From the IMG/VR virus record IMGVR_UViG_3300013104_000022, positions 31,259 through 95,258 of that record: a stretch of 64,000 bases of DNA. One strand, given 5' to 3'. The notes beneath the pieces are model-generated. The model did no database searches and was not told the origin of the DNA. It saw only the letters and a list, made by a program, of their open reading frames with translations. The stretch's first letter is position 1; each line of letters opens with the position of its first letter. Positions 1-64,000 of the stretch are shown here, one piece after another. Source of the DNA: a virus. A program made the position numbers and the translations under genes.

Positions 1-3000
1 GTTACCGGTAATACGAACGTTCTTAGAACCGGGAACCTGCGTAACCTGGAATCCAGCTTCCTTGATCTTATCGATAGCGGCCTGAGTAAGAGGTCCGGTA
101 ACGATGTCCACGGGAGTGTCGTTAGGAGTGTTCTCGATGAGACCGTTGATAGCAAGAAGTTGTTCTTGGGTTGTCGTGGCTCCGTCAAGGGTCATCACTG
201 TCGATACCGTCTCTGGCATGAGACCGTACTGCGTAAGAAGGCTACCGATCTGAGTCTCATTGAGGCCCATCTGGCTTAGCTGATCCCTCAAGCCGGTTAC
301 CCAGCCGTCACCGGCTGTCTTGGCGGCTTCCTGAGCGCCCGCGAGGTCACCGTTAGCTACAGCGTTCTGGTACGCGGCGTCCATGGCCTGATACATGCCG
401 TCACGAACGTCCGTAAGGGCTGTGTGAAGCTCTAGTCCGCCCTCGGCGGCGAGATCGAAGTTACCGGCAGAGTCAACCAGGGCGGGGTTCAATCCCTCAA
501 GAGATTGAGCAAGGTCTTGCATTTCAGAAACGAACAGAGCTTCTGCTTCACGAGCGCTGAGTGTCTTACCGAGAAGGATGTCAACGGCGTCCTTCAGGGC
601 GTTGATACGATCTTCAGCCGACGAAGCGGCGTCTGCCATGGTGGCGAGAGCGTTGTTGAAGTCCTCGTTAGAGCGCTCGGCATCCGACAAGCTGGCACGG
701 TACTCCTGTTGCATCTGCACAAGCGCCCTGTACTGCTCCTTGGCCTCCGAGAGCTTCTTGGCTTCCTTGTCGTACACGTCAAGAAGCTTCTGAGCGGCCT
801 GTGCGTTCTGGTTGTAGACACGAACGCTGTCAAGCTCCTTCTCCGTAGCACCCTTGGTGTCGTAGGCGTCAGGAATTGTAGAGTTCGACCTAATGTAGTC
901 CTTGAGCTTGCTACGGATAGCGTCTGCCGCTGAACCTCCACGGCGAAGTGCCTGAGACATAGAGTCTGCGGAAACACCGATGTCCTCTAGATACTCGCTG
1001 AAGTCGTTACCGAGGTTGCTCGGCGCGGAGAACCAGTCGAATTCCGGCTCCTCTAGGGAGTTAATAGCCTCCTTGAGGTTACTCCTCATGAGGTCTGCCG
1101 TCTCCTTGGTGGCTTCACCGAGACCGTTGAGAGATTCTGCGAGGCTGTCAACCGACGCTTCATAAGCGTCTGCCTTAGCCTTGGCATTTGCCTCAGCTTG
1201 AGCAATGCTGGCGAAGAGTCCGAAGAGAATACCAAGGGCGGTAATGGCGAGACCTACTGGACCTCCAAGGAAGCCCATGAACTTGCTTCCAAGGGTCGCT
1301 AGACCGCCTCCTGCGGCCTTAGCGCCGTTGGTGATAGTCGTGAACATCCCACCGGTTCCGGCGACGTTAGAAGCGCGCTGAAGAACCGTAAACTGTGTCG
1401 CTACTCCTGCGAGCGCTGTCTGAAGTGCGCGTACCATTCCGGCGCGGGCAAGGAGAAGACCGAGGCCCTTAGCGAGGTCGTAGATACCGAAGAACTTGAG
1501 AGCGGAAATGACGGCTAGCGTTGTGGCAAGAGTCTTGACAACACCAATTGGAAGGCTCTTGATAACATTAGCGAAGAACTCGAAGATACCAACAGTGATC
1601 TCCCAGAAGGTCTGGAAGGCCTCAGCGCCACCGTGCGCAAGGAAGTCATCGATAGATCGGATGATGGAACTGAGAGCCTTGATAAGAGACTCACCAATGC
1701 CTGACTGAGAAAGTGTGGCGAAGATGTCCGAAACGGCGGGACCGAGTTCGTTACGGATGAGCTTAACGATATTAAGCATTCCATTGATGTTACCGCTGTC
1801 CATCGCCTGGTTCTTGAACCAGCGGAAGAAGTCACCAAAGAGACCTCTCGTCTCTACGAGAAGAGGCCTGATTTCATCTAGGTACTTCTTGTACGGAGAA
1901 CCTTCCTTCTTTGCCTCTCGACTCGCCTTACGCCAAGATTCAGAAAGACTTTCGAAACCGTCAGTCGTCCACTGATTGAACTCGCGGGCCGCACTCGCAT
2001 AGTTGACAATAGTGGCGGTGATGTTCTTAGCGATCCTCCACCACTGAGCGAGGGAGTCCCCGGCGCGGTCAAGGTAGGCGGCTAGAGAACCGCTCTTGCG
2101 GCCCTCAGCGACGAGAAGAGAGAGGTTGGCGGCACCCTCACGGAAGCCACTGGATAGGCGCTCTAGGAACGGCCCAGCGGCTACAGCGACATCCTTGAGA
2201 ATGGTAGATACAAAGATCAGACCGTCACCGAGGAGCTTGATCGTACGCGCGCTACTCTTACCGATGGTGATGAAGTCGCTAGTCCATGGTCCCGAAGACA
2301 TGACGCCCGCCGCGTTGGACGCTACACGACCTAGAGACGTGGCGATAGCAGAGAGAGCGGTCTTCAATGCAGGAGCGGCGCGAGAGATACGTTCCATGTC
2401 GCCCGCTAGCTGGGAGAAGAAAGCCTCCTGCACGGCCTCTCGAACCTCGCGCCAGGCAGGACCGATCTTGACCGTTTCCTCAACAAAGTCACGGGCGGCG
2501 GGGGTGAGCTTTTCTAGTGCCTTGGCGAATGCCTCAGGATCATCACCGAAGCCCGCCTTGAGTGCCTTTCCTACGCCCCTGAAGGCCAACATGAGCGTCG
2601 AAGCCACACCCACAAGGGTAGCCAGGGCGGGGATCAGAGCAACGGCGCTACCAGCCGCGAGGCCTAGGGAGGACGCGAGGCCGAATCCTGCCGCGCCAAT
2701 AGCTCCCAGCGCCGCTACAACAGGGTTGAGCAAAGCAAGGAGCGACCCGATGATCGGGATGAGCGCGATGAACGGAGGGATAAGACGAGGACGGAAATTA
2801 CGAAGCTTGTTAAGCCAGCCGTCGAACTTGCCTAGTCGCGCATTTGCCCTATCGATATCGACAGTGAAGCGACGGAAGTATCCCGAAAGGCGTCCGTAGG
2901 CCTTACCGGTCCTGTCAACACTTACGATTCGAGACTTGTGCTCACGAGCGGTCTTGCGAATAGCTTCAGCAAGCTTCTTCTCGACGTTGGTCTGATCGTT

Positions 3001-3306
3001 CTCGGCCTTCTGAACTTTCTTGGTCGCAACGGCGGCATCCCCGAGAGCATCCGCCTTGGCCCTTACAGCCTTAGCGTTGTCTCGGGTAGCCTTAGCCGCC
3101 GCGATTGTGGCCTTGCGCTTAGCCTTGAAAGATTCAGCTTGATCCTTCGTCGCCTTGTCCGCTTTCTTGGCGGCGGCGTTGTAGGCTTGCTCTTCCTTCT
3201 TTAGCTCAGCGACAGCGGCCTTAGCACCCCTAGCCTTCTTGATAAGGTCGGCAAAGTCAGCTACGGCACGATAACGTACCTTCGCCTCATCCCTTACACC
3301 GACCAC
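1..3306 (-). CDS. Tape measure protein (partial, C-terminus outside window)
   Basis: One frame stays open for 1102 codons from a GTG at 3306 and runs off the window edge, so the C-terminus is missing. The product sets tail length and helps DNA cross the cell envelope. The N-terminal ~110 residues are Lys/Ala/Glu-rich coiled coil. A long hydrophobic stretch lies at about residues 169-240 and a second at about 660-705, with helical, Gln/Glu-rich sequence after it. This alternation is typical of siphovirus tape measures. The gene starts 3 bp after the tail chaperone stop, with AGAGGGAG as ribosome site. Its place directly after the frameshifted chaperone pair is the family's standard position. 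Confidence 0.93.
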   Translation of the reverse strand, partial: MVGVRDEAKVRYRAVADFADLIKKARGAKAAVAELKKEEQAYNAAAKKADKATKDQAESFKAKRKATIAAAKATRDNAKAVRAKADALGDAAVATKKVQKAENDQTNVEKKLAEAIRKTAREHKSRIVSVDRTGKAYGRLSGYFRRFTVDIDRANARLGKFDGWLNKLRNFRPRLIPPFIALIPIIGSLLALLNPVVAALGAIGAAGFGLASSLGLAAGSAVALIPALATLVGVASTLMLAFRGVGKALKAGFGDDPEAFAKALEKLTPAARDFVEETVKIGPAWREVREAVQEAFFSQLAGDMERISRAAPALKTALSAIATSLGRVASNAAGVMSSGPWTSDFITIGKSSARTIKLLGDGLIFVSTILKDVAVAAGPFLERLSSGFREGAANLSLLVAEGRKSGSLAAYLDRAGDSLAQWWRIAKNITATIVNYASAAREFNQWTTDGFESLSESWRKASREAKKEGSPYKKYLDEIRPLLVETRGLFGDFFRWFKNQAMDSGNINGMLNIVKLIRNELGPAVSDIFATLSQSGIGESLIKALSSIIRSIDDFLAHGGAEAFQTFWEITVGIFEFFANVIKSLPIGVVKTLATTLAVISALKFFGIYDLAKGLGLLLARAGMVRALQTALAGVATQFTVLQRASNVAGTGGMFTTITNGAKAAGGGLATLGSKFMGFLGGPVGLAITALGILFGLFASIAQAEANAKAKADAYEASVDSLAESLNGLGEATKETADLMRSNLKEAINSLEEPEFDWFSAPSNLGNDFSEYLEDIGVSADSMSQALRRGGSAADAIRSKLKDYIRSNSTIPDAYDTKGATEKELDSVRVYNQNAQAAQKLLDVYDKEAKKLSEAKEQYRALVQMQQEYRASLSDAERSNEDFNNALATMADAASSAEDRINALKDAVDILLGKTLSAREAEALFVSEMQDLAQSLEGLNPALVDSAGNFDLAAEGGLELHTALTDVRDGMYQAMDAAYQNAVANGDLAGAQEAAKTAGDGWVTGLRDQLSQMGLNETQIGSLLTQYGLMPETVSTVMTLDGATTTQEQLLAINGLIENTPNDTPVDIVTGPLTQAAIDKIKEAGFQVTQVPGSKNVRITGN

Positions 3307-3309
3307 TGG

Positions 3310-3801
3310 CTACTCCCTCTGAGCACTATTTCCGAAAGCTAGCAAGAATCTCTCATAGGAACCGTTTTCGATTTCCTTCACCGGAGGTGGCGCATCCTTC
3401 ACCTTGTTCAAGATATCGGATTCAATCTCGTCTAGTGAGAGTGTCTTAGCCGCCTCAAGAGGCGCATTCTCAGATTCTTTGTCAATCCAGTAACCCATTG
3501 CGATGTAGGACACAATGTTTCTCGTCATCCAGGATTTGTCTAGACGTTCTTGGCGCTGTCTGGCAAAGTTCCTCACTTGGATGTTTGCAACAATCTGACG
3601 AAGGCGGGCAACGGGGAGGTTACCAATCTTCTTGTCGCTCCACCCGTACTCAGAAGCTACGAGATCATACGCTGTGCTGAATCCACCCACCAAACCGCTA
3701 GGGTCAATTTCAGTGAGCTTTTCAGCTATTCTTCTATTTAGTTCTTCTGCGACTTCTTCGTTGCTACTACCTTCGTCGTCGGAAAGAGTAGCATGAGTCG
3801 T
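3310..3801 (-). CDS. Tail assembly chaperone, frameshifted T domain
   Basis: This frame supplies the C-terminal part of a G-T fusion. It is open from the slippery site to the TAG at 3310, giving 163 codons. Joined to the first 148 codons of the upstream gene, it predicts a 311-aa fusion. A separate start is possible only at a TTG (3693) with no good ribosome site, so I read it as translated by -1 frameshifting. The sequence is helical and charged, with an Arg-rich QRQERLDKSW segment. In lambda-like phages the G and G-T proteins coat the tape measure during tail assembly; position supports that role here. Confidence 0.82.
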   Translation of the reverse strand, partial: TTHATLSDDEGSSNEEVAEELNRRIAEKLTEIDPSGLVGGFSTAYDLVASEYGWSDKKIGNLPVARLRQIVANIQVRNFARQRQERLDKSWMTRNIVSYIAMGYWIDKESENAPLEAAKTLSLDEIESDILNKVKDAPPPVKEIENGSYERFLLAFGNSAQRE

Positions 3802-4244
3802 TTTCCCAGTTCTGCCACATGTGGTGCCTCGTTCTTCACGACAATTTCCACAATGGAGATGAGGTCTTCAAGTTCTGGGTTGAAGAGTTCCTTTTGAAGA
3901 CTTCGATACAAGTCCTCATTGAGCTTCTTCTGTGCCTTGCTCGTGGGGTTCTCAATCACGTCGGCGGGGGAGACCATGGATTGAATGAACTCAATCGTTT
4001 CGTCTTCCGCCTCGGGGATAGCGAAGATGAGAGAGGCAAGAATGTTCGCCGCGAAGCCGTCTTCGTCTTCGGAGTCGAAAGAGAAACCCGCCAGCACGTC
4101 TGCGGCACCGTTGGTTAGAACCTTCAATGCACGCAAAAGCTGACGGGTTCTCAGACGCTCAACGCGAATCTTCGTACCTGTAGACAGGGTGATAACAGTT
4201 GGCTCGGACGCAAGAACGTCGTTAGCCGTTTCCTTGGTGGTCAT
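3738..4244 (-). CDS. Tail assembly chaperone, G-type short form
   Basis: A 168-aa acidic, mostly helical protein with a Lys-rich tail. It lies between the major tail gene and the tape measure gene, the fixed position of the lambda G protein family. Codons 147-148 read GGA AAA inside GGGAAAA, where a fraction of ribosomes should slip -1 into the T frame. The start is ATG at 4244 behind a CTAAGGAGAG-type ribosome site. The expected role is binding the tape measure during tail polymerisation. Family assignment rests on position and the frameshift more than on sequence similarity. Confidence 0.85.
   Translation of the reverse strand: MTTKETANDVLASEPTVITLSTGTKIRVERLRTRQLLRALKVLTNGAADVLAGFSFDSEDEDGFAANILASLIFAIPEAEDETIEFIQSMVSPADVIENPTSKAQKKLNEDLYRSLQKELFNPELEDLISIVEIVVKNEAPHVAELGKRLMLLFPTTKVVATKKSQKN
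3801..3807 (-). promoter_or_regulatory. Programmed -1 frameshift slippery heptamer GGGAAAA
   Basis: On the minus strand the heptamer reads G GGA AAA in the chaperone frame, a canonical X XXY YYZ slippery site. After slipping, the next codons are ACG ACT CAT and the frame stays open to 3310. No other good heptamer lies in the overlap of the two frames. Confidence 0.85.
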
Positions 4245-4271
4245 GCCACTCTCCTTAGGAATTTAGAGCTA

Positions 4272-4853
4272 TTAGATTGCAGGAGCGCTTAGGAGTCGTC
4301 CTACGGCCTTTGTTGGAAGACCTGTCTTAGAGTCTAGCACGGGCTGTCCCTTTTCGTCAGTATCGGAGAAAAGAGCCGTGCCGTTGTAGTTGAGGAGTAG
4401 ACCTTCCTTGTAGGTAGGTCCGTCGAAGCTGAATGGCTGGAACTGTACCTTGTAAAGGATGAAGTCAAGGCGACGTGGGTTACCCTGGCTGTCCTTGGAA
4501 GGAACGCGAACAAGCATCGGACGAGGCTGAGGGCTAAGGCTGTTCTGCTCCCAGAGAGGAAGGGAGAACGTCTGAGCGGCACCAGCACCCGAAGATGTGA
4601 TGTTCATACCATAGATGTATGCGAGTGTGGAAAACGGAATGTAACCGGCCTGAACGGTGACGTTTACTCGGTTGGCAAAGAACCAAGTCGAGAGAATAAC
4701 GTCGTCACCAGTGTTGTCGTAGCTGTCCTGGTCAAGCTCTAGCGAACCGGAGCGCACACCGTAAATGTCACCAGCCGCCGCATCAAGGCCCGTAGCGGGG
4801 TCAAGGATAGCGGCGTGGTTGATCGAGAATCCCTCGACTGTGTTGGTAACCAC
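4272..4853 (-). CDS. Major tail tube protein
   Basis: A 193-aa beta-rich protein in the position of the tail tube subunit, just before the chaperone pair. It begins at a GTG (4853) behind a strong TTTAGGAGG ribosome site, as expected for a highly expressed structural gene. The sequence alternates short hydrophobic strands and polar turns, consistent with the tube fold, and has no signal peptide or cysteines. A repeated late-operon element (4894-4905) lies just upstream, suggesting separate initiation or processing. I recognise it by context, size and composition, not by a diagnostic motif. Confidence 0.83.
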   Translation of the reverse strand: MVTNTVEGFSINHAAILDPATGLDAAAGDIYGVRSGSLELDQDSYDNTGDDVILSTWFFANRVNVTVQAGYIPFSTLAYIYGMNITSSGAGAAQTFSLPLWEQNSLSPQPRPMLVRVPSKDSQGNPRRLDFILYKVQFQPFSFDGPTYKEGLLLNYNGTALFSDTDEKGQPVLDSKTGLPTKAVGRLLSAPAI

Positions 4854-4893
4854 GATAGTCCTCCTAAAGAATGTGGTGAAGTACCTCTACACC

Positions 4894-4905
4894 TACTATC
4901 GTCCC
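4894..4905 (-). promoter_or_regulatory. Late-operon repeat element GGGACGATAGTA, copy 1
   Basis: The minus strand carries GGGACGATAGTA 41 bp before the major tail gene start. It is one of seven near-identical copies, most of them placed between a stop codon and the next start. It may be a late promoter -10 region or an RNA processing site. Confidence 0.5.
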
Positions 4906-4912
4906 ACTTGTT

Positions 4913-5134
4913 CTAATGCGTTACCGACTCCACGAGCTGTCCATCGAGACTATAACGGTGGAGAACAATGTCCACAATGATGCCCTCTAGCCTCAGTGCT
5001 TTACGACAATCACTACAGGCAAATTCAAGAAGATTGTCATTAGTGATGTGAGGCTTGTCTCCGGAAAGGAGGAGTTTAGAGAGAAGCCTCTTTGGCCCTA
5101 CAGGGCATCTAATTTCTACAATTTCACTTGTCAC
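4913..5134 (-). CDS. Small Com-like zinc-ribbon protein
   Basis: A 73-aa protein with an N-terminal IRCP, a central ACSDC and a basic stretch between (GPKRLLSKLLL). The layout resembles Com-type zinc knuckles of phages, which act as translational regulators or small nucleic-acid binders. Only three cysteines are present, so zinc binding would need a histidine as fourth ligand. It starts at a GTG (5134) that overlaps the end of the glycosyltransferase gene by 11 bp, so the two are translationally coupled. Function is not established. Confidence 0.6.
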   Translation of the reverse strand: MTSEIVEIRCPVGPKRLLSKLLLSGDKPHITNDNLLEFACSDCRKALRLEGIIVDIVLHRYSLDGQLVESVTH

Positions 5135-6239
5135 GTCTTCCCGACCTGTCTAGCATCATGTACTTGGCGTACAGTTCTTGCCCGTTTGGCGCGGCGTCCT
5201 TCAGTTGAAGGAAGAGGCGGTCCAGCACGGCATCCCAAGATCGAATCTGAGGAATGATCTGCGATGCGTGGAAGCCCTTTTCGCGAGCTTCATTGCGGTT
5301 ACGGAAAACATGAAGCATCTTAGCCTTCAGGTCTTCCAGTTCCACCCACGCCATTTCAGCGCCGGGTGCGGGAGGTACAGCTTCCCCCATCTCATACTTA
5401 AGAGGGTAAGCGTAGCTCGGGTCTAGCCATTCGGCCATGCCTCCCCAGTTCGTAGCGATGACAGGACCGCCTGTGCTCTGGAATTCCAAACATGGCATAT
5501 TCTTGCCCTCGCCTAGGGAGGGGGCGAGAAGGACGTGAGTGTTTCGGTAGAAGTCCTTGACGGTCTCCTTGTCCCACACGTCGTAGAAGATTCTGAGGCC
5601 GGGGTAGACATCTTCCATCTTGGAGTGAAGTCCGGGGGCTGTCGTCTTCAGCATGAGCCTCGCGTGCTGTGCGAAGTCCTCGTGCTCCTGACGAAGCTGA
5701 CTGAACGCCTGGATAGCCGCGAAGGGGTTCTTGCGAGGACTGAGGACACCAATCATCGAGAAGTAGAAATCCTCGGAGTGCCAGTCACGGTCGTAGTACA
5801 CCCACTCTTCGGGGTCGTACCCTCCCTGTACCTTGATCACCGGCCCGTCGAAGTAGTCCTTAAGATTCTCGGCGGTGGGATTGTCGTAGCCTACGAGAAC
5901 ATCGAAGTTCTCGAAGTTCTCCCGAAGGGTGTCCTTTGCCGCGAGATTGTCAAAGGTAGAGGATTCCCACATCGTCCAACCGACAACGGTGGAGGATACT
6001 TCTTTGGTGCCGGGGGCTACCTTGAGAAGTCCGGGGTCTACGTGAGACAGAACAAGGTCGAAAGGCGCTTCGGCGGTCTTCGTGAGAAGTCCCGCAATCT
6101 CCGGAGAGATGGGAGGCTGGATAGCGCTCGGTCCTAGGTGAACATCCGCGCCTAGGCGCATGAATGCCTCGGTGATTCCGATTCCGTCATTTCCATAGCC
6201 GCTGAAGGTGCTCAGCGGAAGGTTGAGATAAACCTTCAC
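5124..6239 (-). CDS. Glycosyltransferase, GT4-like
   Basis: A 371-aa protein with two Rossmann-like halves. The N-terminal half starts with KVYLNLPLSTFSGYG, the sugar-acceptor domain pattern. The C-terminal half holds SMIGVLSPRKNP and GEGKNMPCLEF followed by GGPVIATNWGGMAEWL, the nucleotide-sugar binding region of GT-B family 4 enzymes. It probably transfers a sugar from an NDP-sugar to a virion protein, phage DNA or a host surface glycan. It sits inside the tail operon between tail terminator and major tail genes, so a glycosylated tail protein is an attractive target (inference). Start is GTG at 6239, preceded by an AT-rich gap. Confidence 0.85.
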   Translation of the reverse strand: MKVYLNLPLSTFSGYGNDGIGITEAFMRLGADVHLGPSAIQPPISPEIAGLLTKTAEAPFDLVLSHVDPGLLKVAPGTKEVSSTVVGWTMWESSTFDNLAAKDTLRENFENFDVLVGYDNPTAENLKDYFDGPVIKVQGGYDPEEWVYYDRDWHSEDFYFSMIGVLSPRKNPFAAIQAFSQLRQEHEDFAQHARLMLKTTAPGLHSKMEDVYPGLRIFYDVWDKETVKDFYRNTHVLLAPSLGEGKNMPCLEFQSTGGPVIATNWGGMAEWLDPSYAYPLKYEMGEAVPPAPGAEMAWVELEDLKAKMLHVFRNRNEAREKGFHASQIIPQIRSWDAVLDRLFLQLKDAAPNGQELYAKYMMLDRSGRRDK

Positions 6240-6304
6240 AGTAGTCTCGCTTTCACGGGGTCAAGCCCTCAATAGTGATTAAGCACATCTTATCACATTA
6301 TGTG
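6240..6304. other. AT-rich intergenic gap with short palindrome
   Basis: This 65-bp gap is clearly richer in A and T than its surroundings. It holds CACAT-T-ATGTG, a perfect 5-1-5 palindrome near 6291-6301. It may carry a promoter for the glycosyltransferase gene or mark the edge of an inserted gene. Confidence 0.4.
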
Positions 6305-6817
6305 TTAACTGATAAGGTTGACACCGTATCGGTAGCTACCCATAAGAGCGCCTTCGACATTAGCCACCTTGTTCGTGCGGGGACCGTCGATGAAGTGTGA
6401 TCCGTTGACCCAGATACCGGTGTTGGTATCAATCTGATCCTGAGTGCCCCACTGAAGCATCCCGCCGCCTGGTCGAGACATGTTCACGGTGTGGAAATGC
6501 TTCATAATGAGCTTTCCTACCGCATTGATCTTAGCCTCTGCGTCCTTGATCTTCACGGACTTATCCGGGTTACGGGTGGGGTCCGCCCACACGTCGATCA
6601 CGACGGTGGGGAATTCCTGGGTGTTGTGCATATTCATCTGCGTCCACATGTCGTCGTACGTAGATACGACGATAAGACACTTCTGAGAGTTCTCGAACTT
6701 GACTTCTGGCTCGTCTAGGAAAATCCAGGTGGGCCAAGTAGCGCTCGACCCTAGGAGTGCGGTGAGTTCAGGGTCGCGCGCTAGCTCATTACGCATAGCC
6801 TTGGTTAGGGGAGTCAT
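6305..6817 (-). CDS. Tail terminator protein
   Basis: A 170-aa protein of the right size, position and composition for the tail terminator, the ring that caps the tail tube and joins it to the head. It carries a mixed alpha/beta pattern with TVVIDVWADPT in the middle, resembling the 'quantitative biology' of lambda gpU-type proteins only in outline. Its ATG overlaps the stop of the upstream gene by 4 bp, showing coupling with the connector genes 6814-7586. Identification is by synteny. Confidence 0.65.
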   Translation of the reverse strand: MTPLTKAMRNELARDPELTALLGSSATWPTWIFLDEPEVKFENSQKCLIVVSTYDDMWTQMNMHNTQEFPTVVIDVWADPTRNPDKSVKIKDAEAKINAVGKLIMKHFHTVNMSRPGGGMLQWGTQDQIDTNTGIWVNGSHFIDGPRTNKVANVEGALMGSYRYGVNLIS

Positions 6818-7176
6818 GGTCTAAGTCCGTCCAGAATGGCCTCTACATAGTCTTCATGCAGAAGAGGGAGAGGGTAGAAGAAGGCGTGACCGCCGCCTCG
6901 ACGGTACTCGTACCAGGCGTAGTCGATGGGACCGACAGAACCTACACCGCCACCGACGACGATCTCTCCGTGCCAATTTCCGCCACCTCGTACAGAAGTA
7001 GAAGAATTTACGGAACCCTTAAGGCTACCAGACTCAACGTCGATAGCGGCAGTGACGAGAGTTTCACCCTTTTTGAGTACGGCAGTGAGGTTGAGGTGGG
7101 CTTCGAGAATCGCAAGTGTTTCCACACGGTTCAACTCAGCGTCGATCTCACTCCAATCGCTGTAGAGGCGTGCCAT
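6814..7176 (-). CDS. Head-tail joining protein, HK97 gp10-like position
   Basis: A 120-aa protein between head-closure and tail-terminator genes, where HK97 gp10-like neck or tail-completion proteins normally lie. It contains a Gly-rich loop (VRGGGNWHGEIVVGGGVG) and the segment YAWYEYRRGGGHAFF. The YA.YxExxRGG pattern is common in gp10-like proteins. It overlaps both neighbours by 1-4 bp. No enzymatic motif is visible. Confidence 0.62.
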   Translation of the reverse strand: MARLYSDWSEIDAELNRVETLAILEAHLNLTAVLKKGETLVTAAIDVESGSLKGSVNSSTSVRGGGNWHGEIVVGGGVGSVGPIDYAWYEYRRGGGHAFFYPLPLLHEDYVEAILDGLRP

Positions 7177-7586
7177 TAGCTCTCACCCGGCCAATCCTCG
7201 TCCAGGTCTTGAGGAATCTCGAAGACGAGAACTTCGATGTGGTGGGCGTCAGAGAAATCAATGGCTCGGTCGGGGATGGATCGAATTTCGAAACTTCCCT
7301 CTACGGGGAGCTTTCCCCCGGCGTTGGGAATGCACACGAGACGATCCCCTGCTCGGATCGGCACGTCGGCGCGACAGAACAACAGTCCGTATCGGTCCTG
7401 TGCGCCCCCGGCGTTGATAGGAGCGGGAGCATCCTTACCGGGACGGATGAAGTTGAGGTCGATTCGGCATCTGACATAGCCTAGTCCATCTGTTGTGACA
7501 TCTTGCCAATCCGTCGTGGCAACACCGTCTACCTGCGTGGTCACACGACGACGCACCTTCACGGCGGAATTGAAAAGATGTTCCAT
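7176..7586 (-). CDS. Head closure (stopper) protein
   Basis: The start is ATG at 7586, 3 bp after the stop of the upstream fibre gene. A longer frame reaches 7706 but would run through that gene. The 136-aa product begins MEHLFNSAVKVRRRV and ends in an acidic tail. It has the beta-barrel-like pattern of SPP1 gp16/HK97 stopper proteins, including a DRLVCIPN strand. It would seal the portal vertex after packaging. Its gene is separated from the other connector gene (18120-18674) by about 10.5 kb of fibre genes. Confidence 0.62.
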   Translation of the reverse strand: MEHLFNSAVKVRRRVTTQVDGVATTDWQDVTTDGLGYVRCRIDLNFIRPGKDAPAPINAGGAQDRYGLLFCRADVPIRAGDRLVCIPNAGGKLPVEGSFEIRSIPDRAIDFSDAHHIEVLVFEIPQDLDEDWPGES

Positions 7587-7588
7587 GA

Positions 7589-8131
7589 TTAGTCCTGGAT
7601 TACATAAATTACAGTGGAGATAGGAGAAGAGATCGCAGTGTACTGAGCCTGTGTACCCTTCCAGATTCCTGTCACACCGTTGAGTCCCTGTACGGGGGTT
7701 ACCCATCCAGTCGCGTAGTTGGTACCGGCTGTCTTAGCGAGAACCTGACCTGTAGTACCTCCGGTAGGCAAGCCTCGGCTACTGAGAGAGTCAAGAGATG
7801 TCTGAAGGTTGGTAATAGTTCCGATTGCTTGCTCACCTGTATGGGTGGCGCGGTCTCGAAGCTCAGAGTTCGTGGCGTTGGCCGTGGCATTGGTTGCGAT
7901 ACCTGACAGCTTAGAACGCTCTGCGGAAGTCATAATGACCTTCGTAGAGCCGTCCGGGATGTCGTTAGCGGTACCCGTAAAGGTACCGGGAGCGGGCAGA
8001 GTAGTCCACTGAGTTGCGTAGTTCGAATTGGAAGACTTTGTAAGAACTTGTCCCGTAGTACCTCCGGTGGGTACACCTACACCGGGGGTGCCCTCGCTAC
8101 CCCCGAGTGTACCTACTAGTTGAAGTGCCAT
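7589..8131 (-). CDS. Fibre-type protein with duplicated GGTTGQVL module
   Basis: A 180-aa Thr/Ser/Gly-rich protein holding two copies of the motif GGTTGQVL(T/A)K followed about 10 residues later by NYAT.W. This module is widespread in phage upper tail fibres and tail needles. The rest is low in charge and predicted beta. It has no enzymatic motif. Its neighbours are all candidate virion surface proteins, so a role in host contact or as a fibre segment is likely. The stop lies 3 bp before the head closure start. Confidence 0.65.
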   Translation of the reverse strand: MALQLVGTLGGSEGTPGVGVPTGGTTGQVLTKSSNSNYATQWTTLPAPGTFTGTANDIPDGSTKVIMTSAERSKLSGIATNATANATNSELRDRATHTGEQAIGTITNLQTSLDSLSSRGLPTGGTTGQVLAKTAGTNYATGWVTPVQGLNGVTGIWKGTQAQYTAISSPISTVIYVIQD

Positions 8132-8706
8132 TACTTATCCTTCCAAAGTTGCATTGGAGACGTGTTTGTGAGAAGAAGATAGTCGATGCCAGGTCGGTAG
8201 CCGCTAGGCCACGGCTGGGAAAGGGTGGTGACCTCGTAGAAGATCACTTGAGACCATCCTGGACCGCCGTCAACGGAAGCCGTGGTAAGGGTTACCGTCT
8301 CCCCTGAGCTTCCTGCAATGCCGTGAATGACGAATTCCTTAAAGTCTTCGCCTTCCTTGGGGTAGAAGTGGGCTGACCAACTCCACCCCTGATCGAGCAA
8401 GCCGGGGGAGGAGGGGGAGATCAACCAGAGGTCGCCCGAGGGATCAAACCAGTCGGCGTCGTGGCCGTCTGCGGGGGGTCGAATGTTTCCATTCTGATCT
8501 ACTTCAGCCCGTACCTCAGAAACAAGAATCACGTCTCCACTAGGAAGAAGAGTCGTGGGCTTGTTCAGAGTAGGAGTGAACTTCACATAAGCATTCAGAG
8601 CGACCGATTCTGGGGTCGTGTCAACATCGCCTACGGTATCCGCGATACCTCGAAGAATGTGACCTCCGATCTTAAAGGAGGTTACCTCTGCTGGTAGATT
8701 CGCCAT
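8131..8706 (-). CDS. Minor virion protein, shared C-terminal module
   Basis: A 191-aa protein that resembles the C-terminal halves of the gene products at 10219-11628 and 12018-13220. Shared features are a D.(S/D)G.L strand, a WSW/WGW segment followed by a P..GE.(F/W) turn, and an ending with a proline-rich turn, a D.LL strand and a final W. It therefore looks like the stand-alone form of a module that the neighbours fuse to other domains. Late-operon repeat copy 2 lies 26 bp upstream. The role is probably an adaptor or fibre base. Confidence 0.55.
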   Translation of the reverse strand: MANLPAEVTSFKIGGHILRGIADTVGDVDTTPESVALNAYVKFTPTLNKPTTLLPSGDVILVSEVRAEVDQNGNIRPPADGHDADWFDPSGDLWLISPSSPGLLDQGWSWSAHFYPKEGEDFKEFVIHGIAGSSGETVTLTTASVDGGPGWSQVIFYEVTTLSQPWPSGYRPGIDYLLLTNTSPMQLWKDK

Positions 8707-8731
8707 GTTGTCTCCAAAGTCTTGTCACTTC

Positions 8732-8743
8732 TACTATCGTCGC
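8732..8743 (-). promoter_or_regulatory. Late-operon repeat element, copy 2
   Basis: The minus strand reads GCGACGATAGTA directly after the stop of the fibronectin III gene and 26 bp before the next start. Confidence 0.45.
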
Positions 8744-10219
8744 TTACGAAGGGTCTACCCATACGTCATTGCGGCGAAGTTTAGAGATGGGTTCCACCCA
8801 CTCGCCGTCGTCGTTCTTCACGCGAACAATCGGCTCAATGAAGGCATTATTGATTCGAAGTCTTCCACCTCGTGTAACTGCGGGAGGGGGAGGAGGCGGC
8901 TCGGTATCCGAAGTGGTAAAGCTGGTGACAGCGCTCCAAGCTCCGGGTCCGATGCCGTTATAGGCACGAACTCGGAAGAAGTACGGAGTAAGAGCAACAA
9001 GACTACTAACTGTTCTCGAACGGTTGTTGGCCGTTGAAGAGTTACCCGGCGAGAAAGTAGAGCTTGTGGACCACTGAAGCTCGTAGTTGATAATGGTGTC
9101 CCCACCGGGGTCGGTAGGAGCGTTCCACGAGGCTGTAAGGCTTGTAGAGCTTACAGGAACTACACCAACGGCAGAGGGAGCGGAAGGAACTGTTGGGTAT
9201 GAAGTGACCGAACTCCATCCTCCGGGTCCGATAGAGTTAATAGCTCGAACTCTAAAGTAGTACTTGGTGGCGAGAGAGAACCCGGTAATGGTCTTCGAAA
9301 TAGTCGCGCTCGTATCGCTTCCCGTAATGGTGGCGAAAGTCGAAGACGTGCTCCACTGAAGTTCATAGTTCGTGATTGCCGCACCGTTGTCTGCCGGTGC
9401 CTTCCACGAGATAGTCATGCTCGTGGAGGCGGGCGTCTTTGTCACGACGGGGGCAGTAGGGATGGAAGGCACAGCGGACGACTGTGCTGACGCAACGTTA
9501 GACCACGCTGAGCCGTATCCAACCTGTGCGTTAAGGCTGTTACCTGCCGACACTCGGAAGTAGTAGGTAGCTCCCGCCGCCAGACCTGTAAAGGTGTAGG
9601 AAGTGGTCGAACCGGACACATTTGTCTGCGTACCATTTTGGCTGAAAGAAGAGTTGGTAGCCCTACCGATGTAGTACGTTGCAACGGCCTCGCCACCGTT
9701 GTCAACGGGGGCTGTCCAGGACACAGTAATAGTACCGTTGGCGTTTCTCGTAGCCGTCAGGTTTCGAGGGGCTGTGGGGGAAGCTACAACAAGCATCTGC
9801 CCCGAAAGGGAGCCAGACCACCCCGAGGAGCCACTGACAACACCGGTAGCTCCGGTACCGTTAGCGCTACGGCCAAAGTACAAACCTCCGGAAGAACCGG
9901 GATTGATATAGAAAGTGTTTCCTCCGGGAGAGTGAATCTGTCCGTAAGGAATCCAACCGGTATCCTGAGCAAGGCTAGAAGAAGCCGCTGTGAAGGCGCT
10001 AGTCCACTTACCCGCTAGTCCCAACTGTACTGATCTGGAAGCTCCACGTCCCGCAACCCACGCTCGAAGGTGGGTCACTCGAACCACGTTCGTTCCATTA
10101 AGAATGGTGTTTCCCTTAGGTACAGCGGCGTTAGTGCTGTACAAGTTCTTGTCGTCAGCGTACCACGACGTGCGCTCTGCCGGGGTAGCCCCTCCGGGGA
10201 GGTTCCATGCAATAGCCAT
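8744..10219 (-). CDS. Fibronectin type III repeat virion protein
   Basis: The ATG at 10219 overlaps the upstream stop (TAATG), giving 491 aa; a longer frame to 10237 is less likely. The N-terminal ~150 residues form a Gly/Trp-rich module shared with the upstream gene product. Three fibronectin III domains follow, each with a W.AP.D.GG....Y.(I/L) core and a YYFRV or YFFRV strand. A short basic C-terminal domain closes the protein. FN3 domains on phage virions are thought to bind cell-surface sugars. Two FN3 units share the peptide YELQWSTSSTF, so they arose by recent duplication. A surface-exposed fibre or head/neck appendage is likely. Confidence 0.8.
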   Translation of the reverse strand: MAIAWNLPGGATPAERTSWYADDKNLYSTNAAVPKGNTILNGTNVVRVTHLRAWVAGRGASRSVQLGLAGKWTSAFTAASSSLAQDTGWIPYGQIHSPGGNTFYINPGSSGGLYFGRSANGTGATGVVSGSSGWSGSLSGQMLVVASPTAPRNLTATRNANGTITVSWTAPVDNGGEAVATYYIGRATNSSFSQNGTQTNVSGSTTSYTFTGLAAGATYYFRVSAGNSLNAQVGYGSAWSNVASAQSSAVPSIPTAPVVTKTPASTSMTISWKAPADNGAAITNYELQWSTSSTFATITGSDTSATISKTITGFSLATKYYFRVRAINSIGPGGWSSVTSYPTVPSAPSAVGVVPVSSTSLTASWNAPTDPGGDTIINYELQWSTSSTFSPGNSSTANNRSRTVSSLVALTPYFFRVRAYNGIGPGAWSAVTSFTTSDTEPPPPPPAVTRGGRLRINNAFIEPIVRVKNDDGEWVEPISKLRRNDVWVDPS

Positions 10220-11628
10220 TAGTCGTAAACCTTCCACATGGTGAGGTCTTCATTCAGTACGAGGAAATCAAGATTCTTGTCGAATCCGAAGGGGTACGGA
10301 GGAGTCAAGTAGTCAACTTCATACAGTCTAGAGGATCGAACGCCGGGGTCTCTTCTACGAGTTAGATCAGTTGTATGAGTATTGATGTACTCCTCATTCA
10401 AGAAGATCGTAGCCCCTGGCTGGGTGTCCCCAGGGATTCTCAGTGAGAAGGCTTCCCACTCCTGTCCTGGGGTAGGCACAACGTGCACAGTCCAAGACCA
10501 GTTTCGAACAGAGAGAGACAACTGACTGGGAGCAATAAGATTGACTCTGGCCTCGAAGTCTTCCGGCTTTACTGGCTCTTCCAAGAAGGCGTCTGAAGGA
10601 GCTACCAACGTGCCTGACGAATTGATCCAGGCGTGGATTTCCGTGGGTACAAAGGTGATCTCTTCCGGGTAGGCCGTAATAGGAGATCGAACGTCAGGGA
10701 CAAACACGACTCGCCCGAGGACAGGTCGTCCCTGCGGGTTAGGCAAAGAGGCTTCAGTGGCCGACCCTAGAAGGTTGAGGAAATCTCCCCTGACGGTAAA
10801 CTGAGAAACGCTAGGGGGGACGGAAGTCTGGTTTGCAGGAATGACAACTTCAGGCAACTCGATAGGAGGCTTTGGGTTCTCCGTAGGAGGCACGATAGGT
10901 AGGAAAGCCGTAACGCTTGTAGACGGTAGAGAGCCATACCCTCTTCTGATGTTAAAAAGGTTTCCCGCGTAGACACGGAAGTAGTAGCTCTTACCCGGTG
11001 CCAAACCGGACATGGTAGCGGAGGGCGTAGATGTCTGAATCTGAGTAATGGTACCGGACTGGAAGTTAGGCTTTGTGGAGGACTGGACCCAGTATCGAGT
11101 GACGGGGGAGCCGCCGTCGTTCGTAGGAGGCTTCCACGTCAGCTTCACACGGCTCTGGTCGTCCACAGAGGCCTTAAGAGCAGTAGGAGCGCCCGCAGAC
11201 CAAATGACACGCGCCTGGCCCGCTAGAGCGCCCTTCCAGGTGTATGAGAAGCCTACTCCTGTGGTAGTACCTACACCTGTGGATCGCCCGAAACGAATAC
11301 CGCCGCCATTAACGTCAAATCTAATGCTGTGCGTTCCGGGAGCCTTGATAGCGTTCAAGCTCAGCCAACCGGTGTCCTTAGCCTTGGAACTGGCGGCACG
11401 AGAATAGAAGGGCGTGTAGGTGTTGCTGATACCGATACGAATACCTCGTGTGCCGCTGTAGGGGGTAAACCAACCACGGACGTGAGTGATAAGTCCACCT
11501 CGATATCCGTCTGCCATGACCGGACCCTTAGGCATGTTGAAGTAGTTCGTCTGTACCTCGCGGTCGTCCACGACGTAAGAGCCGGTTTCACGGGGATTGA
11601 CCCCACCGGGGAAGTTGTAATCTGGCAT
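10219..11628 (-). CDS. Modular virion protein with single FN3 domain
   Basis: A 469-aa protein made of three parts. The N-terminal ~150 residues match the module at the start of the next gene product (PGG...Y...D....TN, then DTGW). One fibronectin III domain follows (TWKPPTNDGGSPVTRYWV ... YYFRVYAG). The C-terminal ~220 residues match the module of the 8131-8706 and 12018-13220 products and end in PPYPFGFD and a WKVYD tail. This arrangement suggests domain shuffling between neighbours. It is probably a fibre or neck appendage protein. Confidence 0.72.
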   Translation of the reverse strand: MPDYNFPGGVNPRETGSYVVDDREVQTNYFNMPKGPVMADGYRGGLITHVRGWFTPYSGTRGIRIGISNTYTPFYSRAASSKAKDTGWLSLNAIKAPGTHSIRFDVNGGGIRFGRSTGVGTTTGVGFSYTWKGALAGQARVIWSAGAPTALKASVDDQSRVKLTWKPPTNDGGSPVTRYWVQSSTKPNFQSGTITQIQTSTPSATMSGLAPGKSYYFRVYAGNLFNIRRGYGSLPSTSVTAFLPIVPPTENPKPPIELPEVVIPANQTSVPPSVSQFTVRGDFLNLLGSATEASLPNPQGRPVLGRVVFVPDVRSPITAYPEEITFVPTEIHAWINSSGTLVAPSDAFLEEPVKPEDFEARVNLIAPSQLSLSVRNWSWTVHVVPTPGQEWEAFSLRIPGDTQPGATIFLNEEYINTHTTDLTRRRDPGVRSSRLYEVDYLTPPYPFGFDKNLDFLVLNEDLTMWKVYD

Positions 11629-11631
11629 GTC

Positions 11632-12018
11632 TTACTCCCACGAGTACCATACGGAACCGTTAGGCGCGGCGCTTCCTGGATCAGTCTGCTGGACAAAAAT
11701 ACGAGGAGATTGCTTTACCCACGTTGTGCCATTCCAGAATCGAAGCCAGCCGTTGTCGTCCTCAATGAGAAGACGGCCCACACGGTCGGAGGCAGGGAGA
11801 GCCGTAGAAAGTTCCGTAAGCGCACCCACCTTTTCGAAAATGGCATCCACGAGGGAGCCGTCCGCATCCACCGCTGTCTCGACGGCAGGAGCGATGTCAT
11901 CGAATCCCGCGTAGAGGGTATTGAGGACACCGATGGAAGAAGAGGCAGGGTTGTTGAAAACAACAGCCATAGCGCCGTCTGTGGAGAGCGCTAGGTTACC
12001 AATAAGATGTGCGGCCAT
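11632..12018 (-). CDS. Small fibre-associated protein
   Basis: Starting at the ATG at 12018, which overlaps the upstream stop (TAATG), gives 128 aa. The N-terminal half is helical. The C-terminal half holds WLRFWNGTTWVKQ and ends in a DPGSAAPNGSVWYSWE-type strand. The short G.(T/S).W..(P/Q) and NGSVWYS pattern is often found in phage fibre tips and short tail-fibre modules. No other similarity is apparent. Tight overlaps on both sides tie it to the fibre operon. Confidence 0.55.
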   Translation of the reverse strand: MAAHLIGNLALSTDGAMAVVFNNPASSSIGVLNTLYAGFDDIAPAVETAVDADGSLVDAIFEKVGALTELSTALPASDRVGRLLIEDDNGWLRFWNGTTWVKQSPRIFVQQTDPGSAAPNGSVWYSWE

Positions 12019-13220
12019 TATGCTGTCACTCTCCAATATGCAAGCGTGGGAACTACGAGTAGTGAGTCTCGTTCGGGATCGAAACCAAAGGGGTAAGGAG
12101 GACTGGTGTCTTCAACGATGAATACTCTCTCTGGACGTAGAGCGGTGTCTCGATCCACGACAAGAGATTCATTTAGTGTAATCATATCACCTGGACTCAC
12201 TTCAGAACCCAGATACATCTTGAAGCCTCGCCAGTAGGAACCATCGGCAGGAATGACTTCTACGTTCCAGCCCCAATCGACGCTTGACAGAATCTCTTGA
12301 TTCGGGGCCAAGAGGCGAACGGCAGGATCATAAACCACGGGTACCGAACTCTTACCGTCACCGGGAGAGATGAGTCGTCCGTCCGGATCAATGTGCGCGG
12401 TAATGCTCGTAGGAACTAGAGTCAGCCCTGTCGTCGTGTCCGTAATGGGGGTGGTAATTGTCGGCTTAAACACCACCGTACCTTCGATGGGTCGCATTTG
12501 AATGCGTCCGGGGGAGAAGATAGGTGAAAGAGAAGTAGCCACGGAGATAGAGTTATCTGCCGGTCCCTCCCAGACGTACTTTACGAACTCGGAGCTAATA
12601 GAGCTACCGCTGAACCAGCTACCTTCTGTGAGTCCGTCTTCGATAAGAAGTCGTCGTGCTCTCAACGCAAATCCAGAAGTCTGAGGCGTGAAGTTGGAAG
12701 AAGCATCCGTAGGAACAATAGCCAACTCTAGGTTCTTTGCGGCAATGTTGTTAGGAACGGTCCACTGGATTACTACCTTCTCGGGACTTCCCACAACAGC
12801 GGGGCGGGTAACCTCTGCACCGAGACGGTGATACACATTGCCAGTTCTCACATGAGGGAAAACCGTAATGTGAGAGGCAGAACCGGCGTCGTCCACAACG
12901 TACTCTACGGAAAGGGTTACTTTATCCCCAGTTACGTATGCCTTCTCTGAGACATCCGTGAAAACGTAGGGGGTGGCAAGAAGCTGTCCAATATCGAGGA
13001 CGCCGCCGAACCACTCGTCTTCGTACGCGAGTAGACCCACCGAAGCATCCCAGCCCGCCGTGCTGACGGGAGAGGGGTTAGTGACGTAGTTCTTTCTAAT
13101 TCCTGTTGTAGGAAAAGAACCCTGTCCGGGTACTTGAGCGAGCAAGTTGAGGAAGCTACCTGTCACCGTGAAATAACCTAGGTGCTCAGGAAGCGCCTTC
13201 TGGTTGAATGGAATGGACAC
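12018..13220 (-). CDS. Minor virion protein with inserted carbohydrate-binding-like domain
   Basis: A 400-aa protein starting at GTG 13220. Its beginning (YFTVTGSFLNLL) and its C-terminal ~170 residues match the module in the 10219-11628 product, including WGWNVEVIP and PPYPFGFDPERD. Between them lie about 200 residues that open with NYVTNPSP, a phrase typical of beta-sandwich carbohydrate-binding domains in phage tails. So a sugar-binding domain appears to be inserted in a loop of the shared module. Late-operon repeat copy 3 lies upstream. A receptor-contact role is inferred. Confidence 0.65.
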   Translation of the reverse strand: MSIPFNQKALPEHLGYFTVTGSFLNLLAQVPGQGSFPTTGIRKNYVTNPSPVSTAGWDASVGLLAYEDEWFGGVLDIGQLLATPYVFTDVSEKAYVTGDKVTLSVEYVVDDAGSASHITVFPHVRTGNVYHRLGAEVTRPAVVGSPEKVVIQWTVPNNIAAKNLELAIVPTDASSNFTPQTSGFALRARRLLIEDGLTEGSWFSGSSISSEFVKYVWEGPADNSISVATSLSPIFSPGRIQMRPIEGTVVFKPTITTPITDTTTGLTLVPTSITAHIDPDGRLISPGDGKSSVPVVYDPAVRLLAPNQEILSSVDWGWNVEVIPADGSYWRGFKMYLGSEVSPGDMITLNESLVVDRDTALRPERVFIVEDTSPPYPFGFDPERDSLLVVPTLAYWRVTA

Positions 13221-13251
13221 AGTGACTCCTCGGGCTAAAAACCTCTACAAA

Positions 13252-13261
13252 TACTATCGTC
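13252..13261 (-). promoter_or_regulatory. Late-operon repeat element, copy 3
   Basis: The minus strand reads GACGATAGTA straight after the stop of the 13262-13741 gene and 32 bp before the next GTG start. Confidence 0.45.
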
Positions 13262-13741
13262 TTACTCTAGCCACCGGACGGGAACGACAATGAGGTGAGA
13301 ATAGTTGAGGTTTCTGGCTACTGCGGTATTGCGTCGGAAGGATAGTCGAAAGTTCGTCGTTCCTACAGGAAGAACAAAGGGCTTGCTTCCTGAAACATGA
13401 ACGTTGTCGGTCGATGTAGAAAAGGGGGTAAAAGCGAACCTCACTGTGCCGTCTGGCAACTTATCAGGGTCAACGTCGAGCGCCCCCGTTACGTCAACAC
13501 CCACCATAGAGTAGCCACCGGTAGCTCCTACAGACACACCGCCGTAGTGTGCGACGACTTCCAGAGGTCTGTCCAACTCTCCAAAGGAGAGGTCTACTGT
13601 ACCTGGAACCGGACCCCAAACCGTCGCCGCAGTATCGATAACCGCCGTGCTGGCACCGAAATCTTGAAGTACGGGCGGAAGTTGAAGGTTGTTCAAACGC
13701 TCTTCGAGGACAAGGGGGATGGAGGGAACTCTAACTTCCAC
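13262..13741 (-). CDS. Hypothetical beta-rich virion protein
   Basis: A 159-aa protein without a recognised family. It is rich in Val, Gly and Pro with regular beta alternation, has no cysteines and no signal peptide, and ends with a basic strand (FRLSFRRNTAVARNLNY). It lies within the run of fibre genes and is co-oriented with them, 9 bp after the upstream stop. A structural or adaptor role is the simplest reading. Confidence 0.5.
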   Translation of the reverse strand: MEVRVPSIPLVLEERLNNLQLPPVLQDFGASTAVIDTAATVWGPVPGTVDLSFGELDRPLEVVAHYGGVSVGATGGYSMVGVDVTGALDVDPDKLPDGTVRFAFTPFSTSTDNVHVSGSKPFVLPVGTTNFRLSFRRNTAVARNLNYSHLIVVPVRWLE

Positions 13742-13750
13742 GATTACTCC

Positions 13751-14224
13751 TTAGAGGACGACGACAGGTGCAGTACCCATCCATTCGCCGCCAGGAATTC
13801 TAATCCAGTCCGTCTGTGGCAACACATAGATATCGACGGTCTTAGGGTCACCCGCCGTGGTGTTGGCATACGGAGTGGCCGCGAACTGTACAAGTGTACC
13901 AGCAAAATCAGAAGGAGTGCGCAAAGTTAGTACAGCGCCGACCGCGGAGTAAGGAACGGAAGGTCCGCCTACTTGCACCCAAGACCATCCGGTGACGGGG
14001 ACGGACCCCGACGCCGCAGTGGCGGTCACCGTCATAGAGACCTCAGGCTCGGAAGTTCGATTCGAGAAATTGGCGGCAGTTGGCTTTACACCGGCCACAA
14101 CGGAGTATCCCGCGAGGCGAACCTTGGGGGTGGGAAGTGTACCGTCAACGGAGTACCCTGACAGACGGACACGAGGGATCGTGACCGTCCGTACAGAGTA
14201 TCCAGATGCTCGAACTTGAGTCAT
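13751..14224 (-). CDS. Virion protein with GYSV repeats and Ig/PKD-like domain
   Basis: A 157-aa protein whose first ~55 residues hold three tandem copies of VR.(S/A)GYSV at about 17-residue spacing. The remainder has the W.Q.GGPSV...AVL pattern seen in PKD/Ig-like beta-sandwich domains. The short N-terminal repeats could form a beta-hairpin stack or a fibre attachment peptide. Its ATG overlaps the upstream stop at 14224. It belongs to the fibre gene run; the exact role is unknown. Confidence 0.58.
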   Translation of the reverse strand: MTQVRASGYSVRTVTIPRVRLSGYSVDGTLPTPKVRLAGYSVVAGVKPTAANFSNRTSEPEVSMTVTATAASGSVPVTGWSWVQVGGPSVPYSAVGAVLTLRTPSDFAGTLVQFAATPYANTTAGDPKTVDIYVLPQTDWIRIPGGEWMGTAPVVVL

Positions 14225-15588
14225 TAGTCGTCTACCTGTAGCTCAATCCAGATGTTGTTCATATCAGTAAAGGTAGCGATAACAGATTCCTCTACGGCCA
14301 CGACGACATCCGTTGCGGTGGTTGTCAGCGTGAGTGGATAAGACTCTCGGAGAGAGTTACCCTGCTTGAGGTTCAACTGTGCGGTCGCGGAACCGGAGTC
14401 GGTCTTTCTCAACTGAAGGACAGTGATTTCGAAAGATGCTCGGTTACCCATGGGGACGAGACGGTGACTCGTGTACTGAGAAGTGACAGTTACAGCGGCA
14501 GACTCGATGCCTGTTGCGTTGTTGCTGTCACTCAGTGCGGCGGAAGGGTTGGCCGCTCCTCCGAAGACTGTGAAGACCGCTCCACCTGTGGTGTAACCCT
14601 TACCGCTGTCGTCGGGGAGTACCGTAATAGGAGAGGACGACGTAGGGATACGTACCTCTGTTGTAGAGGTTGCCGTTGCTCCACCGTTGTCCGTTACAAC
14701 ACACTTGAGCACGACGAGATTACCTGCCGCAGGAGAGGTAAAGCTCACATTTGCGGTAGTAGAACCCGAAAGAGTCGGCGCGGTTGTAGAACTGTAATCC
14801 ACGGTCCAGAGGTAGGACGAGATCGTACCGTCAGAGTCGCTTGCGGTAGCCGTAGCGTTGACGGTTACGCCCGCAGACACGTTCTGGTTGGCCGTGAGAG
14901 ACAGCGTAGGAGCCGCGTTGACCTGAGGGCCAATGTAGGTCGTCGTGCCGTCTGCGAACGCGAGAGCGTCAATGTAGAAGTTCGCCCATGTACCGAAGGC
15001 GGCAGTACGTCCGAATCGGATTCGACCGATGTTTGCAGTACCGAAGTTCTGTGCGGTGAGGTTTGCCGAAAGACCACTGATAGGAGTGAGGCTGTCCCCC
15101 ACGTACCAGTCCACCTTCATCGTACCCGTTGTGGAGACACCGTTGGTGATCGATCCCTCAACACGGAGCCATGTAGCGGCAGGAATGTTCGGGCTTGCCG
15201 TAAATACGACGGTACCTGCCGAGTCCTGAATCTGGTAGTCTCCACCGTTACGCACGAGGATGTGTGCAAGGGTGGTACCTCCACCGGCTGTCAGGATACG
15301 AATGAATCCGTTACCCGCCGTAGGAAGGGTTGGCATATAGACGTACGCACGGAAAGCCGCCGAAGCCGCCGCCGTGGGTAGCCACTCGACATACTGTGCG
15401 TCCGTACCGTTTGTAACAAACTTGTACGAAAGAGAGCCTTCAGAAGCTTGCTCATTCGAGAAGTTGATTGCAGAGGAACCCGCAATGGATACGGTAGCAA
15501 AAGCGGTACCACTAGTACCGCCCGTGTTGGCGGTAGTAGCGGCAGTTGCGTTAGTGCCGCCGTTGGCGGTGTTTCTAATGGTAGCCAT
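14224..15588 (-). CDS. LamG-like plus PKD domain fibre protein
   Basis: A 454-aa Thr/Ala/Ser-rich protein. The first ~40 residues are a low-complexity linker. Residues ~40-215 look like a jelly-roll laminin-G/concanavalin-like fold (strands around WLPTAAASAAFRAYVYMP and WYVGDSLTPISG). Residues ~225-315 form a PKD-like domain (ASDSDGTISSYLW ... CVVTDNGG). A C-terminal beta domain follows. Such combinations bind glycans or polymers on cell surfaces. It shares an operon with the beta-helix protein just upstream. Confidence 0.7.
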   Translation of the reverse strand: MATIRNTANGGTNATAATTANTGGTSGTAFATVSIAGSSAINFSNEQASEGSLSYKFVTNGTDAQYVEWLPTAAASAAFRAYVYMPTLPTAGNGFIRILTAGGGTTLAHILVRNGGDYQIQDSAGTVVFTASPNIPAATWLRVEGSITNGVSTTGTMKVDWYVGDSLTPISGLSANLTAQNFGTANIGRIRFGRTAAFGTWANFYIDALAFADGTTTYIGPQVNAAPTLSLTANQNVSAGVTVNATATASDSDGTISSYLWTVDYSSTTAPTLSGSTTANVSFTSPAAGNLVVLKCVVTDNGGATATSTTEVRIPTSSSPITVLPDDSGKGYTTGGAVFTVFGGAANPSAALSDSNNATGIESAAVTVTSQYTSHRLVPMGNRASFEITVLQLRKTDSGSATAQLNLKQGNSLRESYPLTLTTTATDVVVAVEESVIATFTDMNNIWIELQVDD

Positions 15589-15597
15589 GAATTATCC

Positions 15598-16857
15598 TTA
15601 GAGGCTCGTCATGCTAGAAGCTGGGTAGATGTCCGAAGAGCCGCCCGTGTTGGCCTTGAAGCCGGGACGTGCGGTCCAGGACTCGCCGGTGCGCTTGGTA
15701 GCTCCGAAGACAGCTACGCGGGCGGTACCCGAGCGAGAGATCATTGGAACGCTCTCGGCCATAGTTCCCTTGTAGAAGTTGGGGCTGTGGAAGTTCCACT
15801 CGCCCGCCTTCACGTCAATGACGCCTAGGTGGTCTGCTGGGGGCTGAGCCATGGCCTGTCCGAAGTTACCTCCGTAGAAGGCACCTGATCCACCCTCGAT
15901 GCGGATAACGCTACCAGGGTTAGCGAGAGTAAGAGCACCGTTTCCAGAAGGAACACCGGAGGGCTTGTAACCTTCGTACACACCGCCGAAGAACTGAAGA
16001 CCGTCACTGTTTCCGGTGATTCGGAGGCAGTTGTATCCGTTCAATCCAGAAAGATACATGTAACCGACGTTGGTGTTGGAAAGTCCAGCGAATTGAGCGT
16101 AGAACTTGGTGTTGTCACCGGAAAGGGAACCGGACTGTCCGGTACCCATGTTGATATAACCATCCATCCAAAGCTGGTTGTCTGATCCGCCGATGGTGAA
16201 CTGCTGATCCCAGGCGTTGTTGGCGGTCCAGTGGCCCGAGAACTCGACCTGAGTCATGGCGGCAGTAGAACCGGGACGACCGATGATGTGCTTGAAGAGG
16301 TTGAATCCAAGGTTCTCAAAGCGGCAGGAGTAGAGTCCGGGAGCCGTAGACATAGGCTGTTCCCAGAACTGCACGTTGGATGAACCTTCGAATCCGATGT
16401 CAGCGATGTAGACGTTGTAGACAGCACCCGCTCCTACGAACCAGGAGGATGCCGCGTTACCGCAACGAAGCTTTACAAAAGATGAAACAAACTTACCGGA
16501 GGAAAGCTCGGGGTTTCGGTTACCACCGGGGCCACCGACGATCTTCATACCGGAGAAGGGAACGCGACCTCCCTGAGAGAAGGTAGGGACACGAGTCGTC
16601 GGCATCATAATGGCCGGAATCTGTGTCTGTGCGGCGGCGTAAGAAAGCGCGGCTGTGAGCTTAGCGTCGTCGGATGCTCCTGCGAAGGAGTCCAGTGCGG
16701 CACCTCCGTAGATACCTGAGGCACCGCTCGATGCGGCGAGAGCGGCATCCGCTGTAGAAGCGGCATTTGCAATACCGTCTTCAATAGCGTTCAAGTTGGC
16801 GGCGTTGATGTAAGGGGCGTTGTCATTAACAAACGGCCCGCGCTTAGTGTAAGCCAT
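15598..16857 (-). CDS. Right-handed beta-helix tailspike-like protein
   Basis: A 419-aa protein. The N-terminus (FVNDNAPYINAANLNAIEDGI) is a recurrent attachment segment of actinophage fibre proteins. From about residue 90 onward short repeated strands with Gly/Asn turns (CRFENLGFN, GYMYLSGLNGYNCLRITGN, FFGGVYEGY) indicate a pectate-lyase-like beta-helix. Such proteins bind and often cleave surface polysaccharide. I see no clear catalytic acid pair, so enzymatic activity is uncertain. Codon use matches its neighbours. Confidence 0.72.
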   Translation of the reverse strand: MAYTKRGPFVNDNAPYINAANLNAIEDGIANAASTADAALAASSGASGIYGGAALDSFAGASDDAKLTAALSYAAAQTQIPAIMMPTTRVPTFSQGGRVPFSGMKIVGGPGGNRNPELSSGKFVSSFVKLRCGNAASSWFVGAGAVYNVYIADIGFEGSSNVQFWEQPMSTAPGLYSCRFENLGFNLFKHIIGRPGSTAAMTQVEFSGHWTANNAWDQQFTIGGSDNQLWMDGYINMGTGQSGSLSGDNTKFYAQFAGLSNTNVGYMYLSGLNGYNCLRITGNSDGLQFFGGVYEGYKPSGVPSGNGALTLANPGSVIRIEGGSGAFYGGNFGQAMAQPPADHLGVIDVKAGEWNFHSPNFYKGTMAESVPMISRSGTARVAVFGATKRTGESWTARPGFKANTGGSSDIYPASSMTSL

Positions 16858-16858
16858 G

Positions 16859-16993
16859 TCAGCCTCCGGCTGGAACTAGGGTAGCAGTGGGAACAAGAGT
16901 AGCGGTTGGAACAAGAGCGACATAACCGACAAGAGTTTCCCTGCCGGGGCACACCCAAGGGATGTCTGGATAGAGTCTGGAATATGTAGCCAT
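16859..16993 (-). CDS. 44-aa hypothetical protein with LVPTAT repeat
   Basis: A small ATG-to-TGA frame fits exactly between its neighbours, ending 1 bp before the beta-helix start. Its C-terminal half repeats (A/T)LVPTAT about three times and ends in PAGG. The fit and the repeat argue that it is translated. It could be a fibre linker peptide. Confidence 0.5.
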   Translation of the reverse strand: MATYSRLYPDIPWVCPGRETLVGYVALVPTATLVPTATLVPAGG

Positions 16994-16995
16994 GA

Positions 16996-17283
16996 TTATG
17001 CGAGTCCCGGTACTGCCGTGTAAAGATCAACTACTCCGTTAATCGATGCCCCCATGTAGGGTTCTGGCCCGATGAACCACCTAGTCACTGTGCCGGTGGG
17101 TGGCGTTGCCGCCGATGTTGGATATGCGTCCAAAGAGGTATTCCAGATGACCATGAACAGTCTTCCGGTCTCAAGTACGCCCGCGCGCGAGTCCAGGTTG
17201 TTGACAGCCTGAGCTAGCGATACGTGGTGCTCAACGTGGTTACCGTCGCCTACAGCCAGGGTCTCGTCAATGTTGTAAGGCAT
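16996..17283 (-). CDS. Hypothetical fibre-operon protein
   Basis: A 95-aa protein opening with MPYNIDETLAVGDGNHVEHH and a helix (LAQAVNNLDSR), then beta-like sequence ending in VDLYTAVPG. The VGD..H...H..L..A(I/V)..L pattern is common in short phage fibre or adaptor proteins that precede receptor-binding modules. Its ATG overlaps the upstream stop (TAATG). Role unproven. Confidence 0.55.
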   Translation of the reverse strand: MPYNIDETLAVGDGNHVEHHVSLAQAVNNLDSRAGVLETGRLFMVIWNTSLDAYPTSAATPPTGTVTRWFIGPEPYMGASINGVVDLYTAVPGLA

Positions 17284-17420
17284 TAGAAGTTCTCCCGGAA
17301 TGTAGCGGTGAAGAGGTTACCATTACTATCGGCATACTCCCAAATAAGCTCTGAACCGATGTATACCTTGGTAACCTGTTCAGTGCCAACTTTCACATTC
17401 TGCCATACTTGAGCGGCCAT
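17283..17420 (-). CDS. 45-aa fibre-operon protein
   Basis: A short ATG frame (17420) ends TAATG with the next gene, so it fills the gap exactly. The sequence contains WQNVKVG...VTKVYIGSELIWEY, a pattern like the small beta-hairpin fibre modules 'VyIGs.lVw' seen in many phages. It is probably a small structural accessory. Confidence 0.58.
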   Translation of the reverse strand: MAAQVWQNVKVGTEQVTKVYIGSELIWEYADSNGNLFTATFRENF

Positions 17421-17421
17421 G

Positions 17422-18123
17422 TTACTCTTCTTCCTTCAAGATGTAGAGAACTCCGTCTTGAGGAGTAATCAGGATGTACTGTTCGGGAGTCAGTACCTCA
17501 ATGTTTGTGATACCGGTAGAAGTGACAGCACCGGTCGGGTTCTCTCCGGGGTCTCCCTTAAGAGAGGCAAGCCACTGGGCCTGGCTCCCCACGAATCCGT
17601 TGGCGAGGGCAACTGCGTAGGCAGAGTTTCCGGGGTCTCCCTTCGGTCCTGGCACCGTAGATGCGGTTCCGGGATCGCCCTTAGGTCCGGGAACGGTCGA
17701 TGCCGCGCCGTCAGCGCCCTTCAGAGAGGCTAGCCACTGAGTCTGGGTACCCGAGTACCCGCCTGCTTGTGCAAGCTCGTAGGCGGACTTACCAGAGGGT
17801 CCAGGGATGGTAGAAGCGTCTCCGGGATCGCCCTTTGGGCCGGGTAGAAGCTCCACAGCGGCGATTGCGTCTTCTAGCTCTTGAGGGGTTACGCCCTCTA
17901 GTGGGTGAGTCGCTAGATAGCTCTCAATAGCTTGAGCAATAACCTCGCTAGACAATCCTCCGTCAATGCTGACTCCGGGAAGGTCAACCCACGCGGACGT
18001 TCCATTGCCTACTTTTAGGACGCGAGCTTCTAGATCGAAGCCGGGTTCTCCTGATTCAAGAACAGGATTTCGATCAATCCAAGCGTCGGAATCTCCACGA
18101 CGAAAGAGAATCTTGGTGATCAC
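17422..18123 (-). CDS. Collagen-like fibre protein with tropism-determinant-type N-terminus
   Basis: A 233-aa protein. The N-terminal ~50 residues (ILFRRGDSDAW...LESGEPGFD) match the major-tropism-determinant/fibre N-terminal module, which anchors fibres. The middle has collagen-like Gly-X-Y runs (GPKGDPG three times) interleaved with two copies of SAY..A...G..G.Q.QWLASLKG. The C-terminus is short and acidic. A trimeric rod-like fibre is likely. It overlaps the connector gene upstream by 4 bp, so fibres are coupled directly to head-tail genes. Confidence 0.8.
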   Translation of the reverse strand: MITKILFRRGDSDAWIDRNPVLESGEPGFDLEARVLKVGNGTSAWVDLPGVSIDGGLSSEVIAQAIESYLATHPLEGVTPQELEDAIAAVELLPGPKGDPGDASTIPGPSGKSAYELAQAGGYSGTQTQWLASLKGADGAASTVPGPKGDPGTASTVPGPKGDPGNSAYAVALANGFVGSQAQWLASLKGDPGENPTGAVTSTGITNIEVLTPEQYILITPQDGVLYILKEEE

Positions 18124-18674
18124 GGGGTGCCTCCGTCATACACGCCGTCGAACCCTGCACCGAACCCGTCTGACGGGTCTTGCTGTAGCCAGCCACTCTG
18201 ATCCATGTCGGCGGGACCGAGGAGGTATCCGGTACCATCACCTTGAGGGACGACAACTCCGTCTCTCTCAAATGCTCCAATTCCACCCATTGTCTGGCCC
18301 ACAAGGTTCCCTAGGCCACATTGGCCCAGTTCTTCCACTGCGAGGTCGAACCAGAGAAGGTCCGTCTTCTCCCGGCGAGTAATCTTGCTCACCATCTTGG
18401 AGTAGGAGTACGAACCGATGGACTCTGAGGAGAAGGGAGCGGCTAGCTTCTCTGCATATGGCTGAGAAAGAACAAAGTAGTCTGCTAGCTGGTAGACGGC
18501 CTTGGTGGCTACGAGAGCGTCGTCGGCGTCCTCTGGGAGACTCTTGAGGCAAGTAGCCTTCTTGAAGAAAAGGAGAGCCTGTTCAAGGGCTTCCGTTGCA
18601 TAATCGGTAAAGCTGTTCGCTGGACGCCCAGTGAACTTAGCTAGACCGGCTACGTCAAATTCTGGAAATGCCAT
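18120..18674 (-). CDS. Head-tail connector (adaptor) protein
   Basis: A 184-aa protein of the HK97 gp6/SPP1 gp15 adaptor type. The first ~100 residues are helical (DVAGLAKFTG, then long helices ending in SYSYSKM), the usual pattern of connector subunits that dock under the portal. The C-terminal third is Gly/Asp-rich and likely disordered. It follows the capsid genes, as expected, but its partner connector genes lie 10 kb further on. Confidence 0.72.
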   Translation of the reverse strand: MAFPEFDVAGLAKFTGRPANSFTDYATEALEQALLFFKKATCLKSLPEDADDALVATKAVYQLADYFVLSQPYAEKLAAPFSSESIGSYSYSKMVSKITRREKTDLLWFDLAVEELGQCGLGNLVGQTMGGIGAFERDGVVVPQGDGTGYLLGPADMDQSGWLQQDPSDGFGAGFDGVYDGGTP

Positions 18675-18698
18675 TTGAACAGGCCCGTCCTCTTAGTC

Positions 18699-19247
18699 TT
18701 AGCGGGTAGGAGTGGCTACCGCAATCTTGTTACGGCGAGCTTCGGCCTTCGCCGCCTCTTCCGCGTCCTTCATTGTCTGATCGTCACTGTCCACGGACAC
18801 ACCCCACGGAAGGAAGGGCCACGGGCCGCGAGCGAACTTCTGACCGCCGAAACGTAGTACCTGCTCACGCGGGTCGTCTAGGAGGTCTAGCCAGCTATGG
18901 CCGTCACGATCAAATGTGGAGTTATACGCTTCCCCGCCCACTTCGAAAGTGAGTTCCTGGCCGCGATACCATACCTGCCCGAGAGCGGTGTGACCGTCCT
19001 CTAGGAAGTGAATGGTGAGGTATTCTTTTTCTTCAGCCGGTGCTTCTGTTTCGGCCTTCTTGTACTTACGTGCTCGAAGAGCTTCAAGCTTAGCTAGTAG
19101 CGCGGCTTCTTCGTCTTCGTTAAATTCTTCTTCTTCGTCTTCCTCAGCCTCGGGAGGAGTGCTTAGGTCTTCCGGAGTAATCTTCAGAAGATCGTCCAAG
19201 TTCTCTTCCTTGAACTGAGGTGTTGGCTTCTTACTAGGCATTTTCAT
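18699..19247 (-). CDS. Hypothetical protein with acidic N-terminal region
   Basis: A 182-aa protein. Residues ~30-50 form an extremely acidic run of Glu and Asp, followed by an Ala/Leu/Arg helix. The C-terminal half has a compact domain with WYRGQELTFEVGG and LRFGGQKFARGPWP, reminiscent of small capsid-associated proteins in actinophages. It lies between the capsid and connector genes, downstream of the capsid terminator, with repeat copy 4 just before its start. A minor head role is likely but unproven. Confidence 0.5.
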   Translation of the reverse strand: MKMPSKKPTPQFKEENLDDLLKITPEDLSTPPEAEEDEEEEFNEDEEAALLAKLEALRARKYKKAETEAPAEEKEYLTIHFLEDGHTALGQVWYRGQELTFEVGGEAYNSTFDRDGHSWLDLLDDPREQVLRFGGQKFARGPWPFLPWGVSVDSDDQTMKDAEEAAKAEARRNKIAVATPTR

Positions 19248-19256
19248 CCTCGCTAA

Positions 19257-19268
19257 TACTATCGTCCC
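19257..19268 (-). promoter_or_regulatory. Late-operon repeat element, copy 4
   Basis: The minus strand reads GGGACGATAGTA 9 bp before the start of the 18699-19247 gene and after the capsid terminator. In this spot a new transcription start would make sense. Confidence 0.5.
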
Positions 19269-19321
19269 GGACGGGCACCTTTAGTCTACTACATTCTACC
19301 TTATATTGCAGTAAAACGAGA

Positions 19322-19349
19322 AAACCCCCCTGATTTCTCAGGGGGGTTT
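19322..19349 (-). terminator. Intrinsic terminator after major capsid gene
   Basis: A perfect 12-bp stem (AAACCCCCCTGA with its complement, 4-nt loop) is followed on the minus strand by a T-rich run (TTTTCTCGTTTT). It begins 15 bp after the capsid stop. It should partly uncouple abundant capsid mRNA from downstream genes. Confidence 0.88.
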
Positions 19350-19364
19350 CTCTAGGAACTAACC

Positions 19365-20417
19365 TTAAGAGGTCTGTGTGACGTTGTTAGCCACGATGAA
19401 CTGCTCAGGGCGAGTAACGATAGGAACAAGGTTCCATTCGAGCAAGTACTGAAGAGCAGAAGGGTCTTCCTGCTTCCAGGTCTTGGCAAACTTACCGGTG
19501 AAGTTCTCCGGAGCCGACTCGTCGGCGGTTGGGCCGATAAGAAGCTCGATAGGACGGTTCTCGGTGAAGTTACCAATGATAACTCGGTTGTCAGGAAGGA
19601 ACATCTGCTCCTGGCCTGGCGTGGTAGGTGCGGAAGTGTAGGAGGCACCGGCTACGTCGTAGACGGACTCGTTGATCTTCCAGTCGAGACCCATGAAGCC
19701 GGGGAGAGTTCCGGAACGGAAGTACTCGTCCTTGGCACGGTCGCTTAGCAAGGTGGCGGAACCTGCGGAGGCACCGTTACCCGCGAAAGCGTTGTAGATG
19801 TAGGTCAGAGTCTTCTCGGTGGTGTAGGCCTCGGTAGCCTCAACACGACCGTCACGACGGATGAGACGCTTCCACGCCTGGATGTCGTTCATGATCTGAC
19901 CAGGGGTAGCGGTCGCCCACGAAGTACCAGGGTTTACCTTGTGAGAAGGTAGGTACTTGTAGTCGATCTCAACCTGGACATCAGGGAAATCTAGCTTAAG
20001 GCCACCACCAACGGCAGACCATAGCATCCACTCGGCAAAGTTGTCGAAGCGGGTGTTGAGGTCACCGATTTCACGGGTGATTGCGGCCTCAGCCTGGGTC
20101 TTAGCGAGTTCAGAAGTGTTGTTAGCGAACTGACGAATCCAGTGAAGGGTCGTAGGTTCGAAAACCTTCTTTTCACGTAGGTAGACGAAGCTTGCGCTTT
20201 CCTTCGAGCGGCCAAGACGAGGCACGATGTGTGCTTCAGAGTTTGGCACGTTCGGACGCGCAATGTTTCGGCTACCACGAATTACTTCCCACTCTGCTGT
20301 TGGGAAGGGCCATGGAGTCTGAGGGACACGGTTAAGAAGCTCAAGCTTCTCGGGAGCGGTGAAACGCTCCAACACGCCCCGCAGAACCGTAGGCTGAAGA
20401 ATGCTGAGGTCAGCCAT
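19365..20417 (-). CDS. Major capsid protein
   Basis: A 350-aa protein of the HK97-fold, lambda gpE-like group. Features are an N-terminal arm, a long beta-rich E-loop region (AEWEVIRGSRNIARPNVP), the helix with AITREIGDLNTRFDNFAEW, and a C-terminal NRVIIGNF...RP strand. Length and position between decoration and connector genes fit. It has its own structured leader (20418-20589) and strong terminator, consistent with high expression. The start ATG follows an AGGAGAAGAAA ribosome site. Confidence 0.93.
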   Translation of the reverse strand: MADLSILQPTVLRGVLERFTAPEKLELLNRVPQTPWPFPTAEWEVIRGSRNIARPNVPNSEAHIVPRLGRSKESASFVYLREKKVFEPTTLHWIRQFANNTSELAKTQAEAAITREIGDLNTRFDNFAEWMLWSAVGGGLKLDFPDVQVEIDYKYLPSHKVNPGTSWATATPGQIMNDIQAWKRLIRRDGRVEATEAYTTEKTLTYIYNAFAGNGASAGSATLLSDRAKDEYFRSGTLPGFMGLDWKINESVYDVAGASYTSAPTTPGQEQMFLPDNRVIIGNFTENRPIELLIGPTADESAPENFTGKFAKTWKQEDPSALQYLLEWNLVPIVTRPEQFIVANNVTQTS

Positions 20418-20589
20418 TTTCTTCTCCTGTGGTTAGGCGGTTAATTGTCTCTCAGCGAACCTTGCGGTCCCGACCTGCACCTTACCCTGAGGTAATCACT
20501 CGGTTGGTCTATTTGAGTAGATGGGCTACTCAGGGATGCCTACAAGTTTTGGCTTGTAGGACACCCTCAGCGTCCCGACTATATGAAGA
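20418..20589 (-). other. Structured leader upstream of the capsid gene
   Basis: This 172-bp gap holds no gene. It contains two good hairpins: CCTACAAG/CTTGTAGG (20539-20560, extended by AGGG/CCCT across a 3x3 internal loop) and GAGTAG/CTACTC (20515-20531). No T-run follows, so they are not typical terminators. They may stabilise or regulate capsid mRNA. Confidence 0.55.
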
Positions 20590-20982
20590 TTAGAAGCGGA
20601 AGAACTTCGCTACTGTGTCTACCTTGGCACCAAGGACGTTCGTGAGAGTCACGCCCGAGTTAGCGGCAGAAACAGCGTCAAGCTTTACCAAACCTGCGTA
20701 CAGGATGTTGGCGTGCCAGACGGAGGTTGTTCCGGGAACACCTGTGTCAGTTGTCTTACGAAGAACACCCTTGACGTTAGCGGCGGTCGTCGTCTTGACG
20801 TACTGCTTGGTCGTGGCATCCTGATCGAGGAAAGTACCAGCTAGGAGGACTCCCTGACCCGGCTTCAACGTAACGCCCTTCTGGACGTAGTTGTGCATCG
20901 AGTAGAGGATTTCCTCATCTACAACGTTTTCACCAACGTTGTAGCTACCTGCTGGCATCGAGTTACCAATGTAGCCTACCAT
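20590..20982 (-). CDS. Head decoration protein, lambda gpD-like
   Basis: A 130-aa protein placed between the protease/scaffold and capsid genes, the fixed site of lambda gpD/SHP-like decoration proteins. The beta-rich sequence includes VTLKPGQGVLLAGTFLDQD and GVLRKTT, with an A..YAGLVKLDAV strand. The GQGVL.(A/K)GT phrase is common in this family. Trimers would cement expanded capsids at the threefold sites. Confidence 0.82.
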   Translation of the reverse strand: MVGYIGNSMPAGSYNVGENVVDEEILYSMHNYVQKGVTLKPGQGVLLAGTFLDQDATTKQYVKTTTAANVKGVLRKTTDTGVPGTTSVWHANILYAGLVKLDAVSAANSGVTLTNVLGAKVDTVAKFFRF

Positions 20983-21015
20983 TTTGACTATCTCCTGTCG
21001 GTTCGCTGTGGGGGC

Positions 21016-21531
21016 TTAAGAGCGAATGAATCGCTTGGCGGCGGGGGAAGAGGAGAGACGTGCAATCTCGTCCTCTGTAGTGACCTTGTTGCTACCCTCG
21101 TCCTCAGTGTCAACACCCTGCTCATTCGAGAGCTTGACAATAGGAGCGTCAGGAAGAAGCTTCTTGAATAGTTCCTCATTGCTGAGTCGTAGTTCAAGCA
21201 TGGCGTCTCGTCGGCCTGGCTCAATGTGTCCGGTAGTAACAAGACCATCGATCTCAGCGGCGGCGGCGGCTTCGATGCTATCCTTATTGATTTGATCAAT
21301 CTTGTTGGATAGTTCTACGTTCTCAGAAACTACGGCGGCAACAGCCTTGACGAATTCCTCAGGAGTAGGCTCCTTGCTCGAAAGCTTGAGAACATCGGTA
21401 GCGATAAGTTCGTCAGCAATCTTGGCAGAAAGAGCAACCTGTGGCTCAAGGTCTGCTACACGAGTCTGTAGAGCGCGCACGTCGATGCCGTGATCGTCCT
21501 TTAGCTCTGTGAGCATTTCATCCAAAGTCAT
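21016..21531 (-). CDS. Nested capsid scaffold protein (internal start)
   Basis: An in-frame ATG at 21531 (Met203 of the protease gene) is preceded by TGAGGAGTCTGAA, a strong ribosome site at good spacing. Late-operon repeat copy 5 lies 54 bp further upstream. The 171-aa product would be the scaffold domain alone, as lambda Nu3 is made from inside gene C. It would form the core around which capsid subunits assemble and then be removed by the protease. Confidence 0.6.
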   Translation of the reverse strand: MTLDEMLTELKDDHGIDVRALQTRVADLEPQVALSAKIADELIATDVLKLSSKEPTPEEFVKAVAAVVSENVELSNKIDQINKDSIEAAAAAEIDGLVTTGHIEPGRRDAMLELRLSNEELFKKLLPDAPIVKLSNEQGVDTEDEGSNKVTTEDEIARLSSSPAAKRFIRS

Positions 21532-22137
21532 TTCAGACTCCTCAGTCTTTTCGTCCTGTGTGCTTAGTAGCACTGGCTTACCATTACTATCGTCCGAAAT
21601 GTTAGAGGCCGCAATAACTTCCTCAAAGGACTCTAGATTTAGAACATGTGGTCGGTTTGTCACTGCAACGTGGCAGAGAGTAGGACCGTAGAAATTGCCG
21701 TCACGGTGGTCACGGTAGTTAAGAGAAAGCATGGCAGAAGCACCGATGTACGTCTTGCCGAACTTGTCTGCTTGCTCTCGTGCATCGATGTAGGCGTATA
21801 GAGAGTCGCCCTCGTGAGAGAGGCCTACAACCTCACCACGGTTGTAGTCGGGGTCTTCGGTGTGCTGGTTGTCAGCATCGACCTTAGTAACCTGAACAAT
21901 GTCACAAACCGTGTTGTTGAAGTTTGTAACCATGGTGTCCATCATGTTGTCATCGACATCGATGAAATTACCGTTGGCACCGGGGTAGTAGAATGGACCC
22001 TTCTTCAGAATTTGCTTCTTGAAGAGCTTTCCTTGTACCTTCTTGATTACGGGAGTAGACGCTTTGGCGGATAGACCGACAAAGCCAGAGTAGTCATCCC
22101 CTTGGGGGATAATAACAATCTTGTTTCCCATACCCAT
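21016..22137 (-). CDS. Capsid maturation protease fused to scaffold
   Basis: A 373-aa protein with two parts. Residues 1-~185 look like the Mu gpI-type prohead protease: FYYPGANGNFIDVDDNMMD, then an H in QHTEDPDYNRGEVVGL, then YIGASAMLSLNYRD and CHVAVTNRPHVLNLESFEEV. H and S are candidate catalytic residues. Residues ~200-373 are helical, charged and coiled-coil-like, the scaffold. An internal ATG with a good ribosome site at 21531 would make free scaffold. The first ATG (22137) lies within late repeat copy 6; a second in-frame ATG is at 22131. Confidence 0.82.
   Translation of the reverse strand: MGMGNKIVIIPQGDDYSGFVGLSAKASTPVIKKVQGKLFKKQILKKGPFYYPGANGNFIDVDDNMMDTMVTNFNNTVCDIVQVTKVDADNQHTEDPDYNRGEVVGLSHEGDSLYAYIDAREQADKFGKTYIGASAMLSLNYRDHRDGNFYGPTLCHVAVTNRPHVLNLESFEEVIAASNISDDSNGKPVLLSTQDEKTEESEMTLDEMLTELKDDHGIDVRALQTRVADLEPQVALSAKIADELIATDVLKLSSKEPTPEEFVKAVAAVVSENVELSNKIDQINKDSIEAAAAAEIDGLVTTGHIEPGRRDAMLELRLSNEELFKKLLPDAPIVKLSNEQGVDTEDEGSNKVTTEDEIARLSSSPAAKRFIRS
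21585..21595 (-). promoter_or_regulatory. Late-operon repeat element, copy 5 (inside protease/scaffold gene)
   Basis: GGACGATAGTA on the minus strand encodes part of SDDSNG in the linker between protease and scaffold domains. Its place just before the nested scaffold start supports a regulatory role over chance. Confidence 0.4.
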
Positions 22138-22148
22138 ACTATCGTCCC
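22137..22148 (-). promoter_or_regulatory. Late-operon repeat element, copy 6
   Basis: GGGACGATAGTA on the minus strand overlaps the TAG stop of the 22139-22417 gene and the start region of the protease gene. Confidence 0.45.
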
Positions 22149-22417
22149 ATCTCTTCGGTAACGTATTCGTCTCTGTAGTCGTCCAGGACGGCCTTCAGAG
22201 ACCTGTCTGAAGTGACACCTTCCCACCACTCACGGAAGTTCGTGTAATGCGTGAGCTTGTCCACGAAGGACGCCCAAGTGACGTTCTCTGACTTGGTGTC
22301 GATCAGGCTTTGGGCTTGGGGCTTGAATTCTTCTTTTAGGTAGACGCTTCTACCCATCTTGTCCCAAATGCCTACTGGCTCTCCGTTGACACTTCGGTGC
22401 AATAGATAAAGTGACAT
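22139..22417 (-). CDS. Hypothetical 92-aa protein
   Basis: A small protein opening MSLYLLHRSVNGEPVGIWDKMG, then a helical, charged region with several tryptophans (WASFVDKL, FREWWEG). I do not recognise a family. It lies 1 bp after the upstream small gene and its TAG stop is part of the repeat element that precedes the protease gene. Its place between the giant gene and the head genes hints at a head-assembly role, but nothing shows it directly. Confidence 0.5.
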   Translation of the reverse strand: MSLYLLHRSVNGEPVGIWDKMGRSVYLKEEFKPQAQSLIDTKSENVTWASFVDKLTHYTNFREWWEGVTSDRSLKAVLDDYRDEYVTEEMGR

Positions 22418-22418
22418 C

Positions 22419-22709
22419 TTAGTCCTCCAACTGAGGTCTGAGAGTATCCCACTGCGTCTCTGAAGCGGGTCGGATAAATACTTCTAGATCATTTTCGACT
22501 CTAACGAACCAACCGTTGTCGTCCTCACGAACCTCCTTGAAGTCAAGGGAAAACGCCTTGTTGGCGTGCGCCCACGCAGTACCAACAAGGTCGTCGTCCT
22601 CATCGAACTCAAAGGGTCCGATCAATACGGCCCGTTCGTTATCTCCATTTGGAATATACCAAGCCCCAAAGGGGAAGGTTTGTTCCACTAGCTCCTGCGT
22701 TACTTCCAT
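22419..22709 (-). CDS. Hypothetical 96-aa acidic protein
   Basis: An acidic alpha/beta protein with AWYIPNGDNERAVLIGPFEF and a run DEDDD. The ATG overlaps the end of the giant gene by 10 bp, so it is translated from the same mRNA. No family is recognised. The paired genes 22139-22417 and 22419-22709 could be a small two-gene accessory unit. Confidence 0.5.
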   Translation of the reverse strand: MEVTQELVEQTFPFGAWYIPNGDNERAVLIGPFEFDEDDDLVGTAWAHANKAFSLDFKEVREDDNGWFVRVENDLEVFIRPASETQWDTLRPQLED

Positions 22710-25700
22710 GATGCCTTCACCTTTGTGATTGCTTGCTCAAGGTTCTGGCGCATAACTAGACGGTCTTCGACCGGAAGTCCGCGAATCTTCTCCCACCCCA
22801 GTGCCTTGAGTCGCTGGATAGCCTCGTTACGCTTCTCGGCCTTGTCGAAGACCATTAGCTCGATGTAATCGAGGATAGATAGAGTGTCCTTGATCATGAC
22901 CTCGTTGGTGGAGTCGGTCATGTTCAAGAGCTTCTTGGGATCGTAATTCGAGTTCTGCATAGCATCCGTCGCACCGAAGTTATCACTCTCGTACCCGTAG
23001 GTGTCGTTGTGAAGCAATACCTCAGGGCTGAGGAAGACGGTGTGTTTTCCCTTGTTGAGGTTACCCATGCTGGTCAGAGCGTTATTGCCCTTGGTGACGC
23101 GGGAGAAGACGTAATCCGCCCCTCCTCGGTTCTGATCCTCCGACTGAGAAGCCCCCGTGTGAGGTGCCATGCGGCTTCTTACCTCAGTGGAGAGGAGTCC
23201 ACCTGAGGTGATGTACCTCAGAATCGCGTCGTCCTTACCCTTTGCGGCAACTGCGAGCAAAGTACCCTGCTTCTGAAGCTCTTCAAGCTCGACATCGATT
23301 CTCTCCCAGTAGGCGTGACCGGTGTTGAGGGAACCGTCATTGAGGTTCATGTGCTGGTACTTAGGAAGGTGTCGATCCTCGCTGAGGAACTTGGCAACGT
23401 GATCCGTTCCCCAGGTCTCATTAGCGAGATTTCGGTAGAAGGAAAGCTCTTCCTCAGGGAAAGCCATGGCGATAGCCTCACCGGTGTCATGAATTCCGAC
23501 ACCGTAGTTGCTCTTTCCGAGCTTCTGAGCGCCTTCCTTGGCCTTCTTCATGACCTTCTCGCGAGCCGCAGAAATCTTGCTTCCTCCCGCGCCACTCGCT
23601 ACTACACGGTGGAACATCGAGCGCCAGTACAGAACCTCGGGGTCTTCCGCTCCCGACATGTCCACGTCAAGGGTCGCTAGGTACTCCTCGATGCGTGCGA
23701 GGGACGCCTGGTGGTCGTCTCCTGCCGTCTGGAAGAAGAGCTTGTTGTTCTGAGATTCGAAGGCGTTGGTGTAATCGTAGTTTCGGAAAGCGATGACCTC
23801 TCCGGTAGGAAGAGTCATCTCAAACTGGCTTCCAGTCTGAGCCTTGGTGGTCTTTCCTCCGTCTTGCTTAAAGACACCACTCTGAGACAGTTCTCCGGAA
23901 GCTACGTGAGAAGCTACAAGCTTGACCTTGACAGGAGACACAGGCTCATCGACCGAGACTCCTTCAGCCGTCCATCCGCCCTTGAGAGCCTTGGCATCGT
24001 CAGGAAGCGAGTTGACGATAGAGGTCTTCAGTCCGCCCTTCGTGGACACGTAGACGAACTTCTCGTTGTTCAACTGCTTGTACTGCTCGCCCTTCTTGGG
24101 GTTAGTGTAAGTCACAAACTTGCCATTAAGAGGCGTCACTGTGTACTGCGTGAAGTCCGCCTTGTTCGTAGGCGTGTCGTTTTCCTTGGCCTTGTTGACC
24201 TTCTCGATCTGACCCTTGTAGTGCAGGAGAGCCATGTGGTACTGCGAGACGTAGTTCGCGGGAACGATGTTTCCTGAAGGGAACTTCACGTCTTCAGAAG
24301 AGTCCAGAAGCTCCGGAGTGTAGAACTCAAGGTCACTGTCAACCTTCTTGGCATTTTCGTCAAACGCCGCCCATACGGCAGGGTCGAAGTTCTTGTTGTC
24401 AGGAGAGAGGTTGATGTTCTTCGTCAGGTTCTTTCCCGCCGCGCTGATTGCCGACTTCAAGGCCTTGGTGTCAGGGAAGCTAGAGGCGTTGCTGTCGGTA
24501 GAAACAGTAACCTTCTTACTACTTCCCTGTGTGAGGGACTGAAGGGTCTGTCCCAACTGCTTACCGAGGAACTTACCAATCTTCAAGGAACCCTTGACTA
24601 CTTCCTTGTCGGAAGTGTCCGTCTCCGTCCACACGAGGGAGCTACCGCCGACGATACTGCCGGAAGAGTGCAGAGCGGAGTTACCGAAGACCTTGGTAGC
24701 CAAAGCCTTCTCTACGGTGCTTTCTTCCTGCCAGCCCGAGGTGTGGCCCGGAATGGCTTCCTTAGGCATCTCAGGCTTATCCCAGCCCGCCGCCTCGAAG
24801 ACAGCATCGTACATCGCCTGAACCTTCTCAGGGATGTCTGCCTTGTATTCAAGAACTCTTTCGACAAGCTCATCGGAGTTGTTCGGAACCTTGTCGAGAA
24901 CGTCCTTACCCGCAAAGTAGTGGTAATCCTTGTAGCCCCACTTGTTAGCGGGACGGTTCTTGACACCCTCACGGACAAGCTCAGATACCTGCTCGTCGCT
25001 CATACGGTTGATACGACGTGCGGCCTTCATAGCTCCCAGGTAGGCCTCGCGAGCCTGTTCTGGGGTGAAGTCACCCTTACGCATACGGTCGATCATCACC
25101 GCGTATACAAGGTTGTCCGAAGACAGCATGTTATACGACATGTGAGAGTTCTTGGGGTCAGGAGCTAGACCCTCGTATGTACCGTACGCGAGGAAGGCAC
25201 GTCCCTTGTCGATACCGACGACATTTCCGTCCTTGTCGAGCATAAGGTTACGGTGGTGCGTGTCGTCGTTCTGAAGGAAGTAGTCAAGAACCTGATGACC
25301 GGCCACCTGAGCCAGTTGCGTGTCCGTCAGAGTCGTGAGGTCGATACCAGAGAAGTCGCCCTGGTTTTCGATGAACTTCTGAATCTGACCGGTGTCCTCG
25401 CCAACCTGACCGATGGACGACTCAGGAACATGGAAGCCAGCGGCGAGACCGAGGTTGTTACCCGCGTTCTCGACCTCGACACGGAACAGTGCCTCGCTAC
25501 CCTTGTTGTGAGCAATCGGCTTGAACACAGCCTTGCGCTCAAACTGGTCGCGGAGAAGCCACGTCGTGTTCTGTCCACCGGCAAGCTTCTTGACCATCGA
25601 GTAGACGGGCTTCAGAAGCTCGGCCTGGTACTCGGCTTCCTTCTCATCGAAGTAGGCCGAAACAAGGTTGAGCTTGTCGTAGGGACCAATTACGTCGTAG

Positions 25701-28700
25701 GGGTTCTCGTTAACGTAGGACGAGTAACCGACATGGGAAGCGCCAGTGGTCTTCCAGAAGTTGAGGAAATCCTCATTCTTCTTGTTGTCACCCATCCAGT
25801 CGTGAGCTACTTGGTAGCCCGCGTCTCCCCACGCCTGAGTACCGGGGTACTTAGCGTCATCGAAGAGGTAGTCGTAGCTCTTGGCGGGGACAATGCCCTC
25901 CGTCCATACAGGGGGGTCGGAGAGTTCCGTATCGCCCTGCTGAGCGCGCCAAGCGGCCTTAGCGGACAGAGAGTCCACAAAGGACTTGTTACCGTTCTTG
26001 TGCCACTGCACCCACGAGCGCTTCTCGCTAGCGGAGAGGTGCTGAGGGTTCTGCATTTGAGCCTTGATGAGGTAATTATCAAGCTCGGGGGCAGACCACT
26101 TCTGAGTGTTGAGGGTCGTCCAGCTACCCTCGACTTCTCCACCGGCAGGAACCTCACCCTTGACAGCGGCACCCCAAGTGATCTTGTTGGTGTCCTTGTT
26201 ACCCACGTAACCGGGGTGGAGGTAGCCAGCTACGTGAGGGATACCCTTCTGAGAAGCGCCGGAAACCTCAAGATCATACATTTCCTTGAAGTTACCCTGA
26301 GCGAGGTGCTGACCCCACTGAATCTTGTCGCCCTTGCTCGCAAGGTGCTGACCGATGATGTTTCCGTCACCGAAGAAGCTGGATGCCGTGTTTACCCAGT
26401 CAGTTGCTTCCTTCGCTGAGAAGTCGTAGGTGATGGGGTTAGCCGCGACGAACAAAGGCATTTCAGCCTGTCCGATACCGTCGAACGTGAACAGTTCAGC
26501 GGCATTGGACTCGTGCTCTTCTACATCGATACCGTCCGTGATGTCCTGAGCGTACTTGTGGAAGTACTTACCCATCTGCATCTTGGAATCGTAATCCGAG
26601 AGATCGACGCCCTGATCCTTGAGGAAACGGACGGCAGTATTGTTGTCGATGGTTAGACCGACAAGCTTGAGGGTAGTAGCCTTCCAGTCCTTTACGGGGT
26701 CACTGGTGTTCTTCAGGATGTCTGCAAGTTGCTGTCCCGTAGTGGTTCCACCGAGGAACAGAAGCGATCCGCTGTAGCCCTCAGGAACGATGGACGTAGC
26801 GTACTGATCAAGAAGGGCACCCTGAGCGAACTTCGTCTCTAGGCTCTTCTTCTGAGCGGGAGAAGGGTCACCGTAACCCAGGTGGGTAATGGTGTTGTTG
26901 GCCCAGTACTTCTCGTCGGTGTCGTTGGCCTCTTCAGCCGTCTCGTCGTTAAGCCACTTGCCGTGAGTTTTGGTAAACGTCTTACTAATCGTCTTACCGA
27001 GGCTGTAGTCGTACTTGGAGAATGCATACTGAGCGCCGTCAGGAGCATCATTGAGCCACGAGTTGTTGATCTCGCCGCCGACCTTGACACCCTTGCCTGT
27101 AAGCGGCTTGAACTGAGTGTAGGTTCCGTCCTTGACGACGATCTTCGTGGCCTTACCCGAAGCGGGTAGACCGATGAAGTACTCACCGTCAGGGATGCCC
27201 TCAGCCTTCTTAGCCTTCTTGGGCGCGGGCTTGGTGAGAACAGACTCATTGAGCGAGGGAGCGGCCTCAGAGTCCCCAAGGAACTTGTTCATGCCACCGT
27301 CGTAGTTCTTCTGGACGGCGTTAGGAGTCAGCTTCTTAGGCTTACCGCTCTTGTCCACATACACACCTGAGCCGTCTTCGTTGACGTACATGAAGACCTT
27401 ACCGGTCGTCGTGTACTTACCGGCAGAGACCTTGTTGGTCTCTTCAGGGGTGGCGGATGGAGCCGATAGCTCATCGGTTCCCGACTTGTACATGTACAGC
27501 CCTTCGTCTGCGAGGTTCTTAACGGAGGGGGAGTCGATGGGGTACATCTTCTCTCCCGAGTCGTTATGAACGTACCAGGAGTCGGGGTGCTTTACAAGGT
27601 GAGTGGAATTGTTCTTCTTTAGTACTTTCAGTGCGGTACCGTCAGGGAGTCCTTCGAGAGATTCAGAGTTGACCTTCTCAGGCTTTTCGTGGTATAGGGG
27701 GATGTTCGCGTCGAGGATCGAGGCAGTCGTCATGTTGTAGTTCTTATCGCCATACATGACAGTCCACGAAGAATCGAAGTTCTTTACGAAAGCCCCTTGA
27801 GGGGTCTGGGAATCCCAAAGGGTCTTACCTAGAGGTGCTGTCTCGATGTCGTGAACGGTTGCCTTATTGAGAACAATCTCAAACGTCTCCGGAACAGAGT
27901 CAGGTGTGGTGTTGGGTACCTCTCCAACTTCAAGGTTGGCCGCATAGTGAACCCAGACATCTTCGCCCGAGTACTCAGCGCCAGAAGCGTTAGCCTTCCA
28001 CATGCCGTTTTCCAGCATCGTGAAGGAGTACTTTTCCTGCTTCTCTTCGGTATCAAGTTCTGGGTTAATGAGCTTCGTGCCAGCGGGGGCGGTAGCCAGG
28101 ATAGCGGGGGTTAGCTTATCTCCTACCTTGGTGCTGGAATCGTCAAAAACAACATCTTCGATCTTATCGTCGGCGGGGTCTCCCGCGTCAACGTCAAGAA
28201 CTTCATTCTTCTCTGGCTTGTTGATAGAGATAGCGTCGAGATCGCTCTTTTCAAGTCCCCACACGTCGGGGATGGACTTTACCTGCCAAGCACTAGAAAA
28301 GGTCTGTCCGTCGAGGAGAGCCTTGATATCAGACTGATCATAGATGGTTCCGTTGCTGGATTCCCAGGTGCCTCCGGACAACTTCTTGAAGGAGGTGTTA
28401 CCGGACTCACTACCAATGACTGTACCCAAGGGGTAGTAGTCGAAGGCATTGCTCATGGCCGGGATGGTCTCTCCCGAAGCAATGGACTTGTAGATAGCCT
28501 TACCAAAAACGTTCTTGTCGGGGGCAATCGTGCTGTCTGGCATGACAATGTTGTCTGCCATTTCGGCAATTGAAGGAAGCTTCATCTTGGAAAGCTTCGA
28601 CTCAGATGCTTCCGGAGTAGGCGCGTCAATACCGTCAGCGATAGACGCGAGGTTGTCTACGACAGCCTGATCAGCCTTGTCTTCGATGTCCGCTACGGGA

Positions 28701-31700
28701 TCGTCGTCCCCGAGCACTTCCTTGAGGTGATCGATGAACTTCTGCTTTGTAACAGACTTGTCCTTATTGAACCCAACAATAGGGTTGGGATCGAGCTTAC
28801 CGAGGGCATTGCCCTTCTTGTTTAGCTCGCTCTTGAAGTTCTTACCCTGGAAGCTTTCAAGGATGTTGATAGCGTCCTGGATATCCTCAGCGGTGAAGTC
28901 GCCTCCGTCCCAGCCTTGCACACCGGTCTTCTTGGGTGCCTCCGCGCCGATCTTGTAGACCTTGGTCTGACCGATCTTGACAGCCTTGGCTTCCTGAATT
29001 GATCCATACTTCTTGAGATAAGCGACGAAGGCGGGCTTTGGCTTTAGCTCGGGGAATTCCTTCTGAGCAAGTTCCTTGAGAACTGCCTGGTTCTTGGCAA
29101 TCTTGTTATCAGGAACAGCCTTGAGACCGTAGCTGATCTGGAAGCCAGAGTGGGATTCGAGAGAGTTGAGAGCTTCAACAATCTCTGCCTTTTCGAACTT
29201 TCCTAGAGAGCCGTAGGGGACTTCGAGAAGTTCCTTCTCCCAGTCTGCGAGAATTTCCTCGCCGGGGATTGGTCCCATACCAATGTATGTGGCGGGGATA
29301 CCGTCATGCAGGTTCATCACAAGATCGTCTTGTGGAACAAGAATGTCAAAGCCGGGGGCGCTGTAGTTGAACCAGCTGGACTTTGTGAAGATTACACCCT
29401 TTACGTCATCCGTACCCATGTGTACTTGCGCACCGAGAGGCATGGATGCGAACTCGACATCTGTAGTGATAGGGGTACCCGGCTGAACTACCTCACCTGT
29501 AGCGGGAACGGTGAAGGGAACAGGGTTGTCTCCGACAGGAATGACCGAGTCTACGACAACCTTCTTGCCCTTGAGGTCAGCCTGTGTGATAGGCGCTCCG
29601 GTAGCGGTGTCTACAAGGCCGTTGTCGGAAGGAGCGAACTTCTTACCTCCAACGTCTAGAGACATGTTGGAAGGAAGTTGGGTTACCTCTTCTACGGAAG
29701 ATACATCAAGCTCAGTACCTTCCTTGATACTCTTACCGTCAGCGATACCATCTTCGTTTACGAAATCGTCGGGAGCACCATCGTTCGTCCAGTAGTCGAA
29801 CTGGCTTCCGGGAGCGTTGTAGAGAAGGTCTTCAGTAGACCACTCGTAATCGGTGTCCCCTTCTCTCCACCCGGTCTTAGTTCTCTCAAACTTTAGACTA
29901 GAACCGTCCTTCTGACCGATGATAATGATCTTATCGCCTACGGGTACATCTACGACAGACTGAGGGAAAAAGAGCTTCCAGTCCTTGGGAACGGAAGGGG
30001 GCGTCTTTTCGCCGGTAGTAAGGAAATTCTTGACACCCTTAGGCTCGGCAGGAGCGAGGTCAGCGGTTTCCGCGATGCTCTGCTGAATGCTGTTGTCGAT
30101 TTCCTCTTCGGCCGACATTGGCTCAGCCTTCAGCCAAGCATCCTTGCCTAGAGCGTCTGAAATGCCCGCCTTGAAGTTGTCCGCGTCTTCCCCTTCTAGG
30201 ACTTCCTTCTTGCCCTTTGTGATACCAGAGGTGTTGTGGAAGTATCCGTTGTGGTCGATCCACTGGCCGTTGTTTGTCTTGACAAAGTTCTTAGGAGACT
30301 TGTTAGGGTCGTGATCCACCGCAATAACGGAACCTGCTTCCAGGTCGTCTAGCTCACCGTCCGATAGTCCGTCAACCTTGAGCTTTTCAAGCTTCTCCTT
30401 GGAGAGCTTGGCGTTCTTGGCCTGGATAGCGCTATTGCCCAGAGAATCCGTCACATAGGCCTTGTTACCAAGGTAAATGCTCAAGGTCTCGTCGGATACG
30501 TTGAGGGGAAGAGCACTGTCGGGGTTCCAGGGGTCGCCGTCTCGTCGGAACCAGGAGCCGTTGACCTTCTCGAAAGAGTTGAATTCGTCCGATGTCTTAA
30601 TAAATACGAATTCGCCCTTCTTGAGAGAAGTGAGGTCGCCGTCGAACTTCTTAGCGTTCGGGATTCCCTTGAAATCTGTCTCTCCCTCTACAGGAGCGTC
30701 GGCAGGGTAAATCTGGATGTCGCTGTTCTTCCACCAAGAACCGTACTTGACGGTGCCGTTCTTGTTGGACTTGTACTTTACAGCAACCTTCTTCTTGTTC
30801 TTGGGGTCGGTGCCGATTTCAAGAATCGTACCGCCGCCTACCTCGTCACCCTTCTTGAGGTCACCGATCTTGATCTTGGTGACCTTGGGCTTCTCAGGAG
30901 CGGCCTTGGGCTGAGGAGCCTGAGACATCCAGTCCTCGGTGCTGAAGGACGTAGGCTTGGACGCAAGGTACTCTTCCTTGGAGCGAGGAGCCTTTTCTAG
31001 CTCAGCGGCGTTTCCGCCCTCTTCTGTGAAAGACTGTTCACTCTTCCAGCGCGCGCCGTCGAGGTCTACGAACGGGAAGGGGTCTACGAATGGTGCCTCT
31101 GCGGCCTTGGAAGGGGTCTCAGAGGACTTAGGAGCGCTCTTAGGTGTGGTAGCCGGGGTATCAGTCTTCTCAGCCGCTACCGGAGCCTCAGCGGTCTTGG
31201 ACTTAGCGTTGAGGGGCTTGGTGTCCTCAGGGTCGGGAATGAAGTCAGGAACGTCGTCAGCTTCCACGCTAGCGGGAGTGATCTTCTCCTGATCGCCCTT
31301 CTGACCTTCAGGGGAAATACCGGAAAGCTTGTCCTTGAGGGCAAACATGACTGCTGGGTGCACAGGAGCACCCGTCGCGGAAGTCCAGTTGCCTTCTTCG
31401 GTCTTGGTGAGAATGTCAGGATCAACTTCTTCACCCTTGTCCAGTACAAGCTGATCTCCTGCTTCGTACTGGCTGATCTCGGCGTCGAACTCTTCCTTTG
31501 TCTCGAACTTTCCGAAATCGATCTCCTTCGGAACGCCAACGTCCTGAAGTTCATCATCTTGCTCAGGGGAGGTGGCCTGTAGCTCACCGGAGTCCACCAA
31601 AGGCTGAAGCTTGTCGCTCGTGATGTCAATGTCGAGATCGGCGTGCTTCCAGGTTCCGTCTTCCTGCTTGACGAACTGAGGGGTTAGCTCAGAGTCTCGA

Positions 31701-32410
31701 AGAACCTGACCGGCTGGCATGTCTGCCAAAGAGGAAGAGACCTCAGGAGCATCCTTCTTAGAATCTTCGGAGTCGAAGACAGAGGGAACGTAGTCAGTGT
31801 CCGTAAGATCGCCGTTGAGCTTTTCAACGAGAGCTTCCATGTACACTTCGGGGAACTTGACTTCGCCCTTGGACATGAAGACGTGACCCTTACCCTCAGG
31901 GTCGATGAGGAAAGCGCGGTCGTCCTTGGTCTTAGAACGGAAGAGCTTCGATCCTTCAGGAACGTTGAATTCCTTGTCACCGATCTTGAACTTCTTCGGT
32001 CCCGACAAAGAAGAATTTTCTACCTTAGCCTTTGGCTTGGGCTGAACTACAGCCGCGCCGTTGGCTTGCATCAATTTCTTGTTTGTTCCGGAGACCGGAG
32101 TCGGAAGCATCGAACCGGACTTATCAGCGGCCTTGTCAGGTACAGGCCCAGAGGGAGTCTGCGTGGTCTTTACAGACCCCGGCTTCATCTTTCCGGTCTG
32201 GGGATCATACTTTGTACCTAGGGTACCTACACCGCCAGAGCCGCCAGAAGACGAGGCAGAACCTTCCTTAGCGGAGGCGTGCTTCTTCTTGGCACGGAGA
32301 ATAGCGTCTGCGGTAATCGGAGCACCGATGGGCAGGTCGAAGTACGCCGATCCACCAGGGGTACGGACCTTACGGATGCCCGCGAGCTTTACGAAAAACT
32401 CTTCAGTCAC
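22700..32410 (-). CDS. Giant 3236-aa virion-associated protein with kinase-like domain
   Basis: One unbroken 9.7-kb frame from GTG 32410 (TTGGAGCAC ribosome site). Residues ~12-32 hold IRKVRTPGG...PIGAPIT, shared with the upstream gene product. Up to about residue 1650 there are at least eleven degenerate units of the form P.G..(l/h)...F.K...W, separated by Pro/Lys/Glu-rich linkers. Residues ~1065-1235 hold a duplicated helical unit. Residues ~2270-2560 form a PI3/4K- or HipA-like kinase: ATP lysine in AVFKPI, catalytic NDDTHHRN, metal-binding GIDKGRAF. The last ~180 residues (GGLLSTEVRSRM, DYVFSRV, TNEVMIKD) resemble an ADP-ribosyltransferase fold, weakly. The place between portal and head genes fits a MuF-type or polyvalent protein ejected with DNA. 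Confidence 0.75.
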   Translation of the reverse strand: MTEEFFVKLAGIRKVRTPGGSAYFDLPIGAPITADAILRAKKKHASAKEGSASSSGGSGGVGTLGTKYDPQTGKMKPGSVKTTQTPSGPVPDKAADKSGSMLPTPVSGTNKKLMQANGAAVVQPKPKAKVENSSLSGPKKFKIGDKEFNVPEGSKLFRSKTKDDRAFLIDPEGKGHVFMSKGEVKFPEVYMEALVEKLNGDLTDTDYVPSVFDSEDSKKDAPEVSSSLADMPAGQVLRDSELTPQFVKQEDGTWKHADLDIDITSDKLQPLVDSGELQATSPEQDDELQDVGVPKEIDFGKFETKEEFDAEISQYEAGDQLVLDKGEEVDPDILTKTEEGNWTSATGAPVHPAVMFALKDKLSGISPEGQKGDQEKITPASVEADDVPDFIPDPEDTKPLNAKSKTAEAPVAAEKTDTPATTPKSAPKSSETPSKAAEAPFVDPFPFVDLDGARWKSEQSFTEEGGNAAELEKAPRSKEEYLASKPTSFSTEDWMSQAPQPKAAPEKPKVTKIKIGDLKKGDEVGGGTILEIGTDPKNKKKVAVKYKSNKNGTVKYGSWWKNSDIQIYPADAPVEGETDFKGIPNAKKFDGDLTSLKKGEFVFIKTSDEFNSFEKVNGSWFRRDGDPWNPDSALPLNVSDETLSIYLGNKAYVTDSLGNSAIQAKNAKLSKEKLEKLKVDGLSDGELDDLEAGSVIAVDHDPNKSPKNFVKTNNGQWIDHNGYFHNTSGITKGKKEVLEGEDADNFKAGISDALGKDAWLKAEPMSAEEEIDNSIQQSIAETADLAPAEPKGVKNFLTTGEKTPPSVPKDWKLFFPQSVVDVPVGDKIIIIGQKDGSSLKFERTKTGWREGDTDYEWSTEDLLYNAPGSQFDYWTNDGAPDDFVNEDGIADGKSIKEGTELDVSSVEEVTQLPSNMSLDVGGKKFAPSDNGLVDTATGAPITQADLKGKKVVVDSVIPVGDNPVPFTVPATGEVVQPGTPITTDVEFASMPLGAQVHMGTDDVKGVIFTKSSWFNYSAPGFDILVPQDDLVMNLHDGIPATYIGMGPIPGEEILADWEKELLEVPYGSLGKFEKAEIVEALNSLESHSGFQISYGLKAVPDNKIAKNQAVLKELAQKEFPELKPKPAFVAYLKKYGSIQEAKAVKIGQTKVYKIGAEAPKKTGVQGWDGGDFTAEDIQDAINILESFQGKNFKSELNKKGNALGKLDPNPIVGFNKDKSVTKQKFIDHLKEVLGDDDPVADIEDKADQAVVDNLASIADGIDAPTPEASESKLSKMKLPSIAEMADNIVMPDSTIAPDKNVFGKAIYKSIASGETIPAMSNAFDYYPLGTVIGSESGNTSFKKLSGGTWESSNGTIYDQSDIKALLDGQTFSSAWQVKSIPDVWGLEKSDLDAISINKPEKNEVLDVDAGDPADDKIEDVVFDDSSTKVGDKLTPAILATAPAGTKLINPELDTEEKQEKYSFTMLENGMWKANASGAEYSGEDVWVHYAANLEVGEVPNTTPDSVPETFEIVLNKATVHDIETAPLGKTLWDSQTPQGAFVKNFDSSWTVMYGDKNYNMTTASILDANIPLYHEKPEKVNSESLEGLPDGTALKVLKKNNSTHLVKHPDSWYVHNDSGEKMYPIDSPSVKNLADEGLYMYKSGTDELSAPSATPEETNKVSAGKYTTTGKVFMYVNEDGSGVYVDKSGKPKKLTPNAVQKNYDGGMNKFLGDSEAAPSLNESVLTKPAPKKAKKAEGIPDGEYFIGLPASGKATKIVVKDGTYTQFKPLTGKGVKVGGEINNSWLNDAPDGAQYAFSKYDYSLGKTISKTFTKTHGKWLNDETAEEANDTDEKYWANNTITHLGYGDPSPAQKKSLETKFAQGALLDQYATSIVPEGYSGSLLFLGGTTTGQQLADILKNTSDPVKDWKATTLKLVGLTIDNNTAVRFLKDQGVDLSDYDSKMQMGKYFHKYAQDITDGIDVEEHESNAAELFTFDGIGQAEMPLFVAANPITYDFSAKEATDWVNTASSFFGDGNIIGQHLASKGDKIQWGQHLAQGNFKEMYDLEVSGASQKGIPHVAGYLHPGYVGNKDTNKITWGAAVKGEVPAGGEVEGSWTTLNTQKWSAPELDNYLIKAQMQNPQHLSASEKRSWVQWHKNGNKSFVDSLSAKAAWRAQQGDTELSDPPVWTEGIVPAKSYDYLFDDAKYPGTQAWGDAGYQVAHDWMGDNKKNEDFLNFWKTTGASHVGYSSYVNENPYDVIGPYDKLNLVSAYFDEKEAEYQAELLKPVYSMVKKLAGGQNTTWLLRDQFERKAVFKPIAHNKGSEALFRVEVENAGNNLGLAAGFHVPESSIGQVGEDTGQIQKFIENQGDFSGIDLTTLTDTQLAQVAGHQVLDYFLQNDDTHHRNLMLDKDGNVVGIDKGRAFLAYGTYEGLAPDPKNSHMSYNMLSSDNLVYAVMIDRMRKGDFTPEQAREAYLGAMKAARRINRMSDEQVSELVREGVKNRPANKWGYKDYHYFAGKDVLDKVPNNSDELVERVLEYKADIPEKVQAMYDAVFEAAGWDKPEMPKEAIPGHTSGWQEESTVEKALATKVFGNSALHSSGSIVGGSSLVWTETDTSDKEVVKGSLKIGKFLGKQLGQTLQSLTQGSSKKVTVSTDSNASSFPDTKALKSAISAAGKNLTKNINLSPDNKNFDPAVWAAFDENAKKVDSDLEFYTPELLDSSEDVKFPSGNIVPANYVSQYHMALLHYKGQIEKVNKAKENDTPTNKADFTQYTVTPLNGKFVTYTNPKKGEQYKQLNNEKFVYVSTKGGLKTSIVNSLPDDAKALKGGWTAEGVSVDEPVSPVKVKLVASHVASGELSQSGVFKQDGGKTTKAQTGSQFEMTLPTGEVIAFRNYDYTNAFESQNNKLFFQTAGDDHQASLARIEEYLATLDVDMSGAEDPEVLYWRSMFHRVVASGAGGSKISAAREKVMKKAKEGAQKLGKSNYGVGIHDTGEAIAMAFPEEELSFYRNLANETWGTDHVAKFLSEDRHLPKYQHMNLNDGSLNTGHAYWERIDVELEELQKQGTLLAVAAKGKDDAILRYITSGGLLSTEVRSRMAPHTGASQSEDQNRGGADYVFSRVTKGNNALTSMGNLNKGKHTVFLSPEVLLHNDTYGYESDNFGATDAMQNSNYDPKKLLNMTDSTNEVMIKDTLSILDYIELMVFDKAEKRNEAIQRLKALGWEKIRGLPVEDRLVMRQNLEQAITKVKASWK

Positions 32411-32502
32411 TAGCTGTGCTCCAAGTCAGGAAGATTCTTTACAGTCTCAGTCTATCGTACCAGAGACAGAAAATTCTTACTTTTGAAAGAACCTTGTGAA
32501 CC

Positions 32503-32510
32503 TACTATCG
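32503..32510 (-). promoter_or_regulatory. Late-operon repeat element, copy 7 (short)
   Basis: CGATAGTA on the minus strand, preceded by GTC. It overlaps the TAG stop of the 32505-32864 gene and lies in the 94-bp gap before the giant gene. A related GTACGATAGAC sits at about 32449-32459. Confidence 0.4.
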
Positions 32511-32864
32511 GACAGAGGACATGATACGGCTGAGTGCCGTAGACATTCTCTGCGTAGAGGTCGCATTTCGATACTCATCCATCTCGCGGGCGAAGTCTCC
32601 GAGGAGTTCCTTCATACGAGAGGTGTTACCGAGCTTCCGTGCTACAAGAATCTGTCTCCTGAGGGAGCGTAGCCTAATCATCGACGCCTGTCCAGGGGAT
32701 GTGTCTGCCCTGCGGACAACACCACCGGAGGCGCTACCCACAGGGGAGCCAACCTGAGAGGTCTTCGACAAGTCGGGATCGGTGCCAGGAGTAATAGTGG
32801 AGCCGATAGGCATACCGAACTTCTTGGCACCTCCGAGGGTGCGAACCTTGCGCTCAGTCGTCAT
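32505..32864 (-). CDS. 119-aa protein sharing the giant protein's N-terminal tag
   Basis: A small basic protein. Its first ~25 residues (RKVRTLGGAKKFGMPIGSTIT) follow the same pattern as residues ~12-32 of the giant product: RKVRT.GG....PIG..IT. The rest is helical with many arginines (MIRLRSLRRQILVARKLG) and a C-terminal amphipathic helix. The shared tag suggests both proteins go to the same place, perhaps the prohead interior near the portal. It overlaps the portal stop by 4 bp. Its function is unknown. Confidence 0.6.
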   Translation of the reverse strand: MTTERKVRTLGGAKKFGMPIGSTITPGTDPDLSKTSQVGSPVGSASGGVVRRADTSPGQASMIRLRSLRRQILVARKLGNTSRMKELLGDFAREMDEYRNATSTQRMSTALSRIMSSVR

Positions 32865-34375
32865 GACTTGTCTTCTTCCTCAGGGTCAGGAAGAGTGCCG
32901 AGAGCGTCCAATTGGGCGTCCATGTCCTGCACAATAGCCTCAGGATCAGTAGGCATTCCGGGGTTGCCTTCAGGGTCTAGTCCCATAGCGGCGTTCTGCT
33001 GAGCGGCGAGAGCGGCGGCTTCTTCTTCCTCACGCTCTTCCACGGCCTCGTAGTCGATTTCGAGTCCCATGTCCTCTGCGACGTGCTTCTCAAGCTCGCG
33101 CATGAACTCAGGTGTGAAGTTACCACCTGTAGTAACAGCAAGCTTGTCGAAGGTAGAGGAAATAGCCTGACGCTGTTCATCCGTGAGCTTGCCCCATGTG
33201 AACTTAGGGTACTTGCCCGAGGTGAAGTTCCAGTCCACCAACTGCGGGATGATGTAGTGGTTGATCTGCGCGGCGATCTCATTCATGATTGCTCGAAGCA
33301 TGAGCAAGAACATGTCGTCGCCCGGAGAACCGAAGGAGACTACAGAGCCGCCGCTGTCGCCCGAGCCGGAATCCTCATCGAAGAAGTTCGCGAGGATGGA
33401 CTTGGACATCTGAGAGTTGTGGTGGTTGATTAGGTCAAGGTAGTTGAATTGACCGGCCTCACGCAGAGACTCCACCTTGAAGCCCTCTGGAAGGGCCATG
33501 TACTGAGCCATGGTGAGGTTGGCGAGCTGGCGTCCGAACTCACGGCGCGCGTTGGCAGGAGCGTTCAGCGGAACGGTACCTACTCGCGTACCTACGGCGG
33601 CGCGCTGAGCCGCGAGGTGAGCCGTGTAGTACAGCTTCACCTTCTTGTCATAGTGGTAGAAAGCGCTCTGGAAGAACGAGATTCCATAGAACTTTCGCTC
33701 TTCTTCGTTTGCGGCCCAGTAAAAAGAGTACTCAGGCTCAATGTACACATCGATGGACTTACCCGCGATGTTCGCACGCTGACGGAATCCGGCGTATCCA
33801 CCGTTCTTGTCTACGATGAAGGTCACGGTGTCGGCGGGGCGGTAAGCGAGCTTACGGAGAGTGATCTTGCCCTTGAGGGGTCCGTGATCCGGAACCCAGA
33901 AGACCTTCTCGAAGGCGGCGAATCCATCGAACATTCCTTGAAGCACTTGAGCCATGAAACGCTCGAAGGTGACAGTCATGCCACCCTGAGAAGGAGCGGT
34001 TGTGAAAACCTTCTCGATAAACTCTGCTTCTTCTTCTCCGTCTTCGTCCGCTACGAACTTCGCAGAGGACATGGCGGCACGAATCGGCAAAGAGAGAAGT
34101 CGGTACAAAGCTCGTGCCTGTCCGTCCATACGGCGCATAGCGACAAGCTGTCGAGTGTTGGGACCGTAGTCGATCCCGTCCTCACCGATTACTTCCTTGA
34201 GTTCGGCTTCTTTGGCGTTGGTGTGCTTCTTGAGACCGTACTGGTATGGATTGAAGGGCGCGGCGAACGGCAAGTTGAGGTCAGTACCCAACTCAAGATC
34301 GTAGTTCTTCTCATCAGGCTTCTGACCTACGATGTCGCTCGTGGACGACTTCTTGTCGTCTTCATTCTCGGCCAT
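32861..34375 (-). CDS. Portal protein
   Basis: A 504-aa protein placed directly after the large terminase, with the layout of DUF935/SPP1 gp6-type portals. It has an N-terminal acidic linker, a core with RQLVAMRRMDGQARALYRLL, IDVYIEPEYSFYWAANE and PADTVTFIV strands, the long stem helix region (MFLLMLRAIMNEIAAQINHYIIPQLVDWNF begins near the C-terminal third), and an acidic Glu-rich tail. It forms the dodecameric DNA channel. It overlaps the terminase gene by 14 bp. Confidence 0.9.
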   Translation of the reverse strand: MAENEDDKKSSTSDIVGQKPDEKNYDLELGTDLNLPFAAPFNPYQYGLKKHTNAKEAELKEVIGEDGIDYGPNTRQLVAMRRMDGQARALYRLLSLPIRAAMSSAKFVADEDGEEEAEFIEKVFTTAPSQGGMTVTFERFMAQVLQGMFDGFAAFEKVFWVPDHGPLKGKITLRKLAYRPADTVTFIVDKNGGYAGFRQRANIAGKSIDVYIEPEYSFYWAANEEERKFYGISFFQSAFYHYDKKVKLYYTAHLAAQRAAVGTRVGTVPLNAPANARREFGRQLANLTMAQYMALPEGFKVESLREAGQFNYLDLINHHNSQMSKSILANFFDEDSGSGDSGGSVVSFGSPGDDMFLLMLRAIMNEIAAQINHYIIPQLVDWNFTSGKYPKFTWGKLTDEQRQAISSTFDKLAVTTGGNFTPEFMRELEKHVAEDMGLEIDYEAVEEREEEEAAALAAQQNAAMGLDPEGNPGMPTDPEAIVQDMDAQLDALGTLPDPEEEDKS

Positions 34376-36230
34376 ATAGCTCAGTTCCCGTCATTCCGAT
34401 GGGGAAGCTCATTCCCCCGCCTAGGAAGTAGTCAATATCTTCGTGTCCCTCAAATACAGAAACTTGGGGGCCAACCTCGAAGTAGGGTTCTCCTACGTCT
34501 ACAATCGTCCCCTCTTCATCCTCTTCACCACCGACCATTACGGCACCTACGAGGGAACAAGCGAAAGCGTCCGCGAGGTCTTTAGAGCCGCCCGGTGGGT
34601 GGTCTACCTTGCCGTCGTTATCAGAAAGTGCCTCAATCTCATTCTGAAGCACTTCATTCCACGGCATACGGAGTCGTCCATCCGACCCCACGTCCTTGAG
34701 TGCGCGCCAGATACCCGTGTCCTTATCGGGACTCAGCTTCTCGACAGCGATACCGTGAGCCTCAAGAATCTGCATGGTGTCCGTGGACTGGAAAGAGTCG
34801 AAGGAGACTTGAGCGATGAAGAACCCGCGCTTGATTAGCTCAAAGATGAGAAGACGTACCCACCTAATCTGAATCTCTCGCGGAGGTGTCGCACCGATGT
34901 CTGCCTCGAAGGCAATAGTGAAGTCATTCCTAATGATAGGAACGGACATTGATTCCTCTACCGGTTGTCCTAGTTCGTCTTCGGTAAAGATCGTCTGCTC
35001 TGTCCAGGCCTCGACGTGAGACATGGCAATACCGGCGCGGTCGTTCTTGATCGCGAGGTCACCGTGAATGGCATAACGGGCACCCTGCACCGGCTTGAAG
35101 TCGTCGTCAAAGTGGAACTTCGGTTGCCACGCTACAGCGGGTTCTCCCGAGATAGGCTTGACAATCTCCACAGTTTCGTATTCTACGTGGAGAGGCTGAT
35201 CTGCCTTGTCCACAGCGGTGCGGAAAATCTGAGGGTTTCGGAAGTACGCATTGACAGCACGGCTCGGCTTGCACTCGTACTTTGCGGCGGCTTCGTCCGG
35301 GTTCTTTCGGTAGTCCGACGCGAATTGGTGCTTGCCCTCCACACGAGGGTTCACTTCCCACGTAGCAAGCGGCCCCGAAACGTAGTAGGGGGATACGTCC
35401 TCTCCCACTTCCTCGATGTCCATTCGTCCCTCAAGTGTGAGCTTTTGAATGGTAGAGCCTAGGTAGCGGGGGTAGGAAATAGCGACACGCTTGTAGCTGG
35501 ACGGGAAACGAGTCGATGCAGAGGTCTTCATCATTTCAAGAATTGACTCTGCGGTGGTTGAGGCCTCACGAGCCTTCTTACCCTGACCGACAAGCTCAGA
35601 ACGGCTCTTGAAGGCGTCGATCTCGTCAGCGACACCGAGCATGAGGTTCAGCCCCTCCTGACCCTCAGCTTCCGAGTGACCCGAGACAGCTTCGATATTC
35701 TTCGCATACTGGATAACGTCACGCTTCGGTTCGGACCTGTCCTTGAACCAAGGAGAGTTGTTCACCGCGACGGTCATCGGCTTGAAGAAGGCTCGGTTAG
35801 CCTGACCGGCGTTATACGCAATGTTAAGCAAGTGAATAGAGTCCTGCTCAGGCATGGAATAGTAGCGCTGTGGAGACTTCAGAACCATGAGTAGATAGGC
35901 GACACGGAGGGATGCGACACGAACAGTGTGGTCCTTACCGGCCCCCTTACCCCACTGTGCGGTGATGATGTTGGTCATGCGCACAGGCTCAGCCCAATAT
36001 CCACCGAACTCTGCGGCCATGAGTGGGTATAGCTCTGGCAGGTAGACACGTTCAATATGCTTTACTAGATCAAACTGAACGGGACTAAGCGGCGGGTTAC
36101 CGAGGTACTTGCGGTCCTCTACGAAGACATCGAGGGGTACGGGTTCTTCCTCGAAGATAGCGCTCAAGTATGAGGTATTCAGTGCATCTACGTTGTCTGA
36201 GAACCTATCAGACAGCTTCATGAGAGGCAT
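34362..36230 (-). CDS. Terminase large subunit
   Basis: A 622-aa packaging motor. The ATPase domain has a Walker A-like QWGKGAGKDHT near residue 93, and Walker B plus catalytic Glu in LMLGVADEID near residue 205. The nuclease domain shows the expected acids in IHGDLAIKNDRAG, VSFDSFQS and DLADAFA. The Lys in GAGKD matches the actinophage variant of this motif. Its size and neighbours (portal downstream, candidate small terminase upstream) are standard. Confidence 0.93.
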   Translation of the reverse strand: MPLMKLSDRFSDNVDALNTSYLSAIFEEEPVPLDVFVEDRKYLGNPPLSPVQFDLVKHIERVYLPELYPLMAAEFGGYWAEPVRMTNIITAQWGKGAGKDHTVRVASLRVAYLLMVLKSPQRYYSMPEQDSIHLLNIAYNAGQANRAFFKPMTVAVNNSPWFKDRSEPKRDVIQYAKNIEAVSGHSEAEGQEGLNLMLGVADEIDAFKSRSELVGQGKKAREASTTAESILEMMKTSASTRFPSSYKRVAISYPRYLGSTIQKLTLEGRMDIEEVGEDVSPYYVSGPLATWEVNPRVEGKHQFASDYRKNPDEAAAKYECKPSRAVNAYFRNPQIFRTAVDKADQPLHVEYETVEIVKPISGEPAVAWQPKFHFDDDFKPVQGARYAIHGDLAIKNDRAGIAMSHVEAWTEQTIFTEDELGQPVEESMSVPIIRNDFTIAFEADIGATPPREIQIRWVRLLIFELIKRGFFIAQVSFDSFQSTDTMQILEAHGIAVEKLSPDKDTGIWRALKDVGSDGRLRMPWNEVLQNEIEALSDNDGKVDHPPGGSKDLADAFACSLVGAVMVGGEEDEEGTIVDVGEPYFEVGPQVSVFEGHEDIDYFLGGGMSFPIGMTGTELYGRE

Positions 36231-37043
36231 TTACGGCGACCCGCCGTCCCATACTCCGTCTCCTCCGACACTCATGGCACTCGAAGGCCAGATGTTCCCT
36301 CCTCCGGGGGCGGGAGCAATATCCTCACGAGGTTCATAAACTCTCTCTAGCGCGTCTCGTAGGTCTTCGAGAGCGTCGGCATCCAGAGCGTCGTCGTCAT
36401 CCTTGATAGGAACGTAGGCCTTCTCGACCTCGACAGGATCACCAAAGTCTACTGTGGAGCCAGACACCGAATAAGGAATCTTGAGGTATCGGTAGCCTTC
36501 CGCTCGGAATTCCATGCAGACGATGATGTAGGCTGTCCAAAGCTCGACAATATAGCCGTTACGGCCATGGTGCTCGCCGTCATACTTCAGGTGAGGGTTC
36601 AGGTCTAGGTAGTTGTCTAGACGGTCCTGCTCAACCTGCTCCCACGCCTCGTAGACGTGCTGGGTGTTGAAGTTTGAAATTCGAGAAAGTGCGACGAACT
36701 GCTGTCCGTCCTTCCGACTCGTCAGCATGACTAGCTCATCTCGCTCACGAGAGAGCTTCATCTTCTCCCACTGTGCGAGAGCGGCAGACGCCTTTGCCCG
36801 AGTCTTAGCTGTCACGTCACCGCCGCCAGAGGCCCACTTCTTGACGCGAGACACAGCGATAGCAATAGCCTGACTCGTGGATCGACCGGAGCGCTTAACC
36901 GCTCGGGCGATACGGCAGATGTAGTTAGGCAATCCACCCTTGTGATCTACCCAATTGTCCTTTTCCGGCGTAGTTGCCAGGGAACATGGCGAACCTCCCG
37001 CGAGGAAGAGGACTAGATCATAATCCTTGGCATCGTACGACAT
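36231..37043 (-). CDS. Head-region protein with conserved actinophage NWV/GGLP module
   Basis: A 270-aa protein. Residues ~30-95 contain NWVDHKGGLPNYICRIARAV ... AIAVSRVKKWASGGGDV ... ASAALAQWE. This helical module recurs in many actinophage proteins, often fused to protease, portal or capsid-associated genes (my recollection, DUF6582-like). The C-terminal half is alpha/beta and acidic with a Pro/Gly-rich tail. Start and stop touch its neighbours (1-bp overlap upstream, adjacent downstream). It sits where a small terminase or a terminase partner is expected; the role is uncertain. Confidence 0.6.
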   Translation of the reverse strand: MSYDAKDYDLVLFLAGGSPCSLATTPEKDNWVDHKGGLPNYICRIARAVKRSGRSTSQAIAIAVSRVKKWASGGGDVTAKTRAKASAALAQWEKMKLSRERDELVMLTSRKDGQQFVALSRISNFNTQHVYEAWEQVEQDRLDNYLDLNPHLKYDGEHHGRNGYIVELWTAYIIVCMEFRAEGYRYLKIPYSVSGSTVDFGDPVEVEKAYVPIKDDDDALDADALEDLRDALERVYEPREDIAPAPGGGNIWPSSAMSVGGDGVWDGGSP

Positions 37044-37492
37044 TACAGACCCTTCTTGGCTAGTCCCGAGGCAAACGACTGTTGTACAGCCTGACGGGTG
37101 TCCTTCTCTTGAATAAGGGCAATAGCTTCGTTGAACACAGCCACGACATCATTCATAAGCTGTTCGCGGCGCTCAGCCTCGTTGACAGTAAGAAGACGGT
37201 TGAACTCCTGAGTCATGCTGAGCCAGAAGGAGTTGAAGTCCTTTTGGTCCTTGCCCGCGACTTCCCCTGACAACTCCCGGAACTTTAGATATACGTAGTT
37301 GTATGCAATTCGCTCTAGAAGAAGAGTCTGCACGGTGTTCATAGGCATACCGTGGGCTTCGCTCTTGAAACGCATGACGATTTCATCATGAATTTCTTCT
37401 AGCTGAGGGAATGCCTCGACCATGGCCTTAGGCAGGGTGAAGACCTGATCTAGCCGCTCGTCAGCGGTAATCTGGGATTCTACAGAAGTCAT
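37043..37492 (-). CDS. Candidate terminase small subunit
   Basis: A 149-aa all-helical protein (LLLERIAYNYVYLKFREL, SFWLSMTQEFNRLL) just before the terminase genes. Size, helicity and position fit actinophage small terminases, which recognise the packaging site. No clear N-terminal HTH is visible, so this is a context call. Its ATG overlaps the TGA of the interrupted glycosyltransferase frame (ATGA). TAAGAT lies 6 nt before the ATG, the same geometry as the leaderless genes elsewhere in the window, but the -35 is poor. Confidence 0.55.
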   Translation of the reverse strand: MTSVESQITADERLDQVFTLPKAMVEAFPQLEEIHDEIVMRFKSEAHGMPMNTVQTLLLERIAYNYVYLKFRELSGEVAGKDQKDFNSFWLSMTQEFNRLLTVNEAERREQLMNDVVAVFNEAIALIQEKDTRQAVQQSFASGLAKKGL

Positions 37493-37671
37493 GCACCAAT
37501 CTTACCACTTTCTTGGTACAATGTGGAACTGATTTCTCTCCTGAAGGAGGGAGACGGTCTGAAGTTGCTCTCTGTGCCGTGAGTTCCCACGACTCCGATG
37601 TTATCCACGCGCGAAACTTCGGGGTAGATTCCCACGAACTTCAGAGCCGGAAATACCCGAGTATTCAGATT
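37489..37671 (-). pseudogene. C-terminal part of glycosyltransferase beyond an in-frame amber codon
   Basis: After the TAG at 37672-37674 the same frame continues for 60 sense codons to a TGA that overlaps the next gene's ATG. The encoded peptide begins NLNTRVFPALKFVGIYPEVS and continues with SRVDNIG and THGT, a typical C-terminus of this glycosyltransferase type. The exact coupling overlap shows that this segment was, or still is, translated as part of the gene. The likely ancestral codon is TGG (Trp), one transition from TAG. Confidence 0.7.
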
Positions 37672-38229
37672 CTAGTCCCAGCCAGACTGATTTCCGGGGA
37701 AGACGTTGAAAGTGGAGTAGTCGTGGTCCCACGTTGGTGAGATGTACTCAATCCAGTGGTGTCTCCAAGTTCCCCAAATCCAGGGGTTAAACCCAGCCAC
37801 TCTAGCCACTCGGGAGGGATTCGATCCAGTTGGGTCAAAGGACATCCCGTGCACTGTGGCAACGTCGTTGTCTGTCTTGTAGGTCTCTGCGGCCCAGGAG
37901 AAGTATTCAAGGATGTCATCGGAAACAATGAGGTCGTCTTCTGCTCTAACTACAAAGTCGTAGTTATCGTTAATGAACAAGTTTTGGAGAGCTACCCACG
38001 GGTGCTGTAGTACACCGTATCTCTCAGGGTTTACGATAATCTGGGCATCGATATTCACATCTTCCATGAACATCTGAATCTCTTCGATCATGTGTGGGAG
38101 AACGTCAGAAGGCTCAATACTGAAGATTACATCCCAGTCCTTTAGCCCCCTGACTTCGCGCCAGTGGTGAAGAGTCTGTTGGAAATAGTTCACGCGGTCG
38201 TACACCGTGAATACGAGTGCCTTTTTCAC
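37672..38229 (-). CDS. Glycosyltransferase, GT2/GT13-like, amber-interrupted
   Basis: The start is GTG at 38229, overlapping the upstream stop (GTGA); a longer frame to 38280 is a shadow. The 185-aa product starts KKALVFTVYDRVNYF, has the metal-binding acid cluster in VVRAEDDLIVSDDILEY (DxD-like) and ends at a TAG after GWD. In relatives the GWD would continue with W/x-NLNTRV; that continuation is present after the stop. The enzyme is a GT-A fold transferase using an NDP-sugar. With the two genes upstream it forms a sugar-modification cassette. Whether the 185-aa form is active is open. Confidence 0.72.
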   Translation of the reverse strand: MKKALVFTVYDRVNYFQQTLHHWREVRGLKDWDVIFSIEPSDVLPHMIEEIQMFMEDVNIDAQIIVNPERYGVLQHPWVALQNLFINDNYDFVVRAEDDLIVSDDILEYFSWAAETYKTDNDVATVHGMSFDPTGSNPSRVARVAGFNPWIWGTWRHHWIEYISPTWDHDYSTFNVFPGNQSGWD

Positions 38230-38915
38230 TGTGTTGCCGTTTCGATATGGTTGGAGCGACCGTCCTTCTTGTGGCCCCAATGGTGAACAGCAACAGTACT
38301 CTCTGGGTAGGATCGACCTTGAGCATCTCCCCCTGGCTCAATGTCCTTCCAGTGAATCGGGTTGAATGTCTCGACGGGGAAAACATGAATCCTATCCATG
38401 TCCGCCCAAGCCATTTCGGTCAGGTATCCTGGACCTGTAGACATTACCATTTCATCAGTGGGGTTTAGCCAATAGTTTTCTGGAAGATTGTCTAGTACAA
38501 AATCCCAGAAGGGGTCTTCTTTCTCGGGTGCTCCGATAGCCGCGTTTACAATTCTACCGTCTACGTAATTCTCCAAGCTAGCCCAAGCTTTACCAGGGAT
38601 AATCGGCTCTAGAGGACGCACAGGCTCCATGTCAGTGTTGAAGTAAGCCCCACCGAACTTCCAGACTAGGTAATATCCCATAATGTCGGCTAGTTGTACA
38701 TAAAGCTCGATGCCTTTACGTCCCGCATCCCTTTTGTACAAGTCCTGGATAACTTCATAGACTTCTGGAAAATCGTCTCGCACGAACTGTACAGTCTCTT
38801 CATCAAAGTCAAATACCTGCCAGCCAGGATTTAGCTCTTCCCAAAGGAAGCCGAATTCTTGATAAGAGACGGGCATAGGCCTTCCGGCCCAAAAACGAGT
38901 GATTACCTTTTCCAT
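38226..38915 (-). CDS. Glycosyltransferase with DXD sugar-binding motif, GT32-like
   Basis: A 229-aa GT-A enzyme. The signature region is LADIMGYYLVWKFGGAYFNT followed by DMEP: the LA..(R)..L...GG.Y.D.D pattern of OCH1/TcdB-type DXD transferases, with NTD as the DXD equivalent. The N-terminus IPK..W-like region is shortened to VITRFWAGRPMP. Near the end it has VHHWGHKK, matching the usual A.HHW motif. It lies between the epimerase and the second transferase, all overlapping by 1-4 bp, so they form one sugar operon. Confidence 0.82.
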   Translation of the reverse strand: MEKVITRFWAGRPMPVSYQEFGFLWEELNPGWQVFDFDEETVQFVRDDFPEVYEVIQDLYKRDAGRKGIELYVQLADIMGYYLVWKFGGAYFNTDMEPVRPLEPIIPGKAWASLENYVDGRIVNAAIGAPEKEDPFWDFVLDNLPENYWLNPTDEMVMSTGPGYLTEMAWADMDRIHVFPVETFNPIHWKDIEPGGDAQGRSYPESTVAVHHWGHKKDGRSNHIETATQ

Positions 38916-39880
38916 TAGCGTGCCTTCTTATCGTACTCGTCAAGCCAATTGTAGGCGTAATACTGAGTGGTCAAGCTAATGCCCGCTTCCAGCGTTACAA
39001 AGTCCTTATCCGGGTCTAGTCCTAGAAGGTGAAGCTTTGACGTATCTGCGGTAACGGAAGAGTTGGGCACTTCACCGGGTCGCATAGGCAAATCTACGAT
39101 CTTAGATCGAGGTCCAATAGCGTACGGCGCGGCGGCATTCAGAACAATGTCTGCAACTTCCCTAACCGTGTGGCTCTTTGTAGGACCGACGCCAAAAGTC
39201 TCGGGTCCGTTTTCTCGGGTGTACTTAAGAGCATTGACGAATGTTCGAGCTACGTCTCCCACGTAGACACAATCGCTGACCTGTACACCGCCACCGTATA
39301 GCTCGATGTCGTCTCCCACAAGCGCGCGGCAGATGAAGCTCGGCATGATCTTACGGACCTTGGAGTGGCCGTATGGCTCTGCGATGCTCTGGAAGGGTCC
39401 GTAGGCGTTGACAGGACGCACAACACTGATCTTTCCCTTACGGAACTTGTTGAACATGCGGGCGAAGTCCTCTACCGCTGTCTTGCTGATCGTGTAGGAA
39501 CCGGCCCCGTGGTCGCGCATCCAGTGATTACCCACGCCCGCATATACCACAGGAAGGTCATACTGATTAGCGGCCTCGAATACGTTCAAAGAACCGAGAA
39601 TGTTCGTCTCGGCGGAAGGTCGGGGGTTCGTGATGGTCTCTTGAGTGCCTAGCACTGCGGCAAGGTGAATGATGCCGTCTACGTGCGCCGCCGCTTCAGT
39701 GACCGACGTGGCGTCTCTCACGTCTCCGTGGAAGATTTCAACCCTGTCCTGAGGGGTGCCCCGAAGAGTTCCGGGAGAGTTGTGATCGAAAACCAGCACC
39801 CCGTGCCCGTCTTCAAGCAGGGTTTGGACAACATACCAGCCGATGAAGCCGGTTCCGCCTGTTACTAGTACTTTTGACAT
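38915..39880 (-). CDS. NAD-dependent sugar epimerase/dehydratase (GalE-like SDR)
   Basis: A 321-aa extended short-chain dehydrogenase. TGGTGFIG near the N-terminus binds NAD(P). GDVRD and HLAAVLG follow at the usual spacing, and the catalytic YTISK (Y..xK) lies near residue 130. The C-terminal sugar-binding region includes RPVNAYGPFQ and DCVYVGDVA. It interconverts or dehydrates an NDP-hexose, presumably making the donor for the adjacent glycosyltransferases. No substrate choice can be read from sequence. Confidence 0.88.
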   Translation of the reverse strand: MSKVLVTGGTGFIGWYVVQTLLEDGHGVLVFDHNSPGTLRGTPQDRVEIFHGDVRDATSVTEAAAHVDGIIHLAAVLGTQETITNPRPSAETNILGSLNVFEAANQYDLPVVYAGVGNHWMRDHGAGSYTISKTAVEDFARMFNKFRKGKISVVRPVNAYGPFQSIAEPYGHSKVRKIMPSFICRALVGDDIELYGGGVQVSDCVYVGDVARTFVNALKYTRENGPETFGVGPTKSHTVREVADIVLNAAAPYAIGPRSKIVDLPMRPGEVPNSSVTADTSKLHLLGLDPDKDFVTLEAGISLTTQYYAYNWLDEYDKKAR

Positions 39881-40956
39881 TACTTTCCTACCCGCTCACG
39901 CATTTCTTGAAGAGTGAGCTTCTTGGCCTGTTGTTGAGGAGCTACCTGAACCGGAGCGGACTTAGGTGTTGTTCCTCGAAGCTTATTTAGAGTCTCGTGC
40001 ATCAACACTACCGCAAGTTGGAGATTTCCGCGAGGATCGTCGGAATTTCTAATCTTAGTCTTCAAATCCCACAGTACCCGGCACATGAGAACAAGCTCGT
40101 CGCGGCTGACTCGGGGAACGATTGTATCGATCTCGGGAGGTACTTCTCCGATGCTTCCTCCCGACTTCAGAATGAGAAGGTCACGAAGTACTCGAAGAAT
40201 CTGCTCGCTGATCTCAGAAGGCAGGGACGTTCTCTTCAGCGCTTCCTTCAACCTATCGAAAATGGCAGGGATATCCTGAGACACTACGGCAAGGACGATG
40301 CCGGGACCGAAGTCGTCGTTACCGGATACCTCTCTGAACTCTTCCAGGGTCTTGATTTCAGAAAGAATGACCTGATTGAGGCTATTCAGAGAGGTTCGCA
40401 CATTTCCGTGTGCCGACTCAGCGAGGTAGTAGAGGAAGGGATCAGGGATTCCCCTACCTTCTGCAACAGAGACGTGCTGTAGGTGCTCAAAGAGCGCCCC
40501 GGTAGAGACACGTCGGAACTCGAATTCGATCAAACGCCTCTTGACAGTCTCAATGATCTTCTCAGGCTCCGTGGTGACCAAGATGAACAGAACGCCCGCT
40601 GGCGGCTCTTCTAGAGGCTTCAGGAGCACGTTGAACGCCTCCCGCGTCATGTTGTGCGCCTCATCCAAGATCAGGGTTCGTCTCGTACCTCCCGAGTACT
40701 TCAGAGAGTCCATGAGGGCGCGCGCATCCTCTACACGACCGTTAGACGCCGCGTCAACCTCGATGATCTCTCCTCCCAGCTTCTCAGCTACGAGGCGGGC
40801 CGCAGAAGTCTTCCCGGTCCCCGAAGGTCCGGTGAGAAGAAGTCCCGGAGGAATCTGATTCTTCTCTACCATCTTCGACAACACAGCGGCGACCATCTTC
40901 TGCCCGATGAGTTGGTTGAACTCCTGAGGACGATACTTGCTCGCGAGGTTACTCAT
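39880..40956 (-). CDS. Clamp loader ATPase, DnaX/RFC-small-like
   Basis: A 358-aa AAA+ protein. Starts KYRPQEFNQLIGQ, the hallmark of DnaX/RFC. Walker A is GPSGTGKTS near residue 43, Walker B LILDEAHN near residue 95, sensor 1 in FILVTTEP, and SRC-like region in GNVRTSLNSLNQV. The zinc-binding cysteines of bacterial DnaX are absent, as in phage and archaeal loaders. It should load the sliding clamp encoded at 41934-43148 onto primed DNA. It overlaps the Zn-finger gene by 8 bp. Confidence 0.9.
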   Translation of the reverse strand: MSNLASKYRPQEFNQLIGQKMVAAVLSKMVEKNQIPPGLLLTGPSGTGKTSAARLVAEKLGGEIIEVDAASNGRVEDARALMDSLKYSGGTRRTLILDEAHNMTREAFNVLLKPLEEPPAGVLFILVTTEPEKIIETVKRRLIEFEFRRVSTGALFEHLQHVSVAEGRGIPDPFLYYLAESAHGNVRTSLNSLNQVILSEIKTLEEFREVSGNDDFGPGIVLAVVSQDIPAIFDRLKEALKRTSLPSEISEQILRVLRDLLILKSGGSIGEVPPEIDTIVPRVSRDELVLMCRVLWDLKTKIRNSDDPRGNLQLAVVLMHETLNKLRGTTPKSAPVQVAPQQQAKKLTLQEMRERVGK

Positions 40957-41287
40957 GAACTCTGTCCTTTACCCAATACTTCTTCTTACCCACATGGATA
41001 CCGCCACACTCGCAACGGTATTCACTGAAAAGCTCATTGTACTCACGGCAGAGAGTGGTTGCCGCCTTACGCCCTTCTGCATCTGTCCTGTAGAGCTTCT
41101 TGTCAGGACGGGGGCACCGCCAGACCTCACTCTTGTTCATGCGGGCACGATGGTTGCGCTTGCACGTCTTACTGTGGTAGCTAGGAACACTGGCTTCCCA
41201 GCCGGGAGGCACCGTCCAGGAGAACACTCTGGGGCATCCGATGCACTTGACCGCGAGGGTATCCCCCACGTCAAATCCGTTATTCAC
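40949..41287 (-). CDS. Zinc-finger protein in replication operon
   Basis: The start is a GTG (41287) overlapping the upstream stop, giving 112 aa; a longer frame to 41401 lies inside the ATPase gene. It has CIGC, then SKTCKRNHRAR, then C..EYRCECGGIHVGKK. The C-terminal CECGGIHVGKKK is a zinc-ribbon-like half. Together these suggest one or two zinc sites and nucleic acid binding. It lies between the SMC-like ATPase and clamp loader genes. Exact function unknown. Confidence 0.6.
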   Translation of the reverse strand: MNNGFDVGDTLAVKCIGCPRVFSWTVPPGWEASVPSYHSKTCKRNHRARMNKSEVWRCPRPDKKLYRTDAEGRKAATTLCREYNELFSEYRCECGGIHVGKKKYWVKDRVHE

Positions 41288-41930
41288 TCTCCACCGCCTC
41301 AGTCTTGCCGTCTTTGATCGAGAATCTGTAAGACTTGTCGCTGTATTCCATGAACTCGGGTTGGTGGGTAACCATGATGATCTGAATACCTGTCTTGTCA
41401 ACCAACTCCCTCAGGAACTCCCCTAGGGGTGGCAGGTACTCGTCTGAAACGTGAGCGAAGGTCTCATCCAAGATTAGAACATTATCCTGCTTGGTACCTG
41501 AGGAAAGAAGAAGCACCACGACTCGAAGCAAGAATCCGATGGTGGCGGCGAGTCCTCCACCACGCGCGTCGAGAACGGGAGTCTCGATGAAGGTGTCTCC
41601 AAGAGTGGTGCGAACCATGAACTCGGCGGTGACCGAACGGCCCTTGATCGTCTGCACGATGTGAAAACTCAAGGTTGAGTCAAAGATGGTCTGAAGACCT
41701 CTCGTGACCAACTCCTCGATGGTTTCCTGAGCTTGCATCTGACGGTCTTCCCCGATGGTGTTCAGGAGGATCGTGACACGCTCAAGATCGTCTACCAGGG
41801 CTTCCTTGTCATCGATGTTGCTTTGGATATCCTTGGCCCTCTGAAGGACGGCCTTGGCCTCCCCCAGACGTGTGTCTACTTCGCGGCGCTTCCGGTGAAG
41901 CTCCCTCTCAAGTTCTGAGAATTTCATCAT
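41280..41930 (-). CDS. SMC/SbcC-like ATPase lacking Walker A
   Basis: A 216-aa protein that corresponds to the C-terminal half of an SMC/Rad50/SbcC ATPase. After an N-terminal coiled coil (~70 residues) come the ABC signature region (DARGGGLAATIGFLLRVVVL), Walker B with catalytic Glu (VLILDETFAHVSDEY) and the H-loop (IIMVTHQPEF). No GxxxxGK(S/T) motif occurs, so the N-terminal half is missing or encoded elsewhere. Neighbours are the sliding clamp and clamp loader; an SbcD-like gene is 3 kb away. It could act with an unseen partner or as a recombination mediator. Confidence 0.78.
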   Translation of the reverse strand: MMKFSELERELHRKRREVDTRLGEAKAVLQRAKDIQSNIDDKEALVDDLERVTILLNTIGEDRQMQAQETIEELVTRGLQTIFDSTLSFHIVQTIKGRSVTAEFMVRTTLGDTFIETPVLDARGGGLAATIGFLLRVVVLLLSSGTKQDNVLILDETFAHVSDEYLPPLGEFLRELVDKTGIQIIMVTHQPEFMEYSDKSYRFSIKDGKTEAVESE

Positions 41931-41933
41931 CCC

Positions 41934-43148
41934 TCACATATAGATTGGCGGTTTCTGCTGAAGAACAATAGTCAGTCCCTCTTCTGGGTCATTCATGTAT
42001 ACAGGAGACTTCTGCCCCTTGGCGGGGTCGTCTCCCAGCTTCAGGAACACGAACTCGTCCGTGGTGGATTCGAGAAGGTCTAGGAGCTTCCTGTAATGGA
42101 AGAACATGGGAGAAAACTTGGCGGGACCGGACCACTGGCACTCGATAGAGTCCTCTGAGGAGTTACCTCCAAGGTCGCGTGCGGAAACAGTCAACTTATA
42201 GATATCGTGAGCTTCCGGTACCACAGTCAGTGAGATGGTGGCGGACGCGGGATCAGAGTTGATCTTGACTCTCTGAATGCTCTGAATTAGCTCTGCTCGA
42301 TCCAAACTGAGGGTGTGCTCGTTTCGAAGTGCGGGGGCAAGCAGAAGAGTGTCCAACTTGGGGAAGGGCAGGATAGACCTCTGAGTGATGAACTTCTCTG
42401 TGCCAATGTCAAACAGCAATGCTGTCTTGGACATCTCGACAGTGATCAAATCGGCGTCTGAATTTTCCAAGGCCTTGACCAAGAGGCGCGCGGCGGCTAC
42501 CTGAAGGTTGAAGTTAGTCTTTGCAGGAAATTCATGAATCTGCTTACGGTGAAGACGAGTTCCGTCACACACCGTCGCGTAGCCGTCTTTGATCTGAACT
42601 TGCTGAAGAGACTCGCGGGCCGTGTTCTCGGGAGAGGCCTTCAAGGTGATCTTGAGAGCATTCAGGAACTCCCAGCGTGGGATGTCGATGGGATACGTAT
42701 CTTCTGTGCGAAAGAAGGTAGGAGCCTTCTTGCTGGAATCCACCTGAATGTTCCACCGGACGTTGCCTGAGCGCACGTAGAGAGTGCCGCCCACGGCCTG
42801 AATGTGCACCCACTTCTTGGGGGCGAGCTTCGCCACTTCCAGAAGCTTCTTGCCGGGAACAGACACCGCTCCCGCGCGCACGACCTTAGGCCCGTCTACG
42901 TCAAAGAGCGCCTGTTGCTCACCGTTCGTTGCGTAGAAACTGAGGAAAGCTACGGTACCCGGCTTGGCTTCATGTGCTGTCAGGTGCACGAGACTAGAGC
43001 CAGGAATGGTCTCCTTGTTGGGGAGGATCGGCACCGTTCGAGCTAGGTAAGCGGTGAGAAGTTCCCGCTTAATTGAGAATGCAATGTGAGCGTCTACTTC
43101 CACGAGTTCAGCGTCGTGTTCTTCGACAAGCTCAAGGGTCTTAACCAT
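41934..43148 (-). CDS. DNA polymerase sliding clamp, DnaN-like
   Basis: A 404-aa protein with the three-domain layout of bacterial beta clamps. Domain 1 holds FSIKRELLTAYLARTVPILPN and GSSLVHLTA; the middle holds VCDGTRLHRKQI (compare the ATDGHRL segment of DnaN); the C-terminus ends PIYM, matching the M-P-(M/V)-(R/M)-type end of DnaN. Length is near the usual 370-400. It encircles DNA to give the polymerase processivity. It is followed by its loader in the same operon. Confidence 0.82.
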   Translation of the reverse strand: MVKTLELVEEHDAELVEVDAHIAFSIKRELLTAYLARTVPILPNKETIPGSSLVHLTAHEAKPGTVAFLSFYATNGEQQALFDVDGPKVVRAGAVSVPGKKLLEVAKLAPKKWVHIQAVGGTLYVRSGNVRWNIQVDSSKKAPTFFRTEDTYPIDIPRWEFLNALKITLKASPENTARESLQQVQIKDGYATVCDGTRLHRKQIHEFPAKTNFNLQVAAARLLVKALENSDADLITVEMSKTALLFDIGTEKFITQRSILPFPKLDTLLLAPALRNEHTLSLDRAELIQSIQRVKINSDPASATISLTVVPEAHDIYKLTVSARDLGGNSSEDSIECQWSGPAKFSPMFFHYRKLLDLLESTTDEFVFLKLGDDPAKGQKSPVYMNDPEEGLTIVLQQKPPIYM

Positions 43149-43377
43149 CTAGAGTCTCCTTGGCCTTTTCGTAGAGCTTATCAGCACGCTTCTGTAGCTT
43201 CAGGAGAAGGGCTTCACCCTCTTCAGGTGTGGAGACCTTGAACTCCTTCTTTAGGCGCGCTAGAGCCTTGTCTGCGGCTTCCTGAGCGGCTTCGTACGCT
43301 ACGGTAGCGCGGGCATGGTCACTCTTCCGTGCCTCAATCGCCTCCGTGAGAGCGTTCATCTGTTCCGTCGTAGTCAT
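43141..43377 (-). CDS. Small coiled-coil protein, predicted leaderless
   Basis: A 78-aa Ala/Lys/Glu-rich helix-forming protein, almost certainly a coiled coil. No family is recognised. Its ATG lies exactly 6 nt after a -10 (TAGGAT) of a well-formed promoter, so its mRNA probably begins at the start codon. It overlaps the sliding clamp gene by 8 bp, so this promoter also serves the replication operon downstream. Confidence 0.65.
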   Translation of the reverse strand: MTTTEQMNALTEAIEARKSDHARATVAYEAAQEAADKALARLKKEFKVSTPEEGEALLLKLQKRADKLYEKAKETLDG

Positions 43378-43383
43378 GTACTG

Positions 43384-43412
43384 ATCCTAGTCCAGTTTGG
43401 TGACGGTCGCAA
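43384..43412 (-). promoter_or_regulatory. Promoter for replication operon, leaderless geometry
   Basis: On the minus strand: TTGCGA (43407-43412), 17-bp spacer, TAGGAT (43384-43389), then CAGTAC and the ATG at 43377. The expected start point coincides with the ATG. Confidence 0.7.
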
Positions 43413-43413
43413 C

Positions 43414-44268
43414 CTATAGTAGAGAGGCTACCTTCTTGCCGTTGATCATAGAGGGGGCGAACTTGGAGCAAGCGTGCTTCACGTCGCAGTAGCGGCAGAA
43501 CTTCGTGTCATTTCGAGGTGTGTGATCCTCTGACCACACGTCCCAAGCCATTTCAGCGATCTTACCGATAATCTCGTCTTTAGAGGTCTCGGAGATGCGG
43601 AAACCCTTGACGGGTTCCTTGCAGAGAGGTTGGAACAAAGCCGTAGCTTTGGTCTGAGTACCTTGCTCTAGCCACACCGCGAGATCGTAGAAGGTGAGTT
43701 GCCCTCGGGTCTTCCGCCAGTAGTACTCGTCCTTGGTGTGCTTCACGTCGAAAACAGAAAACTGGTTCTTATCGTTACGAACAATGATGTCCATGAAGCC
43801 GTTGAGAAGAATCTTCTCGGTTCCGCCCTTGGGGTGAGGAACAGCGAGAGGAACCTCAAACTTGTAGTCTGCCTTGTACTCGAAAGGTACGACAAACTTG
43901 TAAAGTACGGGTTCGATCTTCGTGACGGCAGTAATGCACTCATCGCGAACGCGAGCCTTGTCCTCGGGGTCTCGCCACCGGAGGATACCGCGACCTTCCG
44001 CGATCTTCTGCTCTTCCCGTTCCATCACGGCGTCAACCATGTCGGGCATGACTCCCTGAGAGTTCAGAGGGTCTGTCTCTAGCCACTCTCGTACTACCCG
44101 GTCGGTGATGGTGCCGGGGAAGTAGTTTCTCACATCTTCGAGAGTAGCTTTTTTCTTCTGCCTGTGCAGGTAGCCGCGTTGCTTGCACTCCATGTGCGTG
44201 CGGAGGCTACTCCAACTGATTCGGAGCATGGCGTTACCGCACTCCTTACACTTCTTCGGATGAATCAT
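43414..44268 (-). CDS. Cas4/RecB-like PD-(D/E)XK exonuclease
   Basis: A 284-aa nuclease. Motifs in order: an N-terminal zinc-knuckle-like CKECG; SLRTHMECKQRGYLHR with the first Fe-S-type cysteine; LNGFMDIIV (catalytic D); FDVKHTKDEYYW (D.K variant of E.K); RGQLTFYDLAVW (QxxxY-like motif); and C-terminal FCRYCDVKHAC with three cysteines. This is the Cas4/AddB-type Fe-S cluster layout. It probably processes DNA ends in recombination or replication. It overlaps the small upstream gene by 23 bp. Confidence 0.87.
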   Translation of the reverse strand: MIHPKKCKECGNAMLRISWSSLRTHMECKQRGYLHRQKKKATLEDVRNYFPGTITDRVVREWLETDPLNSQGVMPDMVDAVMEREEQKIAEGRGILRWRDPEDKARVRDECITAVTKIEPVLYKFVVPFEYKADYKFEVPLAVPHPKGGTEKILLNGFMDIIVRNDKNQFSVFDVKHTKDEYYWRKTRGQLTFYDLAVWLEQGTQTKATALFQPLCKEPVKGFRISETSKDEIIGKIAEMAWDVWSEDHTPRNDTKFCRYCDVKHACSKFAPSMINGKKVASLL

Positions 44269-44443
44269 CCTTGGGTTCCACCCTACGTACGGCCTGTGAG
44301 CCGGAATAGAGGGTCACTGGACCTCGATCAGTGTGAACGTGGATCAGTCCGGACTTCTTATCGATGGTGTTGATAAACCCTTCGATCTCTAGACCGTCCT
44401 TTGTGACAATGACGGGTTCGAACTCTTTCCAGTGGGTAGCCAT
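44246..44443 (-). CDS. Hypothetical 65-aa beta-barrel-like protein
   Basis: Start ATG at 44443 with a GGAGGAAAC ribosome site; the longer frame to 44494 overlaps the divergent HTH gene's promoter and is unlikely. The sequence is beta-rich (EPVIVTKDGLEIEGFI, SGLIHVHTDRGPVTLYSG), like a small SH3 or OB barrel, with an acidic tail. It overlaps the nuclease gene and may be an accessory of it. Confidence 0.55.
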   Translation of the reverse strand: MATHWKEFEPVIVTKDGLEIEGFINTIDKKSGLIHVHTDRGPVTLYSGSQAVRRVEPKDDSSEEV

Positions 44444-44480
44444 GTTTCCTCCAAGGTAACATTCTATCAGTAAAGTGGGG

Positions 44481-44492
44481 TAGAATAGTCTC
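44481..44492 (+). promoter_or_regulatory. -10 element of HTH gene, leaderless geometry
   Basis: TAGAAT (44481-44486) is followed by 6 nt (AGTCTC) and the ATG at 44493. No good -35 is seen at 17 bp. The mRNA is predicted to begin at the start codon. Confidence 0.5.
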
Positions 44493-44684
44493 ATGAACTA
44501 TCTAAAGGTACTACAGCAGACACAAGAAAAACTCGATCAAATCGAGGCGGCTCGTGACCACTATTTGAAGCTGAGGACAGAACAGGTGATCTCTGCGAGG
44601 AATGACGGAGCTACTGTGTCACAAATCGCAATGGCTACTGGACTGTCACAGGTACGAGTGTACCAAATCCTTCAGGGTCGTTAG
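44493..44684 (+). CDS. Small helix-turn-helix DNA-binding protein
   Basis: A 63-aa protein on the plus strand inside a minus-strand region. The first half is a coiled-coil-like helix (QQTQEKLDQIEAARDHYLK). The second is a compact HTH: DGATVSQIAMATGLSQVRVYQ, ending in ILQGR. It is most likely a transcription regulator, possibly acting on the divergent promoters around it. Its 3' end overlaps the end of the phosphoesterase gene by 4 bp, tail to tail. Confidence 0.75.
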   Translation: MNYLKVLQQTQEKLDQIEAARDHYLKLRTEQVISARNDGATVSQIAMATGLSQVRVYQILQGR

Positions 44685-45658
44685 GTCTCGACTTCAGAAA
44701 GAATCCCGAGAGCTAGGGTCTTCACTGACGGCTTCAGTTCCATCGTGCGGATGTGGTCAGCCACGCTGCCCGTGTCGGTAATGGAAATCTCACGATATCC
44801 GATCTCCGATAGGAACTCGTCAAGGGAGACCTTAGCTCTCTTTTCTTCCTTGGCTTCAACAATCTTCAGAGCTTCCTCTGCGGGTCGAGCCGGAATCAAG
44901 ATTTCGTGAAAGCCGTCGTCGTACTCAGCATCATCCATGGTCCAGAGTAGAACCTTGATATCCCGGTGGATGTTGTACTCAGCGATGGAACCTCGGCTGA
45001 TAGCTCCCACATTGGCGAAAGTCACCCCGCCGTCCTCGAAAATGCCGTGATCCTCGTGGATGTGACCGTAGTGTAGGTATCCCCTGCCTCCCATAGCCTC
45101 TGCAAGGTTCACTGTAGGCACTAGCTCATAGGGGACGCCCTCTGCTAGGTCCGGGGGGAAGATAGGCGCGTGAGTGACCACGAGAGACTTCTGGGACAGA
45201 GGATGGTCCTTGAACTTGTCGAAGGCCTCTGTCCACTGCTCGGGATCGTTCCAGCGCTGTTGCCACGGTACTCCGTAGAGCGGAAGCTTTTCTTGCGCCC
45301 ACCCGACAAGCTCCTTGGCTCCCGCCGCGAAGAGAACACCCAGAGGTTGCTTCTCGTGGATGCTCTCAAGTCGGTGATTAGAGATATCGTGGTTGCCAGT
45401 CACGATGAACAGGTTGTTGTACTTCTGCACAATCTTGATCATCTTGAGCACACAGGCGTGGCTCGTGCGACCGGGCTGGGGGAAGTGGAAAACATCTCCC
45501 GCCCACACCACGGCGTCTGCGTCAAGTTCTTCTTCTAGCTCTGAGATGTGTGTCAGAGCGTCCAGGATGTCCTGAGGGTACGTGTCAGCGGCGTTAGCGG
45601 GAGCGGTATCGCGCATGTGGATGTCCCCGACAAGAATAATCCTAGACAAGGAAAGCAA
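44681..45658 (-). CDS. Metallophosphoesterase, SbcD/Mre11-like
   Basis: A 325-aa nuclease-type phosphoesterase. Ordered motifs: GDIHMRD, GDVFHF, GNHD, VTHAPIF and HYGHIHEDH, the full metal-binding set of Mre11/SbcD/T4 gp47. The C-terminal ~80 residues are a helical cap. Start is ambiguous: TTG at 45658 or TTG at 45649, the latter with better spacing from GAAGGG. Normally it pairs with an SbcC ATPase, but the only candidate partner here lacks Walker A. Confidence 0.87.
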   Translation of the reverse strand: MLSLSRIILVGDIHMRDTAPANAADTYPQDILDALTHISELEEELDADAVVWAGDVFHFPQPGRTSHACVLKMIKIVQKYNNLFIVTGNHDISNHRLESIHEKQPLGVLFAAGAKELVGWAQEKLPLYGVPWQQRWNDPEQWTEAFDKFKDHPLSQKSLVVTHAPIFPPDLAEGVPYELVPTVNLAEAMGGRGYLHYGHIHEDHGIFEDGGVTFANVGAISRGSIAEYNIHRDIKVLLWTMDDAEYDDGFHEILIPARPAEEALKIVEAKEEKRAKVSLDEFLSEIGYREISITDTGSVADHIRTMELKPSVKTLALGILSEVET

Positions 45659-45836
45659 CCCTTCTCACGAAGTAGATCGTGAAGTACAAGAAAATGAGAG
45701 CAATGAGCACCACGGGGATAGCTAGCCAGAATCCGACCTTTTCCTTGGATCGAAGAAGTCTGACGAGAACCCAGATAGCACCTACGGTGAGGGCGACGAA
45801 GAGTAGGCCAAAGGTGATGAATAGGGGAAGCACCAT
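45642..45836 (-). CDS. Small membrane protein, two TM segments
   Basis: ATG at 45836 is preceded by CCGGAGG, so it is preferred over a TTG at 45854. The 64-aa product has two hydrophobic helices (MVLPLFITFGLLFVALTVGA and an I/L-rich second one) joined by a basic loop LLRSKEKVG. It overlaps the phosphoesterase gene. Function unknown; it might be a holin-like or superinfection protein, but no lysis genes are nearby. Confidence 0.6.
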   Translation of the reverse strand: MVLPLFITFGLLFVALTVGAIWVLVRLLRSKEKVGFWLAIPVVLIALIFLYFTIYFVRRVAFLV

Positions 45837-45850
45837 GGCTACGCCTCCGG

Positions 45851-46483
45851 TCAATTACGACTGTAGGAAAGAGCTTGGTGGAAGATATCTGTACGCTCTC
45901 GGAAGTCCTTGAGCGAACCGTCATTCTGGATAACTCTCTCGAACAAGTCTGGGTTCAAACTGTTCTCAGATTCGTGACCACCGGGGATCGGTTCGGTGCC
46001 AGGGCGTGAAATCCAGACAGAAGTTCCCCCTCCGTCGAAGATCATGTCAAGCTCATTTTGGAATCGAACTCCGGTGACCACTACGTTATTACCATCGGCT
46101 CTGAGCTTTTCGATCTTCCTAGCCGCGATGTCTGACCATACGTTCTCATCGAACATGTTCCGGCCGACTTGGGTACCGAGCTTCTGTAGGAACTCTCGTA
46201 CGTCCTTGTGCTTCTTGGCCTCGACGTACCCAACAGACTTGAGCAGAGCGTGCCACTTCACGAAGGAGAAGGCAACCGCTCGGTAGGCCCAATGAGAATT
46301 CTCGTCCTCTGTCAAAATCAGTACGTCGAAGTCGAGCCTGATCCAGGGGTCGAGATGATTCGTCGCTTCCACGAGGGGATCACTCATGTTGAGCTTTACG
46401 AATCCGTGCTTTTCTACAAGTTGATCTGCGAATGCGTCCTTGCCTGAACGCAGATATCCGCCAACTCCATACAAACTAGTCAT
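45851..46483 (-). CDS. Deoxynucleoside monophosphate kinase
   Basis: Start ATG at 46483 behind GGAGGATAAC; the frame extends to 46516 but that part overlaps the terminator. The 210-aa protein begins MTSLYGVGGYLRSGKDAFAD, with a P-loop G..RSGKD typical of phage dNMP kinases. Further family marks are LQKLGTQVGRNMFDENVW, VVTGVRFQNELDMI and HESENSL. It phosphorylates dNMPs to dNDPs, recycling host nucleotides for phage DNA. A strong terminator separates it from the surface-protein gene. Confidence 0.87.
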   Translation of the reverse strand: MTSLYGVGGYLRSGKDAFADQLVEKHGFVKLNMSDPLVEATNHLDPWIRLDFDVLILTEDENSHWAYRAVAFSFVKWHALLKSVGYVEAKKHKDVREFLQKLGTQVGRNMFDENVWSDIAARKIEKLRADGNNVVVTGVRFQNELDMIFDGGGTSVWISRPGTEPIPGGHESENSLNPDLFERVIQNDGSLKDFRERTDIFHQALSYSRN

Positions 46484-46502
46484 GTTATCCTCCACACAGC
46501 GA

Positions 46503-46542
46503 AAACCGCCTGTCATGAAGTCTACCTCATGACAGGCGGTTT
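46503..46542 (-). terminator. Strong intrinsic terminator after surface-protein gene
   Basis: A perfect 16-bp stem (AAACCGCCTGTCATGA and complement) with an 8-nt loop, ending in TTTTC on the minus strand. It lies 13 bp after the stop at 46555. Confidence 0.85.
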
Positions 46543-46554
46543 AGGTACTACTTG

Positions 46555-47523
46555 TTACTGCTTTGCCTTCTTCCTCCCGTGTACCACGAGAGCGGTACCG
46601 GCACCGGTGATCAACAAACCTGCGACGATGAGGAACGCAATGTCCGCTCCGTCAAGACCCGTGGCGGCGAGAGTACCCGTCTCCTCCTCAGGCTGGGCAG
46701 TGACAACCGGCTTGGGAGTCTCTACGGGAGGGTTGACAACCACGGGGCAGACGACAGCGGCGTGCTCAATGCTCTCTGTCCACGCGGGGTTGTAGCTGGG
46801 ATTGCTGATCGTCTTCGTCTTCTCTCCCACAGCGGGCTTAGCCGGGACATCGATGATCTTCTCATCCCAGGCTTCCTTGACGACGACAACCTCATCGTAT
46901 GCGGGAGTCACGACGACAACCTCATCGTAGGCTTCCGTGATGATTTCCGTCCACGGTCCCTTGTCGGTCACCGTTCGAGTCTGTCCGTCGAAAAGAGCTT
47001 GCCACTGGCGCTCCCACTGAACATTCTTGCCGTGGGTACCGGAAGAGTGGAACTGAGGGCTTCCCAGAGGGGCGTCACTAAGCTCCCACGAGGTGTGGGT
47101 CTCAGGGCTGTACTTCTCCCATGAGCCGTACTCTGACCAGTCTCCCCAGCCTCGCGAACCCTTCTCACGGGTGCGCTCACGAGTGAACTTGGCGAAGTGG
47201 TACTCCGTGTGAGTGACCGCCTCGTGCTCCTTGGTCACTGCCTCGTGGTGAACGATCTTGGTCACCGCCTCGTGGTGAACAGTTGTCGTCTCTTCGGGAT
47301 GCGTCACGATGTGTGACACCTCTTCGACGGCGGGCTGATAGTCCTCGTTCTCCACGACGATTGTGGGAGTTCCCACCTCGGGATGATCCACGTACTCCGT
47401 GTAGGCGTCTGCCGCCGTACAGGTGGTCAGCGGCTCGTCTGCCGACGATGCCAGAGGCACGGACAGGCCGATTCCCACGAGAACAGCGGTAGCAAGTACC
47501 GCGAGTGTCTTTCTGAACTTCAT
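46555..47523 (-). CDS. Secreted, sortase-anchored surface protein (LAATG)
   Basis: A 322-aa protein with a complete export and anchoring layout. Residues 1-~28 are a signal peptide (KFRKTLAVLATAVLVG...SVPLASSADE). The C-terminus has LAATG, a ~22-residue hydrophobic helix and a basic tail HGRKKAKQ, a class E-type sortase signal found in actinobacteria. The exposed part carries repeats: HHEAVTK/EHEAVTH (three copies) and AYDEVVVV (two, plus a degenerate third), around a Trp-rich core (GWGDWSEYGSWEKY). It would be fixed to the host wall during infection. It has its own GGAGGGG ribosome site and terminator. Superinfection exclusion or cell-surface remodelling are possible roles. Confidence 0.85.
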   Translation of the reverse strand: MKFRKTLAVLATAVLVGIGLSVPLASSADEPLTTCTAADAYTEYVDHPEVGTPTIVVENEDYQPAVEEVSHIVTHPEETTTVHHEAVTKIVHHEAVTKEHEAVTHTEYHFAKFTRERTREKGSRGWGDWSEYGSWEKYSPETHTSWELSDAPLGSPQFHSSGTHGKNVQWERQWQALFDGQTRTVTDKGPWTEIITEAYDEVVVVTPAYDEVVVVKEAWDEKIIDVPAKPAVGEKTKTISNPSYNPAWTESIEHAAVVCPVVVNPPVETPKPVVTAQPEEETGTLAATGLDGADIAFLIVAGLLITGAGTALVVHGRKKAKQ

Positions 47524-47541
47524 GATTTCCCCTCCTCAGGG

Positions 47542-47868
47542 TTATGCGATTGGTGGTACGTCAGAGAGTGTATCTACGGCTGTAGACACTTCCTCGATCT
47601 TGGCATATGCCTTATCGAGAATCTTTCGGGTCTTCTTGTCCTCGCCGTGGCGTTTCTCGATCTTCTCTGCCATGACCACGAAGGCCTCGATCAGGTTACC
47701 CTGAAGTTCCATGGCATGAATGACACGCTCACTATGTGCTTCCAGGCGAGACTTGTACAGGACGGTGGAATTGTAGAGGTCGAGCAATTTCTTGACCTCA
47801 GCAAGCTCCACGGCACCTTGACTGTTGATCGAGATGCCGTGGAACTCTAGCTCGGGAGTGATATCCAT
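47542..47868 (-). CDS. Hypothetical helical 108-aa protein
   Basis: A mostly helical protein (ELAEVKKLLDLYNSTVLYKSR, truncated here) with a Lys/Arg-rich central helix and no cysteines. ATG at 47868 follows AAGGCACC. It is co-transcribed with the small acidic gene upstream and lies just before the surface-protein gene. No family recognised. Confidence 0.5.
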   Translation of the reverse strand: MDITPELEFHGISINSQGAVELAEVKKLLDLYNSTVLYKSRLEAHSERVIHAMELQGNLIEAFVVMAEKIEKRHGEDKKTRKILDKAYAKIEEVSTAVDTLSDVPPIA

Positions 47869-47876
47869 GGGGTGCC

Positions 47877-48341
47877 TTAGGACTTGTCATCCTCAGAGGG
47901 CTGGGGAGCGGAGTCGAGGATCGCCTTGAGAAGAGCGACAGCGGCGGCAGAGGTACCCTGAGGTGCCCCATGAAGAAGCTTGATCGTGTCCCAGTCCTTC
48001 TCAGCACGTCGGAGGTCGAGAGCGACCTGACCGGCGATAGCCATGGCGACGAGAAGCTTGCGACGAACGTCCTTGATCTCCTGCGGAACCTCGGGGTGTT
48101 CCAACACCTCGAAGATGCGGTCCACATTGGCGCGAGCAGAGTCGATGGTCTGCATTCCGATCTCGACGCGAAGCGGATCGTGCTCCTTGGAGTCCCCGAT
48201 GTGGGTGAACTCGTGCACGTAGTGCGCGGTCTCGTCCGAGATTTCCAGAGCGTCCTTGAGAAGGATCGTGACGGCTTCGGGGTCGAGCAGGAAGGCCTTC
48301 TCGCCTTCCGTCAGTTCGCGGTGTGTCGTGTTCTCAGTCAT
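47877..48341 (-). CDS. Hypothetical helical 154-aa protein
   Basis: An all-helical, acidic protein (SDETAHYVHEFTHIG, VRRKLLVAMAIAGQVALDL). No motif is recognised. It starts at ATG 48341 after a GTCAAC-class promoter with a 20-nt leader, so it heads a small transcription unit that includes 47542-47868 and probably the surface-protein gene. This layout links it to the early regulatory class seen on the plus strand. Confidence 0.52.
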   Translation of the reverse strand: MTENTTHRELTEGEKAFLLDPEAVTILLKDALEISDETAHYVHEFTHIGDSKEHDPLRVEIGMQTIDSARANVDRIFEVLEHPEVPQEIKDVRRKLLVAMAIAGQVALDLRRAEKDWDTIKLLHGAPQGTSAAAVALLKAILDSAPQPSEDDKS

Positions 48342-48361
48342 TTCATGTTCCTAACGTTGTG

Positions 48362-48406
48362 GTTGACCTGATGTGTTGAGCCTAGCAGATGGGTGACGAA
48401 TGTCAA
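48362..48406 (-). promoter_or_regulatory. GTCAAC-class promoter, minus strand
   Basis: TTGACA (48401-48406), 16-bp spacer, TGC-TAGGCT extended -10 (48379-48384), then 11 bp and GTCAAC (48362-48367). It drives the gene starting at 48341. Confidence 0.75.
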
Positions 48407-48621
48407 CCCTGTGGTTCGAAATGCCTCACGACGCGCTTCCAGGCGTACAGGCGAGCGCGATCCATGAGATCGGAGACGTTGGGCCGGGAGTCGGGGGAAG
48501 CTCCTGCCTCTTGCCACTTCTCGGCTTCGTATTTTCCGTAGGACGCCCACCACTCAGCCTGAGCCGTGTCGAAGATTTCCTGAGTGACGCGAGCCTTCTC
48601 TTCCAGAACCTCGACATCCAT
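48403..48621 (-). CDS. Hypothetical 72-aa protein
   Basis: A helical protein rich in Glu, Ala and Trp (AEWWASYGKYEAEKW) with a basic C-terminal helix ending RVVRHFEPQG. ATG overlaps the upstream stop by 1 bp. Its 3' end overlaps the -35 of the next promoter. No family recognised. Confidence 0.5.
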   Translation of the reverse strand: MDVEVLEEKARVTQEIFDTAQAEWWASYGKYEAEKWQEAGASPDSRPNVSDLMDRARLYAWKRVVRHFEPQG

Positions 48622-48950
48622 TAGAGGTAGTCCTCTACGGGGTACTCAGCATCCTTGGCATCGAGATTGTCGTTGTAGTCCTTAAGCATACCGATGGACT
48701 CGTTCACCGCTTTCAGAAGAACGTTGCGCTCCTCAAGGATGAGGTTCGCGTTGTCGAGCGCGATCTCAAAGCTCTTCAGAAGAGTGTCCATGGTTGCCGC
48801 ATTGTAGATGGGCTTGATCGGACCCTGAGCGTGCAGAACACCCTCGTTGTATGCCGTGAGCGCCTTGACACCTGCTCGGTGGATAGGCAGACGCTCGCTC
48901 GGCGGCAGGGTGGGGTTGTCTCCCTGTGCGGGGAAGATTGCTTCAGTCAT
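48621..48950 (-). CDS. Hypothetical 109-aa protein
   Basis: Start ATG at 48950 with AGAAGGAG ribosome site; a longer frame to 49142 would cross the promoter. The protein is helical in its second half (DTLLKSFEIALDNANLILEER) with an acidic end. It heads a two-gene unit driven by the promoter at 48970-49018. No family recognised. Confidence 0.52.
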   Translation of the reverse strand: MTEAIFPAQGDNPTLPPSERLPIHRAGVKALTAYNEGVLHAQGPIKPIYNAATMDTLLKSFEIALDNANLILEERNVLLKAVNESIGMLKDYNDNLDAKDAEYPVEDYL

Positions 48951-48969
48951 GGTGATCTCCTTCTGTGTG

Positions 48970-49018
48970 GTTGACCGTGATACGAGCCATGCTACACACA
49001 AAGATAGGAAGGAGTCAA
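48970..49018 (-). promoter_or_regulatory. GTCAAC-class promoter, minus strand
   Basis: TTGACT (49013-49018), 18-bp spacer, TAGCAT (48989-48994), then 13 bp and GTCAAC (48970-48975). The gap to GTCAAC is longer than in other copies. Confidence 0.65.
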
Positions 49019-49039
49019 CATCGAAGTGATGTTCGAAGA

Positions 49040-49480
49040 GGAGTAGGGATGTTCTAATGTCCAGAGAGCCTAGAGGAAGACCCTGTTTTCCCTTGAGCGG
49101 GGAGGTAGTAGGTAGATTGTTCTCGTGAGAACCCCTCCCCAAAGAACCCCCGAACCAAAAAGCAATAATATCGGATCATCCCAACACGAGTAGCGCTTAC
49201 CCTAGAAGAGCAAACGCTAAGTGTCGGCTACTCTCAACCCGTATACGTGGATCAACTGAGAGCGGCTTACCCCGCCAGTAGGGGATATCTATCGAGTTCA
49301 TGGGAGAACTCTTAACTGGCCGTCTATCGGTTAGAGAGTGAAGACGTAGAGAAGCCTCAACTGTTCATGGCAACTGTGGGAGGGTGAGTCTGGGAGCTAG
49401 AACGCTCAAGGTGACTCGGCAACCTCGATTGAAGATCACTGTAGTAGGTCTTCGTGGAGATGTCAATCTCTAGGTCTATC
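49040..49480 (+). ncRNA. Candidate structured noncoding RNA
   Basis: From about 49019 to 49582 no convincing gene exists on either strand. Inside, many short stems pair: 49099-49105/49134-49140, 49119-49132, 49188-49194/49227-49233, 49270-49284, 49294-49311, 49313-49333, 49386-49390/49413-49417 enclosing 49394-49407, 49431-49453 and 49456-49471. Three of these stems need G-U pairs that exist only if the plus strand is the RNA. A possible extended -10 (TGTTCTAAT) lies near 49049-49057. No tRNA cloverleaf, group I core or known riboswitch was recognised. Strand and ends are guesses; part could simply be unannotated regulatory DNA. Confidence 0.4.
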
Positions 49481-49582
49481 TTACATATAGGTACGGACAT
49501 TCAAGCTAGCCACTAGGAAGAGTAGTTACAGCCGTGTAGTTTTCAACACTCTCCACTAATACAACACAGGTTCTCCACCGTT

Positions 49583-50179
49583 TTACAGCTTCATGTTCCA
49601 AATCTCGTCATGCAGTACCTTGAGTTCAGGCTTGGAGTTGATTTCAACCATGTTGAGTCTTCCCTGCCCCTCGTAGCCTGGGAAGTAGCTCTTAACGGTA
49701 TGCCCGCTCATCCCTACAGTTCTCCCCGCTTCGGCGTAGCTACACCCGTCCTTCAGGTGGTACAGCGCTCGATCAAGCTGTGCTTGAGTCACGGAAGACT
49801 TGGGACGAGGACTTACAGGATTCCTAAACTTCAACACATGCTTGAGGTAGTGCTGTTTGTTTCTCTTCTTCTGCTCAGAAACACAGACGAAGCAACGGCA
49901 CCCGTATCGACGATACGACCACTCGGTCCCGTGATTGATGCCTTCCACGATTCGAGACTTTCGCTCTAGCCTGTATAGGCGAGCGGTCTCTCGGTGAGCG
50001 GCCTTGCAAAGGTCACATCTACAACCTTCACGAAGATACATGGCGTCAGAACCATGACCTCCGGATTTTTGAGTCCTCTTTCGACTTCTGTACTCCCGAG
50101 CGGCCTCTCTGTGTGCCTCTCGGCAGAGTTCACAACGGCACTTAAATGTTACATAAGTGCTGTGCGTTCCGTGCTTCAC
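49583..50179 (-). CDS. Cys-rich CRC-repeat protein with C-terminal HTH
   Basis: A 198-aa protein with three tandem units of the form HG....Y....(K/G)CRC..C..A....R.YR, each about 45-50 residues, so likely three zinc knuckles. A homeodomain-like HTH follows (SVTQAQLDRALYHLKDG, then AEAGRTVGMSGHTVKSYF). Start is GTG at 50179, 1 bp after the upstream stop. A second gene at 53501-53797 carries two more such units. It probably binds DNA or RNA; adjacency to the structured gap makes RNA or that DNA a plausible target. HNH-like nuclease activity is possible but no HNH triad is clear. Confidence 0.68.
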   Translation of the reverse strand: MKHGTHSTYVTFKCRCELCREAHREAAREYRSRKRTQKSGGHGSDAMYLREGCRCDLCKAAHRETARLYRLERKSRIVEGINHGTEWSYRRYGCRCFVCVSEQKKRNKQHYLKHVLKFRNPVSPRPKSSVTQAQLDRALYHLKDGCSYAEAGRTVGMSGHTVKSYFPGYEGQGRLNMVEINSKPELKVLHDEIWNMKL

Positions 50180-50180
50180 G

Positions 50181-50978
50181 TCAGTTCTTCTCGTGCCACT
50201 CCTTCGAGAGTAGCCACAGGTCTCGTAGAATCTCCTTGGAGACTCGCCTTAGCGCCCGCGCGTGCGCGTGACCGGCAGTAAGAGGTTCACCCGCCTTCAC
50301 CTTGCATCGGTGACAGTCCTGTTGGTGAACCGTGGCGAGAGCCGCTTCTTTGGCCGCATCATACACGGGCTTGTATGTACCATTGCATTTTACACTTGTT
50401 TCTGCAATAAGCCATACCCTCTTACGCGCCTCGGGGTTCCAATTCAGCTTCAGACCTTGGGTGCGCTTCGGTGCTTTGCCGTCTACGACTCCGTAGCCGC
50501 AGTAGGACCACAGTTCAGCTACCGTACGAGGCTTGTAGACGTGCCTGTACTGATGCCATTCTTCCTCGACGTAGAGTTCCTTGATGTAGGGGTCACCGAT
50601 GCTCGCCAGAAGGCGTGCAGTGCTCTTTGCGCCGACTCCCTTGTTGGCTTCCACCCATGGGTAGAGCACATGGTTCTTCATGCGCTTCTCCAAAGCCCTT
50701 ACAGCGGCTCTCTCAAGCCCCTGAGCGCCCTCTAGAAGCTCTTTGACGGCTAGTACGGATGGATCATCCTCCGGGAGGCCGTAGGCTCTTAGAACGCCGT
50801 CTAGGTCGTGCTCATCATGAGTCAGAGAGAAGAGACGGTTGGACAGAGAGATGCGAACGGTCTCAAGATCGCTCACCGTGCTCGCCAGAGTACCCAGAAT
50901 GGGGTCGCGAGTGCCCGAGAGGGACTGTCCGGTGTGAGCGGAGGCTACTTTCGCACTAAGAACTTGATTTACCGTCAT
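50181..50978 (-). CDS. Protein with IS110-type transposase C-terminal domain
   Basis: A 265-aa protein. Residues ~115-250 match the Transposase_20 (IS110/IS116/IS902 C-terminal) pattern: a helix-hairpin-helix GVGAKSTARLLASIGD, then RTVAELWSYCGYGVVDGKAP, then RKRVWLIAETSVK and a final helix AHARALRRVSKEILRDLW. The N-terminal DEDD/RuvC-like nuclease domain of IS110 enzymes is absent, replaced by ~110 helical residues. No terminal repeats were seen, so it is probably a domesticated nucleic-acid-binding protein. It has a consensus promoter with leaderless geometry. Confidence 0.72.
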   Translation of the reverse strand: MTVNQVLSAKVASAHTGQSLSGTRDPILGTLASTVSDLETVRISLSNRLFSLTHDEHDLDGVLRAYGLPEDDPSVLAVKELLEGAQGLERAAVRALEKRMKNHVLYPWVEANKGVGAKSTARLLASIGDPYIKELYVEEEWHQYRHVYKPRTVAELWSYCGYGVVDGKAPKRTQGLKLNWNPEARKRVWLIAETSVKCNGTYKPVYDAAKEAALATVHQQDCHRCKVKAGEPLTAGHAHARALRRVSKEILRDLWLLSKEWHEKN

Positions 50979-50984
50979 ACAGCT

Positions 50985-51013
50985 AGCATAGACGGTCTAG
51001 TTGCTCTGTGCAA
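50985..51013 (-). promoter_or_regulatory. Consensus promoter with leaderless geometry and TAGACnGTCTA repeat
   Basis: TTGCAC (51008-51013), 17-bp spacer, TATGCT (50985-50990), 6 nt, ATG at 50978. The spacer and -10 contain the inverted repeat TAGAC-G-GTCTA (50989-50999), a candidate operator. Confidence 0.75.
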
Positions 51014-51014
51014 C

Positions 51015-51428
51015 CTAGGTTCGGGCGGCTCGGTACTGTAGAGCGGCGAGTAGGGACGACAGAGAGCGCTTCCAGTTCTCGTCCATGTCCAGAATTAGGT
51101 GACAATCGGACGAATTGAACTCACGTCGGGCGTTTTCAGCCGCTTCCTTGGCCTCTTTGACCATTTTTGGGTTCAACGCGCCGGGGAATCGGGGATGAGA
51201 GACCCAGATAAGGTACCCGCGAAGCCCCATGAGGTGATTCTTTTGGCTAAATGTCTTGACATCGGGGACGATAATCAGTCCAGACGGAGTATCAAGCATG
51301 TTCATAAGATCGTCCCCAGGCACAACCAAAGCGTCGTCCATCGTTTCGAGGAAGGGGACGACGCTTTGGATAGAGATAGGGGAACCTGCAAGCCCGAGAA
51401 GGACGTTGCCGTATTCTGAATCGCTCAT
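51015..51428 (-). CDS. Diverged dNMP-kinase-like protein without P-loop
   Basis: A 137-aa protein. The segment GLIIVPDVKTFSQKNHLMGL...GYLIWVSHPRFPG parallels VVVTGVRFQNELDMI...TSVWISRPGTEP of the dNMP kinase at 45851-46483, strand for strand. The N-terminal GLAGSPISIQS stands where a P-loop would be but lacks GK. It may be a degenerate, non-catalytic paralogue or a regulator. ATG lies 6 nt after TATCAT (51435-51440), the leaderless geometry. Confidence in the homology is moderate. Confidence 0.5.
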   Translation of the reverse strand: MSDSEYGNVLLGLAGSPISIQSVVPFLETMDDALVVPGDDLMNMLDTPSGLIIVPDVKTFSQKNHLMGLRGYLIWVSHPRFPGALNPKMVKEAKEAAENARREFNSSDCHLILDMDENWKRSLSSLLAALQYRAART

Positions 51429-51449
51429 GCTCTAATGATAAAGCATAAA

Positions 51450-51638
51450 TTAGATTTCAGGTACTAGAACTACGTCGATCCAGGAGTCTTTCTGCACAAG
51501 AACAAGAATTGTTCCTGTTTCATCGGTGAAAGCAAGGCCTCCACCGTCGAGAGGCTTGATATGAGCCGCCTCAATGAGGGAAATAGAGGGTTCTGCCTCT
51601 TCGGTAAAGGCTTTTGATCTCAGTTGCCACTTAGTCAT
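51450..51638 (-). CDS. Hypothetical 62-aa protein
   Basis: A small beta-rich protein (FTDETGTILVLVQKDSWIDVV) in a run of small minus-strand genes. A ribosome site AGGAGAAC precedes the ATG at 51638. No family recognised. Confidence 0.48.
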   Translation of the reverse strand: MTKWQLRSKAFTEEAEPSISLIEAAHIKPLDGGGLAFTDETGTILVLVQKDSWIDVVLVPEI

Positions 51639-51653
51639 GAGTTCTCCTAGAGG

Positions 51654-51845
51654 TCAGGGACGCCATTTGGTGCCTCGAAGATGATAAATCATCACTCCAA
51701 ACGCCGTACACAGGAGAAAGAACATTCCTGAGATGACGAAGAAGGGGCTGAGAAGGAAGAACCCAACTCCGATGATCCACAGGGAAGCGAGCGCGGCGAA
51801 AACCGTTCCCACGGTGGCCCACGTTGCCTTAGCGCGATCACTCAC
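51654..51845 (-). CDS. Small membrane protein, two TM segments
   Basis: A 63-aa protein with two hydrophobic helices (WATVGTVFAALASLWIIGVG; PFFVISGMFFLLCTAFGVMI) and a basic C-terminus LRGTKWRP. It overlaps the next membrane gene upstream by 8 bp, so they form a pair. Both may act at the host membrane, for example as exclusion or lysis accessory proteins, but nothing specific shows this. Confidence 0.6.
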   Translation of the reverse strand: MSDRAKATWATVGTVFAALASLWIIGVGFFLLSPFFVISGMFFLLCTAFGVMIYHLRGTKWRP

Positions 51846-52071
51846 CTTTCTCTGCCTTTAGTTCTGTGGCTACCCACACGATGAAACCGCCGACAAGTAC
51901 TGCGGCGATAGCAGAGAAACCGAGGGTGGCGAGAAAGAGCCAGATAAAGAACGGGAGGAAGATAAACCCCCACGCCACGTCGTTAAGAGGAGCGCCGGGA
52001 ATGATCCACCACGCGATCAACAAAATCTGGCTCAGCAAGAACACTGCTGACACAATTCTCAGAGTTTTCAT
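51838..52071 (-). CDS. Small membrane protein, two TM segments
   Basis: A 77-aa protein. Two long hydrophobic stretches (residues ~5-25 and ~33-65) are joined by a short polar turn (PGAPLNDV) and followed by a charged tail ATELKAEKGE. It starts 1 bp after the nucleotidase stop and is coupled to the next membrane gene. Confidence 0.6.
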   Translation of the reverse strand: MKTLRIVSAVFLLSQILLIAWWIIPGAPLNDVAWGFIFLPFFIWLFLATLGFSAIAAVLVGGFIVWVATELKAEKGE

Positions 52072-52072
52072 T

Positions 52073-52654
52073 TCAGTCCTTATCTGCGAACTTGCTCATT
52101 ACCTGAATGTAGTCGTACACGTCTTCCCAGTCGTCCGCTCTCCACCCAAGCTCGTCCTGGTTGTAGGGAGCGTCGAAGATGATGAAGGGGCGTTCCGCCT
52201 CACGGAAGGCCTGGATGTTGCTTGGTGCGTCATCGATGTAGATGTCCGCGTAGAGGTCCGTCTTCTTTCCGAGGAAAGCGAGGTCTCGGTACGGGATGTT
52301 CACGGTATCCAGCCACTTAGCTGTGTCCGCTACCACCTTACCATGCTGACCGTTCTTCACAAATCTCTTGGTGATGACGCGAATGTGGTGTCCCTCATCG
52401 CTGAGTCTCCACAGCGTCTCGGAAGCGCCTTCGATCATCTGAAGACCGGCGTACAGGCCTCGGTCTACCGCTTCCGTGTGGAAGGTCACGAAGTCCTGTC
52501 CGAGTTCGGTCCAGTCCGAGAAGTTGTAGTGCTGGATTTCCGGCAGGTACCTTGTAACCTCTTCAGGCGTGTACCCGCGATCCAGGGCGATAGACTGGCG
52601 TAGTCCATCGATGTAACCGGCGCTCACGCCGTCAAGATCGACTCCAATAATCAT
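52073..52654 (-). CDS. HAD-family 5'(3')-deoxyribonucleotidase
   Basis: A 193-aa HAD phosphatase. Motif I is IIGVDLDGV at the N-terminus, motif II RVITKRF (S/T in T), and motif III/IV the acidic pair in DIYIDDAPSNIQAF. The layout and length match the NT5C/YorS-like nucleotidases of phages. It likely removes phosphate from pyrimidine deoxynucleotides, adjusting pools with the dNMP kinase. Its promoter is divergent from that of the plus-strand early genes. Confidence 0.82.
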   Translation of the reverse strand: MIIGVDLDGVSAGYIDGLRQSIALDRGYTPEEVTRYLPEIQHYNFSDWTELGQDFVTFHTEAVDRGLYAGLQMIEGASETLWRLSDEGHHIRVITKRFVKNGQHGKVVADTAKWLDTVNIPYRDLAFLGKKTDLYADIYIDDAPSNIQAFREAERPFIIFDAPYNQDELGWRADDWEDVYDYIQVMSKFADKD

Positions 52655-52677
52655 GTGTGTAGTCCTTTCCTATCGTG

Positions 52678-52706
52678 ACTGTAACATCCTTTGACAACAA
52701 CGGCAA
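52678..52706 (-). promoter_or_regulatory. Promoter of nucleotidase gene
   Basis: TTGCCG (52701-52706), 17-bp spacer, TGT-TACAGT extended -10 (52678-52683), 24 bp before the ATG at 52654. It overlaps the divergent plus-strand promoter, so the two probably compete. Confidence 0.65.
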
Positions 52707-52735
52707 CCTTATGCTACCTTCGGCTACAGGTCAAC
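52691..52735 (+). promoter_or_regulatory. GTCAAC-class promoter, start of plus-strand early region
   Basis: TTGACA (52691-52696), 18-bp spacer, TGC-TACCTT extended -10 (52715-52720), 9 bp, GTCAAC (52730-52735), then AAGGAG and ATG at 52753. Confidence 0.75.
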
Positions 52736-52752
52736 ATATCCCAAGGAGAACC

Positions 52753-52950
52753 ATGGACGCCTACACGAAAGACCTCATTCGAAAGGGGTACGAAGCCGCC
52801 GATGCAATCGACGCGGCTCACATCAACACGCACCCCTTCGGAACAGAAGAGGCGGCGACAGTACGTGAAGTGCTGACGCACTTGCGCGCCTGTCTTCTTG
52901 AGAAGACCATCGATGAGAAGGAGAAGACCCACCATGTCTTTCCTGGATGA
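52753..52950 (+). CDS. Hypothetical 65-aa protein
   Basis: First gene of the plus-strand early region. Start ATG at 52753 after CCAAGGAGAACC; an upstream ATG-type start at 52675 lies before the promoter and is rejected. The product is helical (YTKDLIRKGYEAADAIDAAH). Its 3' end overlaps the next gene by 17 bp. Confidence 0.6.
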   Translation: MDAYTKDLIRKGYEAADAIDAAHINTHPFGTEEAATVREVLTHLRACLLEKTIDEKEKTHHVFPG

Positions 52951-53284
52951 GCTACCCATTCTCCTCTGCAAGCCAGCGGGTTACGACCCTCTGGCCTGTG
53001 ACTGTACGGAAGCTCTCGCCACAGACTCAGATATCTGCGAGGTGTGCGGCTCCCACATCGAGAAGGATGAGCAGATGATGTATCTCTGCTCCCTACACCG
53101 CAAGGTTGAGCTTTCTCAGGAAGCCCACGCGGACGGTTCCTTCGAGGTAGTCTGCCTCGTGTGCGGGGCTATCTGGACACTCCCCGAAACATCCTTGGGG
53201 GAACCCCCCGACGATTACGTGTCCTCTTGGCTCGCCCGATACCAGGCTAAGTACTTCCAGAAGTTCTTTGGGGTGACATTGTGA
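52934..53284 (+). CDS. Hypothetical zinc-ribbon protein
   Basis: A 116-aa protein with paired cysteines: CDC near residue 24, CEVCGSHIE near 38, CSLH near 55 and CLVCG near 78. These suggest two zinc sites. The fold could be a zinc-ribbon binding nucleic acid or protein. ATG at 52934 follows GAAGGAGAAGACC. It overlaps the next gene (GTG at 53281) by 4 bp. Confidence 0.6.
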   Translation: MSFLDELPILLCKPAGYDPLACDCTEALATDSDICEVCGSHIEKDEQMMYLCSLHRKVELSQEAHADGSFEVVCLVCGAIWTLPETSLGEPPDDYVSSWLARYQAKYFQKFFGVTL

Positions 53285-53514
53285 AAATCTCCACTGAAGT
53301 TTCCAAGACCACTATCCTCGCCACGGACGCGGCTACCCTGCATGACGCGATGTATTTCGTCCTGGAAGCGGCAGACGAACTAGGGGATGAAGTAGATGTA
53401 GAAGTGAAGTTTCGGATTCTCCCCGGAGAAGAAGGAGAAAGAAGCATTTATTACGGTGTTACCGTGCGCGGTACTGCTGTCCATCCCCAGGAGCAAGGAA
53501 ATGACAATGAGTGA
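53281..53514 (+). CDS. Hypothetical 77-aa protein
   Basis: A small alpha/beta protein (TLHDAMYFVLEAADELGDE, then VDVEVKFRILPG) starting at a GTG that overlaps the upstream stop. No family recognised. It overlaps the next gene by 14 bp. Confidence 0.55.
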   Translation: MKISTEVSKTTILATDAATLHDAMYFVLEAADELGDEVDVEVKFRILPGEEGERSIYYGVTVRGTAVHPQEQGNDNE

Positions 53515-53797
53515 CGACAAGATCGTAAATTTCACCCCCAGCGGCAAGCCCGTCAAGCACGGAGGGTCCGGAACGGCTTATGCCAACTATGGGTGCCGCT
53601 GTGACGAGTGCAAGGAAGCCAACTCGAATCGAGCGAAGAGGCGAAGACAAGAGAGAGTCACAGAAGAACCTCCTGAGTCTGCGCACGGCAAGTACTCCAC
53701 CTACTCCAACTGGGGATGCCGCTGTGAGGCGTGTACTCAGGCGGGGTCCGAACACAACAAGAAGAACTACGAGGCAAGAAAGTTGGCGAACGCATGA
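53501..53797 (+). CDS. CRC-repeat zinc-knuckle protein
   Basis: A 98-aa protein with two units of the HG....Y....GCRC..C..A motif (KHGGSGTAYANYGCRCDEC and AHGKYSTYSNWGCRCEAC). The same unit occurs three times in the 49583-50179 product, so they are related. The linker is very basic (RAKRRRQER), fitting nucleic-acid binding. It lacks the C-terminal HTH of its larger relative. Start is ATG 53501 or 53507. Confidence 0.65.
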   Translation: MTMSDDKIVNFTPSGKPVKHGGSGTAYANYGCRCDECKEANSNRAKRRRQERVTEEPPESAHGKYSTYSNWGCRCEACTQAGSEHNKKNYEARKLANA

Positions 53798-54051
53798 CTG
53801 CACACAACGTAGACGTGAAGGCGCTTCACGAGAGGACGCTGTTGCGTCTTCAGGCGGCTCCCCGAGCCATTCACCCTCTGACCCCGGACGAGGCATTCTT
53901 CCTGGCTAGGATGATCGAGTACGTGGACGAGTCCACCCGGCTTATCCAGACGGTCATCGACACCATCGAGGCCGACACCGTTGCCCCCAGCAACAACGTT
54001 CAGCGCATCCACGCGGCTCTGATTAAGTTCAGAGGAAATCAAAAGCCGTAG
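53794..54051 (+). CDS. Hypothetical 85-aa helical protein
   Basis: ATG at 53794 overlaps the previous stop (ATGA). The product is all helical (DEAFFLARMIEYVDESTRLI) with a basic C-terminus. A longer frame from 53731 is not used. It ends just before the next promoter. Confidence 0.55.
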   Translation: MTAHNVDVKALHERTLLRLQAAPRAIHPLTPDEAFFLARMIEYVDESTRLIQTVIDTIEADTVAPSNNVQRIHAALIKFRGNQKP

Positions 54052-54053
54052 GG

Positions 54054-54099
54054 TTGACAAATGCAACCCAGAGGCGATAGATTCTGTATCAAGGTCACG
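54054..54099 (+). promoter_or_regulatory. Promoter, GTCAAC-class variant
   Basis: TTGACA (54054-54059), 18-bp spacer, TAGATT (54078-54083), 10 bp, GTCACG (54094-54099), a variant of the GTCAAC tag. It drives the gene at 54130. Confidence 0.72.
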
Positions 54100-54129
54100 C
54101 ACGACCAACACACTAAGGAGAAAGACATC

Positions 54130-54519
54130 ATGACTGAAACACCTACGGGCGGCGCTGTCGCTACCACCTCCAAGCCCGCTACGGCTACGGGTTCGTCCAC
54201 CGGTTCCACCACGGGTTCGACTTACAAGCCGTACTACCCGCGCACCGATGTCGAGTTCGGTCTGCTCTGGAACGACGGTCAGGTGACCAAGGTTTCCAGT
54301 TCCTCCACAACGGGAGGAGTCAAGGACGCGATCAGGTACTTCACCAACTCGATCAAGCTCCGTCGCATCGGCGTCTTCACGAAGAACTTCTACGTCACGG
54401 GCATCGTGAGCCGCGAGGTCGAGAAGAAGGCCGCGACCTCTTCCGAGTGGTCGGAAGGCAAGTGGAACAAGTACGAACTCACCCGTGAGGACATGCTGGA
54501 CCTCTACAAGGCGGGCTGA
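54130..54519 (+). CDS. Hypothetical single-gene-operon protein
   Basis: A 129-aa protein with a Thr/Ser/Gly-rich N-terminal ~35 residues (repeats of TGSST) followed by a compact alpha/beta domain (VEFGLLWNDGQVTKVSS, KLRRIGVFTKNFYV). It has its own promoter and its own terminator, an isolated unit that suggests strong or separately timed expression. No family recognised. Confidence 0.58.
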   Translation: MTETPTGGAVATTSKPATATGSSTGSTTGSTYKPYYPRTDVEFGLLWNDGQVTKVSSSSTTGGVKDAIRYFTNSIKLRRIGVFTKNFYVTGIVSREVEKKAATSSEWSEGKWNKYELTREDMLDLYKAG

Positions 54520-54534
54520 CACAACTAACAAGAG

Positions 54535-54562
54535 AGCTAGGGCTTGCGCCCTAGCTTTTCTT
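54535..54562 (+). terminator. Intrinsic terminator
   Basis: Stem AGCTAGGGC/GCCCTAGCT (9 bp, loop TTGC) followed by TTTCTT, 16 bp after the stop at 54519. Confidence 0.85.
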
Positions 54563-54575
54563 GTATAGACTGTCT
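54544..54575 (+). promoter_or_regulatory. Promoter overlapping terminator, with operator-like repeat
   Basis: TTGCGC (54544-54549) lies in the terminator stem, 16 bp before TAGACT (54566-54571). The -10 is part of an imperfect inverted repeat TATAGAC-T-GTCTGTA. It drives the gene at 54606. Confidence 0.5.
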
Positions 54576-54605
54576 GTAGAAATACCCCTACCTCAAGGAT
54601 AAGAA

Positions 54606-54821
54606 ATGACAATCAGAGAAGAACTTGTAGAGCGTATCCAGCGCACTATCGGCTATCACCACGGCACGCACCTAGAGCTAGCCGAACTACTCGTAGAGGA
54701 GTGGTACGACACCCGCGCGGAATGGGTCGAAAAGCTCGTGGACAGAGCAGAGGGCGACATCGACCTTTTGATCTTCATTGCTGAAAAGTACCCAGATGGG
54801 GACGAAGACAAGGACGACTAA
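54606..54821 (+). CDS. Hypothetical 71-aa acidic protein
   Basis: A helical acidic protein (TIREELVERIQRTIGYHHG ... LAELLVEEWYDTRAEW). Such short 'iReeLve.i...' helices occur in many actinophage orphans. A CTCAAGGATAAG ribosome region precedes the ATG. The TAA overlaps the next ATG. Confidence 0.58.
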   Translation: MTIREELVERIQRTIGYHHGTHLELAELLVEEWYDTRAEWVEKLVDRAEGDIDLLIFIAEKYPDGDEDKDD

Positions 54822-55225
54822 TGGTCAAAGTAGCCAATTTTCCGCAGGTTTTGAGTCTACGTGGGCATTTTGTGGACCAAAACGGGCAGAAATGGACCGT
54901 AGATGTTCCACAATCCCTCCTTGAGGTGCATTATCACGAAGAGGAAGAGCCGTGGTCAAGTCCCATTGCCTGGGGTACGCAACAATTTTCTACTTACTGT
55001 CTCCGATTGGTCAAAGACCCCGATAACGGATCAGTCTTGAAGATCACGAAGGAAGAGAGTAAAGTGGAAGATATGAGTAAGAAGCCTAAGCACGTAGAGG
55101 AATCTGAGGCTCAACAGCATGAGAATGCTAATGACCCGTCCTCTTCCACCTTCGTCCAGCCGGAACCAGGCCAGGAACCTGCCGGTGGGGAGAATCCCGT
55201 TCCCCCAGTAACCCCACAAACCTGA
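54821..55225 (+). CDS. Hypothetical 134-aa protein with disordered tail
   Basis: The first ~75 residues form a beta-rich domain (LRGHFVDQNGQKWTVDVP). The last ~55 are charged then Pro/Gly/Glu-rich and likely disordered. ATG overlaps the upstream stop (TAATG). No family recognised. Its stop overlaps the 19-bp palindrome at 55222. Confidence 0.55.
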   Translation: MVKVANFPQVLSLRGHFVDQNGQKWTVDVPQSLLEVHYHEEEEPWSSPIAWGTQQFSTYCLRLVKDPDNGSVLKITKEESKVEDMSKKPKHVEESEAQQHENANDPSSSTFVQPEPGQEPAGGENPVPPVTPQT

Positions 55226-55240
55226 TAGACTGTCTATCAG
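55222..55240. promoter_or_regulatory. Perfect 9-1-9 palindrome, candidate operator
   Basis: CTGATAGAC-T-GTCTATCAG. It contains TGA-TAGACT, an extended -10, and shares the core TAGACnGTCTA with 50989-50999 and, imperfectly, 54563-54575. Confidence 0.6.
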
Positions 55241-55242
55241 AC

Positions 55243-55289
55243 ACCGCCCCCCTCTGTACTGAGCGATTCGCCAACAAGGGGGCGGTTTT
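55243..55289 (+). terminator. Intrinsic terminator
   Basis: ACCGCCCCC (55243-55251) pairs with GGGGGCGGT (55278-55286), followed by TTT. The loop is 26 nt. It closes the 54606-55225 unit. Confidence 0.75.
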
Positions 55290-55296
55290 CTGTGTG

Positions 55297-55339
55297 TTGA
55301 CCGCTGTCAACTACCATGCTAAGCTCCTCGTAGGTCAAC
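55297..55339 (+). promoter_or_regulatory. GTCAAC-class promoter
   Basis: TTGACC (55297-55302), 17-bp spacer, TAAGCT (55320-55325), 8 bp, GTCAAC (55334-55339), ATG at 55354. Confidence 0.75.
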
Positions 55340-55353
55340 TACTAGGGAGCATC

Positions 55354-55764
55354 ATGACAAGTACACTGGAAATGCGGAGTCTCGTAAGCAAGGCGCGTGC
55401 GCGCAACGACGACTTCGAGAAGAACACCCTCGGGAAGAGGGTAAAGGTGATGGACGACTTGGCGGACGCTCTGGAAGAGGCCGTCACTGATCTCGAAGAG
55501 ATTCAGTACTTCATCGGACTCGCCCGAGCGACGTTTATCAACGCAGACGTTCTGGGAGACCCCGGCGTGGAGATGGAAGCCATTCTCGCTTCTGTCCATG
55601 AGCCGATGCAGTTGCACAGGTTCGTCAACCGTGCGAAGATGATCGCCCTGGACAACCTTCTGTCCGACCTCAGCCCTGGTCGAATCACGATCCTCACGGA
55701 GACCGTCGAGAAGGCACGAGATGCCTACGCGGCAGAAGCGTTGAAGGAGACTGTCGATGCCTGA
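55354..55764 (+). CDS. Hypothetical helical 136-aa protein
   Basis: An all-helical protein with coiled-coil character (GKRVKVMDDLADALEEAVTD, VNRAKMIALDNLLSDL). ATG at 55354 follows AGGGAGCATC. It heads a three-gene overlapping unit. No family recognised. Confidence 0.58.
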   Translation: MTSTLEMRSLVSKARARNDDFEKNTLGKRVKVMDDLADALEEAVTDLEEIQYFIGLARATFINADVLGDPGVEMEAILASVHEPMQLHRFVNRAKMIALDNLLSDLSPGRITILTETVEKARDAYAAEALKETVDA

Positions 55765-55981
55765 CGCAAAGCAACTCAACGTCGCCGGGATCGCACTACA
55801 GGGCGCTCAGGCGGAACTCGGTAAGCTCTTGGTGGACAACATCAAGTATGAGTTCGCCATTAAGCAACTTCGAGAAATCCACAAGCGCACGGCGGGGTCC
55901 ACCAAGAGCTATCCCTGCATCTGCGACATCGAAGCGTGCCCCTCACTAGGAGTTCTAGAAGCATTGGAGGATCAGCTATGA
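55757..55981 (+). CDS. Hypothetical 74-aa protein with CxC-x4-C
   Basis: Helical for the first ~45 residues, then a short Cys cluster YPCICDIEACPSLG that could bind zinc. It overlaps the genes before (8 bp) and after (4 bp). No family recognised. Confidence 0.55.
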   Translation: MPDAKQLNVAGIALQGAQAELGKLLVDNIKYEFAIKQLREIHKRTAGSTKSYPCICDIEACPSLGVLEALEDQL

Positions 55982-56250
55982 GAACCGGCATCCTGTGGCA
56001 TGGTGGAGAAATCACCATGCATGTGAATATCGAGCAGACGGTCTCGGTGTTCCTGAACGGTCGAGTCACCGTAGGCGGGAACGTCTACGACGGACCTCGG
56101 CAGATCGTCACCTACAACAACAAGAAGAATCGGTGGGTGCCCCTCATCCCTGACCCCTACCAGATGGAACTCATCTGCCTGTCGGCAGAAATGTGGTACA
56201 AGAATCGCCGTAAGAGGTTGACCCCTGTCAACGCCTCTGTTACGGTGTAA
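55978..56250 (+). CDS. Hypothetical 90-aa protein
   Basis: ATG overlaps the upstream stop (ATGA). The product is beta-rich (TVSVFLNGRVTVGGNVYDG) and ends with a basic segment NRRKRLTPVN. Its last codons overlap the -35 and -10 of the next promoter, an economical arrangement. Confidence 0.55.
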   Translation: MRTGILWHGGEITMHVNIEQTVSVFLNGRVTVGGNVYDGPRQIVTYNNKKNRWVPLIPDPYQMELICLSAEMWYKNRRKRLTPVNASVTV

Positions 56251-56261
56251 GTAACGTCAAC
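56218..56261 (+). promoter_or_regulatory. GTCAAC-class promoter inside gene end
   Basis: TTGACC (56218-56223), 17-bp spacer, TACGGT (56241-56246), 9 bp, GTCAAC (56256-56261), ATG at 56279. Confidence 0.74.
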
Positions 56262-56278
56262 ACACTCAGGAGAAACCT

Positions 56279-56743
56279 ATGAACATGAACATGCCTAATC
56301 CCTTCGACTTCCCCACCGTGCGCGAGCAGGAGCGCGAAACCCGCGAGCCGGGGTACGGACCCCGACCCTCCAACAAGGCCGCTTCCCCGAGCATCTACGA
56401 GGCTGTCATCCAGCCTTACGGTATGGGGATGAAGATCAAGAGGAACCACCCCAAGCCTGAAGAGGTCATCGAGGTCGAAGAGGCACCGGTCGAGAAGAAG
56501 AGTCCTGTCGAGGAGTATCTTTCCGGAGAGTTCCGTCTTATCGAACAGACGGTCGCCAACCACCTGAAGAACAACAGCGACTCGGCCAAGCTCGAAGCCG
56601 CCCTCGCGGAGGTCGAGTTCTACAAGCAACTGATCGCTGACGCGAAGGTGGCATGGACCAAGGCGGTTCCTCACGAGGAATTCGCATGGGACGGCCTGAT
56701 CGACGTCGGCACGATCCTGTCCAGGACTCCCCACCAGGAGTAA
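56279..56743 (+). CDS. Hypothetical 154-aa protein
   Basis: N-terminal ~75 residues are polar and probably disordered (Pro/Arg/Glu-rich). Residues ~80-140 form helices (LIEQTVANHLKNNSDSAKLE). It begins with MNMNMP behind AGGAGAAACCT. No family recognised. It leads a run of five overlapping small genes. Confidence 0.57.
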   Translation: MNMNMPNPFDFPTVREQERETREPGYGPRPSNKAASPSIYEAVIQPYGMGMKIKRNHPKPEEVIEVEEAPVEKKSPVEEYLSGEFRLIEQTVANHLKNNSDSAKLEAALAEVEFYKQLIADAKVAWTKAVPHEEFAWDGLIDVGTILSRTPHQE

Positions 56744-56745
56744 TC

Positions 56746-56913
56746 ATGAATTTCACGAAACGCACGTACAGGAGGGCGCGAACGGTACTGGTTGCCGTCG
56801 CCCTGGACTTCCGTAATGAGGCCGACTGGATTGCGTACGACAGAGTTATGAAGACTCTGGAACTGATCGGAAACCGCGCTCGAAGAGAGAAGGGAATGTG
56901 GAATGTCTCATAA
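56746..56913 (+). CDS. Hypothetical basic 55-aa protein
   Basis: A short, very basic protein (NFTKRTYRRARTVLVAVAL, NRARREKG). ATG at 56746 follows CAGGAGTAATC, 2 bp after the upstream stop. It overlaps the next gene by 11 bp. Likely nucleic-acid binding by charge alone. Confidence 0.55.
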   Translation: MNFTKRTYRRARTVLVAVALDFRNEADWIAYDRVMKTLELIGNRARREKGMWNVS

Positions 56914-63814: not shown

Positions 63815-64000
63815 CATAAGTATTTCGCAAAATTCTCCCGGCGAAATTTTTTCGGGGCGCTCTTTTGGGGCATAGGGGGTCATGTCCGGGGGAAACGGGG
63901 GGGGGGGGGGTTTTCCCCCCACCTGATTTGCTCCGGCAGAGGGCGAGGGGGGGAGGAACGGGCCCCTAAAACCCCCCCGTACAGGGGGGGGGGGCGGCGG
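63815..64000. other. Gene-free, homopolymer-rich contig end
   Basis: No gene is seen. From about 63880 the sequence is dominated by long G or C runs, including a 14-G run, unlike anything else in the window. It looks like poly-G sequencing noise or a poorly assembled end, though a real G-rich phage terminus cannot be excluded. Confidence 0.7.

What the first reader, a model, noticed from the sequence alone, without database searches (positions are those of the whole stretch)
49040..49480. Hairpin-rich gene-free region next to CRC-repeat/HTH and IS110-like genes
This is the only long gene-free stretch in a dense genome. Nine or more short stems can be drawn, three with G-U pairs consistent with a plus-strand RNA. 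Just beside it are a multi-knuckle nucleic-acid-binding protein and a protein with the IS110 C-terminal domain. IS110 enzymes use a noncoding bridge RNA from their flanks, so an RNA-protein system derived from such an element is an appealing but untested idea. It does not match any structured RNA I recognise.
Basis: partly seen in the sequence, partly recalled or inferred. Interest (0 to 1): 0.7.

Follow-up and report, generated by a model that had tools for sequence, protein, structure and literature searches.

The report
Gap beside a phage TIGR-TasA gene
The "IS110-like" gene next to this phage's gene-free gap is really TasA, the RNA-guided DNA-binding protein of the recently described TIGR-Tas systems, but its guide RNA is not in the gap: one perfect guide hairpin lies about 73 kb away in the same phage, and the gap looks like an ordinary promoter-bearing spacer.

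Summary
The gap is real: 48951-49582, 632 bp, the longest gene-free stretch in the window. The hairpin claim is weak. Short stems occur at about chance frequency, and the plus strand folds no better than shuffled sequence (z 0.13). The minus strand is modestly structured (z -2.1), and the two promoter-like sites in the gap both read minus. No relative of the gap was found, so covariation could not be tested.

The neighbour at 50181-50978 is not an IS110 transposase. It matches NCBIfam TIGR_Tas_endo (190 bits, cut-off 100), and its predicted fold matches TasR best (9mty). It has no nuclease domain, so it is TasA. Of 58 related phage loci, 56 carry guide hairpins on the tasA strand (CCA-N9-CG-N4-CCA-N9-CG inside a stem; 344 sense, 5 antisense).

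A covariance model of these units finds nothing in the gap, one canonical unit elsewhere in this phage (record 7243-7292, E 3e-4), none in four relatives lacking TasA, and scattered intergenic units in a related phage with TasA. Best reading: a TIGR-TasA system with scattered guides; the gap is a transcription-control spacer.

The parts
48951..49582 (.). Gene-free gap (full extent), between the tasA-CRC gene pair and the next minus-strand gene
   Evidence: No convincing coding frame; longest noncoding run in the window; no sequence or structural relative found
49438..49466 (-). Putative promoter P1, TTGACA-17-TACAGT; would start a minus-strand transcript near 49431
   Evidence: Motif TTGAC[ACT]-16..18-TANNNT: 14 of 19 sites in the record lie in the 10% that is noncoding
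48989..49018 (-). Putative promoter P2, TTGACT-18-TAGCAT, about 40 nt upstream of ATG 48950
   Evidence: Same motif enrichment
49150..49280 (-). Most structured stretch of the gap on the minus strand; includes a 13-pair hairpin at 49191-49219 extended by a 7-pair stem at 49181-49227
   Evidence: z = -2.84 for this 131-nt stretch; plus strand about 0; no homolog found with a single-sequence covariance model
   Evidence: NCBIfam NF052498.1 E 5.3e-56, 190 bits vs cut-off 100; profile hits to TasR 9mty 6e-29 and TasH 21kl 3e-15; AlphaFold2 model pLDDT 90.6, best fold match TasR
49583..50179 (-). CRC-repeat zinc-knuckle protein with C-terminal HTH, 198 aa, starts one base after the tasA stop (same transcription unit)
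   Evidence: PHROG 14857 HTH DNA-binding 1.5e-17, PHROG 4234 HNH endonuclease 1.5e-12; no tblastn match in phages at E 1e-5
51015..51428 (-). 137-aa gene upstream of tasA, no family; occupies the place of the usual tasA partner gene (phrog_4604) but is not that gene
48621..48950 (-). 109-aa gene immediately downstream of the gap on the minus strand, probably driven by P2; unknown function

Best explanation
The window belongs to a large actinophage related to Microbacterium phage Magritte. It encodes TasA, a nuclease-free TIGR-Tas effector, with a CRC/HTH zinc protein directly behind it. TasA should bind small stem-loop guide RNAs carrying two 9-nt spacers flanked by box C (CCA) and box D (CG), which by analogy with TasR/TasH pair with the two opposite strands of a DNA target (established for TasR/TasH, inferred here). 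The guides of this phage are not in the gap. They are encoded as scattered single stem-loop units in other intercistronic spaces; one is visible at record position 7243-7292, outside the window. The gap itself is a spacer between two minus-strand transcription units. It carries two promoters reading minus and a modestly structured leader or untranslated RNA, with no demonstrated tie to TasA. Without a nuclease, TasA most likely binds and bends or blocks a target, acting on transcription, replication or recombination of a competing or own DNA (inferred).
For: TasA identity: NCBIfam, solved-structure profile hits, model and Foldseek, conserved domain alignment with no nuclease domain. Guide unit family: 344 sense against 5 antisense units in 58 tasA loci, spacers 9 nt in 322 (A) and 331 (B) of 344; stems covary, although unit selection required pairing. 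Spacers are hypervariable between near-identical mycobacteriophages. In the window's phage: one fully canonical unit, 31.2 bits, E 3.4e-4. Four TasA-less relatives, 479 kb in total, give none at E <= 0.01. A related phage with TasA (G009, terminase 51% identical) has scattered units, all of those read lying in intergenic gaps. Gap without units: best hit 4.4 bits, partial. Promoters in the gap.
Against: Only one canonical unit is seen in the window's own phage, in a 95-kb fragment, so 'scattered guides' rests mainly on relatives. The covariance model was trained on units that fit the consensus and could miss divergent ones; L064 has a tasA and only weak units. The usual partner gene (phrog_4604, 56 of 58 viral loci) is absent from the record, so the system may be incomplete or decaying. 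Promoter calls are pattern matches. No transcript data exist.
Confidence: 0.78

Rival explanations
1. The gap is itself a divergent or decayed TIGR stem-loop array read from the minus strand, downstream of tasA-CRC as in several relatives (for example Morrissey), with altered box motifs.
For: Position and strand fit: arrays lie upstream and/or downstream of tasA on its strand. Two perfect 7-bp stems in the gap enclose loops of 28 and 32 nt; 32 nt is the canonical loop length. Minus-strand structure exceeds shuffles.
Against: No CCA-N9-CG/TG unit on either strand. Covariance model at most 4.4 bits in the gap, against 31 bits for the distant unit and 16-21 bits for the weak units of L064. The phage's own canonical unit suggests that its TasA still uses the standard boxes.
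Confidence: 0.07
2. The gap encodes an independent structured small RNA or a regulatory leader on the minus strand, started at P1, unrelated to TasA.
For: P1 and P2 fit a motif strongly enriched in noncoding DNA; minus-strand fold z -2.1 overall and -2.8 for 49150-49280; no match in Rfam at E up to 5, so it would be a new RNA.
Against: Comparable or stronger folds occur elsewhere in the same phage, much of it coding; no homolog found; no terminator-like site reported in the gap.
Confidence: 0.3
3. IS110-derived bridge-RNA recombinase system: the neighbour is a transposase and the gap carries its bridge RNA.
For: Distant fold similarity of the protein to IS621/ISCro4 (Foldseek E 0.008-0.09); PHROG labels the family 'transposase'.
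Against: Protein is 265 aa without the N-terminal DEDD RuvC domain. The TIGR_Tas model far outscores IS110: 5e-56 for the window protein, while NF033542 matches only 3 of 7 family members, best E 0.015.
Confidence: 0.02
4. The gap is plain non-functional spacer, for example the remains of a lost gene, apart from P2.
For: Stem counts at chance; z-scores not exceptional for this genome; no conservation anywhere found; many stops in all frames.
Against: Two promoter-like sites on the same strand; minus-strand fold beats 99 of 100 shuffles over 441 nt.
Confidence: 0.35

Closest known systems
TIGR-TasA systems with stem-loop arrays (Faure et al. 2025, PMC12045711)
   Same: Nuclease-free Nop-domain protein; [quoted passage not shown] found in tailed phages
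   Different: In this phage no array adjoins tasA; a single canonical unit is seen about 73 kb away in the record; a CRC/HTH protein follows tasA and the usual partner gene phrog_4604 is missing
Mycobacteriophage cluster A1 'transposase' genes (e.g. BPBiebs31 gp74; PHROG 4285)
   Same: Homologous TasA, about 46% identical to the window protein over the aligned part
   Different: They keep a four-unit array between phrog_4604 and tasA; the window phage does not
IS110 family (IS621) bridge-RNA recombinases
   Same: Distant structural similarity of the RNA-binding C-terminal region
   Different: No DEDD RuvC domain and no bridge RNA found
Box C/D snoRNPs (Nop5/Nop56-58)
   Same: Nop fold; guides flanked by C and D boxes; guides can be dispersed through a genome
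   Different: No fibrillarin or K-turn element known here; the TIGR systems tested so far target DNA

Membership tests
TIGR-Tas (TasA type) | Nop-domain Tas protein | tested here: met
   NF052498.1 190 bits vs cut-off 100; TasR/TasH profile and fold matches
TIGR-Tas (TasA type) | No nuclease domain fused (TasA rather than TasH/TasR) | tested here: met
   265 aa; model shows coiled coil plus Nop domain only; Pfam finds no nuclease
[quoted passage not shown]
   One canonical unit at record 7243-7292, spacers 9 and 9 nt; outside the window
TIGR-Tas (TasA type) | Array of units adjoining the tas gene | tested here: not met
   No unit in the gap, in window 48300-51500 or elsewhere in the window at significance
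TIGR-Tas (TasA type) | Array transcribed and processed into guide RNAs bound by Tas | not testable with these tools
   Needs RNA-seq and pull-down
TIGR-Tas (TasA type) | RNA-guided binding of both strands of a DNA target | not testable with these tools
   Targets unknown; an 18-nt target of one mycobacteriophage unit gave only two environmental contigs, not informative
IS110 transposase | N-terminal DEDD RuvC-like domain | tested here: not met
   Absent from the sequence and the model
IS110 transposase | IS110 family model match | tested here: not met
   NF033542 is not listed for the window protein at E <= 1; 3 of 7 family members match, best E 0.015
IS110 transposase | Bridge RNA in an element flank | tested here: inconclusive
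   No known RNA family in the gap, but no dedicated bridge-RNA model was searched
Known structured RNA (Rfam) for the gap | Match to any of 4227 families | tested here: not met
   None at gathering score, none at E <= 5

The most novel reading that the evidence does not exclude
In this lineage of large actinophages TIGR guides have left the array: TasA is served in trans by single snoRNA-like guide genes scattered through intercistronic spaces, and the minus-strand RNA of the gap is one more, non-canonical, TasA- or CRC-bound RNA.
Probability: 0.06. Interest if true: 0.8.

Novelty: new variant of a known kind. Interest (0 to 1): 0.55.

Why it matters
It turns a supposed transposase fragment into the effector of a newly described RNA-guided family, in well-studied phage groups with laboratory hosts. 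Natural TIGR targets and the way arrays emerge and change are listed as open questions in the founding paper. The cluster A1 mycobacteriophages found here carry near-identical tasA genes and mostly conserved array stems but very different spacers, and grow on M. smegmatis mc2 155, so both questions can be tested directly. Guides scattered through a genome, if confirmed, bring TIGR closer to the snoRNA layout that the founding paper contrasts it with.

Tried and rejected
Known RNA families in the gap: none. tRNAs or tmRNA in the gap: none. Tandem or dual-repeat TIGR array in the region: none. Lenient box C/D unit scan and covariance model on the gap: none. Sequence relatives of the gap in phages and in related records: nothing beyond short chance matches. 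Single-sequence covariance model of 49150-49280 against 13 records: only itself. Close relatives through the CRC protein, tasA as a single query, a DNA 20-mer from the gap, and the 48621-48950 protein in viral contigs: none. Spacer targets among fetched loci and for one A1 unit in viral contigs: no exact hit among the loci, and two environmental contigs for the single scan, about what chance would give. The weak model hit at record 6156-6197 (E 0.11) was set aside: it lies in an ORF and lacks the second spacer. The apparent gene-free first 3.3 kb of the window in my gene call is the tape-measure gene running off the end, not a gap.

Full report
WHAT IS THERE. The window is record positions 31259-95258 of a 95,258-nt viral record. 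The phage is related to Microbacterium phage Magritte (portal 61% identical) and to several IMG/VR contigs. The gap runs from 48951 to 49582; genes on both sides read minus. It is the longest noncoding run in the window.

IS IT UNUSUALLY HAIRPIN-RICH? Only weakly, and not on the strand proposed. The plus strand of 49040-49480 has z = 0.13; the minus strand has z = -2.11. Stem counts are near those of random sequence. In 355 sampled windows of the same phage, both strands each, 28 reach z <= -3; the gap's best, on the minus strand, ranks 17th. The best hairpin (49191-49219) has three G-U pairs that exist only on the minus strand. A promoter motif TTGAC[ACT]-16..18-TANNNT occurs 19 times in the record, 14 of them in the 10% that is noncoding by a simple gene caller; two lie in the gap, both on minus. 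No Rfam match. No relative by sequence or by a single-sequence covariance model, so covariation cannot be tested.

WHAT THE NEIGHBOUR IS. Homologs of the 'IS110-like' protein occur in 84 phage records, 76 of them mycobacteriophages. Fetching six of them showed tandem hairpins with ~30-nt loops beside each gene. A published system fits: TIGR-Tas (PMC12045711). Direct tests agree. NCBIfam TIGR_Tas_endo scores 190 bits for the window protein against a cut-off of 100, and matches all seven members of the alignment. A profile search finds TasR 9mty at 6e-29 and TasH 21kl at 3e-15. The AlphaFold2 model (pLDDT 90.6) matches TasR first (E 3.8e-10), then TasH, then IS621 weakly. There is no nuclease domain, so it is TasA; the 'endonuclease' in the NCBIfam name is a family label, and nuclease activity is not expected.

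THE GUIDE UNITS. A viral scan with the family alignment gave 58 loci. A scan for stem-CCN-spacer-NG-linker-CCN-spacer-NG-stem found 344 units on the tasA strand and 5 on the other. Spacer lengths are 9 nt in 322 (A) and 331 (B) of 344; box C is CCA in 323 and box D CG in 322 at each position. The scan required pairing and rewarded CCA and 9-nt spacers, so the covariation statistics and part of the consensus follow from selection; the strand asymmetry does not. A covariance model (R1) finds one unit in this phage, record 7243-7292 minus, E 3.4e-4, between two co-directional genes. It finds none in the gap (best 4.4 bits, partial). In 14 records, R1 hits at E <= 0.01 occur in 9 of the 10 with TasA and in none of the 4 relatives without TasA (Magritte was not among the tblastn matches listed by organism). 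G009, a relative of the window's phage by its terminase (51%), has TasA and units spread over tens of kilobases; those I read (L107, L108) all lie in gaps between predicted genes. G008 has scattered units too, some in its tRNA cluster.

HOW IT PROBABLY WORKS. Shown here: the effector's identity, one canonical guide unit in the same phage, and the absence of such a unit in the gap. From the literature: TasR and TasH bind 36-nt guides whose two spacers pair with opposite DNA strands, and stem-loop units of a TasA system are processed and bound (PMC12045711). Inferred: this TasA binds its scattered units and holds or bends a DNA target. The target is unknown.

LIMITS. One unit in a 95-kb fragment is thin support for scattered guides in this phage itself. 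The partner gene phrog_4604, next to tasA in 56 of 58 viral loci, is missing from the record. Divergent units could escape the model; L064 has only weak ones. I read the main text only; the supplementary tables of the TIGR paper, which may list these phage loci, were not available, so novelty of the related-locus observations is stated with that caution.

Noticed in passing
Record G000:7243-7292 minus (L002 7243-7292), outside the window: A fully canonical TIGR stem-loop guide unit: GGTGGGGGT-CCA-AGATTATCT-CG-TGAC-CCA-CAAGACCCA-CG-ACCCCCACC, between two co-directional genes, about 73 kb from tasA.
   Followed up: yes
23 viral loci among L069-L106, and Gordonia phages LonelyBoi L027 2941-2972, Spooky L028 3003-3035: Guide units lie inside the conserved TasA coding domain as in-frame inserts: 42 units in 23 loci, 41 of them with box C in the same codon phase. 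The tasA mRNA would then be its own guide precursor. Not mentioned in the main text of the TIGR paper as far as searched.
   Followed up: partly
Cluster A1 mycobacteriophages, L051-L066 3650-3960: At matched array positions stems are 80-98% identical in three slots (53% in the fourth), spacers only 36-48%, while tasA is 97.6% identical at the nucleotide level: guides change far faster than the rest of the locus.
   Followed up: partly
Upstream of tasA in 56 of 58 viral loci (e.g. L021 1687-2148): A conserved partner gene of unknown function (phrog_4604) sits directly upstream of tasA with guide units around it; no Pfam or NCBIfam match above cut-off. It is absent from the window's record.
   Followed up: partly
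PHROG 4285 and GenBank annotations of mycobacteriophage A1 genes (e.g. NC_042327.1 gp74): Annotated as 'transposase' or hypothetical; they are TasA proteins.
   Followed up: yes
G009 (L107, L108), G008 (L109-L112): Large phages with guide units scattered singly or in small clusters in intergenic gaps; in G008 some sit among tRNA genes.
   Followed up: partly
window 22700-32410 minus: A 3236-aa open frame between the head-maturation protease gene and the portal gene; related phages have shorter or partly similar giant proteins there.
   Followed up: no
window 53501-53797 plus; L002 5864-6286 minus: The CRC motif of the 49583-50179 protein recurs in another small protein and at the C-terminus of an HNH-like protein, suggesting a mobile DNA-binding zinc module.
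   Followed up: partly
window 46985-47226: 77% DNA identity to gp70 of Microbacterium phage Hyperion, inside the 46555-47523 gene; the only nucleotide similarity of 46500-52700 to a sequenced phage group found at E 1e-5.
   Followed up: no
L002 171-6465: Fourteen tRNA genes predicted in the part of the record left of the window; Magritte has a similar tRNA cluster followed by a Ro-like RNA-binding protein gene.
   Followed up: no
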